64,000 nucleotides of DNA from the NCBI RefSeq assembly GCF_029626105.1, contig NZ_JARUBH010000009.1, positions 496,001 through 560,000 on the forward strand, read 5' to 3'. Origin of the DNA: Solwaraspora sp. WMMD792. Lineage in GTDB: Bacteria > Actinomycetota > Actinomycetes > Mycobacteriales > Micromonosporaceae. This document shows positions 1 through 64,000 of the stretch, one piece after another (within the stretch, counting starts at the first letter, position 1; the number at the start of each line of letters is the position of its first letter). A program made the translations under genes and the position numbers. The notes below the pieces were generated by a model that saw only the letters and a program-made list of their open reading frames with translations, was not told the DNA's origin and searched no databases.

Positions 1-1
1 G

Positions 2-880
2 GTGTGGACCTCTCCTGTGGACGACGTGGCCCTGGCCGAGCTGCTGCCCCGGATCGCCGGGTTCGGCTTCGACGCCGTCGAACTGCCGATCGAGCAGCCC
101 GGCGACTGGGATCCACGCCGTACCCGGGATCTGCTCGCGGAACTCGGGCTGACCGCGGCGGGCGTCTGCGCGGTCACCCCACCCGGCCGGGACCTCGTCG
201 ACGCCCCACCGGCGGTGGTCGAGGCGACAGTGGCCTACCTGAAGGGCTGCGTCGACAGTGCGGCCGCCGTCGGCGCGCCGACCGTCGGTGGGCCGGTCTA
301 CGCCTCGGTGGGTCGGACCTGGCGGATGACCCCGGCCGCCCGCGCCGCCTGCTACGCGGAATTCCGCCGAGCCCTGGCCCCGGTCGCCGACCATGCCGCC
401 GCCCACGGCGTGTCGATCGGCGTGGAAGCGCTGAACCGCTACGAGACGAGCGTGGTCAACACGATCGATCAGGCGGTGGAGCTGATCGACGGCCTACCGC
501 CGAACGTCGGGCTCATGATCGATACCTACCACATGAACATCGAGGAGGCCGATCCGTACGCGGCGGTCGCCGCCGCGGGTGCGCACATCAAACACGTCCA
601 GGTCAGTGGCACCGATCGGGGGGCTCCCGGCGCTGACCACCTGGACTGGCCCCGGTTTCTCGCCGCGCTGGTCACGACCGGGTACCGGGGCGCGATCTGT
701 ATCGAGTCGTTCACCCCGGAGAACGAGACGATCGCGACCGCCGCGTCGATCTGGCGGCCCCTCGCCGCGTCGCCAGACCGGCTCGCGCTCGACGGCCTGA
801 CCTACCTTCGGCAGGCCCTGCGGTCCGTACCCGGACCGCCACCCGTCGGCCGACCCGGCGCGGGCGGTGATCACCAGTAG
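2..880 (+). CDS. Ketose 3-epimerase-like TIM-barrel protein, 5'-truncated
   Basis: Probable cytoplasmic, metal-dependent sugar epimerase of the xylose-isomerase-like family, closest in motif layout to D-tagatose/L-ribulose 3-epimerases, which invert C3 of a free ketose. The visible 292 residues begin inside the first beta strand (VWTSP), so the true start lies a few codons before the window and the GTG at base 2 is not the initiator. Metal and substrate motifs come in the expected order: VEALNRYET near residue 140 (Glu), MIDTYHMNIEE near 172 (Asp), HVQVSGTDRGAPG near 199 (His) and CIESF near 236 (Glu). The last residues (GGDHQ) and the stop codon fall in a 35-base stretch that recurs inside the MFS gene at 3066-3100, so the C-terminus may be a rearrangement junction. 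The substrate cannot be read from sequence. Confidence 0.8.
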   Translation: MWTSPVDDVALAELLPRIAGFGFDAVELPIEQPGDWDPRRTRDLLAELGLTAAGVCAVTPPGRDLVDAPPAVVEATVAYLKGCVDSAAAVGAPTVGGPVYASVGRTWRMTPAARAACYAEFRRALAPVADHAAAHGVSIGVEALNRYETSVVNTIDQAVELIDGLPPNVGLMIDTYHMNIEEADPYAAVAAAGAHIKHVQVSGTDRGAPGADHLDWPRFLAALVTTGYRGAICIESFTPENETIATAASIWRPLAASPDRLALDGLTYLRQALRSVPGPPPVGRPGAGGDHQ

Positions 881-900
881 GTTCGTGACGGTGCTGGCCA
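866..900 (+). repeat. 35-bp copy of an internal MFS-gene segment
   Basis: Bases 866-900 match 3066-3100 in the same orientation at 34 of 35 positions. The one difference (G at 880, C at 3080) creates the TAG stop of the epimerase gene. At 3066-3100 the sequence is the antisense strand of the MFS transporter, coding for STVTNVLVIT. It is too long for chance and probably a remnant of a duplication or recombination. Confidence 0.8.
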
Positions 901-1082
901 ACTGATCACTAGGGATTCACCTCGATCATCCCTGCCCACGCTCGCCCGCACGTATCATGCGAACGATCCACCATGAGCACTCTGTGCCCTTGCGTCGGGC
1001 TCGGACGGTGCCTCTATCTGGTGCTGGCTGGCATCTGGTGCTGGCTGAAAGGTGTGAGATCGGTGCCGAACGAGGCGATGCG

Positions 1083-2828
1083 ATGCGTATCTCGATGAGG
1101 AGTCAGTTCCGGATCCTCACCGGGGCGGCCATGGGCCTGGTCACGATGGTTGCCCTGACCGCCTCGGTGGCACCCAGCCCGGCCGACGCCGGTGAGCCGC
1201 TGCCCGGCACCAGGGTGTCCGACGCGGATCTTCGCCTGCTGACCGAGGCCGCCACGTCGTGTCCCACCTTGACCCCGGCGCGGCTCGCCGGTCAGGTGAT
1301 GGTCGCGTCCCGGTTCTCGGGGATGCCGGTCGAGGCGGTGCGCTCGGTCGGCGGGCAGGGCGTCGCCGGTCTGGTGCCGACCGTGTGGGAGAAGTGGGCC
1401 CCCTGGGAGGAGGCGCGGCCGGCTGACCGGGAAGCCAGCGTCACCGCCCTCGCCCGCCACATGTGCCAGCTGGTCGGCCAGCTCCGGGTGCTGCAGATCG
1501 ACGGCGACCGGTGGCAGCTGGCGTTGGCGGCGCACTGGGTCGGCATGGAGCCGGTCGTCGATGCTGGTGACGTCCCGGCCGGTGCCCAGGAGTACATCGA
1601 CACCGTGGAGCGGTACGCCATCTGGTACGCGTTGCAGCCGGAGTTCGGTGGCAGTGGTGACGCGGCGCCCGAGACGTTCGTACCGGCCGTCGTGCGGGCC
1701 GCCACCGACGCCGCGCCGTCGCCGGTGCCGGATGCGTATCTCGAACTGATCCAGGCTGCTGGTGCGGTCTGCCCGCAGCTGCCTCCGGCTCGGGTCGCCG
1801 CGCAGCTCATGGCGACCTCCGCGTTCGACCCGCAGCGGCTCGGCCCGTTGGGCGAGCAGGGCATCGCGCAGTTCCTCCCCCAGATGTGGGTGACCTACGC
1901 ACAGCCGTCGGCGACGGCGTCGCCGTGGACCCCGGCCTCGGCTGTTCCGGCTCTCGGCCAGGCCATGTGCGCCCTCCTGGAGGCCATACCCGGAACCGGA
2001 CCAGACGACTATCCGCTGGCACTGGCGGCGTTCCTCCGCGGCGACCCGACGATCCGTACGCTGGCCGAGGTGCCGGGCGGCGACGGGATCCTGGCCCTCG
2101 CCGAGCAGGTGAGCCGCTTCGAGACCGAGTACGCCAAGGATCCGAGGTTGGCCCCACCTGCCGCTGCCTCCCCCTCGCCGAGCCCGACCACCACGCCCAA
2201 ACCCAAGGCCGAGGCAACCACCGGCGCCCCGAGCGCGCCAACCGCTCCGTCGGAACCACCCGCGCAGCCAGCGCCGACGGCGCAGACACCGAAGCCGAGC
2301 GCCTCCGACCAGCCGCCGGTCAAGGCCACGGATGCCGACGGGACCAACCGTGCGTACGGCCCGTTCTTCGTCTACAACCTGGCCACCGAGATGTGCCTGG
2401 ACATTCCGGGGATCGGTGCCGGACCACGCGACGGACCGATCCTACAGAACCTCTGCTACGTGCACACCCAGGACAACCAGGAGTATGCCTTCGTCCCGCG
2501 CCGGGTCGACTCCGCCGGCAACCAGTTGTACTGGATCCGTAGCATCACCTCCCAGTACTGTCTGGACCTGCCCGGCCTCGGCTCGGTCCCGGCGGGAACC
2601 AGGGTGTACGAGACCGGCTGCTTCGACGACGAGAACCAGTACTGGCGACTGCAGCCGACGGTGAGCTCCGGCGACACCCAGTTCTACCGGCTGGTCAACA
2701 CCGCCTCGAACCTCTGCCTCGACGTGCGCGGCTCCGGGACCGGTGGACTGGACGAGAACATCGAAGTGACTGTCTGTAGAGGAAACGACGACCACGACTG
2801 GGCACTGATCCGGCGGGTGAACTGGTGA
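1083..2828 (+). CDS. Secreted protein with two transglycosylase-like repeats and a ricin-type lectin domain
   Basis: Likely exported wall- or polysaccharide-binding protein of 581 residues. ATG 1083 is chosen because it gives a signal peptide at once (MRISMRSQFRILTG, a hydrophobic core, then PADAGE); upstream in-frame starts would add a charged non-signal segment. Two homologous helical repeats follow, each with CP-x-L-x-PAR-x-A-x-Q-x-M-x-(A/T)S and G-x-QG-(V/I)-A motifs, resembling the soluble lytic transglycosylase fold (roughly residues 45-200 and 225-350). A Pro/Ala/Thr-rich linker leads to a C-terminal beta-trefoil of about 150 residues with three Cys-containing subrepeats (EMCLDIPG, QYCLDLPG, NLCLDVRG), as in ricin/CBM13 lectins. 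No catalytic Glu can be assigned in the repeats with confidence, so lytic activity is unproven. It ends 27 bases from the convergent MFS gene. Confidence 0.7.
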   Translation: MRISMRSQFRILTGAAMGLVTMVALTASVAPSPADAGEPLPGTRVSDADLRLLTEAATSCPTLTPARLAGQVMVASRFSGMPVEAVRSVGGQGVAGLVPTVWEKWAPWEEARPADREASVTALARHMCQLVGQLRVLQIDGDRWQLALAAHWVGMEPVVDAGDVPAGAQEYIDTVERYAIWYALQPEFGGSGDAAPETFVPAVVRAATDAAPSPVPDAYLELIQAAGAVCPQLPPARVAAQLMATSAFDPQRLGPLGEQGIAQFLPQMWVTYAQPSATASPWTPASAVPALGQAMCALLEAIPGTGPDDYPLALAAFLRGDPTIRTLAEVPGGDGILALAEQVSRFETEYAKDPRLAPPAAASPSPSPTTTPKPKAEATTGAPSAPTAPSEPPAQPAPTAQTPKPSASDQPPVKATDADGTNRAYGPFFVYNLATEMCLDIPGIGAGPRDGPILQNLCYVHTQDNQEYAFVPRRVDSAGNQLYWIRSITSQYCLDLPGLGSVPAGTRVYETGCFDDENQYWRLQPTVSSGDTQFYRLVNTASNLCLDVRGSGTGGLDENIEVTVCRGNDDHDWALIRRVNW

Positions 2829-2855
2829 CCTGGCCACCGGCCCGGGCGGCCGCTG

Positions 2856-4223
2856 TCACCCCTGCCGCAGCTCGCGGCGGGACAGGCCGAAGGCGAACGC
2901 GGCCAGCAAGGTCGCCCCGGAGGCCAGGAAGACCGCCGTGCTGCCGTACCTGTCGACCACCAGGCCGGCGGCCACCGTGGACAGCGGGAACAGGCTCAGC
3001 GCGGCGAAGACGATCGCGCTCATCACCCGGCCCAGCAGGTGCGGCGCGGTGCTCTGCTGCATGGTGGTGATCACCAGTACGTTCGTGACGGTGCTGGCCA
3101 GACCGGCCACCACCAGGGCCACCACCGCGCCGAGGTAGCCGGCGAACGGCACGGCGGCGATCGCCAGGCCCAGCACCATGCCGGCGACCATCGCCGTCGC
3201 GCCACGTCGGGGCAGCCCGGCCAGGCCGGCGGAGAACAGCCCACCGACCAGCGAGCCGGCGGTGAACGCGGCCAGCAGCCCACCCAGCCCGCCCGCGCCG
3301 GCGGCCAGCTCGCCGTTGCTGAGCGACGGCAACCCGATCCGGACCATGCCGCCGACGGTCAGGTTGGCGGCGGCGGTTACCAGCAGTACGGTACGCAGCA
3401 GCGCCGACTCGCGTAGCAGCCGCCAGAACCCGACCGGCGGTGCGTCCGACGGCGGTGCGCCACCGTCCGGTCCCGCCCTGCCCGGCTGCGGGCCGTCGTC
3501 GTCGACCGGCGGCGGTGGCGGTGGCGCTGTGCCCCGCGCGACGCCGCCGATCATCGCCAGGCAGACTGCCGAGACGGCGAACGTCGCCGCGTCCACGCCG
3601 AACGCCACCGCCGGGGAGAGCGCCGCCACGACGAGCCCGGCCACCCCGGGGCCGATCATCCCGGCCGTGAAACTCGCGGTGCTGTGCAGCCCATTGCCGG
3701 CCTGCAACTGATCGGCCGGCAGCAGCCGTGGGGTGATCGCGTAGGCAGCCGGCTGGAACAGGCCCGCGCCCAGGCCGGTGCCGGCGACCAGCACCGCGAT
3801 CACCGGTACGGACGGGTTGTCGGCGACGGCGGCCGCGACGATGCCGGCGGTGAAGACGACCCGGCTCAGGTCGGAGATCAGCATCACCCGCCACGGCCCG
3901 ATCCGGTCGGACAGGATCCCGCCCAGCGGTGTCGTCGCCAGCCGGCACACCCCGTACCCGGCGACCAGCAGGCCCAGCTCGCGCCCACCACCGCCGAGCT
4001 GGTAGACGAGGAACGGCAGAGCGACGGCGTGGAAGGCGTCGCCGAACACGGACACCAGTTCGGCGGCGAACAGCAGGCGGTAGCCGCGCGAGCGCAGCGG
4101 CGCGAAGCTGAGTCGCGGTCGGAACCGCCGGGCCGCTGTCCCGGCCGCCGCAGTCTCAGTCGTCGAATCAGGCGCCGAGTCGGTCACTGACTCAGTCACG
4201 GAGTCGGTCACGGAGTCAGTCAC
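2856..4223 (-). CDS. MFS transporter, probable exporter of the RiPP operon
   Basis: Polytopic inner-membrane protein of 455 residues with the usual major-facilitator layout of about 12 hydrophobic segments. The loop motif GGILSDRIGPWRVML (loop 2-3) is typical of drug or siderophore exporters. A soluble N-terminal tail is rich in T, D, S and E, and a central cytoplasmic loop carries PPPPPP followed by acidic residues. The GTG start at 4223 overlaps the P450 stop by 8 bases, so the two genes are translationally coupled. The tail is encoded by a 12-bp tandem repeat (4177-4224), so its length may vary between strains. As last gene of the minus-strand operon, it is inferred to export the modified peptide or confer self-resistance; it could also be an unrelated efflux pump. 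Confidence 0.8.
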   Translation of the reverse strand: MTDSVTDSVTESVTDSAPDSTTETAAAGTAARRFRPRLSFAPLRSRGYRLLFAAELVSVFGDAFHAVALPFLVYQLGGGGRELGLLVAGYGVCRLATTPLGGILSDRIGPWRVMLISDLSRVVFTAGIVAAAVADNPSVPVIAVLVAGTGLGAGLFQPAAYAITPRLLPADQLQAGNGLHSTASFTAGMIGPGVAGLVVAALSPAVAFGVDAATFAVSAVCLAMIGGVARGTAPPPPPPVDDDGPQPGRAGPDGGAPPSDAPPVGFWRLLRESALLRTVLLVTAAANLTVGGMVRIGLPSLSNGELAAGAGGLGGLLAAFTAGSLVGGLFSAGLAGLPRRGATAMVAGMVLGLAIAAVPFAGYLGAVVALVVAGLASTVTNVLVITTMQQSTAPHLLGRVMSAIVFAALSLFPLSTVAAGLVVDRYGSTAVFLASGATLLAAFAFGLSRRELRQG

Positions 4224-4224
4224 C
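4177..4224 (-). repeat. Four tandem 12-bp repeats at the P450/MFS junction
   Basis: Four consecutive units of the form GA(G/C)TC(G/A)GTCAC(T/G/C) occupy 4177-4188, 4189-4200, 4201-4212 and 4213-4224. They encode alternating VTDS/VTES tetrapeptides at the MFS N-terminus and also cover the P450 stop codon. Being a multiple of three, unit gain or loss would keep the transporter in frame. Confidence 0.85.
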
Positions 4225-5418
4225 GAGGGCCACCGGCAGCGATTCCAGCCCTCGGAGCATGATCGTGTTCCGCCACGGCAGTTCGTGCTCGTCGGCGGCG
4301 AGTGTCAGCCCGGGGTACCGGTCCAGCAGGGCGCCGAGCGCCAGCTCGCCTTCGAGCTTGCCGAGGAACGCGCCGAGGCAGCGGTGCAGACCGTGGCCGA
4401 ACGCCAGGTGTCCGGGGTCGCCCCGGTCCAGGATCAGCCGGTCGGGGTCGGGGAACCGGTCCGGATCCCGGTTGGCGCCGCCGAGCGAGACGAGCACGAG
4501 CTCACCGGCGGGAATCCGTACCCCGTCGATGTCGACCTGCTCGGTGGTGAACCGCAGTGTCGCCATGCTGACCGGCGATTCGTAGCGCAGGAACTCGTCG
4601 ATCGCGGCCGGCAGCGCCGGTCGGTTCGCCAGCAGCCACCGTAGCTGGTCGGGGTGGCGCAGCAGGGCGAGCGTGGCGGTGCCGAGCAGGTTGACGGTGG
4701 TCTCGTGGCCGCCGATCAGCAGTAGGAAGACCATGCCGACGATTTCGTCGTCGGTGAGCTCACCGGCGTCCCGGGCGGCCAGCAGGCCGGTCAGGATGTC
4801 GTCGCCGGGATGGGCCCGTCGGTGCCGCAGCTGCCCGCCGATGTAGTCGGTCATCTCACCGAGGGCGGTGGCGAAGTCCGCTGGGTCGTCGCTGTGCGTG
4901 AGGATCGCCGTCGACCAGGCGCGGTACGCGGCGCGGTCCTCGGCCGGGAAGCCGAGCAGCTCACAGATGATCAGCATCGGCAGCGGGAAGGCGAAGTCCT
5001 TCACCAGGTCCACCGTCCGGCGTCCGGCGATGTCGTCGAGCAGCGACGTGGTGATCCGGTCCACCATCGGCCGCATGGCGGCCACCCGCCGGGCGGTGAA
5101 CGCCGCGTGGATGAGCCGCCGCAGCCGGGTGTGGTCCGGCGGGTCGCTGTTGAGCATGTGGACGACGTCACCGCCGAGGGTGACCCCGGCCACCCGGTCG
5201 TCGGCGAGTGCCTGGGCACGCCGGGCGTCCTGACCGAATCGTGGATCGGCCAGCGCCGCCCGTACGTCCCGGTACCGGGCGATCACCCACATCGGCAGCC
5301 CTTCGTCGCTGTGCAGGATCGACACCGGGCCGTTGGACCGGATCCGGGCCAACGTCGGGTACGGGTCGGCGATGTACGGCACCTCGGGCTGCGTCGCCGT
5401 ACCGGTCACGGTGTCCAT
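4216..5418 (-). CDS. Cytochrome P450
   Basis: Soluble bacterial class-I P450 of 400 residues, the normal family length. The I-helix oxygen-activation motif is GGHETTVNLLG, the K-helix ExxR is EFLR, and the haem loop is FGHGLHRCLG with the axial Cys near residue 347. ATG 5418 has a strong Shine-Dalgarno (GAGGAGGG) directly upstream. It lies 46 bases after the DUF5825-like gene and overlaps the MFS gene by 8 bases, so it belongs to the RiPP-like operon. It probably hydroxylates or cross-links the peptide product; electron-transfer partners are not encoded nearby. Sequence alone does not reveal the substrate. Confidence 0.9.
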   Translation of the reverse strand: MDTVTGTATQPEVPYIADPYPTLARIRSNGPVSILHSDEGLPMWVIARYRDVRAALADPRFGQDARRAQALADDRVAGVTLGGDVVHMLNSDPPDHTRLRRLIHAAFTARRVAAMRPMVDRITTSLLDDIAGRRTVDLVKDFAFPLPMLIICELLGFPAEDRAAYRAWSTAILTHSDDPADFATALGEMTDYIGGQLRHRRAHPGDDILTGLLAARDAGELTDDEIVGMVFLLLIGGHETTVNLLGTATLALLRHPDQLRWLLANRPALPAAIDEFLRYESPVSMATLRFTTEQVDIDGVRIPAGELVLVSLGGANRDPDRFPDPDRLILDRGDPGHLAFGHGLHRCLGAFLGKLEGELALGALLDRYPGLTLAADEHELPWRNTIMLRGLESLPVALGD

Positions 5419-5464
5419 GTCCCTCCTCGCGGAGACGGTCGGTGAAAGGAGATCTGGGTGGTGC

Positions 5465-6187
5465 TCATACCGCCAGCGCCGGGAACGGCCAGCGGTACGC
5501 CGGGGTCGGCAGCCACCACAGCTGCCCGGCCTGTGCCGCGATCAGCCGGGCGTCGGTCAGGTCCCGGCGCACCGGCGCGGGCACCTGCCCGGCCGGTACT
5601 CCTTCGGTCAGCTGCCCGATGGCGACCAGATGCTCCGGTTCGTCGATGGTGAACAGCTCCAGCGCACCGGCGCGGCGGTCACGGACCTCGACGAACCCGG
5701 GCCCGCGCCGGAACACGCACTTGCCGAGGAAGAACGAGTCCCGCCAACCGCGTACCGCCTGGTCGTCGGTGCTGCTGGCGCCGCCGTCCACCCGATCCGG
5801 TGGGAACAGATGGTCGAACATGCCCTGTCCGGCGCAGCCGTCGTGGCAGCGGGCCACCCAGTCGACCGCGATGGCGCGGGCGGTGAGCTCCCGGATCAGC
5901 ACCAGGGCGCGGGCGGAGGCGACCCCGGCGTCCAGGCACAGGTCGACCGGGGCGGGCAGCCGGGCATGCCGTACGCCGGCCCGGTGCAGGTCCGCAACCA
6001 GCGGCCGCCACGCACCGGCGACCCGCCGGGTGCCGAACGACATCCCGGTTACCTGGGCCGCGTCGGGCAGATAGTCGCGGGACAGCGCGATCTCGATCGC
6101 ACACCCGGTCCAGTCGGCCGGGCCGGTTGACCGGGGCGGGCTGCTCGGGCTGGTCTGGGTGGTGACGTCAGCCGACGACGACGGCAT
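5465..6187 (-). CDS. DUF5825-like protein linked to a RiPP radical SAM enzyme
   Basis: Cytoplasmic protein of 240 residues without signal peptide or membrane segment. From its sequence and position next to a TIGR03975-type radical SAM gene I assign it to the DUF5825 group, whose members sit beside RiPP-maturation radical SAM methyltransferases in actinomycetes; no biochemical role is established. Conserved-looking features are CHDGCAGQGMFDHL with two Cys near residue 115, a GWRDSFFLGKCVFRRGPGF segment, and a C-terminal LWWLPTPAYRWPFP. The fold may be a precursor-recognition or partner subunit, which is inference. ATG 6187 has a good Shine-Dalgarno (GAGGAGGAG) and lies inside the end of the radical SAM gene (20-base overlap), arguing for coupled translation and a fixed stoichiometry. 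Confidence 0.65.
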   Translation of the reverse strand: MPSSSADVTTQTSPSSPPRSTGPADWTGCAIEIALSRDYLPDAAQVTGMSFGTRRVAGAWRPLVADLHRAGVRHARLPAPVDLCLDAGVASARALVLIRELTARAIAVDWVARCHDGCAGQGMFDHLFPPDRVDGGASSTDDQAVRGWRDSFFLGKCVFRRGPGFVEVRDRRAGALELFTIDEPEHLVAIGQLTEGVPAGQVPAPVRRDLTDARLIAAQAGQLWWLPTPAYRWPFPALAV

Positions 6188-8138
6188 GCGGCTCCTCCTC
6201 GCTCTGCCCGGCCGTGCCGGTGCCCGGTTGCCCGCCGCTGCCGCCGGCTGCGTCCCCGGCGGTGCCTGCGGCGGCCCTCCGGCGGTGGTCCGTCCGGGCC
6301 AGCATCTGGTTGTCGGACTCGACCGCGAGATGCACCTGGTAGCCGTCGTCGTGGAACAGGATGCCCAGCGCCGACCAGCGGTCCAGCAGCGGTTCGACGA
6401 CCGCCGCTCCGCCGGGCACCTTGGCGGCGAGCGTGGCGGCGGTACGCGGCTGATCGAGCAGCCGGAACAGGGCGATCTCCGGTGCCGTGGTCAGCTCCAG
6501 CACGGTCCAGTCGTAGGCGGCGCGTTGGCTCACCAGCACGATCCGGTCCGGCAGTTCCTGACAGGTGAGTCGGCTGACCGGGTACTGCGCCTGCCAGGTG
6601 GCCAGGGCCGCGTCGAGCTCGGCGGCCTGGGTCCGGTCGATGCCGTGCGGCACCGACGTGAAGATGTACGCCAGGTCGGCGAGTTCCGCCTCGGGCAGCC
6701 GGTAGATCTCGGCGTACTGCGGTGCCGGTCGCAGGGTGGCGAATCCCAGCTCCGGGCGGTCGAAGTAGGGGCTGAACCGTTCGATGGCGATCCGGGCGGC
6801 CCCCATCGGCGGCTCCAGGTGGTGCAGTGCCGGCAGTTGGTCGACGATGCTGGTGTAGTCCCGCGCCGTCTCGCCGGGGAACCCGTACAGGTAGTTCCAG
6901 CTGGCCGTCACACCGGCGCTCTGCGCGTCGCGCAGTGCCCGCACGTTCTGGCAGCCGGTCACGCCCTTGTCCATCAGCCGCAGCACGTGGCTGCTGAGGT
7001 TCTCCACGCCCGGCTGGACCTGCACCGCGCCGGAATCGTTGAGCTGCTGGAAGTGTCGTCGGCGCAGATTGGCCTTGACCTCGAAGTGCAGGCGGACGTC
7101 GTACTCCGATTCGGCCAGGCGTTGCAGCACCGAGTCGAAGTAGGCCATGTCGAGGATGTTGTCGACCACGATGAAGTCGAGCAGCTGGTGGCGTCGGGCG
7201 AGGTCGAGGACCTCGTCGAGGAAGCGGGCCGGGCTCTTGCTGCGGAACTGCATGAACGACCCGTTGAGCCCGCAGAACGTGCAGTGGTGTTTCTCGCCCC
7301 ACCAGCAACCTCGGGAGCCTTCGACGACCAGCCGGGGCGCTACCCAGTCGGCTGCCGCCGACGTGTCCAGCCGGTCCAGGTAGCCGGTGTAGTCGGGCGC
7401 GACGATGTCGCCGGGCGGCAGCGGTCGCGACGACATCGGGTTGGCCCGGGCGACGCCGTCGGCGTCGCGCCAGCACAGCCCGGAGATGTCGGCGAGCCCC
7501 GATGAGCCGATCCGGCCGGACCCGTCGGCCGAGTTGAGGGCGGCGAGCAGTTGCGGGAAGGCGACCTCGCCTTCGCCGCGTACCACGTAGTCGACGTAGC
7601 GGAAGTTGCGGTGCAGCGCCGCTCCCTGCGGACCGTCGCAGTTGGCCCCGCCGAACACGATCCGGGTGCCGGGCCGTGCCTGCTTGACCAGACGGGCGAC
7701 GGCGAGGCTGGCGGCGTTCTGCTGGAACGTGGTGGTGAATCCGACGACGTCCGGCGCGGCGTCGGCCAGTTCGGCGGCGAGTTCGCGGATGAAGCCGGGC
7801 ACCAGCCGGTGCATCGCCCGGGTCAGTGCGATCTCGGTGTCGGTCGAGCCGCCTTCGGTGAGCAGCCGGGCGTACGGGTCGAACGGGCGCTCCTCGTCGT
7901 CGAGCAGCCCGGAGAAGACCCAGTCCCCGGCGCCGAGGAAGTAGGAGGACTCGGAGAAGTAGCGGTAGTCGGCCAGCGTGAAGTCGGCGACCCCGGTCAC
8001 CCAGTCGACAAAGTCGATGTTGGCGTAGCGGACCTGCACGTCGTGACCGGCCCGACCGGCCGCCGCGCGCAGGATGCCCAACGCCAGTGACGGCACGTCG
8101 ATCGACCCCCACGGCATGTGCAGCAGGACGACTTTCAC
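6168..8138 (-). CDS. Cobalamin-type radical SAM enzyme, RiPP maturation (TIGR03975-like)
   Basis: Predicted to use SAM and probably cobalamin to methylate or otherwise modify a ribosomal peptide at unactivated carbons. Start GTG 8138 was chosen over longer in-frame options because GAGAGGGG sits just upstream and the protein then begins VKVVLLHMPW, the usual start of the B12-binding-like domain. Residues about 1-250 form that domain (VGFTTTFQQN, VFGGANCDGPQG). The radical SAM cluster motif is RGCWWGEKHHCTFCGLNG, with Cys near 278, 286 and 289 (a CX7CX2C spacing typical of the 'ribosomal peptide maturation radical SAM protein 1' family). GVENLSS and YLYGFPGE follow in the barrel. At 656 residues it is a normal length. 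It starts 98 bases after the candidate precursor gene. Confidence 0.9.
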   Translation of the reverse strand: MKVVLLHMPWGSIDVPSLALGILRAAAGRAGHDVQVRYANIDFVDWVTGVADFTLADYRYFSESSYFLGAGDWVFSGLLDDEERPFDPYARLLTEGGSTDTEIALTRAMHRLVPGFIRELAAELADAAPDVVGFTTTFQQNAASLAVARLVKQARPGTRIVFGGANCDGPQGAALHRNFRYVDYVVRGEGEVAFPQLLAALNSADGSGRIGSSGLADISGLCWRDADGVARANPMSSRPLPPGDIVAPDYTGYLDRLDTSAAADWVAPRLVVEGSRGCWWGEKHHCTFCGLNGSFMQFRSKSPARFLDEVLDLARRHQLLDFIVVDNILDMAYFDSVLQRLAESEYDVRLHFEVKANLRRRHFQQLNDSGAVQVQPGVENLSSHVLRLMDKGVTGCQNVRALRDAQSAGVTASWNYLYGFPGETARDYTSIVDQLPALHHLEPPMGAARIAIERFSPYFDRPELGFATLRPAPQYAEIYRLPEAELADLAYIFTSVPHGIDRTQAAELDAALATWQAQYPVSRLTCQELPDRIVLVSQRAAYDWTVLELTTAPEIALFRLLDQPRTAATLAAKVPGGAAVVEPLLDRWSALGILFHDDGYQVHLAVESDNQMLARTDHRRRAAAGTAGDAAGGSGGQPGTGTAGQSEEEPHAVVVG

Positions 8139-8235
8139 TTCCGGCCCCTCTCCGACGGTGGTGGGCGTCGTTCCGGAGCGGCAGGCGCTCTCGCTCCGGA
8201 ACGACGCCGTCGATCGTGCGCTCAGCACGGACCTG

Positions 8236-8394
8236 TCACTCGCTGGCGGGTGCCTTGTCGGCCGCCGACTCGGTCACGTCGTGCCGCCTGGCCGGGACTG
8301 CCCGGTCCATGTCGAGGAGCATCTTGACGATGACCGCCCCGCGCTCCCGCTCGCTGGTGGTGATCGGGTCGTGACGTACGCTGCGTCGCTTCAT
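8236..8394 (-). CDS. Candidate RiPP precursor peptide, 52 residues
   Basis: Short gene read directly from the sequence. ATG 8394 follows a near-perfect Shine-Dalgarno, AAGGGAGGTG (8401-8410), at 6-7 bases spacing; the TGA is at 8236-8238. The peptide starts MKRRSVRHDP, passes through GAVIVKMLLDMDRAVPARR, and ends ESAADKAPASE. It has no Cys and no signal peptide, with a basic N-terminus, a central hydrophobic stretch and an acidic/Ala tail. It is wedged between the S9 peptidase stop (8400) and the radical SAM gene, the classic place for a precursor. The ribosome site overlaps the peptidase stop codon. No known leader family is recognised, and which part would be core is unknown. A small non-substrate regulator is the alternative. 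Confidence 0.65.
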   Translation of the reverse strand: MKRRSVRHDPITTSERERGAVIVKMLLDMDRAVPARRHDVTESAADKAPASE

Positions 8395-8399
8395 ACCAT

Positions 8400-10253
8400 T
8401 CACCTCCCTTCCTGGCTGGCTGTCAGGTACGGACGACCATCCACTGCGATCGTCCGGCTTCGGTCCGGTCGCAACGCCGCGTCGGCGTACCGGAGCAGTT
8501 CGTCGAAGGTCCGGGTCTGGCCGGCCGCGTCGCCGTGGTGGCCGCCGGGCATCCAGTGCAGTCGGTGCGGTACGCGCCGGTGCCGCAACGCGGCGACGTA
8601 GCGGCGGATCTGGTCCGGCGGGCAGCGGTCGTCATCGGTGGCGGCGGCGATGAACAGCGGCCCGCGGACCCGGTCCAGGTAGGTCGTCGGGTCTGCGGCG
8701 CGGTACCGCTGCGGTACGTCGTCGGGCCCGCCGCCGAACAGTTCGTCGTCGACCTCACGCAGCGCAGCGGTGGCGCCCCGGTGCGCCGCCGGGTAGTCGG
8801 CGATCGGGCAGACGGCGAGACCGACCGTCCAGTCGGCCGGCGCGACGCCCATCGCGAGCAGCACCAGATAGCCGCCCCACGAGTAGCCGCACAGCCCGGT
8901 CCGGCCCGGTTCGGCCACGCCGAGGTCGAGCAGCTTGCGGCGTACGGCGGACAGGTCCTCCAGCTGCGCCAGCCCGACCCGGTGGTTGAAGTCCCGTTGC
9001 CACCGTGGCCCGTACCCCGTTGATCCCCGGTAGTTGGTGCGCGCCACCGCGTAGCCGGCGCGTACCAGCAGCTCCACCCTCGGGTCGTAGGCGTCCCGGT
9101 CGTGCAGGTACGGCCCGCCGTGCACCAGGAACAGCGTCGGCCACGGTCCGGTGCCGGGCGGGGTGGCCAGGAAACTGTGGATCCGCCCGTACGGCTGGTC
9201 GGTCCACAGTTCGGTGCGCCCGGCGGGGGCGGCGGGGTGGTCGGCGGGTCGGGTCCGGCGGGCCGGCTGCGCGGTGGCCGTACCGGGGTGGGCGACCAGC
9301 CGGCGGGGTGGCACCGAGTCGCTGGTCCAGATGTAGTGGATCGCGCCGTCCGGGGCGACGGTCAGGTCGAGGACGGTGCCGGGTGGGGTGGCGACGGTGG
9401 TCTGCTCACCGGTTTCGGGGTCGGCCAGCAGCAGCCGGCTGCGCCCGGCCCGGTCGTGCTGGACGAGGATCCGCCCGTCGTCGCCGTACCAGTGGGCGGT
9501 GATCTCCGACTCGTATGACAGTCCCTGGGACAGTTCGATGCCGCGGTCGCGCCGCCACATGCCGATCTGGTACCGGTCCGGCGTCTCGACGACGATCAGC
9601 AGTTCCGGATCGGGTCGGTCGCCGGGGCGGAACTCCAGGGCCCAGATCCGCTGCTGGTCGCTGCCGGCGACGGTGTCGGTCCGCCCGTCGGTGAGCCGTA
9701 CGACGCTGACCGCCGTCGCGGTGTCGGCCCGGGCGGCGAGCGCGACGGTGTTTCCGTCGGCGGCCAGGTCGACCAGGGCGGTGTAGCCGGCGTTGACCGC
9801 CACCAGATGACCTGGTCCGCCCGGTTCTCCCACGTAGCAGCGGGTCTGCCGGCCGGTGCCGACGCAGACGGCGGCGCGGCGGCCGGTGGCGTCGAAGGCG
9901 ATGCCGTGCTGCCGGCCGGGTGGCAGCCCGGTCAGCGCCAGCGGCGGCGGAGCGGCCGTGTCCCGGCCGGTCGCCGGCTGGCCGGGGTCGACCGGCTGGC
10001 GGCGCCAGACACCGACGTCGGTCCGGTCCGCGTCGAACCACCAGAAGTGCCGGCCGTCGGGCTCGATGTCGCAGGCGGACACCCCGTTCGGTGCGGCAGT
10101 GCGGACCTGACGTCGATTTGTCTCGATGTTCCAGGCCAGGACCTGGGTAAGGTCACCGTCGTCGTGCAACTCGACGGCCCTGGTCGGCTGGTGCGCAGCG
10201 AAGGCAGGTACGTGTGGTGTGTTCACAACCACCCCGATCGGGTCGCGTGCCAC
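8400..10253 (-). CDS. S9 family prolyl-oligopeptidase-like serine peptidase
   Basis: Predicted cytoplasmic peptidase of 617 residues: an N-terminal beta-propeller (about residues 30-330) that gates access, then an alpha/beta-hydrolase domain. The catalytic triad is visible as GYSWGGY (Ser near 458), ATDDDRCPP (Asp near 540) and PGGHHG (His near 572). Such enzymes cleave short peptides, often after Pro or small residues. As first gene of the RiPP-like operon, ending 5 bases before the precursor start, it is the obvious candidate leader peptidase or product-trimming enzyme; this is inferred from position. The GTG start at 10253 has no clear ribosome site, so a start some codons downstream is possible. 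The AT-richer stretch at about 10261-10310 may hold the operon promoter. Confidence 0.8.
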   Translation of the reverse strand: MARDPIGVVVNTPHVPAFAAHQPTRAVELHDDGDLTQVLAWNIETNRRQVRTAAPNGVSACDIEPDGRHFWWFDADRTDVGVWRRQPVDPGQPATGRDTAAPPPLALTGLPPGRQHGIAFDATGRRAAVCVGTGRQTRCYVGEPGGPGHLVAVNAGYTALVDLAADGNTVALAARADTATAVSVVRLTDGRTDTVAGSDQQRIWALEFRPGDRPDPELLIVVETPDRYQIGMWRRDRGIELSQGLSYESEITAHWYGDDGRILVQHDRAGRSRLLLADPETGEQTTVATPPGTVLDLTVAPDGAIHYIWTSDSVPPRRLVAHPGTATAQPARRTRPADHPAAPAGRTELWTDQPYGRIHSFLATPPGTGPWPTLFLVHGGPYLHDRDAYDPRVELLVRAGYAVARTNYRGSTGYGPRWQRDFNHRVGLAQLEDLSAVRRKLLDLGVAEPGRTGLCGYSWGGYLVLLAMGVAPADWTVGLAVCPIADYPAAHRGATAALREVDDELFGGGPDDVPQRYRAADPTTYLDRVRGPLFIAAATDDDRCPPDQIRRYVAALRHRRVPHRLHWMPGGHHGDAAGQTRTFDELLRYADAALRPDRSRTIAVDGRPYLTASQEGR

Positions 10254-10330
10254 ACCGAGCGTAATTGATCCGCTTCTATTGGTAAAGAAGATGTTCGACT
10301 GTCGGCTGAATCACCTGGTCACCGGCGCGG

Positions 10331-10365
10331 CCGGCACCCGAGGCGGGACTCTGCCTGGGTGCCGG
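10331..10365 (-). terminator. Hairpin after the TM2-like gene
   Basis: A 9-bp perfect inverted repeat, CCGGCACCC (10331-10339) and GGGTGCCGG (10357-10365), lies downstream of the minus-strand gene ending at 10403 and before the S9 peptidase gene. No U-tract is visible, as is common in high-GC actinomycetes. It would separate the RiPP operon from the upstream gene. Confidence 0.5.
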
Positions 10366-10402
10366 AGGGATCCGTCGGGACCGTCGCGTCACGGTCGACC
10401 AA

Positions 10403-11005
10403 TCACTGCCATCCGGCGCCACCCGGTGCCGGGCTGCCGGGCGCCGGGCCGCCGGGTGCCGTGGGGCGCGGCGTCTGCGCGGCGAGCATCCGCTGATTGT
10501 GCTGTTCCACGCCCTGCGTCGCCAGTAGCGGACCGACGATGGTGTAGGTGAGCCAGGTCAGGAAACCGGTCACCCAGCCGATCAGGATGAACGTGAGCAG
10601 GATGTTGATGCCCTGGAAAACCCAGTAGGAGATCATCATGATCAGGCCGAGTGCGGTGCGGCCCGCGTACATGTTGCCGACTCCGAAGATACCGAGCAGG
10701 CCGAGCACGATTTCCAGCACGACGGCGGTGCCGCTCGATTTCATGGTCAACATCGCCGCGTAGTTCGGCTGCTGCGGCCCAGCGACGACGTAGATCTGAG
10801 CCGGCGGCGGGCCGCTCGGCGGACGAGTCATCTCGAGAGGGCGGGGCTGATAAGGGTCCGGCACCGGTGCGGGGAGATCCGGGCGAGGTGGCGGGGGGTC
10901 GCTGCCGTCGTTTCCGGTGGCGGGCATCGGTCCGTACGGGTCGGCTCGGTCGGGTCGCTCGACGAGGTATCGGTCCTGATCGGGGCGATAAGGGTCCTGA
11001 GTCAC
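10403..11005 (-). CDS. Pro-rich N-terminal TM2-like membrane protein
   Basis: Protein of 200 residues of unknown function. The first 75 residues are disordered-looking and rich in Pro, Asp and Arg (DPYRPDQDRY, PPPPRPDLPAP). Hydrophobic segments follow at roughly 88-105 and 112-155, with the TM2-like signature GIFGVGNMYAGRTALGLIMM, then a Pro/Gly-rich C-terminal tail. Actinobacterial proteins with this layout are often annotated as TM2-domain membrane proteins; their role is not known. The start GTG 11005 has only a weak GAAG ribosome site. It shares strand with the downstream RiPP operon but is separated from it by 149 bases and a hairpin, so co-transcription is not assumed. Confidence 0.6.
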   Translation of the reverse strand: MTQDPYRPDQDRYLVERPDRADPYGPMPATGNDGSDPPPPRPDLPAPVPDPYQPRPLEMTRPPSGPPPAQIYVVAGPQQPNYAAMLTMKSSGTAVVLEIVLGLLGIFGVGNMYAGRTALGLIMMISYWVFQGINILLTFILIGWVTGFLTWLTYTIVGPLLATQGVEQHNQRMLAAQTPRPTAPGGPAPGSPAPGGAGWQ

Positions 11006-11404
11006 CTTCGCAGTATCTCGACGAATCGTGTTCCACCGGAAGTGGCCGTTCAGCGGAATGAAGGGTAATAGTACGTACGGAAAGAGCTCGGTCGGCGGTG
11101 TGCGGCGTCCATTCGGCCCAGGTTTCGCAGGTCACGGCAAATCGGCAAAGATCTCTGTGTGAAGCGCCGGCCATAATGATCATGCGGCGGTATGGGTATG
11201 GACCGTCCTGAGGACACCCGCTACGTACTTGTGCGCACCCCTGGGCGCCGGCCGGACGATTGTGCCCTGGTAGTACCGCGTGCCAGTCTTGGCAATCGCG
11301 ATCGGACACATCCGGATCGCGCCTGTCCCGGCCCGGACCGGGGTGGTATTCCGGCCGACGTCGGATGAACTCGGGCAGAAGCGTGCTGATCAGGAGAACG
11401 GAAC
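11006..11404. other. Divergent intergenic region upstream of the kinase/CHAT module
   Basis: These 399 bases separate the minus-strand TM2-like gene from the plus-strand module and must hold both promoters. A 58-codon open frame (ATG 11192 to TGA 11368) has no ribosome site and unremarkable composition, so I do not call it a gene. AT-richer stretches at about 11055-11090 and 11140-11185 are candidate promoter areas. The ribosome site of the next gene, AGGAGAACGG, is at 11391-11400. Confidence 0.4.
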
Positions 11405-12733
11405 GTGCCGTGCGGGTTTGAGTTGGGGCTCGTCGTCCCGAAGGTGGGGCTGGTCGCCGCCTCGGTGGCGGGCCCTGTCGCGGTGGCCGGGCTGGCCGTC
11501 GGAATGACCTGGGCGGTGGGGCGGGCCGCCGACTCGCTGATCGAACGGCAACAACGCGCATTGGCGGCGAGTTTCCACGTCGAACGGGCAGCGGACCGGT
11601 ACGAGGCGGTGCGGCACCGGGCGGAGCGCGCCCGTACCGAGTTCGGGGCCGAGATCGATCTGCCGTCGGAGCTGCCCCGCCGATCCGCCGGTGCCGACCT
11701 GGCCCGGGCCGCCGCGCTGGCGGACGACCTGCTGGCCCGGACCGCAGCGGCGGAGCAGACCCTGCACGCGCAGTTGGGCGCGGCCCGCGCCCGCCGGATC
11801 GTCGCCCGGGTGCGGCAGGCGATCGCCGACGGTACGGTCACTTCCCGCACCGAACCAGGCCCTGACCCGGCACTCGGGTCACCCGGGCCCGGCCGACAGC
11901 GGCTGGCCGAGCTGGCCGAGCTCGGTGCATCCCTGCGCCGGGTGCTGTCCCGACTCGACGCCGCCGCGCCCGACGCCGTGGTAGGGCAGCTGGAGCAGTG
12001 GGCCGAGCAGGCGCTGCGGGCACCGTCCCCGGCCACCGCCCGGCGGTTGCTGGACGACCTGCGGTACTCGGTGGAGAAGGCGAACCAGGAGGTGGCGGCC
12101 CGTCGCGCCCGGCTGGCCACGCTCGCCGCCCCGCTGCGGGAACGGGCCGGCCCGGCCGTCACCGCGATGCACGCCCGGCTCGCCGCCGCGGCCGACGACC
12201 CTCGACCCGACTGGCCGGGCCTGACCGCGGCGATCGACGCCGCCCTGGCGGACGCCCGCGACGCCGCCGACCGCGTGCAGGTGGCGACCACCCGGACCTA
12301 CACCGCGTGGGCGGTACGGGAGTCGCTGCAGCAGCTCGGCTACACGGCGGAGCAGGGCTTCGACGCCCGGCTCGCCGGGGACGGGACGGCCCACCTCACC
12401 CGACCCGACTGGCAGGACCTCGCCGTCCGGATCGTCCAGCGCCCCGGCGACCAGCACACCCCCCAGCGACAAGATCTCCACCTTGACCTGGTCGCGCCTC
12501 GCGACGGCGAGCCGGACTTCGGCGTGGCGGTACGGGACCAGTGGCAGGGCTCGGTCACCGCGCTGACGCCCGCGTTGCGGGAGCGCGGTTTCGACGTGCG
12601 GGTCGACGATCGCGGCGCTGACGGTGGCCCGCACGTACACCCGGTCGACGCGCAGGCCTACCCCTTCGACCGCGCCGACCGTTCGCGCCGCGACCGGCGG
12701 CGCGAGCCCCGACTCCGGCAGCGGCGGTCATGA
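11405..12733 (+). CDS. Membrane-anchored coiled-coil protein, first gene of the kinase/CHAT module
   Basis: Uncharacterised protein of 442 residues. A hydrophobic segment near residues 13-38 (VGLVAASVAGPVAVAGLAVG) suggests a single membrane anchor with no cleavage site. About residues 40-290 are highly charged Ala/Arg/Glu-rich helices with heptad character, probably coiled coil. Residues 298-400 form a separate small domain with YTAEQGFDARL, HLTRPDWQDLAVRIV and DLVAPRDGEPDFGVAV. The tail is strongly basic. GTG 11405 follows AGGAGAACGG. It overlaps the AAA+ gene by 4 bases (ATGA), so the pair is probably made together. I do not recognise an enzyme motif; an anchoring or sensing partner of the AAA+ protein is a reasonable inference. 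Confidence 0.6.
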   Translation: MPCGFELGLVVPKVGLVAASVAGPVAVAGLAVGMTWAVGRAADSLIERQQRALAASFHVERAADRYEAVRHRAERARTEFGAEIDLPSELPRRSAGADLARAAALADDLLARTAAAEQTLHAQLGAARARRIVARVRQAIADGTVTSRTEPGPDPALGSPGPGRQRLAELAELGASLRRVLSRLDAAAPDAVVGQLEQWAEQALRAPSPATARRLLDDLRYSVEKANQEVAARRARLATLAAPLRERAGPAVTAMHARLAAAADDPRPDWPGLTAAIDAALADARDAADRVQVATTRTYTAWAVRESLQQLGYTAEQGFDARLAGDGTAHLTRPDWQDLAVRIVQRPGDQHTPQRQDLHLDLVAPRDGEPDFGVAVRDQWQGSVTALTPALRERGFDVRVDDRGADGGPHVHPVDAQAYPFDRADRSRRDRRREPRLRQRRS

Positions 12734-14610
12734 CCGGCTGGGACGACCGGACGTACCCGGTCTGGTTGCGGGAGGTGAGCACCGCACTGTCGATCAACTC
12801 GCAGGTGGTGCTCTACGGCAACGTGCGGGACCAGTTCCTGCTGCCGGGACGGTCCGGACCGGAGCTGTGCGACCTGCGCCGGGCGGTGCATCGGATGCTG
12901 CGTGCCGAGGGCTACCCGACGCTTGCGGTGGCCGACGCGATCCGTGGCGTGGGCGTAGTGGCCGAACCGGACGTTGCCGCCACCACCGACGGCCGGGACG
13001 GTACGGCGAACCCGGTGGCCGGCCCGGCTCCTCGCCCGCCGGCAATCAAGATCGGCCCGTGGCGTGGTGCCGGACCGGACCTCGACCGCGTCGCGGACCT
13101 GCTCACTCAGACGGCCGAGGCGCAACAGCGGCAAGCGGTCCTGGTTGACTACGCCTCCCATCTGGTGCTGGACGCAAACCGGCTGGAGCCGGGTGAGCAC
13201 CACTTCTTCGCCCGGTGTCTACGGCTGGCCCGCTCGGTCTACCCCAGGCCGGCCCCGCCGGACCCACGACCGCTCTACAACCCGGTGATCTGGGTCGTCG
13301 AGAACGAACGCGACCTGCCGCTGTGGCTGACCGCCGGCAACGAGGACATCCGCAAGATCGCCGTACCGCTGCCCGACCTGGGTGTCCGCCAGGCCGCGGC
13401 GACCCTGCTGGCCGGCGTCCTGCCCGGATACCCCGAGGCCGGGCCGGACGACCGTCGGGAGGTGGAGAAGCGGCTGGCCGAGCTGACCCAGGACATGCCA
13501 CTGCGCAGCATGATGGCCATCGCCCGACTGGCCATGCGGATGGGCACCAGGCTGGACGACATCGACGAGGCGGTCCGCTGCTACCGGGTCGGCGTGTACG
13601 ACAACCCGTGGCGGCAGGCGCATCTGCGGGACCGGTTGCGCGACGCCACCGGCAGCATCGGCGCCCGGGTGCGCGGCCAGCGGGAAGCCATCCAGCACTC
13701 GGTGGACATCGTGATCCGGGCGGTGCTGGGGCTCTCCGGAGCGCACGCCGGCAACTCGTCGCGTCCGCGTGGAGTGCTGTTCTTCGCCGGGCCGACCGGG
13801 GTGGGCAAGACCCAGCTGGCGAAGGAGCTCACCCAGCAGATCTTCGGCGACGAGCGGGCGTACACCCGGTTCGACATGAGCGAGTTCTCCGCCGAGCAGG
13901 CAGCGGACCGGCTGATCGGTGCCCCGCCGGGGTACGTCGGCTTCGACGCGGGCGGCGAGCTGACCAACGCGGTCCGGGAACGGCCGTTCAGCCTGCTGCT
14001 GTTCGACGAGGTGGAGAAGGCCCACCCCAGGATCCTGGACAAGTTCCTGCAGATTCTCGACGACGGCCGGCTCACCGACGCCAGCGGCTCCACCGTGTAC
14101 TTCTCCGACACCGTGCTGGTCTTCACCTCGAACCTGGGCGTCTCGGAGCAGGAGTACGCGCTGCACGCCGCCGCCGAAGCCGGCGGCCGGGCGTTTCCCC
14201 GCCAGGAGCTGGAACAGCGGGTCCGCGCCGCGGTGAACCGGCACTTCGTCAGCGAACTCAACCGGCCGGAGCTGCTCAACCGGCTGGGCGACAACATCGT
14301 CGTGTTCAACTTCATCACCCGTGCCGCCGCCGAGGAAATCTTCTCCGTTCTGCTCGACCACATCGCCCAGCGGCTGCGCAAGGAGCATCAGCTTCACCTC
14401 GAGCTCGCCGAACCGGTACGGCGCCAACTTCTCGACGGAGCCACCGCCAACCTCACCTTCGGTGGTCGGGGCATCGGGTCGTACCTGGAAAGCGCGCTGG
14501 TGAACCCGTTGGCCCGGGAGCTGTTCAACCGCGACCACCCGCGCGGAGAGCGGGTGGTGGTCACCTCGCTGCAGCGCCGCGACGACACCTACCAGATCGG
14601 ACTGGCCTGA
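12730..14610 (+). CDS. AAA+ ATPase: degenerate N-terminal half plus ClpB-D2-like C-terminal module
   Basis: Protein of 626 residues. The C-terminal half is a complete class-2 AAA+ module close to the second ring of ClpB/ClpA: Walker A GPTGVGKT (354-361), pore loop GAPPGYVGF (398-405), Walker B LLLFDEVEKAH (422-432), NRPELLNRLGDNIVVF in the arginine-finger region, and a C-terminal GGRGI sensor-2 segment. The N-terminal 300 residues look like a decayed ATPase-like domain: VVLYGNVRDQF sits where a P-loop would be, AVLVDYASHLV resembles Walker B, and VIWVVENERDLP resembles sensor 1. The ClpP-binding loop of protease partners is not apparent. It likely remodels or assembles a partner of the module. 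ATG 12730 overlaps the preceding stop (ATGA); the FHA gene follows 47 bases later. Confidence 0.8.
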   Translation: MTGWDDRTYPVWLREVSTALSINSQVVLYGNVRDQFLLPGRSGPELCDLRRAVHRMLRAEGYPTLAVADAIRGVGVVAEPDVAATTDGRDGTANPVAGPAPRPPAIKIGPWRGAGPDLDRVADLLTQTAEAQQRQAVLVDYASHLVLDANRLEPGEHHFFARCLRLARSVYPRPAPPDPRPLYNPVIWVVENERDLPLWLTAGNEDIRKIAVPLPDLGVRQAAATLLAGVLPGYPEAGPDDRREVEKRLAELTQDMPLRSMMAIARLAMRMGTRLDDIDEAVRCYRVGVYDNPWRQAHLRDRLRDATGSIGARVRGQREAIQHSVDIVIRAVLGLSGAHAGNSSRPRGVLFFAGPTGVGKTQLAKELTQQIFGDERAYTRFDMSEFSAEQAADRLIGAPPGYVGFDAGGELTNAVRERPFSLLLFDEVEKAHPRILDKFLQILDDGRLTDASGSTVYFSDTVLVFTSNLGVSEQEYALHAAAEAGGRAFPRQELEQRVRAAVNRHFVSELNRPELLNRLGDNIVVFNFITRAAAEEIFSVLLDHIAQRLRKEHQLHLELAEPVRRQLLDGATANLTFGGRGIGSYLESALVNPLARELFNRDHPRGERVVVTSLQRRDDTYQIGLA

Positions 14611-14657
14611 CCCTCTCCTCTGGAGTTGACGGCCGGAGTATCCACGAAAGGAGTCTG

Positions 14658-15161
14658 ATGACACCGAAGCTCATCTGCCCGGGGTGCTCCCGCGTCGTCA
14701 CCGACGGGCCGCCGTACTGTCCCACCTGCCTGCTGACGCTGGAGCCACTGCCGCCCGACGACCCGGCGCGGGAGCCGGCGGAGCCGGCCGACCCGGTGGC
14801 TGCCGCGCCGGCTGTCGGCGACGCGCCGACGCCCAGCCCTGCCACGGCGGTCGACCGGGCGGCGGCGGTGCTCTTCTTCCCCTGGGGAACGGTCGAGTTG
14901 GCGGCCGGACGTACCCTCGCCGTCGGCAGGGAGAGCTCGCCGTTCGCCGCGGAGCTCACGAGTTACGACAACGTCTCCCGCCGGCACGCGGAGATCAGCG
15001 CCACCGGCACCGGCCTGACCGTGACCGATCTGCAGTCGGTGAACGGCACCTTCGTCAACGACCAGCGGATCACCCCCGGCGAACCGGTCCCGGTGCGGCC
15101 CGGGGACCGGGTCCGGTTCGCCGCCAGGCTCGTGGTGCGGGTAGAGCGGTCCGAACGGTGA
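14658..15161 (+). CDS. Zinc-ribbon FHA-domain protein
   Basis: Small adaptor of 167 residues. Residues 7-28 carry a CPGC...CPTC zinc ribbon, followed by a disordered Pro/Ala linker. The C-terminal 95 residues are an FHA domain, which binds phosphothreonine: key strands read LAVGRES, NVSRRHAEI and NGTFVND, with the expected R, S/RRH and N positions. ATG 14658 follows AAAGGAG. It overlaps the PP2C gene (GTGA), so adaptor, phosphatase and kinase are made from consecutive cistrons. By family knowledge it should read phosphorylation by the kinase at 15907 and recruit partners such as the AAA+ or CHAT proteins; the actual phosphotarget is unknown. Confidence 0.85.
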   Translation: MTPKLICPGCSRVVTDGPPYCPTCLLTLEPLPPDDPAREPAEPADPVAAAPAVGDAPTPSPATAVDRAAAVLFFPWGTVELAAGRTLAVGRESSPFAAELTSYDNVSRRHAEISATGTGLTVTDLQSVNGTFVNDQRITPGEPVPVRPGDRVRFAARLVVRVERSER

Positions 15162-15904
15162 ACCGGGTCGAGGTGGTCGGGGTGACCCACCGGGGTCGGG
15201 TGCGTCCCGCCAACGAGGACACCATCGCCGTCGCCGGTTTCCTGTCGGCGGTTCCGGAGGGCGAGCCGGTGCGCCTGACCGTCTCGTCCACCCGCCCGGT
15301 GACCTGCCTGGTCGCGGACGGGCTGGGTGGGCACGCGGATGGCGCCCGGGCGTCCCGCCTGGCCGCCCAGGTGATCGTCGACGCGAGCCCGACCTTCGCG
15401 GACTCCGCGGCGATCGTGGCCGCCGTGCACCGCGCCGACGCCAATCTGTACGCCGAGTCCGGGCACCCTCTGCCACGGGGCGCGATGGGCACCACCGTGG
15501 TTGTGCTCACCGTGTCCGGTGCGGACGCCACCTGCGTCAACGTCGGGGACAGCCGCTGCTACCTGCTGCGTGACGGTCTCCTCGTACAGCTATCCCGGGA
15601 CGACTCGCCGCCACCGTCCCGGCCGGGCCCGGCGGCGCCCACCGGCCGGGTGACCCAGACGCTCGGCGGTCGCCTGACCCCAGCCCCGATCCACCCGCAC
15701 GTACAGCGGCTTTCCACCATCGCCGGCGACCGGTTCCTGTTGTGCAGCGACGGGCTCACCGACTACCTGCCGGTGGACGACGTGGAGAACTGCCTGACCG
15801 GCGGTGGCCGACCGGACGACGTCGTCCGGGACCTGCTGCGCCGCACCCTCGACGCGGGCGGTGGCGACAACGTTTCCGCTCTGCTCGTCACGATTCTGGA
15901 GTAG
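15158..15904 (+). CDS. PP2C-type Ser/Thr protein phosphatase
   Basis: Cytoplasmic Mg/Mn-dependent phosphatase of 248 residues. All core PP2C motifs are present: RPANEDTIAV, VADGLGGHADG (metal-binding Asp-Gly), GTTVVVL, VNVGDSRCYLLRDG, LLCSDGLTDYL and GDNVSALLV. GTG 15158 is the start because it overlaps the FHA stop codon and begins the domain without extension; longer frames run through the neighbouring gene. It should reverse phosphorylation by the kinase encoded 2 bases further on. There is no membrane segment, so it acts at the inner face of the membrane or in the cytosol. Confidence 0.9.
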   Translation: MNRVEVVGVTHRGRVRPANEDTIAVAGFLSAVPEGEPVRLTVSSTRPVTCLVADGLGGHADGARASRLAAQVIVDASPTFADSAAIVAAVHRADANLYAESGHPLPRGAMGTTVVVLTVSGADATCVNVGDSRCYLLRDGLLVQLSRDDSPPPSRPGPAAPTGRVTQTLGGRLTPAPIHPHVQRLSTIAGDRFLLCSDGLTDYLPVDDVENCLTGGGRPDDVVRDLLRRTLDAGGGDNVSALLVTILE

Positions 15905-15906
15905 CC

Positions 15907-17949
15907 GTGGACGACATGCACAGTGAAGCGGGCAACGAGCGCGCCGCCGGGCCGCTGAGCCCGCCGACCAGCCGGGACGATCTTCCGGTGACGACGGTCG
16001 ACCAGCCCGCGACCAGCCGGGACGATCTTCCGGTGACGACAGTGGATCAGCCCGCGACCACCCCCGACGAGCCGACCGGACGGTACCGGCGGGTGAACCT
16101 GCCACCGGCCCTGCTCGACCGGTACTTTCCAGACCGGGACCTCGCCGCAGGCGGCGAGGCGGACCTGATGCTGGTCCGGGACCGGATCAGCGGCACACCG
16201 GCGGTCATCCGGATCTACCGTCGCGGTGACGCCGTCGACAGCGCCACCCTGGACATCCTGCGGCGGGCGGACCGTCAGCACCTGATCAGCCTGCTGGACT
16301 GGGGCCGGAGCGACGGCGTGCTCTGGGAGGTCCTGGAGTACGCGGCCGGCGGGTCGCTGGCGGACCTGCGTCGCGAGCGCCCCGGGCCGTGGACCGACGG
16401 GCAGGTCCGCGAGGTGCTCGACCAGCTCCTGCCGGCTCTGGAGTACGTCCACTCGTTGCAGCTGGTGCATCGGGATCTCAAGCCGGACAACGTCCTGGTC
16501 CGCTCGGTCGAACCGTTCGACCTGGTACTCGCCGACTTCGGTCTGACGACCATGGTGGCGGCGACCCACGAGATGCGCCAGACCACCTCCCGTACGTTGG
16601 CCTACGCCGCTCCCGAGGCGGCCGCCGGCGACACCTGGGCCGGGTTGGACTGGTGGGCGCTCGGGATTCTTCTGGTGGAACTGCTTACCGGGCGGCACCC
16701 GTTCCAGCGGCTGGACGGCAGCTGGATGGACGACCGGATGATCGCCCGGGAGATGGCCGTCCGGGAGATCGACCTGAGTCTGATCCGTGACGAGCGGTGG
16801 CTGCTGCTGTGCCGAGGGCTGTTGACCCGCGCCCCGGAGCAGCGCTGGGGTGCCGCGCAGGTGCGCCGGTGGTGCGCCGGCGGGGCACCCACCGTCGCCG
16901 GCCCGAGCGGCCCGGTCTTCGTCTTCGCCGACACCGCCTACAGCTCGCCGCAGGAGTTGGCCGACGCGTTCCGTCGCCGGTGGACCGACGCCCGGCGGCT
17001 CCTTGCCGGGCAGGCGTACCGGACCCCGCAGTTCCTGGCGTTACGGGACTGGGCCGCCACCTGCCAGCTGACCGCAGCGGTGCGCGCCCTGGACGAGCCG
17101 AGCCGGCCGGACCGGGCGGTCACCCGGCTGATCCACGCCCTGGACCCGGAAGGGGTGGCCGTCTACTGCCAGCGCCCGATGGACCGGGACAGCCTGGTCC
17201 AGCTGGCCCAGCAGGCGATCGAAGGCCCCGGCGCGGCCCGGGACATCATCGTCGGGCTGCACGAGGACGGCATCCTAACGGTGCTCGACGGGCGGCCCGG
17301 CTGTGCCGGCTACGCACTGATCGACTCCCGGTGGCGGCGGCTCGGCGAAGGTTTCACCTTCCGGGCGCGGGAGCTGGATCCGTCGTTGACGAAGTCGCAG
17401 CGCGCGATGTACCTGGCGATGCTGCTGCTGGCCGCCTTCCCCGGCCAGGACCAGATGTACGCCAGGCAGGCCGAGGCCGCAGCGGCCGACCCGGACGCCC
17501 GGGCGCAGGCGTGGTTCGCCGCGCTGGCCGACCAGGACATCCCGGCGGAGTCCCGCCCCGCCCACCACATCATGTTGCTGCACCTGGCACCGCTGGCTGC
17601 CGACCGGACGGCCCGGCAGCGGGCGGACCGCGAGATCCGGCAGGCTGAGGAGGCCCGGCAGCGGACGCTCAGCCGGCGACAGACGCTGGACGTCCGCAGT
17701 GGTCCGCTCGCGGTGGTCTGCGGTGCGCTCGCCTGCTGGCTGGCGCGCCCTGAACCGGTGCCGCTCGGCCCGGTGACCGCGCCATGGTGGCTGCTCGCTG
17801 GCGTCGCGATCGCGGCGACGTTCTACCTCGGCTACCGGGCCCGGCGTGGTGGGCGCAGGAAGACCTCCTTCGTGGCCTTCGGCTGCGGGGTGATCGCGGT
17901 GCTGCTGCTCTACAACGGCCTGGGCGGGCAGCTGCCGCTGCCCGGGTGA
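15907..17949 (+). CDS. Membrane-anchored Ser/Thr protein kinase, Arg at the usual beta-3 Lys position
   Basis: Kinase of 680 residues. A disordered N-terminus includes an exact 15-residue duplication (TSRDDLPVTTVDQPA twice). The kinase domain spans about 65-325: HRDLKPDN catalytic loop, ADFGLTT magnesium loop and an APE-like APEAA. The beta-3 strand reads AVIRIYR, with Arg where Lys normally contacts ATP, and the glycine-rich loop is weak (LAAGGEADL), so ATP binding may be atypical. A helical middle region (about 340-590) of unknown fold follows, then two or three hydrophobic segments near the C-terminus (LAVVCGALACWLA, WLLAGVAIAATFYLGY, FVAFGCGVIAVLLLY). GTG 15907 is 2 bases after the phosphatase stop; ATG 15916 is an alternative. 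Confidence 0.85.
   Translation: MDDMHSEAGNERAAGPLSPPTSRDDLPVTTVDQPATSRDDLPVTTVDQPATTPDEPTGRYRRVNLPPALLDRYFPDRDLAAGGEADLMLVRDRISGTPAVIRIYRRGDAVDSATLDILRRADRQHLISLLDWGRSDGVLWEVLEYAAGGSLADLRRERPGPWTDGQVREVLDQLLPALEYVHSLQLVHRDLKPDNVLVRSVEPFDLVLADFGLTTMVAATHEMRQTTSRTLAYAAPEAAAGDTWAGLDWWALGILLVELLTGRHPFQRLDGSWMDDRMIAREMAVREIDLSLIRDERWLLLCRGLLTRAPEQRWGAAQVRRWCAGGAPTVAGPSGPVFVFADTAYSSPQELADAFRRRWTDARRLLAGQAYRTPQFLALRDWAATCQLTAAVRALDEPSRPDRAVTRLIHALDPEGVAVYCQRPMDRDSLVQLAQQAIEGPGAARDIIVGLHEDGILTVLDGRPGCAGYALIDSRWRRLGEGFTFRARELDPSLTKSQRAMYLAMLLLAAFPGQDQMYARQAEAAAADPDARAQAWFAALADQDIPAESRPAHHIMLLHLAPLAADRTARQRADREIRQAEEARQRTLSRRQTLDVRSGPLAVVCGALACWLARPEPVPLGPVTAPWWLLAGVAIAATFYLGYRARRGGRRKTSFVAFGCGVIAVLLLYNGLGGQLPLPG
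15967..16056 (+). repeat. Tandem 45-bp duplication in the kinase gene
   Basis: Two adjacent 45-bp units, 15967-16011 and 16012-16056, differ at only a few bases and encode the same 15 residues, TSRDDLPVTTVDQPA. It looks like a recent in-frame duplication of a disordered Thr/Ser-rich segment that could carry phosphosites. Confidence 0.85.
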
Positions 17950-17983
17950 GCCGCCGGCGGCCCTGACGGCCGCTGGACCGTCC

Positions 17984-18028
17984 GGCCCGTCAGTAGCTGG
18001 TCCGTCAGTAGCCGGTCCGTCAGTAGTC
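17984..18028 (+). repeat. Three tandem 15-bp repeats between kinase and CHAT genes
   Basis: Three units of the form GG(C/T)CCGTCAGTAG(C/T)(T/C) fill 17984-17998, 17999-18013 and 18014-18028. They lie in the 111-base gap before the CHAT gene. They could be a protein-binding array or simple slippage; no palindrome is present within a unit. Confidence 0.8.
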
Positions 18029-18060
18029 GGTGGAACGGCGCGTTGACCGCGGGAGGGGTG

Positions 18061-20745
18061 ATGACCGCGATGGCAGAGCGACCGTACGGTGCCGGTGAAT
18101 TGGACGCCGCACTGGCCGAGCTGCAGCGGCTCCCGCCGGGCGACCCACGTTGGCCGACTGTCCGGTCCCTCGTCCGGCAACGCCAGCTGGCCGAACAGAT
18201 CCGGGCGGTTGCCGACCGGTATTCGGCGGCCAAGGGGCGGTATCCGGGGGATCTGCTCCGGGAGCTGGACGCGCTCGCCGCACCGGCAGCCGAGTTTCCT
18301 GGCGTTCTGATGCTCTATCACACGGTGCGGGCGGTACTGGCCACGGCCCGCACCGTGCAGGACGGCGACTCCTCAGCCGCGACCGGAGCGGCGGACGTGA
18401 ACGCGGCGTTGATCGCCGCCGACCGGTTCGCCCAGCAGCTGCGGGCGACGGCGGAACGGTACGGGCGGGGCCTGAACGAGGTCGACGCCCGCCTGGCACG
18501 CGATCTGCCGGGGATCGAACGGCAGCTGCGCGCGCAGCAGATCATGCTGGGCCTGGCGGCGAGCAGTGGGCCGGGCCGGGATGACGAGTTCCTACGATTG
18601 CTGGAACAACTGCACGACCTGCTCGACCAGCCGGGCGTCCGCGCCGAGCAGCGGGCCATGGCGTCGGACGCAAAGCTGGCCGCCGCCCTGCTGGCCGGCA
18701 TGACCGGTGACCAGTGGCAGTGGGACGCGGCCACCGGGCTCACCGACGAGCAGCTGGCACCGTTACGGGCCCGGGCCCGGACCTCGCACGAGCGCGATCC
18801 GCTGCAACCGGACCGTCTGCTCTACGGTCTCGCCCTGCTGATGACCAGCGCGACGGATCCTGGCCGGCTCGACGAGGCGGTCGGTGAGTTCCACGCCGCG
18901 GCGGCTGCCACGTCGGCTCGATCTCCGTTCCACGCGGCGATCTTCGCCGCTTTCGCCGGAGTCGGCCTGTTCCGACGGGCCGAGCTGGCCGGCAATCAGG
19001 AGGCCTGGGACGCGGCCCGCGAGACGCTGGACGCCGCCCGGCGGCTGGCCGGCGGACCGCAGCATCCGCTGTGGCCGGTCATCGGCGAGCTGCTCGGCGT
19101 GACCGAACGACATCGGGGGCAGTGGACGGACGCCCAGCAGACCGAGCTGGCCGGGTTGGACCGGTACGCCTGGCAGGTGCTCCTGCAGCCCGACGTCACC
19201 GCCGCGGCCGAACTCGCCCGGTACGCGGCGGGAAAAGCGATCGAGCTGGCCCATCGCAACGTTTCTCAGAACGCCGTCGCCGAGGCGGTCCGGGCCCTCG
19301 AATCGGGGCGTGGACTGATCCTGCACTCCGCCACCGAGCTGCGCTCGGCCAGCGACCGGTTGACCAGCGCGGGCCGTGCCGATCTGGCCCGACGCTGGCT
19401 GGCCGCCACCGACGCGGCAGGGCTGGACGGCGCGCCGGCGGAGCTACGTCGGGAGGTGCTGACGGCGCTCACCGACAGCCCGGGAGACCGGGCAAGCGAC
19501 GCGCTGCTGCACCCGCCCGGGCTGGCCGAGATCCGCTCGGCCCTGGCCGCCCTGGAGCTGGACGCACTGGTCTACCTGGTGCCGGCGCCTGCTCCCGCGT
19601 TCGGTGCGGCGGTCATCGTGCCCGTGGACGGGCCACCACTGGCGGTCCTGCTACCCAATCTGGTGACGCAGCGGCCGCCGGACGTCGAGCGCTACCTGCG
19701 CGCGGTGACCGACCGGGACGTCGTTCTCGCCGAGCCGCACCGGGAGTTTCAGGTGCAGGAGGCGGACGCCCGGCTCGGCGACAGCCTGGCCGGGCTCTGC
19801 GACTGGGCGTGGTACGCGGTGATCGGCCCGGTGCTGGCGAACTGCCCGCCGGGGCGGGCGGCGGCGTCCGTGTCGCCGGCCCGGACGCCGCGGCTGGCAC
19901 TGATCCCGGTCGGGGAGCTGACCCGCGTCCCGTGGCAGGCGGCCCGCCGCCCGGACGGGGTGTACGCCCTCGAACTGGCCGAGTTCTCCCAGGCGGTCTC
20001 CGCCCGGATGCTGTGCGAGGTCGCGGCGCGTCCACCGGTACCAGCGCGCCCGGTCGGCTTGATCGTCGGAGACCCGGACACCGCCGACCGGGCGGCCGAC
20101 CTGCCGTACGCGCGGGCCGAGGCGTACGCCGTCCAGCAGTCCTTCTACCGTGGCGGCCGGTACGTCGGTCGCCGCCCGGACGGCTCGGTGAGCCGGTCGG
20201 GCCAGGGCCGCAAGGCCGAGGTCCGCGACTGGCTGTTGTCCACCGCCCCGGCGGACGGCGTGATGCTGCACCTGGCCTGTCACGGCGTCATTCAGGTCGA
20301 GCCCGGGGCGGCCAGCTCCTATCTGCTGTTGGCCGACGGGGAACGGCTCAGCGCCGAGGAGATCATCGCGAGCCTGGCGCTACGTCCGGACCGGCAGATC
20401 GGGCTGGTCGTGCTGGCCGCCTGCCGTACCGGTGTCTCCGGCCGCGGCTACGACGAGGCGTACAGCCTCGGCACCACCTTCCTGGCCGTCGGTGCCCGTG
20501 CCGTGCTGTCCACCCAGTGGAGCATCCCGGACGGCGCTACCTCGGTGCTGATGTTCATGTTTCACCACTTCCTGATGGTCGAGCGACGGACGGTCCGGGA
20601 CGCACTTCGCCAGGCGCAGCTCTGGATGCTCGACCCGGACCGGCGGCCGCCCGCTGCCATGCCGGCCGTGTTGCGCCGGCAGCTGCGGGTGTCGGATCCG
20701 GCGGCGGTCGTCGCCTGGGCCGGCTTCACCCACTGGGGCCATTGA
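18061..20745 (+). CDS. CHAT-domain caspase-like protease with helical-repeat N-terminus
   Basis: Protein of 894 residues. About residues 1-530 are Ala/Leu/Arg-rich alpha-helical repeats of TPR-like character. The C-terminal 350 residues form a CHAT domain, a caspase/separase-fold cysteine protease: LALIPVGELTRVPWQAA, LPYARAEAYAVQ, catalytic His in LHLACHGV (near 741) and catalytic Cys in VVLAACRTG (near 788), then GARAVLSTQWSIPD. Both catalytic residues are intact. ATG 18061 is chosen because GGGAGGGG lies directly before it; the TTG at 18043 and ATG 18070 are alternatives. CHAT proteases act as effectors in bacterial conflict and cell-death systems; this one would be controlled by the linked kinase, phosphatase, FHA and AAA+ proteins. 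Its target is unknown. Confidence 0.85.
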   Translation: MTAMAERPYGAGELDAALAELQRLPPGDPRWPTVRSLVRQRQLAEQIRAVADRYSAAKGRYPGDLLRELDALAAPAAEFPGVLMLYHTVRAVLATARTVQDGDSSAATGAADVNAALIAADRFAQQLRATAERYGRGLNEVDARLARDLPGIERQLRAQQIMLGLAASSGPGRDDEFLRLLEQLHDLLDQPGVRAEQRAMASDAKLAAALLAGMTGDQWQWDAATGLTDEQLAPLRARARTSHERDPLQPDRLLYGLALLMTSATDPGRLDEAVGEFHAAAAATSARSPFHAAIFAAFAGVGLFRRAELAGNQEAWDAARETLDAARRLAGGPQHPLWPVIGELLGVTERHRGQWTDAQQTELAGLDRYAWQVLLQPDVTAAAELARYAAGKAIELAHRNVSQNAVAEAVRALESGRGLILHSATELRSASDRLTSAGRADLARRWLAATDAAGLDGAPAELRREVLTALTDSPGDRASDALLHPPGLAEIRSALAALELDALVYLVPAPAPAFGAAVIVPVDGPPLAVLLPNLVTQRPPDVERYLRAVTDRDVVLAEPHREFQVQEADARLGDSLAGLCDWAWYAVIGPVLANCPPGRAAASVSPARTPRLALIPVGELTRVPWQAARRPDGVYALELAEFSQAVSARMLCEVAARPPVPARPVGLIVGDPDTADRAADLPYARAEAYAVQQSFYRGGRYVGRRPDGSVSRSGQGRKAEVRDWLLSTAPADGVMLHLACHGVIQVEPGAASSYLLLADGERLSAEEIIASLALRPDRQIGLVVLAACRTGVSGRGYDEAYSLGTTFLAVGARAVLSTQWSIPDGATSVLMFMFHHFLMVERRTVRDALRQAQLWMLDPDRRPPAAMPAVLRRQLRVSDPAAVVAWAGFTHWGH

Positions 20746-20808
20746 GAGAGGCAACCGTCCCGTCGGCGCCGACCGGCGGGCGGGCACTGGCGGAGAGTGA
20801 GGACCACG

Positions 20809-23364
20809 GTGTCGACGTACGACGAGGTCATCGCCGGACTGCAGGCGAAGCTGGCAGCCCGGTCCGGGCCGGAGCGGAGAAACGTGTTGCGTGAGCTGGC
20901 CGCCGCCCACATCGGCCGGTACCGGCTCAGCCCGGGAAACCCGGCGGGGCTGCCCGATCTGACCGCCGCAATCGACGCTTGGCGGGAGATCTACACGGGT
21001 CTGGAGTCCGACGATCCGCAACGCCATCCGTACGCCGGGGTGCTCGGGCTGTACCTCACGGTCCGGGACCGGGCACACACCCGGTCCTCGGCCGATCGAA
21101 AACAGGCGATCGCGTTCCTGGAGGAGGCGCTCAGCTATCCGCAGCAGTCGCCGACCGCGTTGGCGATGTACCGGTTCAGCCTGGCGCAGTACTACCTGAT
21201 TGAGACGATGAACCAGTTCGACGCCGCGCAACGGGGCGGGTCGGCCTTCCGGACCGGGGCTTCTCCCGAGTCCAGGGCCGTGGCCCGGCGCACCGTCGAA
21301 CTGCTGCGTCTCGCCGACGAGGAGCTGAGCGGAGCGAACGAGCAACTCGCCTCCGCTGTGACGCCGTTGCTGACGACGGCGCAGGCGTGGTGGGACCTGC
21401 TGGAGTCCCTGGGGAACGGCTTCGGCGACATCGACTTCCCCCGGATGGCGCGGGCGATGGCCGCAGTGCAGCAGTTGAACAACGACGTCCTGTCGGGGGC
21501 GGGCGGATTGCCCGCCGGGCCGACTGGCGCGGGGCCGGCTCATACCGCCGGCGGCCATCTGGCCGACCCGTGGCCGTCGGTGGCGGACCTGCTGTCCCAG
21601 GTCTCGCCGCGGGACTTCCCGACCCTGGTGGTACGGGGCGAAGTCGACGACGAGCCGCTGACAGCACCACCCGCGCAGCCGATGCCCGTAGCGGCCGTCG
21701 ACCTCACCGCACTGCGGCGGGAGCTGCTGGCGACGCTGGCCGGCGCGGCAGCCGTCGCACCGGCGGAGGCGGAGCCGACGGCAGCCGGGCCGGTGCAGGA
21801 CGAGGCAGGGCTGTTGCAGGACGAGGCCGGAACGACGCAGGACGACGCCGTGGCGGAGCTGCTGGCGTCACTGTGGCCCGCGGACGGTCCGCTGCCGGCG
21901 ACGACCGTGATCGACCGGGCGGTGGCGTTGGCGACCACCCTGGTCGGCGAAGGAGAGCCCGAACCGGCGGCCGCCGCAGTCGACCGTCTGCTACTGGCCA
22001 CCACGCTGTTTCTGCGGGACCGCGACGACGACGGCGGCGGTTGGGGCGAGACCCGCCGCTCCGGCGACGTCCATGCTGGCACCGACCTGCGGGGGGCGGC
22101 CGGACATCTGTTGGCGGCCACGGCCGGTCTGCCGTGCGGACACCCGGTCGCCGCGCTTGTCCCGCAGGCGTTGGGCGTGCTGCTCGACCGGTGCGACTCG
22201 CTGCCCGGCGTGCTCGGTTCCGCTGACCCGATGCCCGTCGTCAACGCGGATCCGGCGACGGACCCGGCGGCGGTCGGTGCCGTCGCCGCAGCGACCCGCG
22301 ATCTCGGAGCCGACCTGCTGGTGCAGCTCTGCCTGCTGCCGGCTGGGGCCCGGCCCGGCGTACCCCGGGTGGGGCTGCTCCTGCTGCATCCGCAGCCGGC
22401 CCGGGTCGACCTGGTCGGTCCGGTGCCACTTCCCGGCCGACCTGACGGCCTGCCGGGCGGCGAGTTCGGTGCCTGCCTGCGGGCGGCCCTCGGCGAGCGG
22501 ACCACACCGGGACGGGTGCTGCTGGTCGTCCCCGACGAGCTGGTCCGGCACGCGTGGTCGGCGGTGCGCGACGAGACCGGCCGCCACCTCGTCGCGGACC
22601 TCACGATGTCGTACGTCGCATCCGGCCGACAGGTGATCGAGTTGGCCGGGCGGCGGCAGCTGCCAGCCACGCACACCCCGGTCTTTGTCGCCAACCCCCG
22701 GGGCGACCGGGAATGGGCGAGCGTCGAGGCGATGGAGCTGCGCCGGCTGTTCCACCCACGGTCCGTCGGGCTGGGCCGGGTCGTCGAGCAGTCGGACGGG
22801 GCGGGTACGCCGGCCCAGCTGCTCGCCTGGCTGCCCGGCCCGGACGGTCCCGGCACCGGGTTGCTGCAGCTCGACTGCGGTCTGGTCGACGTCCCGGCGG
22901 GCGACGGCGTCGGCAGCGCCCCCGCGTTGGAGCTGGGGACAGCCGACGAGCCGGCCGTGCTCACCGCCGAGAGCATCCGGCAGCAGGGGCGACGCCGGCC
23001 GGTGGGCTCGCCCGGCGGTGTGGCGGTCCTGCCGGCCGCCGCCAACCCCGGGGCCGCGATCCGGTTGGCGGACGCGTTGCTGGCCGCCGGGCTGACCGGG
23101 GTGATCGGCTGGTCGTGGCCGGTGCCGCAGCCGGTGGCGGCGCTGATGCTCGTCGTCCTGCACGGCAAGCTGATCGACGAGCGGCTGCCGGCGGCCGAGG
23201 CGGTCACCGCGGTACGGCGGTGGATGCTCGACCCCGACCGGCGTGGCCCGGTGGCCGGGGCGGCGGGCCACGCCGCGACCATGGCCGGAACCGATCTCAC
23301 CGATCCGGTCTTCTGGGCGGCCATGTGGCATCGCGGCTCGATCCGGGTGCCGGACGAGTCGTAG
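20809..23364 (+). CDS. Catalytically dead CHAT-like paralogue
   Basis: Protein of 851 residues that parallels the preceding CHAT protein: helical N-terminal half (QALSYPQQ-type repeats and a long Ala/Pro-rich linker with duplicated QDEAG elements near 340), then a CHAT-like C-terminal domain. Homology to the active paralogue is clearest in RRWMLDPDRR (active copy: QLWMLDPDRR), VIGWSWPVPQP (LSTQWSIPDG) and AVLPAAANPG (VVLAACRTG). The catalytic Cys position is Ala, and the His segment LACHG is replaced by LDCGL. It should therefore be non-proteolytic and may scaffold, inhibit or guide its active partner; this role is inference. GTG 20809, with GAGG 6 bases upstream, is preferred to GTG 20797. 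It ends the module. Confidence 0.75.
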   Translation: MSTYDEVIAGLQAKLAARSGPERRNVLRELAAAHIGRYRLSPGNPAGLPDLTAAIDAWREIYTGLESDDPQRHPYAGVLGLYLTVRDRAHTRSSADRKQAIAFLEEALSYPQQSPTALAMYRFSLAQYYLIETMNQFDAAQRGGSAFRTGASPESRAVARRTVELLRLADEELSGANEQLASAVTPLLTTAQAWWDLLESLGNGFGDIDFPRMARAMAAVQQLNNDVLSGAGGLPAGPTGAGPAHTAGGHLADPWPSVADLLSQVSPRDFPTLVVRGEVDDEPLTAPPAQPMPVAAVDLTALRRELLATLAGAAAVAPAEAEPTAAGPVQDEAGLLQDEAGTTQDDAVAELLASLWPADGPLPATTVIDRAVALATTLVGEGEPEPAAAAVDRLLLATTLFLRDRDDDGGGWGETRRSGDVHAGTDLRGAAGHLLAATAGLPCGHPVAALVPQALGVLLDRCDSLPGVLGSADPMPVVNADPATDPAAVGAVAAATRDLGADLLVQLCLLPAGARPGVPRVGLLLLHPQPARVDLVGPVPLPGRPDGLPGGEFGACLRAALGERTTPGRVLLVVPDELVRHAWSAVRDETGRHLVADLTMSYVASGRQVIELAGRRQLPATHTPVFVANPRGDREWASVEAMELRRLFHPRSVGLGRVVEQSDGAGTPAQLLAWLPGPDGPGTGLLQLDCGLVDVPAGDGVGSAPALELGTADEPAVLTAESIRQQGRRRPVGSPGGVAVLPAAANPGAAIRLADALLAAGLTGVIGWSWPVPQPVAALMLVVLHGKLIDERLPAAEAVTAVRRWMLDPDRRGPVAGAAGHAATMAGTDLTDPVFWAAMWHRGSIRVPDES

Positions 23365-23408
23365 CGGTAGCCCGTCAACAGCCCGTCAACGGGGGTCAGC
23401 CGGCGGGG

Positions 23409-24485
23409 TCAGCCCGGTGGCGCGGCGGTGCTGCCCCGGACGACGAGAGTAGTGCCGATCTCCACCCGGTGTTGCGGCAACACGCCACCGTTGGCCAGCG
23501 CGAGTACCATCCCGGCGGCGGTCGACGCCATCTCGGTCAGCGGCTGGCGCACGGTGGTCAGCGGTGGGCAGCACCAGCGGGCGTTGTCGATGTCGTCGAA
23601 GCCGACCACACTCAGGTCGTCCGGGATGCGCAGGCCGAGCCGCCAGGCTGCACTGTAGACGCCGAGGGCCTGTAGGTCGTTGCCGCAGATCACCGCCGTC
23701 GGCCGGTCGGGCCGGTCGAGCAGGTCACGCCCGTGTGTCTCACCGTCCTCGAAGAAGAACCGGCCGCTGCGGACCAGGTCGTCATCCAGCCGTACGCCAA
23801 CCGCCGCCATCGCCGCCCGGCAGCCCTCCAGCCGCGCGCGGGCGCCGAGCATGTTGAGCGGGCCGCTGATCACGGCGATCCGGCGGTGCCCGAGGTCGAG
23901 CAGATGGCGGGTCGCGGTGATGCCGCCGTTCCAGTTGGTGGCGCCGACCGACGGGGTCGGGTGGGCCGGTTCGCCGACCGGGTCCAGGGCGACCAGGGGG
24001 ATGGCGCTGGCGGCCAGCTGGGCGTGCTGCTCCGGAGTGAACGCGGAGTAGACGGCGATCACCCCGACCGGTCGGCGGGCCAGCAACTGCTCGGCCCAGG
24101 ACCGGCCCGGTTCGGTGCGGCCCTGCACCTCGGTGAACCCGACGGCGAGCTCGTTGGTCCGGGCGACCAGCTCCACCCCACGCAGGATCTCGATCGCCAG
24201 GTGGCTCTCGAGTTGATAGAAGACGACCTCGATGCCGGCGGTCGGGGAGGCCGAGCCGGGCCGCTGGTAGCCGTGCTCGCGGACCAGTGCCTCGATTCGG
24301 CGGCGGGTTTCCAGGGCCACTCCGGACCGTCCGTTGAGCACCTTCGAGACGGTGGGTTTCGAGACGCCGGCCAGCTCGGCGATCGTCGCGACGGAGAGAT
24401 CGCCACGGCGGCGTCCGCGTCGCTGACCTTCCGGCGGCCTGCCGGTCGCCGGTGGGTGGTCCGGGTGGGTGGGGGCGTGGTCCAC
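23409..24485 (-). CDS. LacI-family transcriptional regulator
   Basis: DNA-binding repressor of 358 residues with a basic N-terminal extension. The LacI helix-turn-helix is VATIAELAGVSKPTVSKVLN near residues 32-51, with the hinge VREHGYQRPG, and the periplasmic-binding-like sugar domain covers the remainder (FTEVQGRTEPG, VVGFDDIDNARWCCPPLTTVRQP). It probably responds to a sugar and controls the divergent CBM2 esterase gene: two matching 15-bp half-palindromic sites lie in the shared 220-base intergenic region. The GTG start at 24485 is the longest; a later in-frame GTG could also serve. Confidence 0.9.
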   Translation of the reverse strand: MDHAPTHPDHPPATGRPPEGQRRGRRRGDLSVATIAELAGVSKPTVSKVLNGRSGVALETRRRIEALVREHGYQRPGSASPTAGIEVVFYQLESHLAIEILRGVELVARTNELAVGFTEVQGRTEPGRSWAEQLLARRPVGVIAVYSAFTPEQHAQLAASAIPLVALDPVGEPAHPTPSVGATNWNGGITATRHLLDLGHRRIAVISGPLNMLGARARLEGCRAAMAAVGVRLDDDLVRSGRFFFEDGETHGRDLLDRPDRPTAVICGNDLQALGVYSAAWRLGLRIPDDLSVVGFDDIDNARWCCPPLTTVRQPLTEMASTAAGMVLALANGGVLPQHRVEIGTTLVVRGSTAAPPG

Positions 24486-24545
24486 GACCGATTCGCCAAC
24501 CTTCCGCTTGATCTGGGGGCGTCGCCCGGCTCATGCTACGGAGTG

Positions 24546-24560
24546 TCGAAGCGTTTCTAT
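24546..24560. promoter_or_regulatory. Putative LacI-type operator, copy 1
   Basis: TCGAAGCGTTTCTAT contains the imperfect palindrome GAAGCGTTTC, close to the GAAACGTTTC consensus-like core of LacI-family sites. It matches copy 2 (24600-24614) at 14 of 15 positions, lies exactly 54 bp from it, and sits between the divergent LacI and esterase genes. Confidence 0.6.
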
Positions 24561-24599
24561 GCACATGTCTCGATGTTGGTTCGACGCCGACCTTGAATC

Positions 24600-24614
24600 T
24601 CGAACCGTTTCTAT
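24600..24614. promoter_or_regulatory. Putative LacI-type operator, copy 2
   Basis: TCGAACCGTTTCTAT, core GAACCGTTTC. Same orientation and 54-bp register as copy 1, about five helical turns, suiting a repressor that bridges two sites. A weaker half-site (TGTTTCGAG) lies at about 24629-24637. Confidence 0.6.
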
Positions 24615-24705
24615 CGATACTAGTAACTGTTTCGAGCCGGAGTAAAGCGGGAGCTTGGGCAGCCCCGCGTCGGACCCAATTCTGCGTGCGTTCCGGAGGA
24701 ACCAC

Positions 24706-26073
24706 ATGAGACTCATGGCCAAGATGCTGGCCGCCACCGCCGCAACCGTCACCGCTGCGGCGGCCGCACTTACCTTCGCGGCACCCGCTTCGGCGGCCAC
24801 CCTGACCGAGGTCACCAACTTCGGCACCAACCCCAGCAACCTGCGCATGTACCTGTACGTGCCGGACCGGGTGGCGCCCCGTCCGGCGATCCTGGTCGCG
24901 ATGCACTACTGCACCGGCACCGGCCCGGCGTTCTACTCCGGCACCCAGTACGCGTCCCTGGCCGACCGGTACGGCTACATCGTCATCTACCCGTCGGTCA
25001 CCCGCAGCAGCCAGTGCTTCGACGTCTACTCTCCGCAGGCGTTGACTCGCGGCGGCGGGAGTGACCCGGTCGGCATCCGGTCGATGATCAGCTACGTGGA
25101 GCAGCGCTACAACGCCGACCCGGACCGGATCTTCGCCACCGGTACGTCCTCCGGCGCGATGATGACCAACGTGATGCTCGGCGTCTACCCGGACGTCTTC
25201 GCCGCTGGCGCGTCCTTCGCCGGGGTGCCGTTCACCTGCTTCGCCACCACCGGCGGTTCCGAGTGGAACAGCCAGTGCTCCGGCGGGCAGATCGTCCGTA
25301 CCCCCCAGCAGTGGGGCGACGCCGTCCGCAACAGCCTGCCGGGCTACTCCGGCCCGTGGCCCCGGATGCAGATCTGGCACGGCACCAACGACGACACGCT
25401 GCGCTACCCGAACTTCGCCGAGCAGATCAAACAGTGGACCAACGTGCACGGGCTGAGCCAGACCCCGACGTACACCGACAGCCCGCAGGGCAACTACACC
25501 CGCACCCGGTACGGCAGCTCCGGCCCGATGGCCCCGGTCGAGGCGATCAGCATGCAGGGCGTCAGCCACAACATTCCGGTCGACGCCGCCCAGGTGATCC
25601 GCTTCTTCGGTCTCGACGGCACCGCTCCGCCGACCACGGCCCCGCCGACGACCGCCCCACCGACCACGGCACCGCCCACCACCGCGCCACCGACCACGGC
25701 CCCGCCGACGACGGCACCGCCCACCACCGCGCCGCCGACCACGCCGCCGCCGTCCGGGGCCTGCCGGGTCACCTACGGGGTGAACGCGTGGAACAACGGG
25801 CTGGTCGCCTCGGTGACCATCGCCAACACCGGCAGCAGCGCGATCAACGGCTGGTCCCTGGCGTTCACCCTGCCGGCCGGGCAGACCATCATCTCCGGCT
25901 GGAACGCGACGTACTCGCCGACCAGCGGCGCGGTCACCGCCCGCAACATGTCCTACAACGCCACCATCCCGCCGAACGGCTCACAGAGCATCGGCTTCCA
26001 GGCCACCCACTCCGGCAACAGTGGTAGGCCCAGCTCGTTCACCCTGAACGGCACCCCCTGCGCCGTCGCCTGA
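24706..26073 (+). CDS. Secreted CE1-type (PHB-depolymerase-like) esterase with C-terminal CBM2
   Basis: Exported esterase of 455 residues, probably an acetylxylan or feruloyl esterase. ATG 24706 follows CGGAGGA and begins a signal peptide (MRLMAKMLAA ... APASAA). The catalytic domain (about 30-305) has the nucleophile in GTSSGAMM, an acid in HGTNDDTL and a His in GVSHNIP; substrate-binding YCTGTGPAF is also typical. A PPTTA linker (about 308-348) leads to a C-terminal CBM2 (Cys 352 to the final Cys; WNNG, NGWSLAF, GWNATY), which binds cellulose or xylan. Divergent from the LacI gene, with two putative operators upstream, so likely induced by plant sugars. Confidence 0.9.
   Translation: MRLMAKMLAATAATVTAAAAALTFAAPASAATLTEVTNFGTNPSNLRMYLYVPDRVAPRPAILVAMHYCTGTGPAFYSGTQYASLADRYGYIVIYPSVTRSSQCFDVYSPQALTRGGGSDPVGIRSMISYVEQRYNADPDRIFATGTSSGAMMTNVMLGVYPDVFAAGASFAGVPFTCFATTGGSEWNSQCSGGQIVRTPQQWGDAVRNSLPGYSGPWPRMQIWHGTNDDTLRYPNFAEQIKQWTNVHGLSQTPTYTDSPQGNYTRTRYGSSGPMAPVEAISMQGVSHNIPVDAAQVIRFFGLDGTAPPTTAPPTTAPPTTAPPTTAPPTTAPPTTAPPTTAPPTTPPPSGACRVTYGVNAWNNGLVASVTIANTGSSAINGWSLAFTLPAGQTIISGWNATYSPTSGAVTARNMSYNATIPPNGSQSIGFQATHSGNSGRPSSFTLNGTPCAVA
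25627..25749 (+). repeat. Pro-Thr linker repeats in the esterase gene
   Basis: About a dozen direct 12-15-bp units encoding PPTTA separate the catalytic and CBM2 modules. Similar linkers occur at about 38752-38887 and 52408-52531 in the CotH and GH6 genes. Confidence 0.9.
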
Positions 26074-26080
26074 CGTGCGC

Positions 26081-26125
26081 CACGGTGGTGGGGCGTCCGA
26101 CCGGGCGGACACCCCACCACCCGTG
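26081..26125. terminator. Bidirectional hairpin between esterase and immunity genes
   Basis: Arms 26081-26099 and 26106-26125 pair over most of their length (GGTGGTGGGG with CCCCACCACC, GTCCG with CGGAC), with a six-base loop. It sits between convergent genes ending at 26073 and 26137 and can serve both. Confidence 0.7.
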
Positions 26126-26136
26126 CCGTGCGTCGT

Positions 26137-26571
26137 TCAGCCACCCAGCCAGTGCAAGGGTGGCTGCTCCCCGGTGCGTAGATAGTGGCGGGCTGCTTCG
26201 CGGGCCTGTGCCGTGGCGATCCTGGTACGTATGGGCGGCAGCTCGGCCCAGTCGCCGTAGACGTCGAAGGCAACCGGGGCGTCCGCAGGTTCGACGTCAG
26301 GGTCGACGGCGTACCGGTTGCCGGTGCCGTGCGGTTGACTGCGGTCCAGCCAGTCGACGAAGGACCGGTCAGGATGCCCGACGCCGATCATGATCGCGCC
26401 ATGCCGGGTGGGACGGTGGATCTGCACCGCGTACGCGACGCCGTCCTCGGCGGCCTGCCGGTGCACCTGGTCGAGGACCATGTCGAGCTCTTCGACGGTC
26501 GACACCTCGACTTCGCGCCCGCGATCGGGCTCCTCCACGGACGGCCCGTCCCACGACACCACGTAGCTCAT
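26137..26571 (-). CDS. Imm1-family immunity protein
   Basis: Small cytoplasmic protein of 144 residues with the Imm1 pattern: N-terminal MSYVVSWDG strand, VEVSTVEELDMVLDQV helix, GAIMIGVGHPD, ELPPIRTRIATAQAREAARHYL and the closing GEQPPLHW. Imm1 proteins neutralise deaminase and other polymorphic toxins. ATG 26571 is chosen because GGAAGG is 8 bases upstream and the start overlaps the toxin stop (ATGA), fixing the toxin-then-immunity order. Longer in-frame readings extend into the toxin gene and lack a ribosome site. It should bind and block the deaminase encoded just upstream. Confidence 0.8.
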   Translation of the reverse strand: MSYVVSWDGPSVEEPDRGREVEVSTVEELDMVLDQVHRQAAEDGVAYAVQIHRPTRHGAIMIGVGHPDRSFVDWLDRSQPHGTGNRYAVDPDVEPADAPVAFDVYGDWAELPPIRTRIATAQAREAARHYLRTGEQPPLHWLGG

Positions 26572-27371
26572 CGCCGGATACCTTCCCCCGTGCCGGTGTA
26601 GACACGCTGCAAGGTGGCGCTGTCGCCGTCCCACAGGTACACGGCCAGTCGCTTCCCTTCGGGTATCAGTCCGGGCAGAACCTCGTCACATCCGACGTAT
26701 TCGCCCCGGGTTACGCAACTCGGCTTGTTTACTACCAGCGTCGCCTCGGTGGGACTGCCAGGTTTACGGAGGGCGGCGGCAGCGTGTGCTTCGACGTGTT
26801 CACGAGTGACTTGCGCCAATGCATGCCAGTCTGTGCGGATTCCTGCCCGAGCGTCCGGCACTCCGCCGCTGCGGAGGGCTCCTCCTCCCTGTGTCAACGG
26901 CGGTGAAATCATCTGCTTACCACTCGCATCGTAGAGCAGGCCATGGGTCGGACCCTTCTTGCCGCGACGTGGGAGTTGCCGGCTCGCGTCCTGGAGCCAC
27001 TGGGGAGCCTTGGCTCCGGCTGTCTCGCCGCGTCCGGTCGACGTGCTGTCGTTCGACGCACCATGATGGCCGTCCTTGCTGGTCTGGCGGGCAACCCCGG
27101 CGGCTAGATCGAATCCGAGGATTCGCCCGTAGGCGACGACTCCCAATGCGCTGGCATGAGAAAGTTTTTCGGCTTCGCCGATTCGTCGGATCGAAGTCGT
27201 GATGGTCATGATCGTGTCGGCTACGGCTTGATGCCGGCTGTTGCGGGTGATCGTTTCCAGCTGGGATCGAGAGAATTCAAGATCGCGGCGAATGACCGCC
27301 AACCGCTGAGTCTCGGCGGCAAGATCCTTAAGGACGTCTTGGAGTCGGGCGCGGACCGCTGCGAGACTCAT
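26568..27371 (-). CDS. SCP1.201/DddA-like nucleic-acid cytosine deaminase toxin
   Basis: Polymorphic toxin of 267 residues. Residues 1-100 are a helical region (possible coiled coil, ESX/LXG-like in character but without a clear WXG). A Ser/Gly linker follows. The C-terminal domain (about 138-267) has the deaminase signature of the SCP1.201 family that includes the double-stranded-DNA deaminase DddA: HVEAHAAAAL with His192 and catalytic Glu194, then Cys219 and Cys228 as zinc ligands, and DEVLPGLIPEGKRLAVY. Expected chemistry is cytosine-to-uracil conversion in DNA or RNA; the exact substrate is not readable. There is no signal peptide. The coding sequence is noticeably less GC-rich than its neighbours, suggesting transfer. 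Immunity gene overlaps by 4 bases. Confidence 0.85.
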   Translation of the reverse strand: MSLAAVRARLQDVLKDLAAETQRLAVIRRDLEFSRSQLETITRNSRHQAVADTIMTITTSIRRIGEAEKLSHASALGVVAYGRILGFDLAAGVARQTSKDGHHGASNDSTSTGRGETAGAKAPQWLQDASRQLPRRGKKGPTHGLLYDASGKQMISPPLTQGGGALRSGGVPDARAGIRTDWHALAQVTREHVEAHAAAALRKPGSPTEATLVVNKPSCVTRGEYVGCDEVLPGLIPEGKRLAVYLWDGDSATLQRVYTGTGEGIRR

Positions 27372-27629
27372 GGGATCTTCTCCAAGCCGTACGGCTCAAG
27401 GTGATCACAGTGATGTCCCCGTCTGCTATCGAGACTAGGGATCGACCCGGTCGACGGTCAAGGCCGGTTTTTCTATTGTGTATGATCTTCTTGTCAGTCA
27501 ATGCCGTTGATCGTTTTCGACTGGGTGATGGGTTCCGGAGACCCGCAGGAGCAGCCACCGCGGTGGTACGCGGCGCCGACGGGACGCCCGATCGGTGGCT
27601 CGCGTGATCCGTACGAGATGGAGGACGGC
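27372..27629. other. Intergenic region before the Gfo/Idh/MocA pair
   Basis: An unusually AT-rich core near 27465-27500 (TTTTTCTATTGTGTATGATC) is the best promoter candidate for the oxidoreductase pair. GATCGTTTTCGA near 27509-27520 resembles a LacI-family half-site. Upstream in-frame codons of the next gene in this region lack a ribosome site. Confidence 0.4.
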
Positions 27630-28796
27630 ATGCTCAAGGTGGGAATCATCGGTGCGGGCGGCATCGCCGGTACGCACATCGCCGGTTACCAGGAGTTCGG
27701 GGAGGACTGCCGGATCACCGCCGTCTGCGACGTGACCCTGACGAAGGCGCGGGAGCGCAGGACGGCCTTCGACCTCACCGATGCCCGCGTCTACGACGAT
27801 GCCGGGGCCCTGCTCGCCGCCGAGGAGTTGGACCTGGTCAGCATCGCGACGCCGCCGTCGACGCACGCCGACCTCACGATCGCGGCCCTGCGTGCGGGCG
27901 TCAACGTCCTGGTGGAGAAGCCGATGGCTCCGTCGTTGCAGGAGTGCGACGCGATGATCTCGGCCGCGACGGAGTCGGGCAAGCTGCTGTCGGTCGTCGC
28001 GCAGAATCGGTTCCGCGACGACATGGCCACCTTGAAGGCGGTGCTGGACTCTGGTCTGATCGGGCCGGTGTCACACGTGCAGGTCAACTCGTCCTGGTGG
28101 CGGGGCCGGCCGTACTACGACCTGTGGTGGCGGGGGACCTGGGCGTCCGAGGGCGGTGGCTGCACCCTCAACCACGCCATCCACCACATCGACCTGACCA
28201 TGTGGATGCTCGGACGCCCGTCGGCGGTCACCGCGATGCTGGTCAACTCACAGCACGACAACGCCGAGGTCGAGGACCTGTCCGTCGCGATCCTGCAGTA
28301 CGACCGGGCGCTGGCCCAGCTCACCAGCTCGGTGGTGCACCACGGCGAAGAACAGGAAATCGTCGTTCAGGGCGCGTACGCCCGGGTTTCCCAGCCGTGG
28401 CGGGCGGTGGCCGAGACCAGTGCCGCGAACGGATTCCCCACCCCGGGTGGCAACCCGGACCTGCTCGCCGACCTCGACGCTCTCGCGCAGGCGCACCGGC
28501 CGCTGGCGCACGTCGGGCATACTGGCCAGATCGGCGACGTCCTGCGTGCGGTCCGCGACGGGGTGGCACCTGCGGTGAGCGGCACCGACGGACGCAACGC
28601 GGTCGAGCTGGTCACCGCGATCTACGAGTCGGGGATCGAACGCCGGCCGGTGACCCTCCCGCTGTCCCCGGACGATCCCTACTATCAGCGCGGCACCCTG
28701 GTACGGCGTGCGCCGCGGTTCTTCGAAAAGACCGCCACGGTGCGGGACCTGCCCGGTGCCATCACCGTCGGCGGCACGGCCGCCCACGACAACTGA
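27630..28796 (+). CDS. Gfo/Idh/MocA-family oxidoreductase
   Basis: NAD(P)-dependent sugar or inositol dehydrogenase of 388 residues. The Rossmann fingerprint KVGIIGAGGIAGTHIAGY opens the protein; VLVEKPMAPS carries the conserved EKP motif and GGCTLNHAIHHIDLTMWMLG the His/Asp catalytic region of the C-terminal domain. ATG 27630 follows GGAGG at a 6-base spacing; an upstream in-frame ATG would place the ribosome site inside the gene. It is followed 12 bases later by a second family member, so the two likely form a heteromer or successive steps in catabolism of a sugar released by the secreted esterase or similar enzymes. The substrate is not identifiable. Confidence 0.85.
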   Translation: MLKVGIIGAGGIAGTHIAGYQEFGEDCRITAVCDVTLTKARERRTAFDLTDARVYDDAGALLAAEELDLVSIATPPSTHADLTIAALRAGVNVLVEKPMAPSLQECDAMISAATESGKLLSVVAQNRFRDDMATLKAVLDSGLIGPVSHVQVNSSWWRGRPYYDLWWRGTWASEGGGCTLNHAIHHIDLTMWMLGRPSAVTAMLVNSQHDNAEVEDLSVAILQYDRALAQLTSSVVHHGEEQEIVVQGAYARVSQPWRAVAETSAANGFPTPGGNPDLLADLDALAQAHRPLAHVGHTGQIGDVLRAVRDGVAPAVSGTDGRNAVELVTAIYESGIERRPVTLPLSPDDPYYQRGTLVRRAPRFFEKTATVRDLPGAITVGGTAAHDN

Positions 28797-28808
28797 GGAG
28801 ACCGACAC

Positions 28809-29903
28809 GTGACGACGGTCAGTGGGGCGACGTACGCTCCGGATCCCGTACCGACCCCGGTGGTGGCACCGGGGGAGTTCGTCTTCGCCGCGATCGGCCT
28901 CAACCACGGACACATCTACGGCATGAGTACCGGCCTGCTCGGTGCCGGCGCCACCCTCAAATGGGTGTACGACCCCGACCCGGCCAAGGTCGACGCGTAC
29001 CGCCAGAGGTTTCCGCAGGCGCGGGTGGCGCGTCACGAAGCGGAGATCCTCGACGACGACACGGTCCACCTGGTGGCCGGTGCCGCCGTCACCTCGCAAC
29101 GGTGCGCCCTCGGCCTGCGGGTCATCGCGGCCGGCAAGGACTACTTCACCGACAAGGCCCCGCTCACCACCCTGGAACAGCTGGCCGACGCGCGCGAGGC
29201 GACCGCGCGCACCGGACGCAAGTACGCGGTCTACTACTCGGAGCGGATCCACGTGGAGGCGGCGGTGCTGGCGGGTCAGCTCGTCCGCCGGGGTGCCATC
29301 GGCCGGGTGGTGCAGGTCATGGGCCTGGGGCCGCACCGCCTGTCCGCCGCCGGCCGCCCGGACTGGTTCTTCGTCAAGGAGAAGTACGGCGGCATCCTCT
29401 GCGACATCGGCAGCCACAACGTCGAACAGATGCTGTACTTCACCGGCTCGACCGACGCCGAGATCAGCCACTCCACCGTCGGCAACTTCAACCACCCGCA
29501 GTACCCGGAGCTCGACGACTTCGGCGAGCTGGGCCTGGTGCTGAACAGCACGGCGACCGGCTACTGCCGGGTCGACTGGTTCACTCCCGACGGGTTGCGC
29601 ACCTGGGGTGACGGGCGCACCTTCATCCTCGGCACCGACGGCTATCTTGAGCTGCGCAAATACGTCAACGTGGCGACCGACTCCGACTCCGGCCCCGGTC
29701 ACGTCTTCCTCGTCGACGGCACAGGCGAGCACCATCTGGTCGCCGCCGGCCAGGTCGGCTATCCGTACTTCGGCCAGCTGATCCTCGACTGCCTGCACCG
29801 GACCGAGAACGCCATGACCCAGGAGCACGCGTTCAAGGCGGCTGAGCTCAGCATCCGTGCCCAGCAGCAGGCCAGGGTGATCCGCCACGTCGCGGACCGC
29901 TGA
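28809..29903 (+). CDS. Gfo/Idh/MocA-family oxidoreductase, second copy
   Basis: Protein of 364 residues, divergent from its neighbour. The nucleotide-binding start reads FAAIGLNHGHIYGMSTGLL, an atypical fingerprint with His in place of part of the glycine cluster. ITAGKDY-like VIAAGKDYFTDKAPL replaces EKP with DKAP, and GGILCDIGSHNVEQMLYF corresponds to the GGxxxDxGxHxxD catalytic motif with Glu for the last Asp. GTG 28809 is preceded by AGGAGACC. Substitutions suggest a different substrate or a partner role in the two-gene operon. It is followed by a strong hairpin that ends transcription. Confidence 0.8.
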   Translation: MTTVSGATYAPDPVPTPVVAPGEFVFAAIGLNHGHIYGMSTGLLGAGATLKWVYDPDPAKVDAYRQRFPQARVARHEAEILDDDTVHLVAGAAVTSQRCALGLRVIAAGKDYFTDKAPLTTLEQLADAREATARTGRKYAVYYSERIHVEAAVLAGQLVRRGAIGRVVQVMGLGPHRLSAAGRPDWFFVKEKYGGILCDIGSHNVEQMLYFTGSTDAEISHSTVGNFNHPQYPELDDFGELGLVLNSTATGYCRVDWFTPDGLRTWGDGRTFILGTDGYLELRKYVNVATDSDSGPGHVFLVDGTGEHHLVAAGQVGYPYFGQLILDCLHRTENAMTQEHAFKAAELSIRAQQQARVIRHVADR

Positions 29904-29941
29904 CGTTCGGGCCGTCGGAGGCGGTCGAGTCGGTGTCACGA

Positions 29942-29992
29942 TGTGAGGCTGGGATACCTGACCCGAGCCGGGTTCGGTATCCCAGCCTCACA
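29942..29992. terminator. 17-bp perfect hairpin, copy 1 of a repeated palindrome
   Basis: TGTGAGGCTGGGATACC (29942-29958) pairs perfectly with 29976-29992 around a 17-base loop. It lies between convergent genes ending at 29903 and 30015. A near-identical hairpin is at 31049-31101. Confidence 0.8.
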
Positions 29993-30014
29993 CCGTGGGG
30001 GAGGGCACCGGCGG

Positions 30015-30971
30015 TCACCTTCGTTCGGCAATGGCCTGCCGGACAGTTCGGACTAGTTGGTCCTTTTGTCGGAGTACGTCGTCTGCCGTGAACCGCAGCA
30101 CCAGCCAGCCGGCTGCCCGCAGCGCGTTCAAGCGACCCACGTCGCGGCGGAACGTCGCCCGCTCCCGGTGGTGATCACCTTCGTACTCGATGGCGATCCG
30201 CCACTGCGGATAGGCCAGATCGACCCGGGCCAGGAGACGCCCGCGCCGCCTCGCATCAGATGCCGCTGCGCCAGTTCTGGCGTCCGGCGTCAGGTCAGAG
30301 GCGGGGAGTCGGATCTCGTACTGCGGCGTCGGGCGGGGCAGGCCGGCATCGTGCAGCAGCAGGCGCAGCCGCGACTCCATCGGCGACTCGCTCAGCGCCT
30401 CGACGAGGGGCAGGAGTTCCCGTACCCGCCGCACGCCGGGCAGGCCGGCGTGGAAGTCGACGTAGCTTGCCAGTGCTTCGCGGCGCAGCACCCGGCTGTG
30501 CAGTAGCGCGTCAACGGCGGCCAGCGCGTCGGCGCGCGGCAGCGATCTGGCCAGGTCGAACGCCGTACGGACCTCAGTGGTCAGCGGTATCCCGCCGAAC
30601 AGCCATGTCACGTCCTCGCGGCCGAGTGACCGGTGGACGACGGCCAACCGCGGGTGAGGGCCTGGCCGCGCCGAGCGGGGCAAGGTGACGTGCACCGGGC
30701 TGCGGTGCGGCAGCAGGTCGACACCCCAGAGGTACGCGGCGCTCAGGCCGCTGACCGCGCCGCCCGCAGGCATCTTCACCGCCGCCGCCTCGCACCACAT
30801 CCGGTGGTCGCCATCATCGAACGCTGCTGCTTGGACGTACACGTCGGCAAAGAGCCGACGCCAGGCGGGGCCGGTCAGACTGCGTTTGGTGAGCAGCCCG
30901 GCAGCTACCGCGTCGCTGCCAGAGAACGGTCTCAGGCGCAACTCGCGAGGAATCCGGGCGACACGGGGCAT
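30015..30971 (-). CDS. DUF559-domain protein with AbiEi-like N-terminus
   Basis: Protein of 318 residues common in actinobacteria. The N-terminal part (about 20-190) resembles type-IV antitoxin AbiEi-like proteins (LTKRSLTGPAWRRLFADVYV, SGLSAAYLWGV, GIPLTTEVRTAFDLAR). The C-terminal 110 residues are a DUF559/very-short-patch-repair-like nuclease fold: SPMESRLRLLL (Glu), LARVDLAYPQWRIAIEYEGDHHR (Asp and E-x-E cluster), GWLVLRFTADDV. The acidic residues that would bind metal are present, so nuclease activity is plausible but unproven. The gene stands alone, bracketed by two matching hairpins, and could be a defence or repair gene. Confidence 0.75.
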   Translation of the reverse strand: MPRVARIPRELRLRPFSGSDAVAAGLLTKRSLTGPAWRRLFADVYVQAAAFDDGDHRMWCEAAAVKMPAGGAVSGLSAAYLWGVDLLPHRSPVHVTLPRSARPGPHPRLAVVHRSLGREDVTWLFGGIPLTTEVRTAFDLARSLPRADALAAVDALLHSRVLRREALASYVDFHAGLPGVRRVRELLPLVEALSESPMESRLRLLLHDAGLPRPTPQYEIRLPASDLTPDARTGAAASDARRRGRLLARVDLAYPQWRIAIEYEGDHHRERATFRRDVGRLNALRAAGWLVLRFTADDVLRQKDQLVRTVRQAIAERR

Positions 30972-31048
30972 CGGACTACTGTGCCGTCAGCGTTAGCGCT
31001 TTGCTGTCCCGGCGACGGGTTACGTCACCGATCCGACTGCACGCCACG

Positions 31049-31101
31049 ATGTGAGGCTGAGATACCTTATCCAGCAGGAATAACGTATCTCAGCCTCACA
31101 T
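31049..31101. repeat. 17-bp perfect hairpin, copy 2 of the repeated palindrome
   Basis: ATGTGAGGCTGAGATAC (31049-31065) pairs perfectly with 31085-31101. It shares CACGATGTGAGGCTG(G/A)GATACCT with copy 1 at 29942, in the same orientation, so the two are related elements. It lies in the promoter side of the DUF559 gene, not at its end, so a pure terminator role does not explain it. Confidence 0.75.
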
Positions 31102-31209
31102 TGTGATGGGAACCATTCACGTTGCTCGATGGCCAGCCGGCGTAGCCGCTGCCACAGTGCCAGACGATCCCCGCCCAGGCGGTTTGGCGCCGAGGAGAGC
31201 GGTGACCCT

Positions 31210-31244
31210 CGCGTGGAACTACAGAAAGACTGTAGTTTCACGCG
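31210..31244. terminator. 15-bp hairpin at the end of the 31238-31888 gene
   Basis: CGCGTGGAACTACAG (31210-31224) pairs with 31230-31244 at 14 of 15 positions around the loop AAAGA. A third copy of the arm, CACGAAACTACAG, follows at 31254-31266 inside the gene's 3' end. It is in place for a minus-strand terminator. Confidence 0.6.
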
Positions 31245-31888
31245 ACCCCGTCGCACGAAACTACAGTTGATGGATGATGATCTGGGGCGCTCTCCGGGCG
31301 CTCGACCGTCCCGAAGTCGCCCTCCGGCTCGCTGCTGATGATCTCCAGCAGTGCCGGGTCGTGGTATATCTCCGCCGTATGCTGCCACTGCGTGAGCAGA
31401 GTGGCCGTTGAGTCGAGCGCTGCCAGCGTTCTTCCGCCCCGAGCCAGGGCGCCCAACTCCGCGATCAGCTGGTCGACCTCGGAGTCCGGGAGAGATTTCA
31501 CCCAGGGCAGCATCTCCGCGAGATCCCGCCGAGCATCGCCAAGGGGTGTCGGTGTCACCTGCGCTCCTTCCCGTGAACGCACCGCGAGCGTGCCGAGCGT
31601 CAGCACCACGGTCGCTGCCACGGCGGCCAGCGCCAACGCCATGGCCGGCTGGTCACGCAGGACCGGGTAGTCGATCATTGACATGAATGCCTCGTCATGG
31701 CCGAGTTGCGTCGTCGCCAGCAACGCCGCCACGGTCGCGAGCAGCACCACCGCCCAGCGGCGTACGGCAACCGGCAGCGCCGACACCGCGACGAGGCTGA
31801 ACAACGCGATCAACGTCAGAGCGCCGGACCCGATGCGCGCCACTGGAATGGTGCTGATCGCCACGGTGTCGCCGAATCGATCCGCCAC
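31238..31888 (-). CDS. Hypothetical membrane protein with soluble C-terminal domain
   Basis: Protein of 216 residues that I do not recognise. Three hydrophobic segments fill residues 20-105 (ALTLIALFSLVAVSALPV, WAVVLLATVAALLAT, ALALAAVAATVVLTLGTLAV). A cytoplasmic C-terminal half contains AEMLPWVKSLPDSEVDQLIAEL and a WQHTAEIYHDPALLEII segment, a pattern also seen in small actinobacterial proteins near toxin-antitoxin genes. GTG 31888 lacks an obvious ribosome site. It is divergent, with a 44-base gap, from a broken GntR regulator at 31933 that may have controlled it. Confidence 0.5.
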   Translation of the reverse strand: MADRFGDTVAISTIPVARIGSGALTLIALFSLVAVSALPVAVRRWAVVLLATVAALLATTQLGHDEAFMSMIDYPVLRDQPAMALALAAVAATVVLTLGTLAVRSREGAQVTPTPLGDARRDLAEMLPWVKSLPDSEVDQLIAELGALARGGRTLAALDSTATLLTQWQHTAEIYHDPALLEIISSEPEGDFGTVERPESAPDHHPSTVVSCDGVA

Positions 31889-31932
31889 CAGCGGCGCGCC
31901 AGCGGTGCTGAGCGATGCACACAGCTGTACCT

Positions 31933-32171
31933 ATGCCGTACGCCCAGCCGCTTTGGCGCCAGATCAGGGATGATCTGCGGGCGAAGATCCGGGCTGGGAT
32001 CTACCCTCCGGGCAGCAAGCTTCCGTCGGTCCGGCTGCTGGCCGACGAGTACGACACTAGTCATATATGACCGTCCGCCGTGCCGTCGACTCCATGATCG
32101 AACTGGAGGAGCTTGTCGGGCGAACGGGCATCGGTGTCTTCGTGGCTGAGCAGCCCGAACAGGACCCGTAG
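31933..32171 (+). pseudogene. GntR-family regulator disrupted by a two-base duplication
   Basis: From ATG 31933 the frame reads MPYAQPLWRQIRDDLRAKI ... LADEYDTSHI and stops at TGA 32068-32070. The frame resumes at ATG 32067 as MTVRRAVDSMIELEELVGRTG and runs to TAG 32171. Together these are a complete short GntR winged helix (usual sequence ...DEYxxSHMTVRRA...). At 32063-32068 the sequence ATATAT would restore one frame if two bases (AT) were removed, so a dinucleotide slippage broke the gene. The restored protein would be about 79 residues. A programmed frameshift is less likely, and a sequencing error is possible. Confidence 0.75.
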
Positions 32172-32197
32172 CAACTGTCGAACTGCTACCAAGTGAG

Positions 32198-32659
32198 TCA
32201 CTGTTCTGTGAAGAGATCCGGTCCGCCGTAGGTGTACGGCTCGTCGACCCAGACCCCGTCGACGCTCTGGCCCTGCGGAAACCCCTTATCGTAGGTCATC
32301 ATGGTGTCCGCCTGTCCGACAACTGCGGAGGCCAGATGGATCGCATCGAAGTTCTTCAGCTTGAAGCGCCGTACCATATCCCTCGCCTTCACAGCGACCT
32401 CGCGATCGAACTCGATCATGAGGAAGCGGGGGTTGTCGACGAGGGAGCGTGCCTGCTTGTCCTTGGCCGCGTCGAACGACGCCCTTCCCTGGCCGCGCAC
32501 TTTCACCAGGCTCAGCGGCGAGATCATGATCGTCAACTGGCCAGCGTCGGACAGCGCCAGGAGGCGTTCGATCGGCTCGTATCCCGGATATCGAGTCAGG
32601 ACGTAGATCAAGCCGCAGGAATCAAGGTAGACGCTATCTGGCTTATCGGGCCTGCTCAC
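32198..32659 (-). CDS. PIN-domain protein, VapC-like, with a substituted acidic residue
   Basis: Putative ribonuclease of 153 residues. GTG 32659 is chosen for its Shine-Dalgarno GGAGGAAG 5-8 bases upstream and overlaps the preceding gene by 17 bases. PIN motifs are VYLDSCGLIYVL (Asp13), FDAIHLASAV (Asp105) and TYDKGF (Asp124). The second acidic position, normally Glu in a S-x-x-S-x-x-E-V segment, is Lys53 in SPLSLVKV, which could weaken metal binding. Its upstream partner gene, in antitoxin position, is destroyed by an IS701-type element. A free toxin without antitoxin would normally be harmful, so loss of activity here would be consistent. Confidence 0.75.
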   Translation of the reverse strand: MSRPDKPDSVYLDSCGLIYVLTRYPGYEPIERLLALSDAGQLTIMISPLSLVKVRGQGRASFDAAKDKQARSLVDNPRFLMIEFDREVAVKARDMVRRFKLKNFDAIHLASAVVGQADTMMTYDKGFPQGQSVDGVWVDEPYTYGGPDLFTEQ

Positions 32660-33260
32660 GCACTTCCTCCAGGTAGGCGAGAGGACTGAGCCCACCGGTC
32701 AGGTCTTGGTCTGCGCCGACGAGTCCTAGTAAGGGGGGAGCATCCGCCACCGCCGGCAGGATTTCGATGCTGGTGGCCTTCATCCCCAGGATCTGGCCTG
32801 CCGCGTTGCGCTTGATCCGACCACGGACCGCAGCGTTGTGCCCGAGTGCCTGCTTCGCGGCTTCGACGAGCTGCGGCGGCAGGTCAACTTTGATCCGGCC
32901 TTCTCCACGGGGCGACCAGAGACCAAGGAAAGGCTTTGTGCGCACGCTCATCGAGTCGATCGAGCCAGACACCGAGCCGATTGACTCTCGGCGTACCTTA
33001 AGCGCCCGGTCGAGGTTGACCGAAGCGCGCCGGGTGACGGCTACCGACTTGCGGACCTGGCCGTCGACGATGAGGGAGAGCTTCATCCCCGTGTCGGGCG
33101 TCGCCCCGAGGCGGCCGGCAAGCCGGCGCGCGGTGCGCGCCGCATTGACGCCCCAACCATCGGGCAGCAGCTCCGCACCTTCGACCTGCTCGAAGCCATC
33201 GACAGCGCGAACGTTCAGCGCGTCCAGTTCGTCGTAGGTTGCGCCCGGCCCTGGCTCTAG
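32643..33260 (-). pseudogene. 3' part of an IS-interrupted gene partnered with the PIN gene
   Basis: Holds the last 204 codons of a 291-residue protein, from EPGPGATYDELDALNV to EEVREQAR. The apparent ATG at 33275 lies inside the terminal repeat of the insertion element and codes for MAAAV by accident. Deleting the 1512-bp element and one CTAG duplicate joins this part in frame to 34773-35034. Domain content is unclear: a basic N-terminal half with VDGQVRKSVAVTRRASVNL and a C-terminal segment with GRIKVDLPPQLVEAAKQALG. It overlaps the PIN gene by 17 bases, so it was probably the antitoxin or a partner. Confidence 0.8.
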
Positions 33261-34772
33261 TACGGCAGCCGCCATTTGCTAGTTGACCAGGGCGTAGTCG
33301 CGGTTGAGGCGGGTGCGTTGGTGGTGCCAGCGGGCGCGGGCCTGGTGCCGGCGTCGCCAGGTGAGCCAGTCGATGGCGTGGTCGGGTGATTGTGGGCGGT
33401 GGAGGGCGTCGGCGAGGAGACGTCCGATCTCGGGCACGGTCAATGGGATCAGTCCGGGCTCGGCCGGTGGCGGCTGGTCGGGTGTGGTCGGCGGGGGTGC
33501 CTGGCTGTCGGTGCGGTGGCGTAACTCGGCGGCGGTGACCGCGCAGACCGCGAGGGCGGCCATGACCAGCACGGTGTGCCGGGCGATCGCACCGTGCAGG
33601 CGGGCCTGGCACTGGTCCAGGCCGAAGTGGTCCTTGCCGAACTCGAAGCATTCCTCGACCGGCCACCGCAGCCCGGCGGCGCGGACCAGCCGCGACACGA
33701 CCGCCGGCTGCCCCTCGGGCACGTAGCAGTAGTGGAACGCCAGTTCACCGGTGGCCAGGTGACGGCGCACGAGGAGATGGTGCCGGGGCGAGGCGGTGGC
33801 GATCCACGCCCACGCGTACCAGCGGTGTCCCTTCGACCCGGCACCGGCCGAGCGGACCTGCCAGCCCCGACCGGCCCCACCGACCAGCAGGTCAACGGCT
33901 TGCGCGCTGGTCAACCGGTCACCCGACGGCGTCCGGACCATGAACGTGGAGGCGACCCGCAGCACGTACGTCTGCCCGCGGGCTTCGAGGAACTCCCTCA
34001 GGTCGGTGCAGTTGCCGTAGACCTCGTCACCGCAGATGACGTCGAAGGTCAGCTCGTCGGCGTACGCGTGAGTGCACAGGTCGATCGCGAGTTGGCCCTT
34101 CGTCCGGAACCCCAGCCCCGGAGGCAGCCCCGTGCGGGCGGCGGTGTCCGGGTCGGTGATCTGCTCGGCGGGGATCCACTGCCGGGCTGCGATCAGGGCG
34201 TGGCCGGTCCGTTCCCGCACATACGCCAGGTGCACGGTGTTGATGCCGTTGGCGACCCGACCAGCGCAGCCCATGTACTGCCGTTTCACCCCGGCCGTCC
34301 CGGTGCCGTGCTTCGGCTGTCCGGTCTCGTCCAACGCCCCGACCGCCAGCCCACGCCGCCGCCGGCGGCCGGCAGCGGTGTCCAACCCGGCGGCCGCGTA
34401 CCGCCGCACCTCGCCGGCCACGCCTTCGGTGTCCCACACCGCCCGGTTCAACAACCGCTGGGTCCGGTCCGGCGTGGCGTCCCCGACATGCTCGGCGATG
34501 GTCCACCCGTTGCGTTTCGGGATGCTGCTGACCAGCGCCGACATGTACCGGCCGACGTGCCGCCACGTCCGCGCCTGGACGAAACACGACCGCACCCGTT
34601 CCAACAGGTTGCCCTGTGCGCGTACCGCCCGGTCAGCCGCTACCCTGGCAGCAGCAGCCGCCTTCGATCTTGTAGTCCTCACAAACACATGATCAACAGG
34701 CGGCTGCGTCTACGTTGCACCACCCCTGCCGACGCGTCCTACCTGGTTACAGCCCTAATGGCGGCTGCCGTA
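33261..34772 (-). mobile_element. IS701-type insertion sequence, 1512 bp, complete
   Basis: Ends are defined by 16-bp perfect inverted repeats, TACGGCAGCCGCCATT at 33261-33276 and its complement at 34757-34772, with a further matched ACCAGG 25 bases in from each end. Both sides are flanked by CTAG (33257-33260 and 34773-34776), matching the 4-bp target duplication (YTAR) known for the IS701 family. One transposase gene fills the element. Clean repeats and an intact gene suggest recent insertion. Confidence 0.9.
33279..34688 (-). CDS. IS701-family DDE transposase
   Basis: Transposase of 469 residues, full length. The family start WTIAEHVGDATPDRTQRLLN is present. The DDE triad is visible as GALDETGQPKHG (first Asp), VICGDEVYGN (second Asp) and WPVEECFEFGKDHFGLDQ (Glu in the YREK-like region). 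It is encoded by GTG 34688 with the coding sequence between the terminal repeats. No frameshift or stop was seen, so the element may be active. It catalyses cut-and-paste movement of the element. Confidence 0.9.
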   Translation of the reverse strand: MFVRTTRSKAAAAARVAADRAVRAQGNLLERVRSCFVQARTWRHVGRYMSALVSSIPKRNGWTIAEHVGDATPDRTQRLLNRAVWDTEGVAGEVRRYAAAGLDTAAGRRRRRGLAVGALDETGQPKHGTGTAGVKRQYMGCAGRVANGINTVHLAYVRERTGHALIAARQWIPAEQITDPDTAARTGLPPGLGFRTKGQLAIDLCTHAYADELTFDVICGDEVYGNCTDLREFLEARGQTYVLRVASTFMVRTPSGDRLTSAQAVDLLVGGAGRGWQVRSAGAGSKGHRWYAWAWIATASPRHHLLVRRHLATGELAFHYCYVPEGQPAVVSRLVRAAGLRWPVEECFEFGKDHFGLDQCQARLHGAIARHTVLVMAALAVCAVTAAELRHRTDSQAPPPTTPDQPPPAEPGLIPLTVPEIGRLLADALHRPQSPDHAIDWLTWRRRHQARARWHHQRTRLNRDYALVN

Positions 34773-35034
34773 CTAGGGGAGCTAGCGCTGCTCGTACGCT
34801 CCCCAGCCCCAGTCGGGCAAAGGTCCAGGTGCTTCTCGGCACCCGCCGCTGACCGACAGGTCGTCTCCGGTCGGCGTCTTCCAGGTCTGCGAGCAGGTCA
34901 AGTACCTCTTCCAGGCGTACCAGAGCCTGCCGAGCGTCCATGCCCCCGACGGGGCCGCCCAGCGTCACGTCCAGCTCCGTGCGCACTGAGTTAGCTTCGC
35001 ACACCAGAATGGCCAGCGCGGTGACCGACATCAT
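34773..35034 (-). pseudogene. 5' part of the IS-interrupted PIN-partner gene
   Basis: Encodes MMSVTALAILVCEANSVRTE and 67 further residues, ending LGSVRAALAPL at the CTAG target. Reading on into the element gives VRQPPLGL and a stop at 34747. The region RQALVRLEEVLDLLADLEDA is a likely helical pair. The true start may be ATG 35034 or GTG 34986 (VRTELDV); neither has a strong ribosome site. It joins in frame to 32643-33260 when the element is removed. Confidence 0.75.
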
Positions 35035-35058
35035 CCCGGCCTGAGGTGAGTGATCAGC

Positions 35059-35259
35059 TCACGCCCGGGGACCGGCCGGGTACGCGGCACCAGTCGGTCG
35101 GCCCGGAAGCAGTGCGGCCGCTACGGCGTCCGCCTCGTCCCGGATGTGCTGAGCCGCGCCGCCGGTCAGTTCTTTGTCGCGCTGCGGCACGCCTGACCCA
35201 GGGCTGAAAGTTACGACGCCCGGTTGGGTGCGGTTGCCAGCGGACAGGTCTGGCACCAT
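35059..35259 (-). CDS. Hypothetical small protein, doubtful
   Basis: Open frame of 66 codons, MVPDLSAGNRTQPGVV through KELTGGAAQHIRDEADAVAA to YPAGPRA, with fairly strong G/C in third positions. It ends 25 bases upstream of the IS-interrupted gene on the same strand, so it could be the first gene of that operon. There is no convincing ribosome site and no recognised family; it may be a remnant. Confidence 0.3.
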   Translation of the reverse strand: MVPDLSAGNRTQPGVVTFSPGSGVPQRDKELTGGAAQHIRDEADAVAAALLPGRPTGAAYPAGPRA

Positions 35260-35521
35260 CGGCCGCTACCAGGGATTTCGTGCGCCTGATCGGGCGGTGG
35301 AGATCGGGGTCCGAATCGGGCAGTGGTGACAGCCCTACCCAGACCACCTCAACAGGCATTGACGTCAATCGATGGGATGGCTACCGTTTCGAGAGAGTTC
35401 CCGAAAGTTTACCGGAAGTTCCGGCGTCGTTCGTCTGCCGTCCATACCTGCCCAGCCGGGCGGTGTGGCCGGCCGGCAGGACGCGTCGGCGTCCGACAGC
35501 GACCCAGGAGGAACGAACGAG
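35260..35521. other. Upstream region of the DUF4956-VTC-CotH operon
   Basis: Non-coding as far as I can see. It contains CCCGAAAGTTTACC at about 35400-35413 followed at once by the palindrome CCGGAAGTTCCGG (35412-35424), and AGGAGG before the DUF4956 start. Related CCGGAAGTT motifs precede the xylanase and deacetylase genes. Confidence 0.45.
35412..35424. promoter_or_regulatory. Palindrome CCGGAAGTTCCGG, possible regulator site
   Basis: Perfect 6-1-6 palindrome located 98 bases before the DUF4956 start. It is similar to the CGGAAGTATTCCG palindrome at 41248-41260 and CCGGAAGTTTC at 42567-42577. The binding protein is unknown. Confidence 0.45.
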
Positions 35522-36127
35522 ATGACGCAGCTCGTCCTGTTCGCGATCGACATCGGCGCGGTGGCGCTGCTCGTCTTCGGGCTCTACTTCCCGCGCCACC
35601 GCCGTCGGGACCTCGTCGTGGCCTACCTCGGGGTCAACGTCGGCGTCCTGGCGGTGGCGAGTGCGTTGAGCGCCAGCAACGTCGGCGCCGGGCTCGGCCT
35701 CGGGCTCGCGCTGTTCGGCGTACTGTCGATCATCCGCCTGCGCTCGACAGAGCTGGACCAGCACGAGGTGGCCTACTACTTCTCCGCCCTGGCGCTGGGC
35801 ATCCTCGGCGCGTTGAGCACCACCTCGATCTGGCTCAGCGCCGGCCTGATGGCCCTCATCCTGGCGGTGATGTTCCTCGGCGACCACCCACGGCTGCTGC
35901 GGCACTACCGCCATCAGATCATGGTGCTCGACTCGGCGGTCACCGACCAGGTCGCCCTGGTCGCGCAGCTGGAGCAACTGCTCGGCGCCCGGGTGCACGG
36001 CGCCACCATCCAACGGCTCGACCTGGTCAACGAGACGACCATCGTGGACGTACGGTACTCGCTGGCCGGGCGGCGTACCGCCCCAGCTGCGACGGGTGCT
36101 CCGGCCGCGGCGGGAGCGGGCCGATGA
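35522..36127 (+). CDS. DUF4956 membrane protein
   Basis: Inner-membrane protein of 201 residues with about four hydrophobic segments in the first 130 residues (LVLFAIDIGAVALLVFGLYF, VAYLGVNVGVLAVASAL, GLGLGLALFGVLSII, ISALALGILGALSTTSIWLSAGLMALILAVMFL by order) and a soluble C-terminal domain. The RLRSTELDQHEVAYYFSALA segment is the hallmark of the DUF4956 family. ATG 35522 follows AGGAGG; longer frames through the upstream region have no ribosome site. It overlaps the VTC gene by 4 bases, and the three-gene order DUF4956-VTC-CotH recurs in bacteria, hinting at a shared surface phosphate or phosphotransfer function that is not experimentally defined. Confidence 0.85.
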   Translation: MTQLVLFAIDIGAVALLVFGLYFPRHRRRDLVVAYLGVNVGVLAVASALSASNVGAGLGLGLALFGVLSIIRLRSTELDQHEVAYYFSALALGILGALSTTSIWLSAGLMALILAVMFLGDHPRLLRHYRHQIMVLDSAVTDQVALVAQLEQLLGARVHGATIQRLDLVNETTIVDVRYSLAGRRTAPAATGAPAAAGAGR

Positions 36128-36984
36128 CGACGCTCGCGATCGCCGCCGCGCTCGGCGAGATGCCTCCGGTCGACCTGGCCGAGCTGATCGAGTGTGCCGC
36201 GTTGCAGACCAGGGTGGACCGCAAGTACGTCGTGCCGCTGACCGCACTGCCGTCGTTGCTGAGTCAGCTGCCCGCCGGCACCCGGGTGCTGGACATCGAC
36301 GCGGAGCGGTCGTTCCGCTACGAGTCGGTCTACTTTGACACGCCCTGGCTGGCCAGCTACCACTGCGCCGCCTACCGCCGTCGTCGGCGGTTCAAGGTGC
36401 GCACCCGGACCTACCTCGACTCCGGCGACTGCTGGCTCGAAGTCAAGATCAACGGTGCCCGGGACAGCATCACCAAGCATCGACTGCCGTACCTGTCACA
36501 GGACCGCAGCACGGTCGGTCCCGGCCGCGAGTTCGTCGATGAGGTGCTCTCCCGGGAGGCCATCCCGGCGGACGGTGACTTCGCCCAGACCCTGGTCACC
36601 AGCTACCGGCGCAGCACGCTGCTGCTGCCGGCCACCACCAGCCAGCGCTTCAGCCGGGTCACCATCGACACCGAACTGCGCTGGCAGTGCGGGTCGGCGA
36701 GTCTGACGCTGCCGCAGGTCGCCGTCGTCGAGACGAAGTCGAGCGCGGCGGCCGCGGCCGCCGACCGGCTGCTGTGGCGCGGCGGCATCCGACCGATGCG
36801 CATCTCCAAGTACGCGACCGGCCTGGCCGCGCTGCGGCCGGACCTGCCGGACGGCCCGTGGCGGCGTACCCTGCGTCGGCACTTCTGCGGCATCCCTGCC
36901 CCGTCGGGTCGGCCGCCGGGCCCGGCGACGCAGGCGGCGCCGAGCGTCGTGCGCCACATCGAACAGGAGGCATCGTGCGTCTAA
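36124..36984 (+). CDS. VTC-domain protein (polyphosphate polymerase-like)
   Basis: Cytoplasmic protein of 286 residues with the VTC triphosphate-tunnel fold: TRVDRKYVVPL near residue 30 (basic tunnel residues), YFDTPWLASYHCAAYRRRRRFKVRTRTY, CWLEVKINGARDSITKHRLPY and a VVETKSS strand (Glu). In yeast this domain polymerises polyphosphate from ATP; bacterial members near CotH have no defined product. ATG 36124 overlaps the DUF4956 stop. It overlaps the CotH gene by 10 bases, so all three are coupled. A role in supplying phosphate for a surface polymer is inference. Confidence 0.85.
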   Translation: MTTLAIAAALGEMPPVDLAELIECAALQTRVDRKYVVPLTALPSLLSQLPAGTRVLDIDAERSFRYESVYFDTPWLASYHCAAYRRRRRFKVRTRTYLDSGDCWLEVKINGARDSITKHRLPYLSQDRSTVGPGREFVDEVLSREAIPADGDFAQTLVTSYRRSTLLLPATTSQRFSRVTIDTELRWQCGSASLTLPQVAVVETKSSAAAAAADRLLWRGGIRPMRISKYATGLAALRPDLPDGPWRRTLRRHFCGIPAPSGRPPGPATQAAPSVVRHIEQEASCV

Positions 36985-39188
36985 CCGTCGATAGCACCGG
37001 GGCCGCGACGGCGGCCGTCCGCGCCGTGGGAGTCGCGGTCGCGGCCACTCTGGTCGCCGGGCTGCTCGTCTCCCACTCACCGCCGGCCGGCGCCGAACCC
37101 GTCGCCGGCAGCGACCGGGGTACCGGCGTCGACCAAACCGGCGTTGACAAGACCGGCAGCGGCCAGTCTGGCAGCGGACCGCTCGCCGTGGCCGACCAGA
37201 TCGCGGCGGCCGACGCGGCCGAGGACCTGGTCGGCGACATCCAGTTCTCGGTGCCCAGCGGCACCTTCCAGGGCGAGGTCGCGGTGTCGCTGAGCACCAC
37301 GGTCAGCGGCGCGCAGATCCGTTACACCACCAACGGCCAGCTGCCGACCGCACAGTCCACGCTCTACTCCGGGAACGCGCTGCGCTTCACCGGCACCACC
37401 CAGCTGCGGGCCCAGGCGTTCGTCGGCGGCGTGGCCTCCGGTGAACCCGGCACCGCGATGTACGTCGCCCGCGCCGTCACCACCAATCACGACCTGCCGG
37501 TGGTCGTCGTCGACACTTACGGTGCCGGCCGGCCCGCCCGAGAGTACTTCGACTCGTCCCTGATGATCTTCGACCCGGGCAGTGGCACGACAGCGTTGAA
37601 CGGCACCCCGGCGGTCGCCACCCGGGCCGGATTCCGGCTGCGTGGCCAGTCGTCGTCGACGTTCGAAAAGACCCCGTACCGGATCGAGTTCTGGGACAAC
37701 GACGACGATGACGCCGACTACCCGGTGCTCGGCATGCCCGCCCAGTCGGACTGGGTGCTGCGCGGCCCTTTCCCGGACAAGTCGCTGATCCGCGAGGCGC
37801 TCGTCTACGACCTGGGCCGGGAGATGGGTCTGTACGCCCCGCGCTACCGCTTCGTGGAGTTCTACCGGAACACCGACGCCACGCCGGTCGGTGATGACGA
37901 CTACATGGGCGTCTACATGATCGTCGAGACGATCAAGAACTCGAAGGAGCGGCTCGACCTCAAGCAACTCGACGAGGACGACCTGACGCTGCCGAAGATC
38001 ACCGGTGGCTACATCTGGAAGTTCGAGTGGATGGCCGCTGAGGAGCCGACGCTGCCCTGCACCGGGCCGGCCGCCACCTGCTGGAACTACCTGGAGGTCG
38101 CCGACCCCGACCCGCTGCAGCCCGAGCAGGCCGACTGGTTGCGCGGCTATCTGCAGCAGTTCCACGACGTGCTCCGGGCACCCAACTTCGCCGACCCGGA
38201 GACCGGCTACCGGGCGTACATCGAGGTCGGCACGTTCATCGACCAGATGATCCTCAATGAGCTCAGCCGGGAGATGGACGCGTACATCCGCAGCGCCTAC
38301 TTCTACAAGGACCGGGACACGAAGATCTTCGCCGGACCGCTGTGGGACTACGACCTGACCTTCGGCGTCGGTGGCTTCTTCCAGAACGACCAGACCGCTG
38401 GCTGGCAGTACCAGCAGATTCGCCAGCCGGTGGCGAACGACTGGTTCAACCAGTTGATGCGCGACCCGGCGTTCGTGAACGAGGTCCGGCTGCGCTGGCA
38501 GTCGTTGCGGCGCGGTCTGCTCTCCGACGCGTCGCTGCGGGCCCGGATCGACGCCCTGGCCGCACCACTGACCAACGGTGCGCAGCGCAACTTCCAGCGG
38601 TGGCCGAACCTGACCTCACCGATGATCGGGTTCTTCTTCACCCCGACCGCGCCGACCTGGCGCGGCCAGGTCGACTACATGCGGGACTGGATGCTTCAGC
38701 GGGCGGCCTGGTTGGACTCCACGGCCGGCTGGGGTGGACCGACCAACACACCGCCGCCGACGACCGCACCCCCGACCACCCCGCCCCCGACCACCCCGCC
38801 CCCGACCACCCCGCCCCCGACGACGCCGCCCCCGACCACCCCACCGCCGCCCACGACCGCGCCGCCGCCGACCACGGCGCCCCCCGGATCGGCCTGTACG
38901 GCGACGTACTCGGTGACCAGCCAGTGGCCGGGCGGTTTCCAGGGTGAGGTGCGGGTGACCGCCGGGTCCGCACCGATCAGCAACTGGACGGTGAGCTGGA
39001 CCTTCACCAACGGTCAGACGGTCAGCCAGGCGTGGAACGCCACCGTCACCAGCCAGGGGGCCTCAGTCACCGCCCGGAACGTGGCCTACAACGGGGCGCT
39101 CGGCCCCGGGGCGAGCACCAGCTTCGGCTTCCTGGGCTCGTGGAACGGCACCAACGGCACACCTGCGGTGAGTTGCACGGCGAGCTGA
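36975..39188 (+). CDS. Secreted CotH-kinase protein with chitobiase-type and CBM2 domains
   Basis: Exported protein of 737 residues. GTG 36975 follows AGGAGG and starts a signal peptide ending near PAGAEP; the longer frame has no ribosome site. Order: a Ser/Gly-rich spacer, a beta-sandwich like the chitobiase C-terminal domain (about 85-150; RYTTNGQLPTAQSTLY), a CotH kinase domain (about 170-560), a long Pro-Thr linker, and a C-terminal CBM2. CotH features are SSSTFEKTPYRIEF (Lys), RGPFPDKSLIREALVYD, GVYMIVETIK (Glu) and GPLWDYDLTFG (Asp). CotH enzymes phosphorylate spore-coat proteins from the inside; here the cellulose-binding module and signal peptide put the kinase outside the cell, on plant polymer or the wall. 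Its acceptor is unknown. Confidence 0.85.
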   Translation: MRLTVDSTGAATAAVRAVGVAVAATLVAGLLVSHSPPAGAEPVAGSDRGTGVDQTGVDKTGSGQSGSGPLAVADQIAAADAAEDLVGDIQFSVPSGTFQGEVAVSLSTTVSGAQIRYTTNGQLPTAQSTLYSGNALRFTGTTQLRAQAFVGGVASGEPGTAMYVARAVTTNHDLPVVVVDTYGAGRPAREYFDSSLMIFDPGSGTTALNGTPAVATRAGFRLRGQSSSTFEKTPYRIEFWDNDDDDADYPVLGMPAQSDWVLRGPFPDKSLIREALVYDLGREMGLYAPRYRFVEFYRNTDATPVGDDDYMGVYMIVETIKNSKERLDLKQLDEDDLTLPKITGGYIWKFEWMAAEEPTLPCTGPAATCWNYLEVADPDPLQPEQADWLRGYLQQFHDVLRAPNFADPETGYRAYIEVGTFIDQMILNELSREMDAYIRSAYFYKDRDTKIFAGPLWDYDLTFGVGGFFQNDQTAGWQYQQIRQPVANDWFNQLMRDPAFVNEVRLRWQSLRRGLLSDASLRARIDALAAPLTNGAQRNFQRWPNLTSPMIGFFFTPTAPTWRGQVDYMRDWMLQRAAWLDSTAGWGGPTNTPPPTTAPPTTPPPTTPPPTTPPPTTPPPTTPPPPTTAPPPTTAPPGSACTATYSVTSQWPGGFQGEVRVTAGSAPISNWTVSWTFTNGQTVSQAWNATVTSQGASVTARNVAYNGALGPGASTSFGFLGSWNGTNGTPAVSCTAS
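38752..38887 (+). repeat. Pro-Thr linker repeats in the CotH gene
   Basis: Direct repeats of about 12 bases encoding PPTT and PPTTP/A separate the CotH and CBM2 modules. The sequence is low-complexity and prone to length change. Confidence 0.9.
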
Positions 39189-39308
39189 CCGGGCCGGCAC
39201 CCGTGTGAGAGGCCGGTTCGCTAGGTCTTGTCCATTGTGGGTTGATCTGATCGTGCGGATGTGAACGTTGGTCGTAACCAGTGAGGACGTGACCGCGTTG
39301 GGTCGATC

Positions 39309-40139
39309 ATGGTTGAACGCGCGGCGTATCCGAGTGACCTGACCGACGAACAGTGGGCGGTGATCGGACCGTTCCTGCAGGCGTGGAAGACCCGCCACCC
39401 GTCGGTGTCCGGGCACCAGGGCCGCTACGAGCTGCGGGAGATCGTGAACGCGATCTTCTACCAGAACCGGACCGGCTGTCAGTGGGCGTACCTGCCACAC
39501 GACCTGCCGCCGAAGTCGGCCACGTACTACTACTTCGCCCGGTGGCGTGACGACGGCACCGACCAGGTCATCCACGACCTGCTGCGCTGCCAGGCACGGG
39601 AGAAGGCCGGCCGTACCGAGGACCCGACCGCGGTCGTGCTGGACACCCAGTCGATCCGCGTGGCCAACAATGTGCCCGCCGCGACGACCGGCAAGGACGC
39701 GGCCAAGAAGGTACCGGGGCGGAAACGGGGCCTCGCCGTGGACGCGTTGGGGCTGGTCATCGCGGTCGTGGTCACCGCCGCGTCGGTCACCGACAACGCC
39801 ATCGGCATCCGGCTGCTCGACCGGGTCGTCACGCACACCCCCACCGTGACCCGCGCGTGGGTCGACGCCGGGTTCAAACAGGACATGGCGCTGCACGGCG
39901 CCGTCCTGGGTGTCGACGTCGAGGTCGTCAAACGCGCCGACACCCGACCCGGGTTCGTACCGGTCCGCAGACGCTGGATCGTCGAACAGACCCTCGGCAC
40001 CCTGATGCTGCACCGCCGTCTCGTCCGCGAGTACGAGAGCAGACCGGAGTCCAGCGTGTCACGCACCTGGTGGGCGTCCACCGCGAACCTGGTCCGCCGA
40101 CTCACCGGCACCAGCACACCCACCTGGCGGCAGCGGTGA
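39309..40139 (+). CDS. IS5-family transposase
   Basis: Transposase of 276 residues. The N-terminal DUF4096-like domain reads YPSDLTDEQWAVIGPFL and GCQWAYLPHDLPPKSATYYYF. The DDE catalytic residues are in AVVLDTQSIRVANN (Asp), AWVDAGFKQD (Asp) and VPVRRRWIVEQTLGTL (Glu). It appears intact. The stop overlaps the next start as GTGA. Moves the element by DDE chemistry. Confidence 0.85.
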   Translation: MVERAAYPSDLTDEQWAVIGPFLQAWKTRHPSVSGHQGRYELREIVNAIFYQNRTGCQWAYLPHDLPPKSATYYYFARWRDDGTDQVIHDLLRCQAREKAGRTEDPTAVVLDTQSIRVANNVPAATTGKDAAKKVPGRKRGLAVDALGLVIAVVVTAASVTDNAIGIRLLDRVVTHTPTVTRAWVDAGFKQDMALHGAVLGVDVEVVKRADTRPGFVPVRRRWIVEQTLGTLMLHRRLVREYESRPESSVSRTWWASTANLVRRLTGTSTPTWRQR

Positions 40140-40543
40140 ACCTCACCACGGTCCTCGACCTGATCACCCACCGGGAAACCACCGCCGGCCAGCAAGCCGA
40201 CCGGCTCCGCGAGCAGATCGTCACACTCACCGCCGAACTCGGCCGCGTCGACAGCGAACTGGCCGCCCTGGCGACCACCCGCACCACCCTGCGCACGCTC
40301 GCCGCCGCCGAGTTCACCGCCGACGACCCGACGATCGCCAGCACCCCCTACCAGCAGATCCTGGAAGTCCTCGCCACCGCACCCGCCGGCATGCGGGCGA
40401 AGGGCATCTGCATCGCGCTCGGCGTCGAGCCCTCACCGAAACACGTCGAAGGCACCCGCGCGAAGCTCAAACGCATGGTCAACCGCCAGATCCTCACCGA
40501 AGACGAACCCGGAGTATTCACTCTCGCCCCGAAAAGGACGTAA
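40136..40543 (+). CDS. IS5-associated accessory protein, coiled coil plus winged-helix-like
   Basis: Protein of 135 residues that begins GTG 40136, overlapping the transposase stop (GTGA). Residues 1-60 are a charged coiled coil (ETTAGQQADRLREQIVTL). Residues 75-135 (YQQILEVLATAPAGMRAKGI, MVNRQILTEDEPGVF) resemble a winged-helix DNA-binding domain. It is likely a helper of the transposase or a cargo regulator. The long alternative frame upstream runs through the transposase and is not used. Confidence 0.6.
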   Translation: MNLTTVLDLITHRETTAGQQADRLREQIVTLTAELGRVDSELAALATTRTTLRTLAAAEFTADDPTIASTPYQQILEVLATAPAGMRAKGICIALGVEPSPKHVEGTRAKLKRMVNRQILTEDEPGVFTLAPKRT

Positions 40544-40567
40544 TCTTCCGAACTGCCCTCTGACGAT

Positions 40568-40613
40568 ACGTACCCGGCATCCATGCCTGCGCTTGGTATG
40601 GTGCCGGGTACGT
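40568..40613. terminator. Hairpin downstream of the IS5-type element
   Basis: ACGTACCCGGCA (40568-40579) pairs perfectly with TGCCGGGTACGT (40602-40613). The inner bases CCAT and ATGG extend the stem with a bulge. It separates the element from the cold-shock gene. Confidence 0.6.
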
Positions 40614-40701
40614 GTCGGTTGCGGTCGTGGTAGTGGTGGTCCGGGGTGCCGTGGTGGGGTGCCGTAGCGGTCGCGAACGGGGTCGGTGAGGAGGCTGCGG
40701 T

Positions 40702-41121
40702 ATGGGTGCCGGTCGGGTGGTCAGGTTCGATGAGGGGCGCGGCTACGGGTTCATCGCCCCGGACGACGGTGGCGACGACGTCTTCGTGCACGCCGGTGAG
40801 CTCACGCAACGTGGCATCCGGGTGGCGACCGGCACCCGGGTGTCGTTCAAGGTGATCGACGGCGGTCGCGGTCCCAAGGCGTACGACGTCGAGATCATCG
40901 ATGATGCCACCGCTCCCACCGGGGGCGTGGTCAGCCGGGCGGCGGGCACCTCCGGCGAGGGCGGCGACGACGAGCTCTGCGAGATCTTCTCCGAGCCGGA
41001 GTACCTGCAGCGGATCACGGAGCTGCTGCTGTCCGACGCGCCCTACCTCACCGGTGCGCAGATCGTCGAGTTGCGTGGCCACCTGCTGCGGTTCTCCCGC
41101 AAGTGTGGCTGGGTCGACTGA
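40702..41121 (+). CDS. Cold-shock-domain protein with C-terminal extension
   Basis: RNA/ssDNA-binding protein of 139 residues. Residues 1-68 form a cold-shock domain with RNP1-like GRGYGFIAP and RNP2-like DVFVHAGEL. Unlike the usual 67-residue CspA type, it has a further 70 residues containing SEPEYLQRITELLLSDAPYL and VELRGHLLRFSRKCGWVD, a helical pair of unknown fold that may be specific to actinobacteria. ATG 40702 follows GAGGAGG. It stands alone and is followed by a short hairpin. Confidence 0.85.
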   Translation: MGAGRVVRFDEGRGYGFIAPDDGGDDVFVHAGELTQRGIRVATGTRVSFKVIDGGRGPKAYDVEIIDDATAPTGGVVSRAAGTSGEGGDDELCEIFSEPEYLQRITELLLSDAPYLTGAQIVELRGHLLRFSRKCGWVD

Positions 41122-41210
41122 CCATCTGGTCGCACTTCGCCGCCTGACGGCGTCCTCCGGCCCGCCACCCTCCGGCCTGCCCGGCCTGCCACCTTCGCAT
41201 CCAGGGTTGA

Positions 41211-41232
41211 CTATGGCCTCCGGCGGCCATAG
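41211..41232. terminator. 8-bp hairpin after the cold-shock gene
   Basis: CTATGGCC and GGCCATAG form an 8-bp perfect stem with a TCCGGC loop. It lies 90 bases past the cold-shock stop, in the upstream region of the xylanase, so it could be an attenuating or regulatory element instead. Confidence 0.45.
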
Positions 41233-41247
41233 GTTCCAATCAACTTA

Positions 41248-41260
41248 CGGAAGTATTCCG
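41248..41260. promoter_or_regulatory. Palindrome CGGAAGTATTCCG upstream of the xylanase
   Basis: Perfect 5-3-5 palindrome 81 bases before the xylanase start, directly followed by GAAACC. It is related to the CCGGAAGTT motifs at 35412 and 42567 and may be the operator of a xylan- or cellulose-responsive regulator. Confidence 0.45.
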
Positions 41261-41340
41261 GAAACCACCGTCCTGGTTTCGGGTGCTTTTCGGCCTCGTC
41301 GTCCCGGGTGCTTCCGCCGCACTGTCCTCGGAAGGATGCC

Positions 41341-42453
41341 ATGAAGGCGACCCGCATACTCGCCGCTGGCGTACTCTCCGTGGCCATGATGGCTACGGTT
41401 GGTGCCAGCGCTTCCGCGACCTCCCACTCCGGCCGCCCGCCCGTCGGCGGCCCACCCGTCACCGACCAGTCCCTGCGCGGCCTGGCCAAGTGGAACAAGC
41501 TGCAGGTCGGCACCGCGGTCAACATGACCGCGTTGGCCGAGGACGAGACCTACCGCGACCGGATCGCCACCGAGTTCTCCAGCGTCACCGCCGAGAACGT
41601 GATGAAGTGGGAGACGCTGGAGCCGGTGCGGGGCGAGCGCGACTACGGGCCCGCCGACGAACTGGTCGACTTCGCCCGCCGCAACAAGCAGGTCGTCCGT
41701 GGGCACGTCCTGGTCTGGCACAACCAGAATCCGGCCTGGCTGACCGAGGGCGTCGAGTCCGGTGAGATCGACGCCACCGAGCTGCGGCAGATCCTGCGCG
41801 AGCACGTCACCGAGACGGTCCGCCACTTCAAGGGTCGGATCCACCAGTGGGACGTGGCCAACGAGATCTTCGACGACAACGCCGAGCTGCGGGACTCGAT
41901 CTGGCTGCGCGAGCTCGGTCCGTCCTACATCGCCGACGCGTTCCGCTGGGCGCACCGGGCCGACCCCACCGCGAAGCTGTTCCTCAACGACTACAACGTG
42001 GAGGGCATCAGCGCGAAGAGCACCGCCTACTACGACCTGGTCCGGGAGCTGCGCCGGCAACGGGTTCCGGTGCACGGCATGGGGATCCAGGGCCATCTCG
42101 GGATCCAGTACGGCTTCTGGTCGGCAACCGCCGTCGCCGAGAACCTGCGCCGGTTCGAGGCGCTGGGGTTGGAGACCGCGGTGACCGAGGCGGACGTCCG
42201 GATGCCGATGCCGACCGACGTGATCAAGCTGCAGTCGCAGGCACAGGGTTACAACACCCTGCTGCAGGGTTGCCTGTTGGCGGACCGGTGCAACTCGTTC
42301 ACCTTCTGGGGCTTCACCGACAAGTACTCCTGGGTACCGGACTGGTTCGACGGCGAAGGTGCGGCGAACATCCTGGACGAGGAGTACCAGCCGAAGCCGG
42401 CATACGACGCGGTCCGGGCGACTCTCGGCCTCGCGGTGCCAACGCGCCGATGA
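41341..42453 (+). CDS. Secreted endo-1,4-beta-xylanase, GH10
   Basis: Glycoside hydrolase of 370 residues that cuts beta-1,4-xylan. ATG 41341 follows GGAAGGA and begins a signal peptide (MKATRILAAGVLSV, cleaved near ASATS). The family-10 barrel has HVLVWHNQNP, the acid/base in WDVANEIF (Glu175) and the nucleophile in AVTEADVRMP (Glu283), where most members read ITELD. FWGFTDKYSW near the end is the usual aglycone segment. There is no CBM or linker, unlike the other secreted enzymes here. It stands alone with a regulatory palindrome upstream. Confidence 0.9.
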   Translation: MKATRILAAGVLSVAMMATVGASASATSHSGRPPVGGPPVTDQSLRGLAKWNKLQVGTAVNMTALAEDETYRDRIATEFSSVTAENVMKWETLEPVRGERDYGPADELVDFARRNKQVVRGHVLVWHNQNPAWLTEGVESGEIDATELRQILREHVTETVRHFKGRIHQWDVANEIFDDNAELRDSIWLRELGPSYIADAFRWAHRADPTAKLFLNDYNVEGISAKSTAYYDLVRELRRQRVPVHGMGIQGHLGIQYGFWSATAVAENLRRFEALGLETAVTEADVRMPMPTDVIKLQSQAQGYNTLLQGCLLADRCNSFTFWGFTDKYSWVPDWFDGEGAANILDEEYQPKPAYDAVRATLGLAVPTRR

Positions 42454-42786
42454 CCGCCCCGGGACCGTCCACTGGACAGCACCCTGGTAGCCCTCGGCAT
42501 TGATTGACCGCTGTACCGTCCGGCCGTAGCCTGACCGACAGAACAGCCGAAAATACCGGACAGATCCCGGAAGTTTCACGGCTGTTCCAGCTGGTCCAAT
42601 GCTCCCCAGTGCCGGACCAACGACCACCGGCCGTGGCTGCCCTGGCGAACTCCGACCCCAGTCAGTTCAGCCACGGCCGGTTCGGCGGTCGCCGCCGAGC
42701 ACGGCCGGCGACAAGAAGCAGGGCGGCGACAAGGAGCAAGGGGCGAGAAGCAGGTTTGCCCCGCGTAGGCCGGGTAGACAGCCCGG
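42454..42786. other. Region between xylanase and deacetylase genes
   Basis: It carries an inverted repeat of GAACAGCCG (42541-42549) and CGGCTGTTC (42579-42587) that encloses CCGGAAGTTTC (42567-42577). The former may be a terminator or operator. No convincing coding frame is seen, and purine-rich AAGNAGCAGG-like stretches at about 42705-42755 have no assigned meaning. Confidence 0.4.
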
Positions 42787-43653
42787 ATGACCGGGTCCGA
42801 GCCTCTGGCGTACAGCTCCACGGCACGCCCGAGCGCCGTGCGACCGGTGCTGCCCGTGTTGATGTACCACTCGATCTCTACTGCGGCCCGAGGGCCATTG
42901 CGGTCACTCGCCGTCGGACCGGCCCGGTTCGCCGAGCAACTCGCCGCGCTCGCCGACGCCGGCTACCGGATGGTCGGCCTCAGCGAGGCGCTCGACCTGC
43001 TCGACGACGCGGCGATCGACCGCAACCGGCCGGCTCCGTCGATGGTCGCGCTCACCTTCGACGACGGGTACGCCGATTTCCTCACCCGGGCGCTGCCGCT
43101 GCTGGATGCCGCGAACGCCCGGGCCACCCTCTACCCGTCGGTCGGGCACCTCGGGCAGTACGCCGACTGGCTGGGCCAGTGGGCCGACGAGTTCGGCCCG
43201 CTGCTGGACTGGACCCAGTTGGACGAGGTGGCCGGGTCGGGCCGGGTCGAGATCGGCTCACACGGTCTGCTGCACCATCCGCTCGATGTCCTGCCGCCGC
43301 AGCGGGCGGCGGAAGAGATCGTCGTCGCCCGGGACCGTCTCGAACAGCGGTTCGGCACCCCGGTCCGGTCGTTCTGCTACCCGCACGGCTACCACGACTG
43401 GCGGGTCCGGGCGGCGGTCCGCCGGGCCGGGCACGACAACGCGTGCGAGGTGGGCCGACGGCGGTACCGGCCGGGCGACCGGCGGCTCGCCGTACCCCGG
43501 CTGCTGCCGACCGGTGACCACGACGCCGCCGCGCTGCTCGACCTGGTCCGCACCGGCGGACCTCGGATGGTGCCGCAGGCGAAACGACTGGCCCAGCCCG
43601 CCTGGCGGCTGACCCGGCGGGTGGCCCGGCGGGCCGGCCGCCAACTGACGTGA
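42787..43653 (+). CDS. Polysaccharide deacetylase (NodB domain)
   Basis: Protein of 288 residues with a NodB homology domain: catalytic TFDDGYADF (Asp-Asp), GSHGLLHHPLDVL (two His zinc ligands) and RSFCYPHGYHD. It should remove N- or O-acetyl groups from a surface or extracellular polysaccharide. There is no clear signal peptide, though an early VRPVLPVLMYHS strand is the start of the barrel; the ATG 42787 start has no strong ribosome site and a later GTG could be used. It overlaps the GH16-type gene by 4 bases, so the pair is coupled, and it is divergent in function from the following minus-strand polysaccharide operon, which ends 30 bases after it. Confidence 0.8.
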   Translation: MTGSEPLAYSSTARPSAVRPVLPVLMYHSISTAARGPLRSLAVGPARFAEQLAALADAGYRMVGLSEALDLLDDAAIDRNRPAPSMVALTFDDGYADFLTRALPLLDAANARATLYPSVGHLGQYADWLGQWADEFGPLLDWTQLDEVAGSGRVEIGSHGLLHHPLDVLPPQRAAEEIVVARDRLEQRFGTPVRSFCYPHGYHDWRVRAAVRRAGHDNACEVGRRRYRPGDRRLAVPRLLPTGDHDAAALLDLVRTGGPRMVPQAKRLAQPAWRLTRRVARRAGRQLT

Positions 43654-44591
43654 CGGCCCGCCATTGGTGGCGGCGCGGCGGCCCCCTCGCGGTCGCGGCC
43701 GCCCTTGCCGCGCTGGTACTGGCCTTCGGGGTGGTGGTCCCGCTGCTGCAGCACCGCGCCGACCAGCCGGACCAGACCGGCCAGCCCGACCAAACCAGTC
43801 AGCCCGACCAGCCTGACGGGACCGGCCAGCCGGATTCCGGCGGTGGCCCGCCACCGGCCGGGCCGCCGCCCACCACGGCCGGCGGTGACCGGACGATGAA
43901 CCCGTCCGGGATCGCCCTGCCCACCGGTGATCTGCCCGGCTGGCGGCAGATCTTCGTCGACGACTTCGACGGCACCGAGCTGAGCGACGACTGGTTCGCC
44001 TACTCCGGACAGCCGGACGGTGATCCGGGCGGCTGGTTCGACCCCGGCCATGTGTCGGTCGGAGCCGGCATGCTCACCATCGGCGGCTGGCGGGAAGCCA
44101 GCCGGGGCAACATCTACGTCACCGGCGGGGTATCCAACCGGCGGGCGGTGACCCGCAGCTACGGCCGGTACGACATCCGGTTCCGGATGGACCAGGGCAC
44201 CGGGATCGCGTACGCGCTGCTGCTCTGGCCGGGCGACAACGTCTATCCGCCGGAGATCGACATCGCCGAGGACAACGGCAAGGGCCGGGACCGGATGTAC
44301 GGGGTGCTGCATCCGGTGACCGGCGACCGGATCGGGCATGACGTCGGCGGCGACTTCACCCGCTGGCACACCGCCGGTCTGGAGTGGAGGCCGGACCGGC
44401 TGATCTACACCCTGGACGGCGAGCCGTGGGCGACAATCACCGGCGACCAGGTGCCGGACGAGCCGATGGCGCTGGCTCTGCAGAGCCAGGCGTGGTACTG
44501 CGGGCACACCTGGGAGGCCTGCCCGGACGAGACCACACCGGACGTGGTCAACCTGCAGATCGACTGGGTCGCCATCTACGCTCCGGCCTGA
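43650..44591 (+). CDS. Membrane-anchored GH16-type polysaccharide-acting protein
   Basis: Protein of 313 residues. GTG 43650 overlaps the deacetylase stop. One N-terminal hydrophobic segment (LAVAAALAALVLAFGVVVPLL) forms a signal anchor. A Gln/Asp/Pro-rich spacer (QPDQTGQPDQT) follows. The C-terminal 215 residues are a GH16-type jelly roll with the signature PEIDIAEDNG (E-I-D-I-A-E), YGRYDIRFRMDQG, and WHTAGLEWRPDRLIYTLDGE. GH16 members hydrolyse or transglycosylate beta-1,3/1,4-glucans, agarose-like polymers or succinoglycan; the substrate is not determined. Likely trims the polymer made by the minus-strand operon. Confidence 0.8.
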   Translation: MTARHWWRRGGPLAVAAALAALVLAFGVVVPLLQHRADQPDQTGQPDQTSQPDQPDGTGQPDSGGGPPPAGPPPTTAGGDRTMNPSGIALPTGDLPGWRQIFVDDFDGTELSDDWFAYSGQPDGDPGGWFDPGHVSVGAGMLTIGGWREASRGNIYVTGGVSNRRAVTRSYGRYDIRFRMDQGTGIAYALLLWPGDNVYPPEIDIAEDNGKGRDRMYGVLHPVTGDRIGHDVGGDFTRWHTAGLEWRPDRLIYTLDGEPWATITGDQVPDEPMALALQSQAWYCGHTWEACPDETTPDVVNLQIDWVAIYAPA

Positions 44592-44621
44592 CGCCCGGCA
44601 GGGCGTCCGCTGTCGGCACCG

Positions 44622-46988
44622 TCACCCGGCGTACCGGTAGACGGTGACGTCGTCGCTGCGCTGGAAGACCGACCAACCGTCCCGGCCGTCGAGCAACCGC
44701 TCCAGGCGGTCCAACGAGCCGGGCGGGAAGTAGCCGAAGTAGTCGGACTGCCGGCGCATCCCGTCGCTGACCACCAGGTACGCCGGGTCGCCGGTGAACG
44801 AGCCGAGGAACTGCTCGATCGCCGGCAGGTGCTCGCCGTCCAGCGCGGCGCCGCGCAACTGCGCACCGACCACCAGGTCCGGCTCGCCGGCCGGCACATC
44901 GGTGTTGAACTGCGGGTACGCGGCCGTCAGCCGACTGGGAAAGTTGGACGTGGCGACCGCGATGGTGGCACCGGGCTCGGCGGCGGCGTACAGCTGGCGG
45001 GCGGCGGCCACCTCGTCGGCGGTCTGCCGGTCCACGGCCAACTGCCCGTGCCGACCCTGCACCGTACCGAGGGCGAAGCCGCCGAGCGCCACAGCGACCG
45101 CCACCGCCGCGACCGGCCCCAGCCACCGCCGACGCCGGCCAACCCGACGCTGGTCGGCGCGGTCAACCCGACGCTGGTCGGCGCGGTCGAGCTGACGGTC
45201 GGCCCGGTCGACCACCGCGCGGGCGATCAGGAAGGCGCACCACGGCGCGGAGAACAGGAACACCCGGTAGATCGCCTCGCCGCCGTAGCTCTGCGCCGCG
45301 AGCAGGACGAACGGCGTGGCGGCCAGCAGCGCCGGCACCAGCACGGTACGCAGCCGGCGACGGTACGCCAGCACCGCCAGCACGGTCAGCGCCCAGACGG
45401 TCAGCGCGAGCGTACGGACCACGATCGCCGAGAACGCCTGCCCGGTCGAACCCCAGCTCTCGGCGTTGCCGGCGGCGTTGGCGAAGATGTCGAACCCGTC
45501 GAAGACGCCGAACGCCTCCGACACGAACCCGAACCGGGGCAGCAGGTAGCCGAGCACGACCGCGCCCATCGCCAGCGGCAGCCAGCGGGGCCGGACCAGC
45601 CGCAGCGCGGCCAGCACGGCCACCTGCGCCACTACCAGGTACGGCGACAGCTGGTGGGCGGCGGTGAGCACGGCCAGCAGCGCCAACGCCGCCACTGTCG
45701 CCCAGCCCCGGACCCGGCGGTCCGGTCCATCGCGGCGGTCCGATGCGCTGCCACCGGCCGGCGAGCGCAGCCAGGTCAGCACGATCAGCAGCACCCCGAG
45801 GCTGAGCAGGAAACCGAACGCCTGCGGGGACAGGTAGTCCTCTTCCACCCAGTTGACCGCGAAGAACCCGAACACAGTCAGGTACGCCACCCGCCGGTCG
45901 TCGGCGAGGGTACGGGCGATGGCGTACAGCACCGGGGCGGCGGCCAGGTTGAAGAAGACCGGCGACCAGTCGGCCAGCGTCGCCGGTGCGATGCCACCGG
46001 CCGCGCCGAGCTGAGCGGCACCGGCGAACAGCGCCGGCCACTGCTGGTAGATGTCGGTCGCGGCGTCGACCGGGTTGCCGGCCGCGATGAGGTCGATCAC
46101 CCCGAGGTGCTTGTACGTCCAGGCGTACTGCGGTTGGTCGAGCAGCAGCGGGGTGGTGCCGTGCAGCAGCACGACCAGCAGCACCAGGTAGCCGGCGGCG
46201 GCCAGCCCGCGCCCGGTGGCCCGGTCGGCCGCGGTCGTTCGGTCGGCAGCGTTAGGCCGGTCGGCGGCGGGCCGCAGCCCGGCCAGCGCGGCGACGAAGC
46301 CGGCGACGGCGAGCGCCAGCGCGGCCAGGAAGATCGGACTGACGGTGCCGAGCAGCCCGAAACCGCCCACCTGGGCCACATCGGTGTGGGACATCGCGAT
46401 CCACCACAGCGCCAACGCCGCACCGATCACAACGGCATGCGCCAGCAGCGGCCGCCGTGCGACAGCCGGCCGCCCGGCGAGGCCCGCCCGCCGGGCGTGC
46501 GGCCACCGTCGGACCGGCCCGGGGCGGGAACCGTGGCCGTGGCCCGCTCGCCCGGCCCGGAGCAGCCCGGCGGCGCTGACGGCCGCCACCGCCACCGCCA
46601 TCGCGGCGACGGCCAACCTGGGCTGCCACCAGCCGGCCCAGACCGATCCGGTGGCCACGGCCGCGTACCCGGCCAGGCTGGCGAGTACGGTCGTCGCCCA
46701 CCGGGTCGCCGCCGGCCGGACGGTCAGGTGGCTGAGCAGCGCGGCACCGGGGCCCAGGGCGGCGAACGCGACCGCGGTCGGGGCCTGCCACGGGCCGCCG
46801 GCTGCCAGGCCGAGCAGCGCCAGGACCGCGACGACCAGACCGGTGCGCGCCTGACCGGTCCGGCCGTCCACGGCAGGTACGCCGTCAACGGCCGGCGCGG
46901 TGTCGACACCAGGCGCGGTGTCGACAGCCGGTCCGGCTGCCGGTGCCTGGGGGAACGGGCGGACGGGACGCAGGGCGAGATCGGTCAT
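44622..46988 (-). CDS. Polytopic membrane protein, probable polysaccharide glycosyltransferase or polymerase
   Basis: Integral membrane protein of 788 residues with more than ten hydrophobic segments, a basic/proline-rich first 40 residues, and a soluble C-terminal domain after about 690 (DEVAAARQLYAAAEPGATIAVA ... SDDVTVYRYAG). The segment HGTTPLLLDQPQYAWTYKHL and DIYQQWPALFAGAAQ resemble lumenal loops of lipid-linked-sugar transferases (GT39/GT83-like), but no family signature is decisive. ATG 46988 follows GGAGGTG and overlaps the flippase stop by 4 bases; the longer frame to 48488 is a shadow of the neighbouring flippase. It is the terminal gene of the five-gene polysaccharide operon. Confidence 0.7.
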   Translation of the reverse strand: MTDLALRPVRPFPQAPAAGPAVDTAPGVDTAPAVDGVPAVDGRTGQARTGLVVAVLALLGLAAGGPWQAPTAVAFAALGPGAALLSHLTVRPAATRWATTVLASLAGYAAVATGSVWAGWWQPRLAVAAMAVAVAAVSAAGLLRAGRAGHGHGSRPGPVRRWPHARRAGLAGRPAVARRPLLAHAVVIGAALALWWIAMSHTDVAQVGGFGLLGTVSPIFLAALALAVAGFVAALAGLRPAADRPNAADRTTAADRATGRGLAAAGYLVLLVVLLHGTTPLLLDQPQYAWTYKHLGVIDLIAAGNPVDAATDIYQQWPALFAGAAQLGAAGGIAPATLADWSPVFFNLAAAPVLYAIARTLADDRRVAYLTVFGFFAVNWVEEDYLSPQAFGFLLSLGVLLIVLTWLRSPAGGSASDRRDGPDRRVRGWATVAALALLAVLTAAHQLSPYLVVAQVAVLAALRLVRPRWLPLAMGAVVLGYLLPRFGFVSEAFGVFDGFDIFANAAGNAESWGSTGQAFSAIVVRTLALTVWALTVLAVLAYRRRLRTVLVPALLAATPFVLLAAQSYGGEAIYRVFLFSAPWCAFLIARAVVDRADRQLDRADQRRVDRADQRRVGRRRRWLGPVAAVAVAVALGGFALGTVQGRHGQLAVDRQTADEVAAARQLYAAAEPGATIAVATSNFPSRLTAAYPQFNTDVPAGEPDLVVGAQLRGAALDGEHLPAIEQFLGSFTGDPAYLVVSDGMRRQSDYFGYFPPGSLDRLERLLDGRDGWSVFQRSDDVTVYRYAG

Positions 46989-48340
46989 CCGGCACCTCCG
47001 GTGTCGGCGGTAACGGTCTCGGACTCGGCGGTACGTCGGGCCCAGGCCGGGGCGTTCGTCACGTCGCCGGTGGCCCGGTAGCGGCGGATCAGCCCGGGAA
47101 GCAGCACGATCGCGACCGCAGCCTGTGCCATACACAGCGCGGCGGCCGGCGCGATGATTCCGACCCGGGGCAACCCGACCCAGCTGACCAGCAGAAACGC
47201 GGCGATGCCGACCGACTGCACGGTCACCACCGGCCACATCCGCTTCTCCATCATCGCGAACGCGCAGTAGAGCAGGATCACCCCGGTGAACGGCAGCGAC
47301 AGCCCGATCAGCCGTAGTGTGTCGGCGCCCTCGGCGGCGTACTGCCCGCCGAGCAGCCGCAGCAGCGGCCCGGCCGCCCCGGCGAGCACGGCGGCACCCG
47401 GCAGCACAACGGCGGCGACCAGCAGGACCGCCCGGTCGACATGTGCCCGGGCCGCCGCCGCGTCGCTGGACGCGGTGACCACGAACGAGGTGACGACGTT
47501 CCACAGCAGCGTGCTGCCGGCCACCCCGATCACCCACGGGATGTAGAAGTAGGCGCTGGCGGTGGCGCCCAGCACGCTGGCCACCAGCACCGGCGGCAGG
47601 TACGCGACGGCGTTGGTGAGCAGCCCGTTGACGTACTCGGCGGAGGCGAAGCCGAGCAGCTCCCGCCGGGCCGGGGCCGGTGCCTCCGGTGCGGTGCGGG
47701 CGTGCGCCGGGGCGAGCCGGGCCAGCACCCACCAGTTGACCCCGAGCATGGTCGCCAGCATCGGCGCCGACCAGGCGAGGAGCATCCCGTCGCCGGCGGC
47801 GGTGCCGGCCAGCAGCGGCAGCAGCGCCACCTTGGCGGTGGACGCGACCACGTTCTTCGCCGGTACGCTGCCGGCCCGCCGCAGCGCGGTCAGCACCCCG
47901 TCGGTGATGAAGAAGATCGCCGTGCCGACCACGGCGGCGACGAAGAACAGCCGCTGCGTCGGCGCCGGGCCGATGATGCCGGTGCCCATGCCGAGGGCCA
48001 GGAACCCGCCGCTGAGCAGCAGGGACATCGCCGCCGACGCGGCGTATCCGGTGAGCACCAGCCGGCGGGTGTGCCGGCCGGCACCGGGCAGGAACCGGGC
48101 GTACAGGTTGATCAGGTTGAGTTGGGCGAGCCCGGCCAGCAGCGTCATCGCAGACACCGCCGCCGACGCCCGGCCGACCGCCTCCGGCGCGAACCAGCGG
48201 GCGGCCACCACCCAGAACACGAACCCGAGCGCGGCGCTGGCCACCGTGGAGGTCATCAGCGCCGCCGCGCTGCGCAGCAGCGCCGGGCGGCGGACCACCA
48301 CCACCGCCGGTGGCGGGACGGTCGTGCCGGCGGCGGTCAC
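46985..48340 (-). CDS. Wzx-like oligosaccharide flippase
   Basis: Integral membrane protein of 451 residues with about 12-14 hydrophobic segments and no soluble domain, matching the MATE/Wzx polysaccharide-flippase class (SAALGFVFWVVAARWFAPEAV near the start; RLLGGQYAAEGADTLRLIGLS mid-protein). It should move lipid-linked oligosaccharide units across the membrane. GTG 48340 overlaps the preceding glycosyltransferase stop. A soluble C-terminal tail of about 30 residues is unstructured. Confidence 0.8.
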   Translation of the reverse strand: MTAAGTTVPPPAVVVVRRPALLRSAAALMTSTVASAALGFVFWVVAARWFAPEAVGRASAAVSAMTLLAGLAQLNLINLYARFLPGAGRHTRRLVLTGYAASAAMSLLLSGGFLALGMGTGIIGPAPTQRLFFVAAVVGTAIFFITDGVLTALRRAGSVPAKNVVASTAKVALLPLLAGTAAGDGMLLAWSAPMLATMLGVNWWVLARLAPAHARTAPEAPAPARRELLGFASAEYVNGLLTNAVAYLPPVLVASVLGATASAYFYIPWVIGVAGSTLLWNVVTSFVVTASSDAAAARAHVDRAVLLVAAVVLPGAAVLAGAAGPLLRLLGGQYAAEGADTLRLIGLSLPFTGVILLYCAFAMMEKRMWPVVTVQSVGIAAFLLVSWVGLPRVGIIAPAAALCMAQAAVAIVLLPGLIRRYRATGDVTNAPAWARRTAESETVTADTGGAG

Positions 48341-49650
48341 GGCCAGCCCCGCATCCGACGGCGCAGCCGCCGGTCGGCCATCCGGCTGCGCAGGTACGCG
48401 ACCGGCCCGGCGAGCAGCCCGCGCCGGTTGGCGCCGACCAGCTCGCGGGGGAAGTCGTCGCGTAGCCCGGCCAGCCGCTGCCCGTCACCGCCGCCGAACG
48501 TGTCGCGCAGCGCGGTCGGAGCGAGCCGCAGCAGCGGTCCGAGCAGCCGAGGTTCGCGCAGCAGCAGGCTGGTGTAGGCGGCGGTCAGCCCGGTGCCGTA
48601 GCCGACCAGCTGGTTGCGCAGCCCGGCCAGGTCGCTGCGGTGGTGGTGCCAGACCAGGGCGCTGGGCTGGTAGGCGACGGTGCCGTCGCCTACCAGCACC
48701 TGCATCAGGGCCAGGGTGTCCTCGGAGCCCATCGCCGGGGTGCCGGCGCCGAGCGCGGTGTCGAAACCGCCGATGCGCTCCAGCACGCCGGGTCGGAAGG
48801 CCATGTTGCCGCCGGCACCGAACGGCGGCAGCGGGTAGAGCGGGCTCTGCCGGTGCGCGGTGGCCGGGGAGAACACGTCCGGCGTGAAGCCACGGCCCTT
48901 GCTGTGCCCGCCGTACTGCTCGAACCACAGCTGGGCGTCGGTGGCGAGTTCGGCCGGCACGATGGCCCCGGTGACCGCGTCGGCCTGCGGGTGGTCGGCC
49001 AGGGCGCGGGCGATCTCGGCGAGCCAGTGCGGGTCGGCCACCTCGTCGTCGTCGATCCAGGCGACGATCTCGCCGACGGTGGCGCGCAGCGCCCGGTTGC
49101 GGGCGTGCGACAGCCCGGGGCGGGGTTCGCGGATGTAGTCGACCGGCACTGCGCCGCCGTCGGCGGTTGCGCCGCCGCCGTCGGCGGCCCGGGCGACCAC
49201 CCGGACGGTCGCGTCGCTGACCGGCGCGTTGTCCACCACCAGCACCCGGAACCGGGGGTACTGCTGGGCCAGCACGCTGTCCAGGGTGCGGGCCAGCCCG
49301 GCGGGCCGTTCCCGGGTGCAGACGACCACGGTGATGTGCGGCGCGTCGTCGAGCACCTCGGCCCGCCGGGTCAGGTAGCCGGGTTCGGGCCGGTCGGCCG
49401 GGGGGATCTCCCGGTCGGCGGCGGCGGCGAGGTCCGCGCCGGTCAGCCCGTGCGGCGGTACGTCGAGCAGCAGCGCGCCGATCGGCTGGGTGAACTGCCG
49501 GACCAGCAGCCAGGCGCGTTCCACCCGCCGGCCGGCCGGGTCGGTCCCGGGGACGTCCGGGAACCGGTCGGTGACTTCCAGGTCGATGACGGTGGCCGGG
49601 ATCCGGTCCGTGGTGCCGGCCGGGAAGTGGACGGAGGTACGCGGGTTCAT
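48337..49650 (-). CDS. GT2-family glycosyltransferase with N-terminal extension
   Basis: Protein of 437 residues. ATG 49650 overlaps the upstream stop by one base (TGATG). Residues 1-115 are an N-terminal domain unique to this gene (PAGRRVERAWLLVRQFTQPI). The GT-A domain follows: ITVVVCTRERPAGL, VDNAPVSD, DYIREPRPGLSHARNRAL, the metal motif AWIDDDEVADP, and GSEDTLALM with HHHRSDL late in the fold. It transfers a sugar to a lipid-linked or polymer acceptor in the cytoplasm. The longer frame to 50202 is a shadow. Position among GT2 genes and a flippase supports exopolysaccharide assembly. Confidence 0.8.
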   Translation of the reverse strand: MNPRTSVHFPAGTTDRIPATVIDLEVTDRFPDVPGTDPAGRRVERAWLLVRQFTQPIGALLLDVPPHGLTGADLAAAADREIPPADRPEPGYLTRRAEVLDDAPHITVVVCTRERPAGLARTLDSVLAQQYPRFRVLVVDNAPVSDATVRVVARAADGGGATADGGAVPVDYIREPRPGLSHARNRALRATVGEIVAWIDDDEVADPHWLAEIARALADHPQADAVTGAIVPAELATDAQLWFEQYGGHSKGRGFTPDVFSPATAHRQSPLYPLPPFGAGGNMAFRPGVLERIGGFDTALGAGTPAMGSEDTLALMQVLVGDGTVAYQPSALVWHHHRSDLAGLRNQLVGYGTGLTAAYTSLLLREPRLLGPLLRLAPTALRDTFGGGDGQRLAGLRDDFPRELVGANRRGLLAGPVAYLRSRMADRRLRRRMRGWP

Positions 49651-50609
49651 CAGGCGGCTCCGATCGGTGGGGGTGGGGACGGAGTCTGGGTGGTGCGGCT
49701 GGCGAGTTCGGTCAGTGCGCCGGTGGCCGCGGCGGCGGTGCCGGCGAGGATGGCGCCGGCCCGGGCAGCGTGCCGGTGGCCGCGCCCGCGCAGGGCCGCG
49801 CCGATCTCTCGCAGTAGCGCGGCGGGCAGCGTACGGCGCAGGTAGTCCTGCTCGGCGCCGAGGCTGGGCGCGCCGTCGAGCAGCCCGGCCATCATGATCT
49901 TGCCGCGGCCTTCGGCGTGGCAGCGGCGCAGGAAGTAACGGAAGGTGCTGTGCCTGACGGGTACGCCGTGCGAGATGACCGCCTGCGGCACGTACCACCA
50001 CTGCCCGCCGGTGACCGCGGCCATCCGCAGGCAGAGTTCGGTGTCCTCGGGCCGCGCCCGGTTGCCGACCTTGCCGAAACCGGTGCGGAAACCGCCGGCG
50101 GCAAGGAACGCGTCGCGGCGTACCGCCATGCTGGCCGACCAGACGTTGCGCACCGGTCCGGGCCGGACCGGCTGGCCGGCGTACGAGCCGCCAACCGCCC
50201 ACCGGAACTCGGCGGGGAACCAGCCGGGCTGGTGCCGTTCCCAGGCGGGTTCGATGGCGCCGCCGGCCCCGATCACCTTGGGGTCGGCGAACGCGGCGAC
50301 CAGCCCGGCCAGCCAGCCGGGGTGGGCGACGACGTCGTCGTCGAGGAACACCACCAGGTCGCTGCCGGCATGCTGAGCGCCGGTGTTGCGGTTGCCGGAG
50401 ACACCCCGCTCGTATGCGTTGTCGAGCACGGTCACCGCGGGCAGTTCCCGGCGGATCCGGTCGGCGAGCGCCGGGTGATGGTCGACCACCACGATGATCT
50501 CGGCCGGCTCGAGGTCCTGCCGGCGGACGGATTCGACGGCGGTACGCAGCCCGGCGAGCCGGTCCGGGTGGTGGGTCGGTACCACCACGCTGACGGTCGG
50601 TCGACGCAT
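49650..50609 (-). CDS. GT2-family glycosyltransferase
   Basis: Protein of 319 residues. GT-A motifs are TVSVVVPTHHPDRL, VVVDHHPA, RGVSGNRNTGAQHAGSDLVVFLDDDVVAHP (metal motif DDD) and RPEDTELCLRM (acceptor Asp/Glu). The last 60 residues include a hydrophobic stretch (AGAILAGTAAAATGALTEL) that may anchor it to the membrane. ATG 50609 is 3 bases from the stop of the upstream GT2 gene. Donor sugar is unknown. Confidence 0.8.
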   Translation of the reverse strand: MRRPTVSVVVPTHHPDRLAGLRTAVESVRRQDLEPAEIIVVVDHHPALADRIRRELPAVTVLDNAYERGVSGNRNTGAQHAGSDLVVFLDDDVVAHPGWLAGLVAAFADPKVIGAGGAIEPAWERHQPGWFPAEFRWAVGGSYAGQPVRPGPVRNVWSASMAVRRDAFLAAGGFRTGFGKVGNRARPEDTELCLRMAAVTGGQWWYVPQAVISHGVPVRHSTFRYFLRRCHAEGRGKIMMAGLLDGAPSLGAEQDYLRRTLPAALLREIGAALRGRGHRHAARAGAILAGTAAAATGALTELASRTTQTPSPPPPIGAA

Positions 50610-50612
50610 CGC

Positions 50613-51485
50613 TCAGCCCTCCTCGGCGGTCACCGGTACGGCGGTGGTCCGCTGCCGGCGGGGCTGCCGGCGGTTGCGGCGCAGCCGGCGTTCGCGGCCG
50701 AACTCACTGAGGATGGTGCGCAGCACCCGGGTGCCGTCGCGCACCGTGTCGAGGTTGCTCTCGCCGTGGATCCGCAGGTGCTCGATGCTGGGCACCTCGG
50801 TGATCCGCAGCCCGTGGGCGGCGACCCGGACGTTGATCAACGTCTCGATCTCAAAGCCGTCGCCCCACAGCTTGCCACCGTCGGCAGGTCCCGGGGTGGC
50901 CGGGTCGGGCAGGTCCAGCGTCGGGACCACGCGCCGCCAGAAGGCGTTGTAGCCGTAGCACAGGTCGGTGAACCGGGTGCCGAACAGCAGGTTGACCATC
51001 CCGTTGAGACCTTCGTTGCCGAGCCGGCGCAGCGGGGTGATGTCGTGGCTGCCGCCGCCGGCCCGGAAGCGGGAACCCTTGGCGAAGTCGGCTCCGGCGA
51101 GCAGCGCGGCGACGAAGCGCGGGATCTCGGCCGGGTCGGTCGACCCGTCGGCGTCGATCATCACCACGATGTCGCTGGTCGCTGCGGCGAAGCCGCAGGC
51201 GAGGGCGTTGCCCTTGCCGGTACGGGTCTGCTGGACGATCCGCACCGCCGGCCAGAGTTCCCGGGCGACCTGCACCGTACGGTCGACCGAGCCGCCGTCG
51301 ACGACGACGACCTCGTCGACGTCGCGGGGGAGCCGGGCGAAGACGTGCGGCAGGTTCCGTTCCTCGTTGATGGTGGGGATGACGACGGTCACCGACGGCA
51401 GGTGCGGGCCGGGTCGGGTCGGCGGCGGGGTCGGGTGCGGCGCTGCCGGGGTCGGGTGCACGCGGGTGTTGGCGTAGACGGACAT
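50613..51485 (-). CDS. GT2-family glycosyltransferase, dolichyl/polyprenyl-phosphate type
   Basis: Protein of 290 residues and first gene of the operon. Motifs: TVVIPTINEERNLPHV, VVDGGSVDRT, RTGKGNALACGFAAA, MIDADGSTDPAEI (DAD/DxD), GSRFRAGGGSHDITPLRR and the acceptor GDGFEIETLINVRV. The arrangement is typical of undecaprenyl/polyprenyl-phosphate sugar transferases that start lipid-linked glycan synthesis. It lacks the C-terminal membrane segments of DPM1/ArnC types, and the tail is strongly basic. ATG 51485 follows GGAGG. Confidence 0.8.
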   Translation of the reverse strand: MSVYANTRVHPTPAAPHPTPPPTRPGPHLPSVTVVIPTINEERNLPHVFARLPRDVDEVVVVDGGSVDRTVQVARELWPAVRIVQQTRTGKGNALACGFAAATSDIVVMIDADGSTDPAEIPRFVAALLAGADFAKGSRFRAGGGSHDITPLRRLGNEGLNGMVNLLFGTRFTDLCYGYNAFWRRVVPTLDLPDPATPGPADGGKLWGDGFEIETLINVRVAAHGLRITEVPSIEHLRIHGESNLDTVRDGTRVLRTILSEFGRERRLRRNRRQPRRQRTTAVPVTAEEG

Positions 51486-51956
51486 GCCGGTGTCCTCCGG
51501 GGGGTGGGGGGAGGGTGCGGGACACCAGGCGACGCGGGGCCGTTCGCGAGCCGCCCGGACTGACTAGCGGTCCATCACCGGGGGTCAACAACCTGATATG
51601 CCGGTTATTTCGGGCGTCGCGCAGGTCGGTGGGCTGGGTCACATCCGACGCGGCGTAGTTGGTTCGACAAGGGCCGGCATCAGGGTGGCGCCGGGCGTGT
51701 GCGCTGAGCAGTGCCGGGTGGGTTCGTCACCGGCAGGTTTCCGGGCGGTTGCGGTGGGAGCGTTCCCATGACATGATGATGATCGATTGGCGCTGCGGAG
51801 CCAGCCAAGCACACCTGTTTCGCCGAGGGCAACCGGATCTTCCGGCCGGCGATTCGACCGCCGAGTCGTCCATCCGACGACAGGTGGCGCACCGACCTCA
51901 CCAGGGTCCCGGCCGACGTGCCGGTGACCAGTTATGTCGCGAGGAGACAACTCCGC
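51486..51956. other. Divergent region between polysaccharide operon and GH6 cellulase
   Basis: Non-coding, with promoters in both directions. A CelR/CebR-like box is at 51755-51768. A GAGGAGA ribosome site for the cellulase is at about 51940-51946. No other structure stands out. Confidence 0.5.
51755..51768. promoter_or_regulatory. CelR/CebR-like operator TGGGAGCGTTCCCA
   Basis: One mismatch from the 14-bp cellulose-regulator box TGGGAGCGCTCCCA described for CelR of Thermobifida and CebR of Streptomyces. It lies 189 bases before the GH6 gene. No CelR-type gene is in the window apart from the LacI regulator at 23409. Confidence 0.7.
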
Positions 51957-53789
51957 ATGAACCTGAACCCACTACGCGGCGCTGGGCGCTCGCGGATGCG
52001 TCGCGGGCTGTCCGCGGCCGCCGCGGTCGTACTCGGCTCCGGTGTGCTCGTGGTCGCGGCCACCCAGGCCAGCGCTGCGGCCGGGTGTCGTGTCAACTAC
52101 TCGGTCAACCAGTGGAACACCGGATTCACCGCCAACCTGACCGTCACCAACCTCGGTGACCCGCTGAGCAGCTGGGCCCTGGAGTGGGATTACTCCGGCA
52201 ACCAGCAGATCACCCAGGCGTGGAACAGTGAATTCACCCAGAGCGGCAACCGGGTGACTTTGCGCAATGCGCCGTGGAACGGTTCGCTGGGTACCAACGC
52301 CAGCGTCAACCCCGGCTTCAACGCGAGCTACTCCGGTACCAACACCGCGCCCACGGTGTTCCGGCTCAACGGCGTCGCCTGCACCGGTCAGGTTGTCGGC
52401 ACCACGCCGCCGGCCACCACCGCGCCGCCGACGACTGCGCCGCCCACGACTGCGCCGCCGACGACTGCGCCGCCCACGACGGCCCCGCCGACGACCGCGC
52501 CCCCGCCCACCTCCCCGCCGCCGGGTGGGCCGCGGGTGGACAACCCGTACGTGGGTGCGGATGTGTACGTGAACCCGATCTGGAGTGCGAACGCGGCGGC
52601 TGAGCCGGGTGGTAGCCGGATCGCGGACGAGCCGACGGGTGTGTGGCTGGACCGCACGAGTGCGATCTACGGCAACAACAGCCCGACGACGGGTGACATG
52701 GGTCTGGCGGACCATCTGGACGAGGCGGTGGCGCAGGACGCGGCGAACGGTAGTCGTCCGTTGGTGTTCCAGGTGGTGATCTACAACCTGCCGGGTCGGG
52801 ACTGTGCGGCGTTGGCGTCCAACGGTGAGCTGGGTCCGGACGAGATCGACGCGTACCGGGACGACTACATCGATCCGATCGCGGAGATCGTGGGTCGGGC
52901 GGAGTACCGGAATCTGCGGATCGTGGCGGTGATCGAGATCGACTCGCTGCCGAACCTGGTGACGAATGTGGGTTCGCGGGCGACGGCGACGCCTGAGTGT
53001 GACGTGATGCTGGCGAACGGCAACTACGTGACCGGTGTCGGTTATGCGATCTCGCAGTTGGCGGATGTGCCGAATGTGTACAACTACATCGACGCCGGGC
53101 ACCACGGTTGGATCGGCTGGGAGGACAACTTCGGGCCGAGCGCGGATCTGATTGCGGAGGCGGCGAACGCGTCAGGTGCGTCGCCGTCGGATGTGCACGG
53201 GTTCATCACGAACACGGCGAACTACTCGGCGTTGCGCGAGCCGTACATCACGGTGGACTCGACGACGCGTCCGTCGACGTGGATCGACTGGAACAACTAC
53301 AACGACGAGCTGTCGTTCGCGCAGGCGTTCCGGCAGCGGTTGGTGCAGGCCGGGTTCCCGTCGGGTGTCGGCATGCTGATCGACACGTCGCGTAACGGCT
53401 GGGGCGGTCCGGACCGACCGACCGGTCCGAGCAGCGCCGGTGATGTGAACACCCGGGTGGACGAGTCGCGGATCGACCGGCGGTTCCAGAAGGGGAACTG
53501 GTGCAACCAGTCGGGTGCGGGTCTGGGTGAGCGTCCGACTGCGGCGCCCGCTTCGGGTATCGACGCGTACGTGTGGATCAAGCCGCCGGGTGAGTCGGAC
53601 GGGTCGAGCTCGGAGATCCCGAACGACGAGGGTAAGGGCTTCGACCGGATGTGTGACCCGACGTACACGGGTAACCCGCGGAACAACAACAACATGAGTG
53701 GTGCCCTGCCGAACGCGCCGGTCTCCGGGCACTGGTTCTCGGCTCAGTTCCAGGAGCTGATGGCGAACGCGTACCCGCCGTTGTCGTAA
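51957..53789 (+). CDS. Secreted GH6 cellulase with N-terminal CBM2
   Basis: Exported beta-1,4-glucanase, probably a cellobiohydrolase, of 610 residues. ATG 51957 starts a signal peptide with a twin-Arg-like MRRG and AAAAVVLGSGVLVVAA. CBM2 covers about 42-142 (CRVNYSVNQWNTGFTANL), then a PPTTA linker and a GH6 barrel from about 190 to the end. Catalytic features are IYNLPGRDCAA (Asp) and IEIDSLPN (Asp), with long surface loops of the exo type. The cellulase domain uses clearly more G- and T-ending codons than the CBM2, hinting at a module of separate origin. A CelR/CebR-like box lies upstream. Confidence 0.9.
   Translation: MNLNPLRGAGRSRMRRGLSAAAAVVLGSGVLVVAATQASAAAGCRVNYSVNQWNTGFTANLTVTNLGDPLSSWALEWDYSGNQQITQAWNSEFTQSGNRVTLRNAPWNGSLGTNASVNPGFNASYSGTNTAPTVFRLNGVACTGQVVGTTPPATTAPPTTAPPTTAPPTTAPPTTAPPTTAPPPTSPPPGGPRVDNPYVGADVYVNPIWSANAAAEPGGSRIADEPTGVWLDRTSAIYGNNSPTTGDMGLADHLDEAVAQDAANGSRPLVFQVVIYNLPGRDCAALASNGELGPDEIDAYRDDYIDPIAEIVGRAEYRNLRIVAVIEIDSLPNLVTNVGSRATATPECDVMLANGNYVTGVGYAISQLADVPNVYNYIDAGHHGWIGWEDNFGPSADLIAEAANASGASPSDVHGFITNTANYSALREPYITVDSTTRPSTWIDWNNYNDELSFAQAFRQRLVQAGFPSGVGMLIDTSRNGWGGPDRPTGPSSAGDVNTRVDESRIDRRFQKGNWCNQSGAGLGERPTAAPASGIDAYVWIKPPGESDGSSSEIPNDEGKGFDRMCDPTYTGNPRNNNNMSGALPNAPVSGHWFSAQFQELMANAYPPLS
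52408..52531 (+). repeat. Pro-Thr linker repeats in the cellulase gene
   Basis: Direct repeats encoding PPTTA link CBM2 to the GH6 domain. Confidence 0.9.
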
Positions 53790-53807
53790 GGCTGGACGTA
53801 ACGCTGA

Positions 53808-53843
53808 GCGGGGCCCGGTGCCGGACACGGCACCGGGCCCCGC
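53808..53843. terminator. 16-bp GC hairpin after the cellulase gene
   Basis: GCGGGGCCCGGTGCCG (53808-53823) pairs perfectly with 53828-53843 across the loop GACA, followed by CCCCATTT. Located between convergent genes ending at 53789 and 53910, so it can stop both transcripts. Confidence 0.8.
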
Positions 53844-53909
53844 CCCATTTCGGCCGTTGCCACCCGGCGGGACAGCACCCGGCGGGTCAGGGCACGGCGG
53901 GTCAGCGGA

Positions 53910-54221
53910 TCAGGGCACGGTGCGTTCGATTGCTGCGGCACCGTCGTGTTCCAGCTCCCGACGTGCCCGCTCCACCTGCTCCGGGCTGCCGTCACCGCCC
54001 TTGGCCACCGCGAGGTCCTCGGCGTCCCACGCCTGCTCGGCACCGGTCCGCACCCGGGCCGGACCGGACTGGCCGTCCGGTGGCCGGAAGTCCGGACTGT
54101 CCTGCTCGGTGTCCGGGTCGGTGACCAGCAGCGGCACCGTGGTGTCGTCCTCGACTGCGGCGGCCACTGCCGGTTCTTCCTCCAGCGGCACCCGGCCGAT
54201 CGCATTGTCCCGGTCTGTCAT
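53910..54221 (-). CDS. Small acidic hypothetical protein
   Basis: Protein of 103 residues, strongly acidic at its start (EEEPAVAAAVEDDTT), with helical DAEDLAVAKGGDGSPEQVERARR near the end. No family is recognised. ATG 54221 is chosen because GGGAGGGG precedes it; a longer in-frame start at 54332 has a basic, unlikely N-terminus. It is a single gene between a terminator and the pair at 54375-55602. Confidence 0.5.
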   Translation of the reverse strand: MTDRDNAIGRVPLEEEPAVAAAVEDDTTVPLLVTDPDTEQDSPDFRPPDGQSGPARVRTGAEQAWDAEDLAVAKGGDGSPEQVERARRELEHDGAAAIERTVP

Positions 54222-54374
54222 GGCTGCCCCCTCCCGTCGGAGCCGTCGAGGAACCGGGTACCCGGGGCAGCGGCGAATATGTGCGGGCGTCGGCCGGCGG
54301 AAATGCACCGCGACCTCCGGTGCAGTTGGCACCGGAGGTCGCAGAGATCGGCAAGGTCGGGTTCTGGCGACGGA

Positions 54375-54977
54375 TCAGATCGACAGCACCTTGTCCAGCA
54401 GGTCCCGGTAGCGGCGGACCGCCATCCGCAGTTGCTCGGTGTCCTCCGGACCGGCGTCGGTCCACCCGCCGAGTTCGTCGCGCTGCGCGGTCAACGCCGC
54501 GGTGAGCGCCTCGACGGCCTCGGTCACCAGGTTCTGTGCCTCGCCCGCTGCGGCGTGCGGGTCGTCGACGAACCGCAGCTGCACGTCCCGCCACCGGTCC
54601 CGGAACGCGTCCGCCTGCTCCGCCGCGAAGACTCCCGCCGGCGCCGGCTGCCCGGTCTGCTCCGGTTCGCCGCCGTCGCCCACCTGTACGGTGTCGTCGT
54701 CGCTGGGGTCGCGCGGCTCGTGTAGCCGCTCCGGGCCGGCCATCGCCGAGGCCGCGACCGCGCCGCCGACAGTGGCGGCGCCGAACGCGGTCGGCTGTTC
54801 CACCGGCTCGTGGTGGACCGGCTCGTTCCGCTCGGGCGTCGCCACGCCGGAGACGACCTCGGTGCGGTCCGGGTCCACGTACCCGTCGCGGCCGTGACCG
54901 GCGTCCGGCCGGCCCGGTCCGCCGTGCGGGGTGATGACCTCGGTACGTTCGTCGTGCCACTGATCGGTGCGGGTCAT
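54375..54977 (-). CDS. Hypothetical soluble protein, paralogue of the next gene
   Basis: Protein of 200 residues. The N-terminal half is disordered and acidic (RTEVITPHG and RTEVVSGVA echo each other; DPSDDDTV). The C-terminal 80 residues (DRWRDVQLRFVDDPHAAAGE, EQLRMAVRRYRDLLD) are a helical domain shared with the neighbouring membrane protein (DVQTRFVDAPGAAVGD, EQLRQAVVHYRALF). It begins at a GTG and ends 10 bases from the next gene. Function unknown. Confidence 0.55.
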   Translation of the reverse strand: MTRTDQWHDERTEVITPHGGPGRPDAGHGRDGYVDPDRTEVVSGVATPERNEPVHHEPVEQPTAFGAATVGGAVAASAMAGPERLHEPRDPSDDDTVQVGDGGEPEQTGQPAPAGVFAAEQADAFRDRWRDVQLRFVDDPHAAAGEAQNLVTEAVEALTAALTAQRDELGGWTDAGPEDTEQLRMAVRRYRDLLDKVLSI

Positions 54978-54987
54978 GTGTCTCTCC

Positions 54988-55602
54988 TCAGCGGGTCGAA
55001 GCTTCCGTCGGGGTCGAGGCTTGCTCGGTCGGGGTCGAGGCTTGCTCGGTCGGGGCCGCGGTGGGCACGGGGTCCTCGCCGAGCAGCTCGGCGAAGAGCG
55101 CCCGGTAGTGGACCACGGCCTGACGCAACTGCTCGGTGCTCGCCTCCCCGCGCTCGTTGGCCAGATGGATCTCGTGCGCCTCGCGGTACCTGCCGAGCGT
55201 ACGGGCGTGCTCCACGGAGAGCTGAGCCACCTGCTCGTCGTAGTCCCCGGTCGGGTAGCCGAGTTCGGCGATCAGCCGGGTGAGCAGTTCGTCGGCGTCG
55301 CCGACCGCGGCGCCGGGTGCGTCGACGAACCGGGTCTGCACGTCCGCCCAGGCGGCGGCGTAGCGGGTGCGGGACGTTTCGGACAGCGGGGTCAGGGTCA
55401 ACTCGGCGTGCCGGCGTTCCCGTTGCCGGAGCTCGCGCTCGGCTGCGCTGCGGCTGTCCTGCTCGGCGACGACCCGGTCGTACTCCGGACCGAAGGTGCC
55501 ACGCAGGTCGTGGCGCCGCCGCCACCGGGTCCCGAGCAGGGCGAGCGCCGCGAGCACGACGAGAAGTACGGCGGCGATGAGGACGATCTCGATGGGCGAC
55601 AT
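54988..55602 (-). CDS. Hypothetical membrane-anchored protein, paralogue of the previous gene
   Basis: Protein of 204 residues with one N-terminal hydrophobic segment (PIEIVLIAAVLLVVLAALALL) followed by basic residues, giving an Nout-Cin anchor. A coiled region and then a helical domain matching its neighbour follow, with a C-terminal TEQASTP duplication. The pair may form a membrane and soluble subunit of one complex. The GTG/ATG start at 55602 follows GAAGGAGGAAC. Function unknown. Confidence 0.6.
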   Translation of the reverse strand: MSPIEIVLIAAVLLVVLAALALLGTRWRRRHDLRGTFGPEYDRVVAEQDSRSAAERELRQRERRHAELTLTPLSETSRTRYAAAWADVQTRFVDAPGAAVGDADELLTRLIAELGYPTGDYDEQVAQLSVEHARTLGRYREAHEIHLANERGEASTEQLRQAVVHYRALFAELLGEDPVPTAAPTEQASTPTEQASTPTEASTR

Positions 55603-55937
55603 GGTTGTTCCTCCTTCTCACCCTGGTATTCCCGCTCGACCCGGATCCTCAATCCAGGTTTGTCACATTTCCTTGACGATCTCGTCGGCATCTGATCCGG
55701 ATCGCCCGCCGGGATGGTCCGCTGCAGGTCGCGACGACGACCGTGGATGCTGCCGCATGCGGCCACTTTCGGTACGCTCCGTGCCCACAATCGACCGCTG
55801 AGTGCCTCTGGTAGTGCCTGAGCCGTTAATTACGTATCCTTCCGGAGGCGCCGGACACGACTGACCATCCACTCACCCGGACCGGTCGGTTCGCATCCGC
55901 CGCGCCAGCTCAGCCACCACCGCGCCGGCGAGGTCTG
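55603..55937. other. Divergent intergenic region before the conservon
   Basis: 335 bases without a credible gene. Promoters for the membrane-protein pair and the conservon must lie here. An AT-richer run at about 55825-55845 (TTAATTACGTATCC) is the best candidate promoter for the conservon. No repeat or palindrome stood out. Confidence 0.45.
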
Positions 55938-58526
55938 ATGAATACCCGCAACTGGTCGATCCGCTCGAAGATCGTTGCGCTGGTCGCTGTCCCGATCGCC
56001 GCGCTGCTGGCGCTGTGGATCTTCGCGACGTCGTTGACCGTCGGCCCGGCGCTGAGCCTGCTGGGTGCCCAGGCACTGCTCGACGACGTCGGCCGCCCCG
56101 GCGAAGCGGTGGTGGCCGAGCTGCAGCGGGAACGCCGACTCTCCGTGGTGTACCTGTCCCGCGCCGATGGGCAGAACGCGCTGCGCGCCGGTGACCTGCG
56201 GCAGTTGCGAGACCAGTGGGAGGCCACCGACGCGGCGGTCGACGAGTTCCGGAGCTCCGCTCGCGGCGACGAACCGCCGACGGATCCGTCTGTGCTGGAC
56301 GAGCGGATCGCGGCGACCCTGTCCGAGTTGGAGCTGCTGCCGTCCGGCCGAGGGTTCGTCGAACGTCGGGAGATGGACGCAGCCGGCGCGCTGGGCCTGT
56401 ACAGCGGCATCGTCGACACCGCGTTCCAGATGTTCGCAGCGTTGGCCGGGCTGCCGGACAACGAGATCAACCGGCAGGCGCGGGCGCTGACCGACATCGG
56501 CCTGGGCCGCGACCTGCTCGGCCGGACCGACGCTCTGCTCGCCGGGGCCTTCGCCGCCGGCGAGCTGACCGCCGCCGGCCACCTGCAGTTGGTGCAGATC
56601 GTCGCCAACCAGCGGTTCCTGTTCGACCGGGCGGTGGCCGAGCTGCCGGACCCGGACAGCCGGACCTACCACCAGCTCGCCGCCGGTGACGACTACACCG
56701 GGCTGCGGCAGATGCAGGACACGCTGATCGCCGGTGGGCCGGCCGAGGACGGGCTGCCGGTTTCCGAGTCCCGCTGGCGGGCCAGCTACCAGCTGGTCCA
56801 GGAGCAGCTGCGCGACTTCGAGCTGCTCGCCGCCGACGCGCTGGCCGAACGCAGCATGCCGACCGCGATCACCATCCTGGCCCGGCTCGCCGGGGCCGGC
56901 CTGGTCGGCCTGGCCGCGGTGATCGTCTCCGTGGTGATCTCGCTGCGGGTCGGCCGGTCGTTGATCCACCGGTTGACCGGGCTGCGCGCCGCCGCCCTGG
57001 AGCTGGCCGGCGAGCGGCTGCCCGGGGTGGTCGCCCGGCTACGCCGTGGTGAGGACGTCGACGTCGTCACCGAAGCCCCGCCGCTGGAGTACGGCGCCGA
57101 CGAGATCGGCCAGGTCGGGCACGCGTTCAGTGAGGTGCAGCGGACCGCCGTACGGTCGGCCGTCGAGGAGGCGGCGCTGCGTCGCGGGCTGAACGAGACG
57201 TTCCTCAACATCGCCCGACGCAGCCAGACGCTGCTGCACCGGCAGCTGGCCGTACTGGACCGGATGGAACGGCGCAGCACCGACCCGACGGAGCTGGAGG
57301 ACCTGTTCCGGGTCGACCACATGGCGACCCGGATGCGCCGGCACGCGGAGGACCTGGTGATCCTCGCGGGAGCGGCACCGGGCCGGGGCTGGCGCAACCC
57401 GGTGCCGATGGTCGACGTGATCCGGGGCGCCGTCTCCGAGGTCGAGGACTACGCCCGGGTGCACGTCACGACCGTGGAGGCCGCGGCGGTCGCCGGCCGG
57501 GCCGTGGGCGACGTCATCCACCTACTGGCCGAGTTGATCGAGAACGCCACGTCCTTCTCCCCGCCGCAGACCCGGGTCACCGTCATCGGTCAGAGCCTGC
57601 CCAACGGGTACGCGGTCGAGGTCGAGGATCGGGGTCTCGGCATGGAACCGGACGCGATCGAGGACGCCAACCAGCGCCTCGCCGAGCCGCCGAACTTCGA
57701 CCCGCACAACAGCGCCCGGCTCGGCCTGTTCGTCGTCGCCCAGTTGGCGGCCAAGCACGGCGTACGGGTCCGGCTCCGGCCGTCACCGTTCGGCGGGATC
57801 ACCGCCGTCACGCTGATCCCGGCGGAGCTGGTGGTGCCCGAGTCCGAGGTGCTGGCGCTGCCGTCCAGTCGGCCGCCTACCGCACTGACCACGGTCCGGC
57901 AGACTCCCACGCCGGACGCGCTGGCCACCCTCCGGCCGAGCCCCGAGCCGGACGCGTTGACCGCCCTCCGGCCGAGCCCGAGCCCGGGACCGGACCCGGC
58001 CGGCCGACCGACCCCCGAGCCCGCAACGGAGCCGACCGGGGTTCAGCTGCCGGCCCGCCGCCGTCCCACCACCCTGCCGACCCGGCGGTCCAGCGGCGCC
58101 GGCGCGACCACCGAGGACGGCCTGCCGCGCCGGGTACGCCAGTCCAGCCTGGCGCCCCAACTGCGCCAGGCACCCGATTCGTCCGGGGCCGACGGTCAGC
58201 CGCTGCGGGAAGCCCCGCAACGGTCACCGCAGGAGGTGCGGTCCCTGATGTCCGCGTTGCAGGCGGGAACCGCCCGGGGCCGGCAGGCGGCCGGCCTGCC
58301 GGCGGCCGGGCAGCCGGGTGGTACCGGCGACACGACGCCGATCGTCGACGGCGGCCCGGTGCTGCCGGTCGGCGACGGCACCCCCGGTTCCGGCGACGAG
58401 CCGGCTTCCGTGGCATCGGAACCGTCCCCGACCGGGTCGACCGGCCCGGTCCGGGGCACCGCGACTCCGCCTCCGGGCGCGGTGCTGCCGCCCCCGGCGA
58501 CGGAAGAGTCGGAGAGGGAGCTGTAG
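55938..58526 (+). CDS. cvnA: Conservon sensor histidine kinase-like protein
   Basis: Membrane sensor of 862 residues, first gene of a conservon. An N-terminal hydrophobic segment (IVALVAVPIAALLALWIFA) precedes a nitrate/sulfonate-sensor-like (NIT) extracytoplasmic domain (about 45-300) and a second segment (LARLAGAGLVGLAAVIVSVVIS). HAMP and a histidine-kinase-like ATPase follow: LIENATSFSPPQTRV (N box), EVEDRGLGMEPDAI (G1) and GLFVVAQLAAKHGV (G2). A clear phospho-acceptor His motif of the usual H-box is not obvious. The last 200 residues are a Pro-rich tail. In Streptomyces the CvnA-D set forms a G-protein-coupled-like signalling complex. Confidence 0.85.
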   Translation: MNTRNWSIRSKIVALVAVPIAALLALWIFATSLTVGPALSLLGAQALLDDVGRPGEAVVAELQRERRLSVVYLSRADGQNALRAGDLRQLRDQWEATDAAVDEFRSSARGDEPPTDPSVLDERIAATLSELELLPSGRGFVERREMDAAGALGLYSGIVDTAFQMFAALAGLPDNEINRQARALTDIGLGRDLLGRTDALLAGAFAAGELTAAGHLQLVQIVANQRFLFDRAVAELPDPDSRTYHQLAAGDDYTGLRQMQDTLIAGGPAEDGLPVSESRWRASYQLVQEQLRDFELLAADALAERSMPTAITILARLAGAGLVGLAAVIVSVVISLRVGRSLIHRLTGLRAAALELAGERLPGVVARLRRGEDVDVVTEAPPLEYGADEIGQVGHAFSEVQRTAVRSAVEEAALRRGLNETFLNIARRSQTLLHRQLAVLDRMERRSTDPTELEDLFRVDHMATRMRRHAEDLVILAGAAPGRGWRNPVPMVDVIRGAVSEVEDYARVHVTTVEAAAVAGRAVGDVIHLLAELIENATSFSPPQTRVTVIGQSLPNGYAVEVEDRGLGMEPDAIEDANQRLAEPPNFDPHNSARLGLFVVAQLAAKHGVRVRLRPSPFGGITAVTLIPAELVVPESEVLALPSSRPPTALTTVRQTPTPDALATLRPSPEPDALTALRPSPSPGPDPAGRPTPEPATEPTGVQLPARRRPTTLPTRRSSGAGATTEDGLPRRVRQSSLAPQLRQAPDSSGADGQPLREAPQRSPQEVRSLMSALQAGTARGRQAAGLPAAGQPGGTGDTTPIVDGGPVLPVGDGTPGSGDEPASVASEPSPTGSTGPVRGTATPPPGAVLPPPATEESEREL

Positions 58527-58528
58527 CT

Positions 58529-58948
58529 GTGCACACCATGCGGCATGCGATGAACCTCGACTGGCTGCTCGACGACCTCGTCGACCGGGTCCCGACCGCG
58601 CAGCAGGCCGTCGTGCTGTCCGCCGACGGCCTGCTGATGGGCGCGTCGCGAGGGCTGACCCGGGAGGGTGCCGAGCACATGGCGGCGATGGCCGCCGGCT
58701 TCCAGAGCCTCGCCAAGGGCGCCAGCCGGCACTTCGGGTCGGGCCCGGTACGGCAGACCGTGATCGAAATGGAGTCGGCGTACCTGTTCGTCACCGCGGC
58801 CGGGCACGGGGCCTGCCTGGCGGTGCTCAGCGCGGCCGACGCGGACATCGGCCTGATCGCGTACGAGATGGCGATGCTGGTCACCAGGGTCGGGCAGACT
58901 CTCAGCGCGCCGAGCCGGACACCTGCGGCGCAATCCGATGCGGGGTGA
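58529..58948 (+). CDS. cvnB: Roadblock/LC7-domain protein of the conservon
   Basis: Small cytosolic protein of 139 residues with the roadblock/LC7 fold (NLDWLLDDLVDRVPTAQQAV, VLSADGLLMGASRGL). It starts with GTG 58529, 2 bases after the kinase stop. In conservons this subunit binds the GTPase and couples it to the sensor. It overlaps the next gene by 11 bases. Confidence 0.9.
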   Translation: MHTMRHAMNLDWLLDDLVDRVPTAQQAVVLSADGLLMGASRGLTREGAEHMAAMAAGFQSLAKGASRHFGSGPVRQTVIEMESAYLFVTAAGHGACLAVLSAADADIGLIAYEMAMLVTRVGQTLSAPSRTPAAQSDAG

Positions 58949-59324
58949 CCCGGCCGGACCCCACGACTGGCTGGACTCCGACGCCGGCCCGGTGGTCCGT
59001 CCGTACGCGGTGACCGGTGGTCGGGTGCAGCCGACCGGTGCCACCTTCGACCTGCTGGCCTTCGTGGTGGCGAAAGCCCCGGAGGGTGCCGGCGCCGAAG
59101 TTCCGCTGCAGCCGGAACATCGGCGCATCGTCGGGCTGGCCCAGCAGCCGGTCTCGGTCGCCGATCTGGCGGCCGACCTTGATCTCGCGCTCGGTGTGGT
59201 CCGGGTCCTGCTCGGGGACCTGCTCGCCGCCGGACTGATCGCCCTCTACGAACCCCCGGCTTCGGCCGCTCACCCCCACGACGACATACTCAAGGCGGTG
59301 GTCAATGGACTCCGTGCGCTCTAA
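58938..59324 (+). CDS. cvnC: DUF742 protein of the conservon
   Basis: Protein of 128 residues with the DUF742 winged-helix-like layout (VRPYAVTGGRVQPTG, EHRRIVGLAQQPVSVADLAA, VRVLLGDLLAAGLIALYEPP). ATG 58938 lies inside the roadblock gene. It overlaps the GTPase gene by 20 bases, so all four conservon genes are coupled. Confidence 0.9.
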   Translation: MRGDPAGPHDWLDSDAGPVVRPYAVTGGRVQPTGATFDLLAFVVAKAPEGAGAEVPLQPEHRRIVGLAQQPVSVADLAADLDLALGVVRVLLGDLLAAGLIALYEPPASAAHPHDDILKAVVNGLRAL

Positions 59325-59907
59325 CCGGCATCAGCCCTCCCGACGGGTCCCACTCGCGCTGAAGATACTCATCGCGGGCGGTTTCGGCGTCGGGAAGACC
59401 ACCCTGGTCGGCGCGGTCAGTGAGATCCGGCCGCTGCAGACCGAGGAGGTGCTGACCAGCGCCAGCCTGGGCACCGACGACACGTCCTGGGTGGAGGGCA
59501 AGAACACCACGACCGTCGCGATGGACTTCGGCCGGATCACCATCAACGATGATCTGCAGGTCTATCTGTTCGGTACGCCGGGGCAGGACCGGTTCTGGTT
59601 CCTCTGGGACGAGTTGGCGTTCGGCGCGCTCGGTGCGGTGGTGCTGGCCGACACCCGCCGGCTCGCCGACTGTTTCCCGTCGGTCGACTACTTCGAGCAG
59701 CGGGGCACGCCGTTCGTGGTCGGGGTCAACTGCTTCGAGGGGGCGCAGCAGTTCAGTCAGGACTCGGTGCGCCGTGCGCTCGACCTCGACCCGGACGTGC
59801 CGATCGTGCTGTGCGACGCCCGCAACCGTGGCTCGGGCAAGACGGTGCTGATCGCGTTGGTCGAGCATGTGGCGTACCTGCGCGGTCAGCCGGTGCCGGC
59901 GGGCTGA
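59305..59907 (+). CDS. cvnD: Conservon small GTPase
   Basis: Ras-like GTPase of 200 residues: P-loop GGFGVGKTT, switch-2 GTPGQDRF, and VGVNCFEG in place of the NKxD motif. ATG 59305 overlaps the DUF742 stop. It converges with lutC and overlaps it by 22 bases, so there is no room for a terminator between the two transcripts. Confidence 0.9.
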   Translation: MDSVRSNRHQPSRRVPLALKILIAGGFGVGKTTLVGAVSEIRPLQTEEVLTSASLGTDDTSWVEGKNTTTVAMDFGRITINDDLQVYLFGTPGQDRFWFLWDELAFGALGAVVLADTRRLADCFPSVDYFEQRGTPFVVGVNCFEGAQQFSQDSVRRALDLDPDVPIVLCDARNRGSGKTVLIALVEHVAYLRGQPVPAG

Positions 59908-60596
59908 CCTGCCGCCGGTTGCCGGCCGGTGTCGACCAGCACGACGTCGAGCCGGCGCGGCCCGTGCACCCCTTCCACCCGGTTCAGCTCGATGTCGCTG
60001 GTGGCGGACGGCCCGGAGATCAGCGTGATCGGTCGGGTCGGGTCGGCCAGCCGGGCCAGCGCCGCCGGCACCTCGGCCACCACCTGGTCGGTCCGGACCA
60101 CGCAGACGTGGTGGTCGGGCACCAGGGTGAGCCGGCGCGGGCCCTGCGCCGGCCCGGTGTCCAGCAGCACCGTCCCGGTCCGGCCGATCGCCACCGCGCA
60201 ACCGGTCAGCGCGGCCAGGCCGGGCTGGTCCAGGTCGGTGACGGACAGTGGTCGGGTCGGGCCGTCGCGCAGTACCTCGGCGGTGCAGCCGCCCAGCCAG
60301 TCGTCCGGCAGGTCCTGTGGCACCGCGACCCGGCGTACCCCGGTGAGTACCTCGGCGATCCGGTCGGCCAACCGGTCCGGAACGCACCGGTGCACCGTCG
60401 CCCGGTAGTCGACCAGCCGGTCCACCAACAGCGCCACCGGGTCCACGCTGGTCTGGTCGGCGCTGGTCTGGTCGGCGCCGGCCGGGTCCGCGCCGGCTGT
60501 CCGGTAGTCGCGTGGCACCCGCACCGGCAGCGGTGCCGGCTGGTGGTCCCGCGCCGTCCGCAACCGGGCCAGGACCTCGGTACGCGCGTCAGCCAC
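59886..60596 (-). CDS. lutC: LutC-like LUD-domain protein
   Basis: Subunit of the LutABC L-lactate-utilisation complex, 236 residues. LUD-domain motifs are VPDHHVCVVRTDQVVAEVP, ITLISGPSATSDIELNRVEGVHGP. A short N-terminal duplication (ADQTSADQTS) is odd. GTG 60596 overlaps the LutB stop by 8 bases. As in other actinobacteria it ends the minus-strand operon. Confidence 0.85.
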   Translation of the reverse strand: MADARTEVLARLRTARDHQPAPLPVRVPRDYRTAGADPAGADQTSADQTSVDPVALLVDRLVDYRATVHRCVPDRLADRIAEVLTGVRRVAVPQDLPDDWLGGCTAEVLRDGPTRPLSVTDLDQPGLAALTGCAVAIGRTGTVLLDTGPAQGPRRLTLVPDHHVCVVRTDQVVAEVPAALARLADPTRPITLISGPSATSDIELNRVEGVHGPRRLDVVLVDTGRQPAAGQPAGTG

Positions 60597-62133
60597 CCCG
60601 CTTCCTCCCGTCCTCGTGCGGTCCGGCGCTGTCGTCCTGCGGTCCGGTCATGTCGTCGGAGCGGGTCAGCCACCAGTCACGGAAACTCTGCCGGGGTGGC
60701 ACCGGCGCGTCCCGGCTCGCCGTCCAACCGGCCAACGGCCACGGCAGTCGGCGGACCGTGCCGCGCCGCCCGGCGACCAGCCGGACCGGGGCGGCGGCCC
60801 GCCGGGCGGCGCGCAGCGCGGCGGCGTACCGCCGGCGGTCGCGCATCACCCAGGACATCGCGCCCATCGCGGCGCGCTCGGCGGACGGGCGCCGGCGGGC
60901 CTCGTCGACCCCACGCTGGCGCAGGTGCACCAGCACCTGCGGGATGTCGATACGTACCGGGCAGGCGTCGAAGCAGGCACCGCAGAGGGTCGAGGCGTAC
61001 GGCAGGGTCCGGTTCGCTCCGGCCCGGGGGCCGGTGAGCTGCGGGGAGAGGATCGCCCCGATCGGCCCCGGATACACCGAGCCGTACGCGTGGCCACCCA
61101 CCCGCTCGTAGACCGGGCAGACGTTCAGGCAGGCGGAGCAGCGGATGCAGCGCAGCGCCTGGCGGCCGACCGGGTCGGCGAGGGTGTCGGCCCGGCCGTT
61201 GTCGAGCAGCACGATGTGCAGCTGCTGCGGCCCGTCGCCGGGGGTCACCCCGGTCCACATCGAGGTGTACGGGTTCATCCGTTCGCCGGTCGACGAACGC
61301 GGCAGCAGCTGCAGGAAGATCTCCAGGTCCTGGAAGGTCGGGACGATCTTCTCCACCCCGACCACCGAGATCATCGTCTGCGGCAGGGTCAGGCACATCC
61401 GTCCGTTGCCCTCGGACTCGACCACCACCAGGGTGCCGGTGCGCGCCACGGCGAAGTTCGCCCCGGAGATCGCCACTCGCGCGGAGAGGAACCGTTCCCG
61501 CAGGTGGCGGCGGGCCGCCTCGGCCAGCGCTGGCGGGTCGTCGGTGAGGGTGGTCAGGTCGACACCGGGCATCCGGCGGGCGAAGATCTCCCGGATCTGC
61601 GTCCGGTTGTAGTGGATCGCCGGGACCAGGATGTGCGAGGGTGTGTCGCCGGCCAGCTGGACGATGAGCTCGGCGAGGTCGGTCTCGATCGCTTCGATGC
61701 CGGCGGCCGCGAGGGTCTCGTTGAGCCCGATCTCCTGGGTCACCATCGATTTGATCTTGACGACCTGGTCGGCGCCGGTCCGCCGGACCAGGTCGGTCAC
61801 CACCCGGCCCGCTTCGGCCCCGTCCCGCGCCCAGTGCACCTGGGCCCCGGCGGCGGTGGCCGCCGCCTCGAACTCCTCGAGCAGCTCGGGCAGGCGGGCC
61901 AGCACGTCGTCCTTGACCGCCGCCCCGGCGACCCGCAGCGCCTCCCAGTCCGGCAGCTCGGCGACCATCCGTTCCCGCTTGCCCCGGATGGTGCGGGTGG
62001 CCCGGTGCAGATTGGCCCGCAGTTGGGCGTTGCCCAGCTCGCGGGCCGCCGCGGTGGGAAACGGCAGCCGGGCGGTCACGTTGCCGGTGCCGCTGTCGTT
62101 GCTGCCGCTGGTGCTGGTGCTGGTGCTGGTCAA
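60589..62133 (-). CDS. lutB: LutB-like iron-sulfur LUD-domain protein
   Basis: Protein of 514 residues. The TTG at 62133 is the start because it overlaps the LutA stop (TTGA) and follows GAGGAG; longer frames upstream are shadows. An N-terminal LUD-like domain (MVTQEIGLNETLAAAGIEAI, SGANFAVARTGTLVVVES) is followed by a ferredoxin-like domain with two Cys clusters, CIRCSACLNVCPVY and CGACFDACPVRI, for two 4Fe-4S centres. It passes electrons in lactate oxidation. The first 15 residues are a Ser-Thr repeat (TSTSTSTSG). Confidence 0.9.
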   Translation of the reverse strand: MTSTSTSTSGSNDSGTGNVTARLPFPTAAARELGNAQLRANLHRATRTIRGKRERMVAELPDWEALRVAGAAVKDDVLARLPELLEEFEAAATAAGAQVHWARDGAEAGRVVTDLVRRTGADQVVKIKSMVTQEIGLNETLAAAGIEAIETDLAELIVQLAGDTPSHILVPAIHYNRTQIREIFARRMPGVDLTTLTDDPPALAEAARRHLRERFLSARVAISGANFAVARTGTLVVVESEGNGRMCLTLPQTMISVVGVEKIVPTFQDLEIFLQLLPRSSTGERMNPYTSMWTGVTPGDGPQQLHIVLLDNGRADTLADPVGRQALRCIRCSACLNVCPVYERVGGHAYGSVYPGPIGAILSPQLTGPRAGANRTLPYASTLCGACFDACPVRIDIPQVLVHLRQRGVDEARRRPSAERAAMGAMSWVMRDRRRYAAALRAARRAAAPVRLVAGRRGTVRRLPWPLAGWTASRDAPVPPRQSFRDWWLTRSDDMTGPQDDSAGPHEDGRKRGG

Positions 62134-62864
62134 TTCGGCTCCTCCGCCGTGCCGGCCAGGATCTGCGCGTAGTGCACCGCCCGTACCGGTGCCCGGGACC
62201 GGGCCAGCCCGCCGCCGATGTGGGCCAGGCACGAGTTGTCTGCCGCCGCCAGGTAGCGGGCACCGGTGCCGCGTACCGCCCGGCACTTGTCGGCCAGCAT
62301 GGCGCTGGAGACGGCGGCGTTGCGCATCGCGAAGGTGCCGCCGAAACCGCAGCACTCCTCGGCGTCCGGCAGGTCGAGCAGGTCGATCCCGCGGACCGCG
62401 CGCAGCAGCCGCAGCGGCCGGTCACCCAGCCGCAGCATCCGCAGCCCGTGACAGGTCGGGTGGTAGGTGACCGGGTGCGGGAAGCTGGCTCCGACGTCGG
62501 TGACGCCGAGCACGTCGACCAGCAGCTCGGACAATTCGTACACCCGGGGTCGCAGCTCGTCGACCGCAGCGGCGAGCGCCGGGTCGTCGGCGGCCAGCCG
62601 CGGGTACGCGTCGCGGACCATCGCCACGCACGAACCGGACGGCGCGACCACCACCGAGTGGTCACGGAACGTCTCGACGAACCGGCGGACCAGGGGTATC
62701 GCCTCGGCCCGGTATCCGCTGTTGCCGTGCAGTTGCCCGCAGCAGCTCTGGTCGAGCGGAAAGTCGACAGTGTGCCCGAGCCGCTCCAGCAACTGCACGA
62801 CGGCCCGTCCGGTGCCCGGGTAGAGCACGTCGTTGACGCAGGTGACGAAGAGTGCGACACGCAT
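62130..62864 (-). CDS. lutA: LutA-like iron-sulfur subunit
   Basis: Protein of 244 residues with two Cys-rich CCG domains (SCCGQLHGNSGY and ECCGFGGTFA) that bind an Fe-S cluster. ATG 62864 (MRVALFVTCVND) is the start; it follows the GntR stop directly. Forms the LutABC complex that oxidises L-lactate to pyruvate. Confidence 0.9.
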   Translation of the reverse strand: MRVALFVTCVNDVLYPGTGRAVVQLLERLGHTVDFPLDQSCCGQLHGNSGYRAEAIPLVRRFVETFRDHSVVVAPSGSCVAMVRDAYPRLAADDPALAAAVDELRPRVYELSELLVDVLGVTDVGASFPHPVTYHPTCHGLRMLRLGDRPLRLLRAVRGIDLLDLPDAEECCGFGGTFAMRNAAVSSAMLADKCRAVRGTGARYLAAADNSCLAHIGGGLARSRAPVRAVHYAQILAGTAEEPN

Positions 62865-62868
62865 CGGG

Positions 62869-63537
62869 TCAGCCCTGCCGGAAGAAGGGGAGGTGGCGTT
62901 GCCGGGCGGCGAGTAGATGCTCGCGTACCGCTGTCTCGGCCCGGTCCGGGTCACCGGACGCCACCGCGTCGACGATCCGGTGGTGTTCGGCCCCGCTGGT
63001 GCGGTAGTGCGTCGGCGGGAAGTGCAGCCGGAACAGGTGCAGGTGTGGCCGGAGGCGGACGACCGCGTCGTGCAGCATCCGGTTGCCGGACTGTTCGGCG
63101 AGCAGGTTGTGGAACCGGGCGTCCTGGGCGGTGAAGGCGGCGATGCTCGCGTAGCCCTGCGCGCCGGGCACCGGACCGGGCAGGGCGGCGGCCTCGCGGA
63201 GCAGACCGAGGACGGCCGGTTCGGCGGTCGCCGACCGGGCGGCGGCCCGTCGGGCGGCGGCGGTTTCCAGGATCAGCCGCATCTCGACGAGTTCGTCGAA
63301 CTCGTCGCGGGTAAGCAGTGGCGTGGCGGTGTATCCGACCAGTGGGCGCTTGCGGACCAGCCCGTCGGCTTCCAGCCGGGCGAGCGCCTCGCGCACCGGG
63401 GTGGGGGAGACCTGCAGATCGCGGGCCAGGGCGTCGATGTTGATCCGGGCGCCCGGGGCGACCACGTGGTCCATCACCTGGGCGCGGACGGTCTCGTACA
63501 CGTCGTCGGTGAGGGTGAGACGACGCGCTGGCCGCAC
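62869..63537 (-). CDS. FadR-type GntR regulator, probable lut-operon repressor
   Basis: Regulator of 222 residues: an N-terminal winged helix (DALARDLQVSPTPVREALAR) and a C-terminal FCD ligand domain (DELVEMRLILETAAARRAAA, RFHNLLAEQSGNRMLHD, GAEHHRIVDAVASGD). GTG 63537 follows GAGGAGGG. It lies 4 bases before lutA in the same operon and has a perfect palindrome upstream, so it most likely senses lactate or a sugar acid and represses this operon and perhaps the divergent lactonase. Confidence 0.85.
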   Translation of the reverse strand: MRPARRLTLTDDVYETVRAQVMDHVVAPGARINIDALARDLQVSPTPVREALARLEADGLVRKRPLVGYTATPLLTRDEFDELVEMRLILETAAARRAAARSATAEPAVLGLLREAAALPGPVPGAQGYASIAAFTAQDARFHNLLAEQSGNRMLHDAVVRLRPHLHLFRLHFPPTHYRTSGAEHHRIVDAVASGDPDRAETAVREHLLAARQRHLPFFRQG

Positions 63538-63609
63538 GGGACCCTCCTCGGTGCTCGACCCGCGGGCTGTCGACCCTGGTTGCCTGGCTCGGCAGCGGGT
63601 AGATCAAAG

Positions 63610-63623
63610 ATCCTATAGGATCG
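63610..63623. promoter_or_regulatory. Perfect 14-bp palindrome, putative FadR-type operator
   Basis: GATCCTATAGGATC, a perfect palindrome, lies between the divergent GntR and lactonase genes, 73 and 82 bases from the two starts. The size and dyad symmetry suit a GntR/FadR dimer. Confidence 0.7.
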
Positions 63624-63704
63624 TTCGGATTGAATCGAGCGTCCGACGTCGGCGGCCCGGGTTTCGGCCGAGCCGGGCCGACGCGGACGGCGGAAGGGAG
63701 TCCG

Positions 63705-64000
63705 GTGCGCGTAGCGGAGCCGAATCCGGCGGCAGAGACGATCTACCTCGGCTGCTACACGGCCGAGGGCGGTGGGAACGGGACCGGGGTGATGGTCGCC
63801 CGACGGGACCCGGCGACCGGCCGGCTCAGCGAGCCGACGCTGGCCGCCGAGTGTGCCTCGCCGTCGTTCCTCGCCCGGCACCCGCGCCGTCCGGTGCTGT
63901 ACGCGGTCAACGAGGTCGACGAGGGCACCGTCAGCGCCTGGTCGGTCAACGGTGACCGGCTGCGTCCGCTGGGTAGCCAGTCCACCGGTGGGTCGAGCCC
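63705..64000 (+). CDS. Lactonase (6-phosphogluconolactonase-like beta-propeller), 3'-truncated
   Basis: The first 98 codons of a seven-bladed propeller lactonase run off the window. They read ETIYLGCYTAEGG, VMVARRDPATGRLSEPTLAA, CASPSFLARHP and VLYAVNEVDEG, the repeated family motifs. GTG 63705 follows GGAAGGGAG. It hydrolyses a sugar lactone, linking it to the sugar or lactate metabolism of the divergent operon. Confidence 0.8.
   Translation, partial: MRVAEPNPAAETIYLGCYTAEGGGNGTGVMVARRDPATGRLSEPTLAAECASPSFLARHPRRPVLYAVNEVDEGTVSAWSVNGDRLRPLGSQSTGGSS

Follow-up and report, generated by a model that had tools for sequence, protein, structure and literature searches.

An accessory kinase, FHA, AAA+ and CHAT gene block in Solwaraspora sp. 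WMMD792 as a candidate phosphorylation-gated remodelling switch

Seven genes on the + strand, spanning positions 11405-23364 of a 64,000-nucleotide stretch from Solwaraspora sp. WMMD792 (the window), are an accessory block. We read this block as an AAA+ remodelling switch that is gated by phosphorylation, belongs to the conflict or programmed-death kind and has exchangeable effectors, a reading that we consider evenly poised between right and wrong. Sequence comparison establishes the gene set, its linkage in relatives, an empty site, a T-x-x-D array and a pair of one active and one dead CHAT protein, as far as such features can be called from sequence. The seven-gene set claimed in an earlier note proved to be real, with Pfam support for the AAA, FHA, PP2C, kinase and CHAT proteins. 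The features are:

11405-12733, + strand: coiled-coil protein (CC), 442 aa, with one N-terminal hydrophobic segment
12730-14610, + strand: AAA+ protein, 626 aa (Pfam AAA_2, 3.9e-46, plus ClpB_D2-small)
14658-15161, + strand: zinc-ribbon-like head (CxxC/CxxC) plus FHA domain, 167 aa (Pfam FHA, 3.7e-16)
15158-15904, + strand: PP2C phosphatase, 248 aa (Pfam PP2C_2, 5.3e-13)
15907-17949, + strand: Ser/Thr kinase, 680 aa (Pfam Pkinase, 7.8e-34)
15967-16068, + strand: candidate FHA-docking array in the kinase tail (TSRD, TTVD, TSRD, TTVD, TTPD)
18061-20745, + strand: CHAT1, 894 aa, N-terminal region plus caspase-like CHAT domain (Pfam CHAT, 2.5e-49)
20809-23364, + strand: CHAT2, 851 aa, paralogue of CHAT1 (Pfam CHAT, 9.6e-14)
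10328-23424, no strand: accessory block missing in G093, comprising the seven genes and a TM2-like gene
10403-10864, - strand: TM2-like gene inside the accessory block, whose boundaries come from the same-genus comparison

The note had described genes running in one direction with overlaps. The shared strand holds throughout, but overlaps (4 nt each) occur at only two of the six junctions, and the other four have gaps of 47, 2, 111 and 63 nt. Ten other genes of the 46 in the window were compared with Pfam; they encode metabolic enzymes, a regulator, a transposase and one Imm1 protein, and no defence island was seen among them.

We compared the block with 100 related loci chosen by AAA similarity, using a codon-usage gene caller that gives approximate starts. 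A CC homologue was present within 6 kb of the AAA gene in 88 loci and an FHA gene in 85, while a kinase gene was near in 85; all three occurred within 6 kb in 73 loci. The recurrence of this grouping in relatives takes it beyond chance, although the counts and shuffles overstate independence, since the loci were picked by AAA, 43 of them are from Actinomadura, and they share ancestry. A radical-SAM (rSAM) gene was found in 96 loci when a six-frame search was added to the gene calls (84 by calls alone), a correction applied to rSAM only; the tallies of CC, kinase, FHA, PP2C and CHAT are from gene calls alone. The six-frame search located rSAM in all re-examined loci except the window, L031 and the cut loci L054 and L087. 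The gene was absent from the window block and from G114, and no match was obtained in the seven genus genomes at E ≤ 1e-8, whereas the same query gave matches in G024, G018, G145 and G003. What is conserved as a unit is not the full seven genes but kinase, coiled-coil, AAA, radical SAM and FHA together; the CHATs are an optional cassette. Linkage is thus kept across relatives, as the note had proposed, but not for its full set: PP2C is variable (21 of 100 loci), CHAT genes are near in 24, and rSAM is missing here.

In G093, a genome of the same genus, positions 10328-23424 of the window are replaced by a few bases, leaving a clean empty site. Insertion and deletion are indistinguishable at this site. 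The core was detected in at least 8 of 393 genomes of the class, at least 25 of 200 genomes of the family and 2 of 7 genomes of the genus; the class and family tallies are lower bounds, because scoring was limited to 5 to 14 candidates in each genome. This is the patchy distribution that the note had suggested looking for.

The distribution also bears on a different explanation, in which the genes would form a physiological membrane-signalling and protein-remodelling module (for envelope, development or stress) that is housekeeping in some lineages; the CHATs would then serve as ordinary adaptors or in protein processing, not as killers. The gene typA adjoins the core in 41 of 45 Actinomadura, Thermomonospora and Spirillospora loci, and no CHAT gene was found within 10 kb of the core in any of the 43 loci from Actinomadura, of which 29 have full flanks. 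A core without CHAT, mostly fixed beside typA, is as expected of a physiological role, and to this extent the core-genome conservation that the note had named as contrary evidence does occur in Actinomadura. Furthermore, all five genomes of G367's genus carry the core, and the AAA and kinase genes are strongly constrained (dN/dS 0.10 and 0.15). Rarity in the class (8 of 393, a lower bound) and the empty site in the genus argue against a housekeeping role, as do the repeated changes of the CHAT trait, the RES-domain genes and the helicase and nuclease genes of antiviral type beside plasmid relatives (see below). We regard this explanation as rather unlikely.

The AAA protein consists of an N-terminal domain with a GN(V/I)xD motif, followed by a single ClpB-D2-type ring domain. 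No Walker A was seen in the N-terminal domain, for which a sequence search turned up no solved relative. In the ring, we take Lys360 to be the Walker A lysine, Glu427 the Walker B glutamate and Tyr402 the pore-loop aromatic, by analogy with ClpB. The 'ClpB-like remodeller' of the note is hence correct for the type of ring, but it is a single ring behind a different N-terminal domain; a two-ring ClpB was rejected, as Pfam recognises the D2-type ring only. The CC protein matched no Pfam family above cut-off. Two membrane components had been claimed, and hydropathy, on which all these segments were called, favours one of them: C-terminal TM segments occur in 83 of 84 members of the kinase family, whereas an N-terminal TM segment occurs in 28 of 87 members of the CC family. 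This anchor is not conserved and was rejected as a core feature of the CC family. A membrane-tethered switch accordingly remains plausible for the kinase, but the CC segment that would have added to it is not kept in the family.

The claimed trio of kinase, PP2C and FHA protein was confirmed by the Pfam matches listed above. The FHA protein keeps the FHA residues Arg91 and Ser107, the PP2C motif is present (Asp54/Asp198/Asp237), and zinc-ribbon-like cysteines were found in 64 of 88 FHA proteins. The window kinase is composed of a T-x-x-D tail, the kinase domain, a middle region and two C-terminal hydrophobic segments; HRD and DFG are retained, and Arg102 replaces the beta-3 Lys, an exchange seen in 7 of 74 kinases. 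In 76 kinase N-terminal tails, which include a few domain residues and have approximate start sites, T-x-x-D was observed 171 times versus 33.2 expected. The enrichment was confined to this spacing, other spacings occurring at 0.28-1.34 times expectation. The window tail has five motifs versus 1.3 expected (p = 0.0027, shuffling of the window tail); tail shuffles overstate independence, as relatives share ancestry. We propose these repeats as a candidate FHA-type phosphothreonine docking array. The Rad53 FHA1 ligand pT-E-A-D, as given in sections of PMC3146460, is a precedent for pT-x-x-D docking.

The note's active caspase-like protease and dead paralogue were borne out by the alignment. CHAT1 keeps the catalytic pair His741/Cys788 and is predicted to be an active protease, whereas the aligned positions of CHAT2 are Gly691/Ala744, so that both catalytic residues are lost. 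The two share 28% identity over 291 residues. Pfam found no TPR family in CHAT1. None of the seven proteins matched a gasdermin family at E ≤ 1; Pfam can miss bacterial gasdermins. An active CHAT with a dead CHAT is a recurring pair. Of the 100 loci, 24 have a CHAT gene within 10 kb of the core, and in 21 of these both catalytic residues are present; the three weak cases are L041 and L053, without the pair, and L125, with half of it in the called gene. For comparison, whole-genome CHAT matches numbered 1-12 per genome in eight genomes. The CHAT2 family was present in 13 of 25 core-bearing genomes versus 16 of 175 others (Fisher p = 1.4e-6, assuming that the core and CHAT2 surveys sampled an identical set of 200 genomes); the tallies of both surveys are lower bounds. 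The CHAT trait near the core changed at least 10 times on a 68-row AAA tree. RES-domain genes were found near the core in eight related loci, in six of which they adjoin, or are one gene from, a CHAT gene.

In the proposed switch, a trigger signal would lead to phosphorylation of the N-terminal T-x-x-D repeats of the membrane-anchored kinase, by the kinase itself or, in this clade with its beta-3 Arg, perhaps by a different one. The FHA/zinc-ribbon protein would dock on the phosphorylated repeats and bring the AAA ring and its coiled-coil partner together at the membrane, where the ring would pull on a client protein; PP2C would reset the switch. The client here is most likely the CHAT1-CHAT2 pair. 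Dead CHAT2 may restrain CHAT1 until CHAT2 is remodelled, and freed CHAT1 would then cleave cell targets and stop growth. In relatives, the same core would be coupled to CHAT and a RES-domain protein, or to a helicase with a PIN or REase nuclease. Several points speak against this reading, namely the Actinomadura core without CHAT, the beta-3 Arg, the missing rSAM, the lack of a fitting PADLOC system and of a defence island among the ten other genes scanned, the failure of a plasmid gene of about 370 aa to match the CC model, and the dispensability of Fha1 phosphorylation for ClpV1 recruitment in the T6SS analogue (both described below).

Some of these points would also fit a decaying or rewired copy, with radical SAM lost, the kinase catalytically dead and CHAT2 a pseudogene in progress. 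In line with decay, rSAM was not found in the genus, Arg replaces the beta-3 Lys, and CHAT2 and FHA evolve slightly faster (dN/dS 0.44 and 0.46) than three flank genes (0.21-0.40). However, all seven frames, including that of CHAT2, are intact in two genomes, and their dN/dS values (0.10-0.46) are all below 1. Moreover, beta-3 Arg also occurs in five Actinoplanes/Paractinoplanes loci that retain rSAM and PP2C, and dead or CHAT-less partners recur in other loci. We judge decay very improbable.

The gene set is unnamed as a system in the PADLOC copy used, and no published description was found in open-licence PubMed Central papers. At E ≤ 0.01, PADLOC returned nothing for CC, FHA, PP2C, CHAT1 and CHAT2, and the matches of kinase and AAA are domain matches. 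One of these is the mad6 match of the kinase (2.1e-40), a kinase-domain match; at 74.7 bits versus a MAD6 cut-off of 460, methylation-associated defence (MADS) was rejected. The closest resemblance in signalling is to the type VI secretion (T6SS) threonine-phosphorylation pathway (PpkA, PppA, Fha, ClpV), with which the window shares a membrane kinase, PP2C, FHA protein and ClpB/ClpV-type ring ATPase. According to passages of PMC3953482, Fha1 of P. aeruginosa is required for ClpV1 recruitment and PpkA for both foci, and ClpV1 recruitment is independent of Fha1 phosphorylation. Unlike T6SS, the window has a candidate docking motif on the kinase tail and adds coiled-coil and CHAT genes. Its AAA protein has an N-terminal domain unlike that of ClpV (TssH), scores 208 bits against TIGR03345 (cut-off 885) and scores higher with the ClpB model. 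T6SS membership was rejected on this score, and Pfam found no sheath, tube or baseplate genes among the seven and the ten other window genes.

The PP2C and kinase pairing is also that of the TerY-P triad (vWA, PP2C and kinase-zinc ribbon, as outlined in parts of PMC11090510), and the window operon likewise combines kinase, PP2C and zinc ribbon. The block could then be a stress module, in which a switch made of kinase and PP2C would sense metal or redox through the zinc ribbon and Fe-S radical SAM, with the AAA ring as stress chaperone. The distant relatives L043-L047 share this type of AAA and radical SAM; L043 has vWA and PP2C genes directly beside them, and weak kinase-model matches lie nearby in L044, L046 and L047. 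The frequent zinc-ribbon-like cysteines of the FHA proteins point in the same direction. In contrast to TerY-P, the window operon gave no Pfam match to a TerY-like vWA protein, and its kinase gave none to a zinc ribbon; the ribbon is on the FHA protein, and the kinase ends in TM segments. Nor was any tellurium-resistance family found among the seven genes and the ten other window genes scanned. We judge such a stress module improbable.

The note had also seen a match to the NTPase- and CHAT-based conflict systems predicted by Aravind and colleagues. The general kind is supported by the accessory module, the caspase-like proteases, the RES genes and the plasmid neighbours, but a MoxR-vWA ternary system is not matched. 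Like those systems, as portrayed in portions of Kaur et al. 2020 (PMC7159879), the window is an actinomycete multi-gene NTPase module with exchangeable effectors; it differs in having a ClpB-type ring for MoxR, no vWA and a phospho-docking switch. Membership was rejected, as the AAA is of ClpB-D2 type and no MoxR or vWA gene is in the operon. CHAT1 resembles the TPR-CHAT of Craspase (Csx29) in its long N-terminal part and a CHAT domain with His/Cys, but Csx29 was rejected at 18 bits versus a cut-off of 300, with no Cas gene among the seven.

On Pseudomonadota plasmids, relatives of the AAA and radical SAM sit with antiviral-type genes of the Mokosh (MkoA)/Hhe/PDC-S37 kind, either an MkoA-like helicase with PIN_4 or a kinase-DUF4011-helicase-REase protein. 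PADLOC matched MkoA (7e-102) in L165 and PDC-S37 (9.4e-139) in L163. Mokosh/Hhe membership of the block was rejected, as a COG1112-type helicase is absent among the seven genes; Mokosh is not known to include an AAA/radical SAM core. A Clostridia plasmid carries the full kinase/CC/FHA/rSAM/AAA/PP2C set. A search among phages gave no match. Because plasmid relatives of the core adjoin antiviral-type genes, the block may be an undescribed self-defence or self-destruct switch.

More broadly, the window may represent a single branch of an immune or self-destruct platform that spans phyla and has no name as yet; its core would comprise an AAA ring of ClpB-D2 type with a coiled-coil partner and, in most cases, an NrdG-like radical SAM. 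The inputs of the platform would be interchangeable (a kinase tail/FHA/PP2C docking array, or vWA/PP2C/kinase), as would its effectors (active plus pseudo CHAT pair, CHAT plus RES, helicase plus PIN, kinase-helicase-REase); here, once a multisite pT-x-x-D signal is set, the AAA ring would unfold and so remove a dead caspase-like inhibitor. We hold this view only tentatively, and its probability is lowered because in three of three helicase-PIN plasmids examined the gene at the coiled-coil position (about 370 aa) has no CC-model match. If true, a phospho-signalling layer (kinase tail array, FHA and PP2C) and an unfolding motor would control bacterial caspase-like proteases, and an active protease with its dead paralogue would be a portable cassette. 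The AAA N-terminal domain with a neighbouring Fer4_12 radical SAM gene offers a gene signature for finding such systems, usable in Pseudomonadota, Bacillota and Actinomycetota.

The T-x-x-D pattern was also enriched in FHA proteins (16 versus 4.3 expected), and in 10 of 84 it lies, by position, N-terminal of the FHA domain, which is no more than suggestive. The AAA protein was rejected as a second carrier, as the narrow pattern occurs at chance overall in AAA proteins (28 versus 27.6 expected). The pattern recurs around residue 480 in Actinomadura-type AAAs, an observation left out of the evidence.

The window covers positions 496001-560000 of contig C9 in the host genome (G000; 7.4 Mb), whose relatives are actinomycetes. 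The seven genes that the earlier note placed on the + strand at 11405-23364 were borne out, and encode, in this order, a coiled-coil protein (CC), an AAA protein, a zinc-ribbon/FHA protein, a PP2C, a kinase and two caspase-like paralogues (CHAT1 and CHAT2). The gene overlaps described there exist at two junctions only (4 nt each), while the remaining genes are spaced 2 to 111 nt apart. In the AAA protein, a single ring domain of the ClpB-D2 type carries Walker A, Walker B and the pore-loop aromatic; a sequence search of solved structures turned up nothing convincing for the first ~280 residues. The claim of one active and one dead CHAT protein also held: CHAT1 carries the His/Cys pair and is predicted to be active, whereas CHAT2 has Gly and Ala at these positions. 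Three imperfect tandem copies of ~15 nt were seen by eye at about 17988-18032, inside the 111-nt gap 5' of CHAT1.

The seven-gene block is accessory, because in one genome of the same genus (G093) the left flank stops at window position 10327 and the right flank restarts at 23425, the two being separated by just a few bases, whereas another (G114) contains the whole block at the same site as in the window. Between these two genomes, one gene divergent from the module was gained or lost together with it:

10403-10864, - strand: TM2-like gene (Pfam TM2 1.7e-4, under the cut-off)

The CC gene was present in two of the seven genomes of the genus. The N-terminal domain of the AAA protein was found in at least 25 of 200 genomes of the host family (22 of these at E<1e-100), in at least 34 of 150 genomes in the family of G367 (taken as Thermomonospora) and in at least 8 of 393 genomes of the class; these tallies are lower bounds, with few candidates scored per genome.

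Related loci were mapped from a contig scan (80 of 186 relatives kept) and from further genomes searched separately, which yielded 100 loci after removal of three duplicates (L032, L143, L144). Within 6 kb of the AAA gene, CC was found in 88, the kinase in 85 and FHA in 85 of the 100 loci, and all three jointly in 73. A radical SAM protein (rSAM; ~215 aa, Pfam Fer4_12) was called within this distance in 84 loci, and in 96 after a six-frame search; the exceptions were the window and L031, which are without it, and two cut loci (L054 and L087). A genome-wide search for rSAM at E<=1e-8 gave no match in the seven genomes of the window's genus, while the same query was positive in four control genomes; G000 has a single weak partial match (E=6.2e-6). 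PP2C was within 6 kb in only 21 of the 100 loci and CHAT within 10 kb in 24 (22 of the 72 with full flanks). Hence, the linkage expected from the earlier note is kept across the 100 loci, but the conserved unit is not these seven genes. In a subgroup with a separated rSAM gene, a ~250-aa lipoprotein-like protein and a ~400-aa partner are encoded near this gene (L122:3469-5563, L125:3541-5549, L104:178-2479 and others), which possibly form an outside sensor. The lipoprotein-like family (10 strong matches) has a DGSGS motif in the members read, and the partner family has 15 strong matches.

All 24 CHAT loci lie outside Actinomadura, Actinoallomurus, Thermomonospora and Spirillospora, and represent 24 of the 49 loci outside these genera. 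None of the 43 Actinomadura loci, 29 of them with full flanks, has CHAT within 10 kb, and typA adjoins the core in 41 of the 45 Actinomadura/Thermomonospora/Spirillospora loci. The main alternative is a housekeeping signalling role, with effectors recruited later. The Actinomadura copies of the core without CHAT argue against a defence role, as does the lack of a defence-island appearance among ten other window genes scanned. Two further genes of the window are:

26137-26571, - strand: stand-alone homologue of an Imm1 immunity protein (9.8e-12)
39309-40139, + strand: IS4/5-type transposase (DUF4096 + DDE_Tnp_1)

We rated the window set as a variant form of a known kind, the multi-gene NTPase conflict systems. 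Literature searches among open-licence PubMed Central papers listed no description of this gene set, and none of the PADLOC models fits it as a system.

The N-terminal tails of the kinases are rich in T-x-x-D, which makes them candidate phospho-docking arrays for the FHA domain. The 76 usable tails contain 171 such motifs versus 33.2 on shuffling (maximum of 300 shuffles: 49), and 51 tails have two or more versus 6.4 expected; these shuffle statistics overstate independence, as the kinase tails share descent. Other T-to-D spacings (0 to 6 residues) occurred at 0.28-1.34 times expectation. With Glu allowed (T-x-x-[DE]), 65 of the 76 tails have at least one motif; nine of the 11 misses come from models called to start at the edge of the domain or close to it, which leaves two real misses (L037, L122). 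The number and sequence of the motifs vary, with four tails from Actinoplanes/Paractinoplanes having six to eight, while the +3 acid is constant. The tail of the window kinase has five (p=0.0027, shuffling). PMC3146460 describes pT-x-x-D as the ligand type of the Rad53 FHA1 domain. In a Clostridia plasmid copy (L169), both kinase tails show, by eye, three T-[VTI]-[IFL]-N motifs in place of T-x-x-D. The beta-3 Lys is replaced by Arg in 7 of 74 kinases (window, L031 and five Actinoplanes/Paractinoplanes loci); therefore, the kinase acting on the window tail may be this kinase itself or another. Over all AAA proteins, the T-x-x-D pattern was at chance level. A TTRD, similar to the motif of the kinase tails, recurs within the ring domain at about residue 480 in Actinomadura AAA proteins, including those of L066, L095 and L105.

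In seven mapped loci, a member of the CHAT2 N-terminal family has as its neighbour a CHAT that keeps both catalytic residues. This member is dead in the window, L031 and L050, has lost the His in L049, is without catalytic pair or CHAT domain in L039 and L126, and is cut in L047. Eight extra sites were fetched of 33 listed, picked partly for closeness to the core; L157 proved to be the L049 locus again, in complete form. All seven new sites have a CHAT neighbour, with a recognisable catalytic motif in six. In six of the seven, the CHAT pair is near genes sized like a STAND/LuxR ATPase and a Peptidase_C14 caspase, as confirmed by Pfam in the two scanned (L155, L156). The second system by the similar CHAT pair at L155:10625-16118 and L156:9840-15269 consists of this ATPase and caspase with ~74-aa and ~345-aa proteins. 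The CHAT2 family is commoner in core-bearing genomes (13/25 vs 16/175; p=1.4e-6, assuming one common 200-genome sample for both tallies). It was also found in core-less genomes, and therefore the CHAT pair is not tied to the core. Between the window and L031, dN/dS was 0.10 for AAA, 0.15 for the kinase, 0.18 for PP2C, 0.29 for CHAT1, 0.34 for CC and 0.46 for FHA. CHAT2 is under constraint, slightly weaker than on the three flank genes, because its dN/dS was 0.44 versus 0.21-0.40. A RES-domain gene is near the core in eight further loci (by Pfam in three, by our own HMM in eight), adjacent to or one gene off a CHAT gene in six (exceptions L055, L056) and accompanied by a ~220-aa partner in seven.

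We propose that phosphorylation of the kinase tail would allow the FHA protein to dock on it, that the AAA protein would then be recruited and would unfold CHAT2 as a putative brake, and that proteolysis and then growth arrest may follow. The closest functioning analogue is the phospho-pathway of the T6SS, where PMC3953482 describes that ClpV1 is recruited by Fha1 and that PpkA is required for both, phosphorylation of Fha1 itself being dispensable. Membership of the T6SS was rejected since the window AAA fails the ClpV cut-off; a scan of 17 window proteins showed no T6SS gene.

Outside Actinomycetota, 20 plasmid records matched the AAA N-terminal domain, with zero matches in phage records. Twelve of the 20 are conjugative; six of the 20 are from Moellerella and seven from Rhizobium, in part near-copies. 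The gene orders are:

Polaromonas, Moellerella, Photobacterium, Leisingera and Acinetobacter plasmid regions (annotation): AAA-domain protein, PIN, hypothetical, AAA, 4Fe-4S protein
Rhizobium region: AAA, rSAM, 2086-aa kinase/DUF4011/helicase/MTES_1575 protein, CC
Caballeronia region: matches to the AAA, rSAM, kinase and CC models, ordered as in Rhizobium
Aristaeella plasmid: DUF4011 protein, kinase, CC, FHA, rSAM, AAA, PP2C, DUF6273 protein, second kinase

In the Moellerella region, the only one of the first five scanned, the AAA-domain protein at the start proved to be a MkoA-like helicase, and the PIN protein is of the PIN_4 family. The ~370-aa hypothetical protein of these helicase-PIN regions has a coiled-coil-like look, and the CC model did not match it in the three regions searched. 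Six component models match in the Aristaeella plasmid, CC being the weakest (2e-10). A Geminocystis region has the AAA with no such neighbours directly adjoining. There is a fair chance that this cross-phylum AAA/radical SAM core merits a name of its own. Beside the plasmid core of L170, annotation gives a second small trio of AAA, radical SAM and hypothetical proteins (12712-14694).
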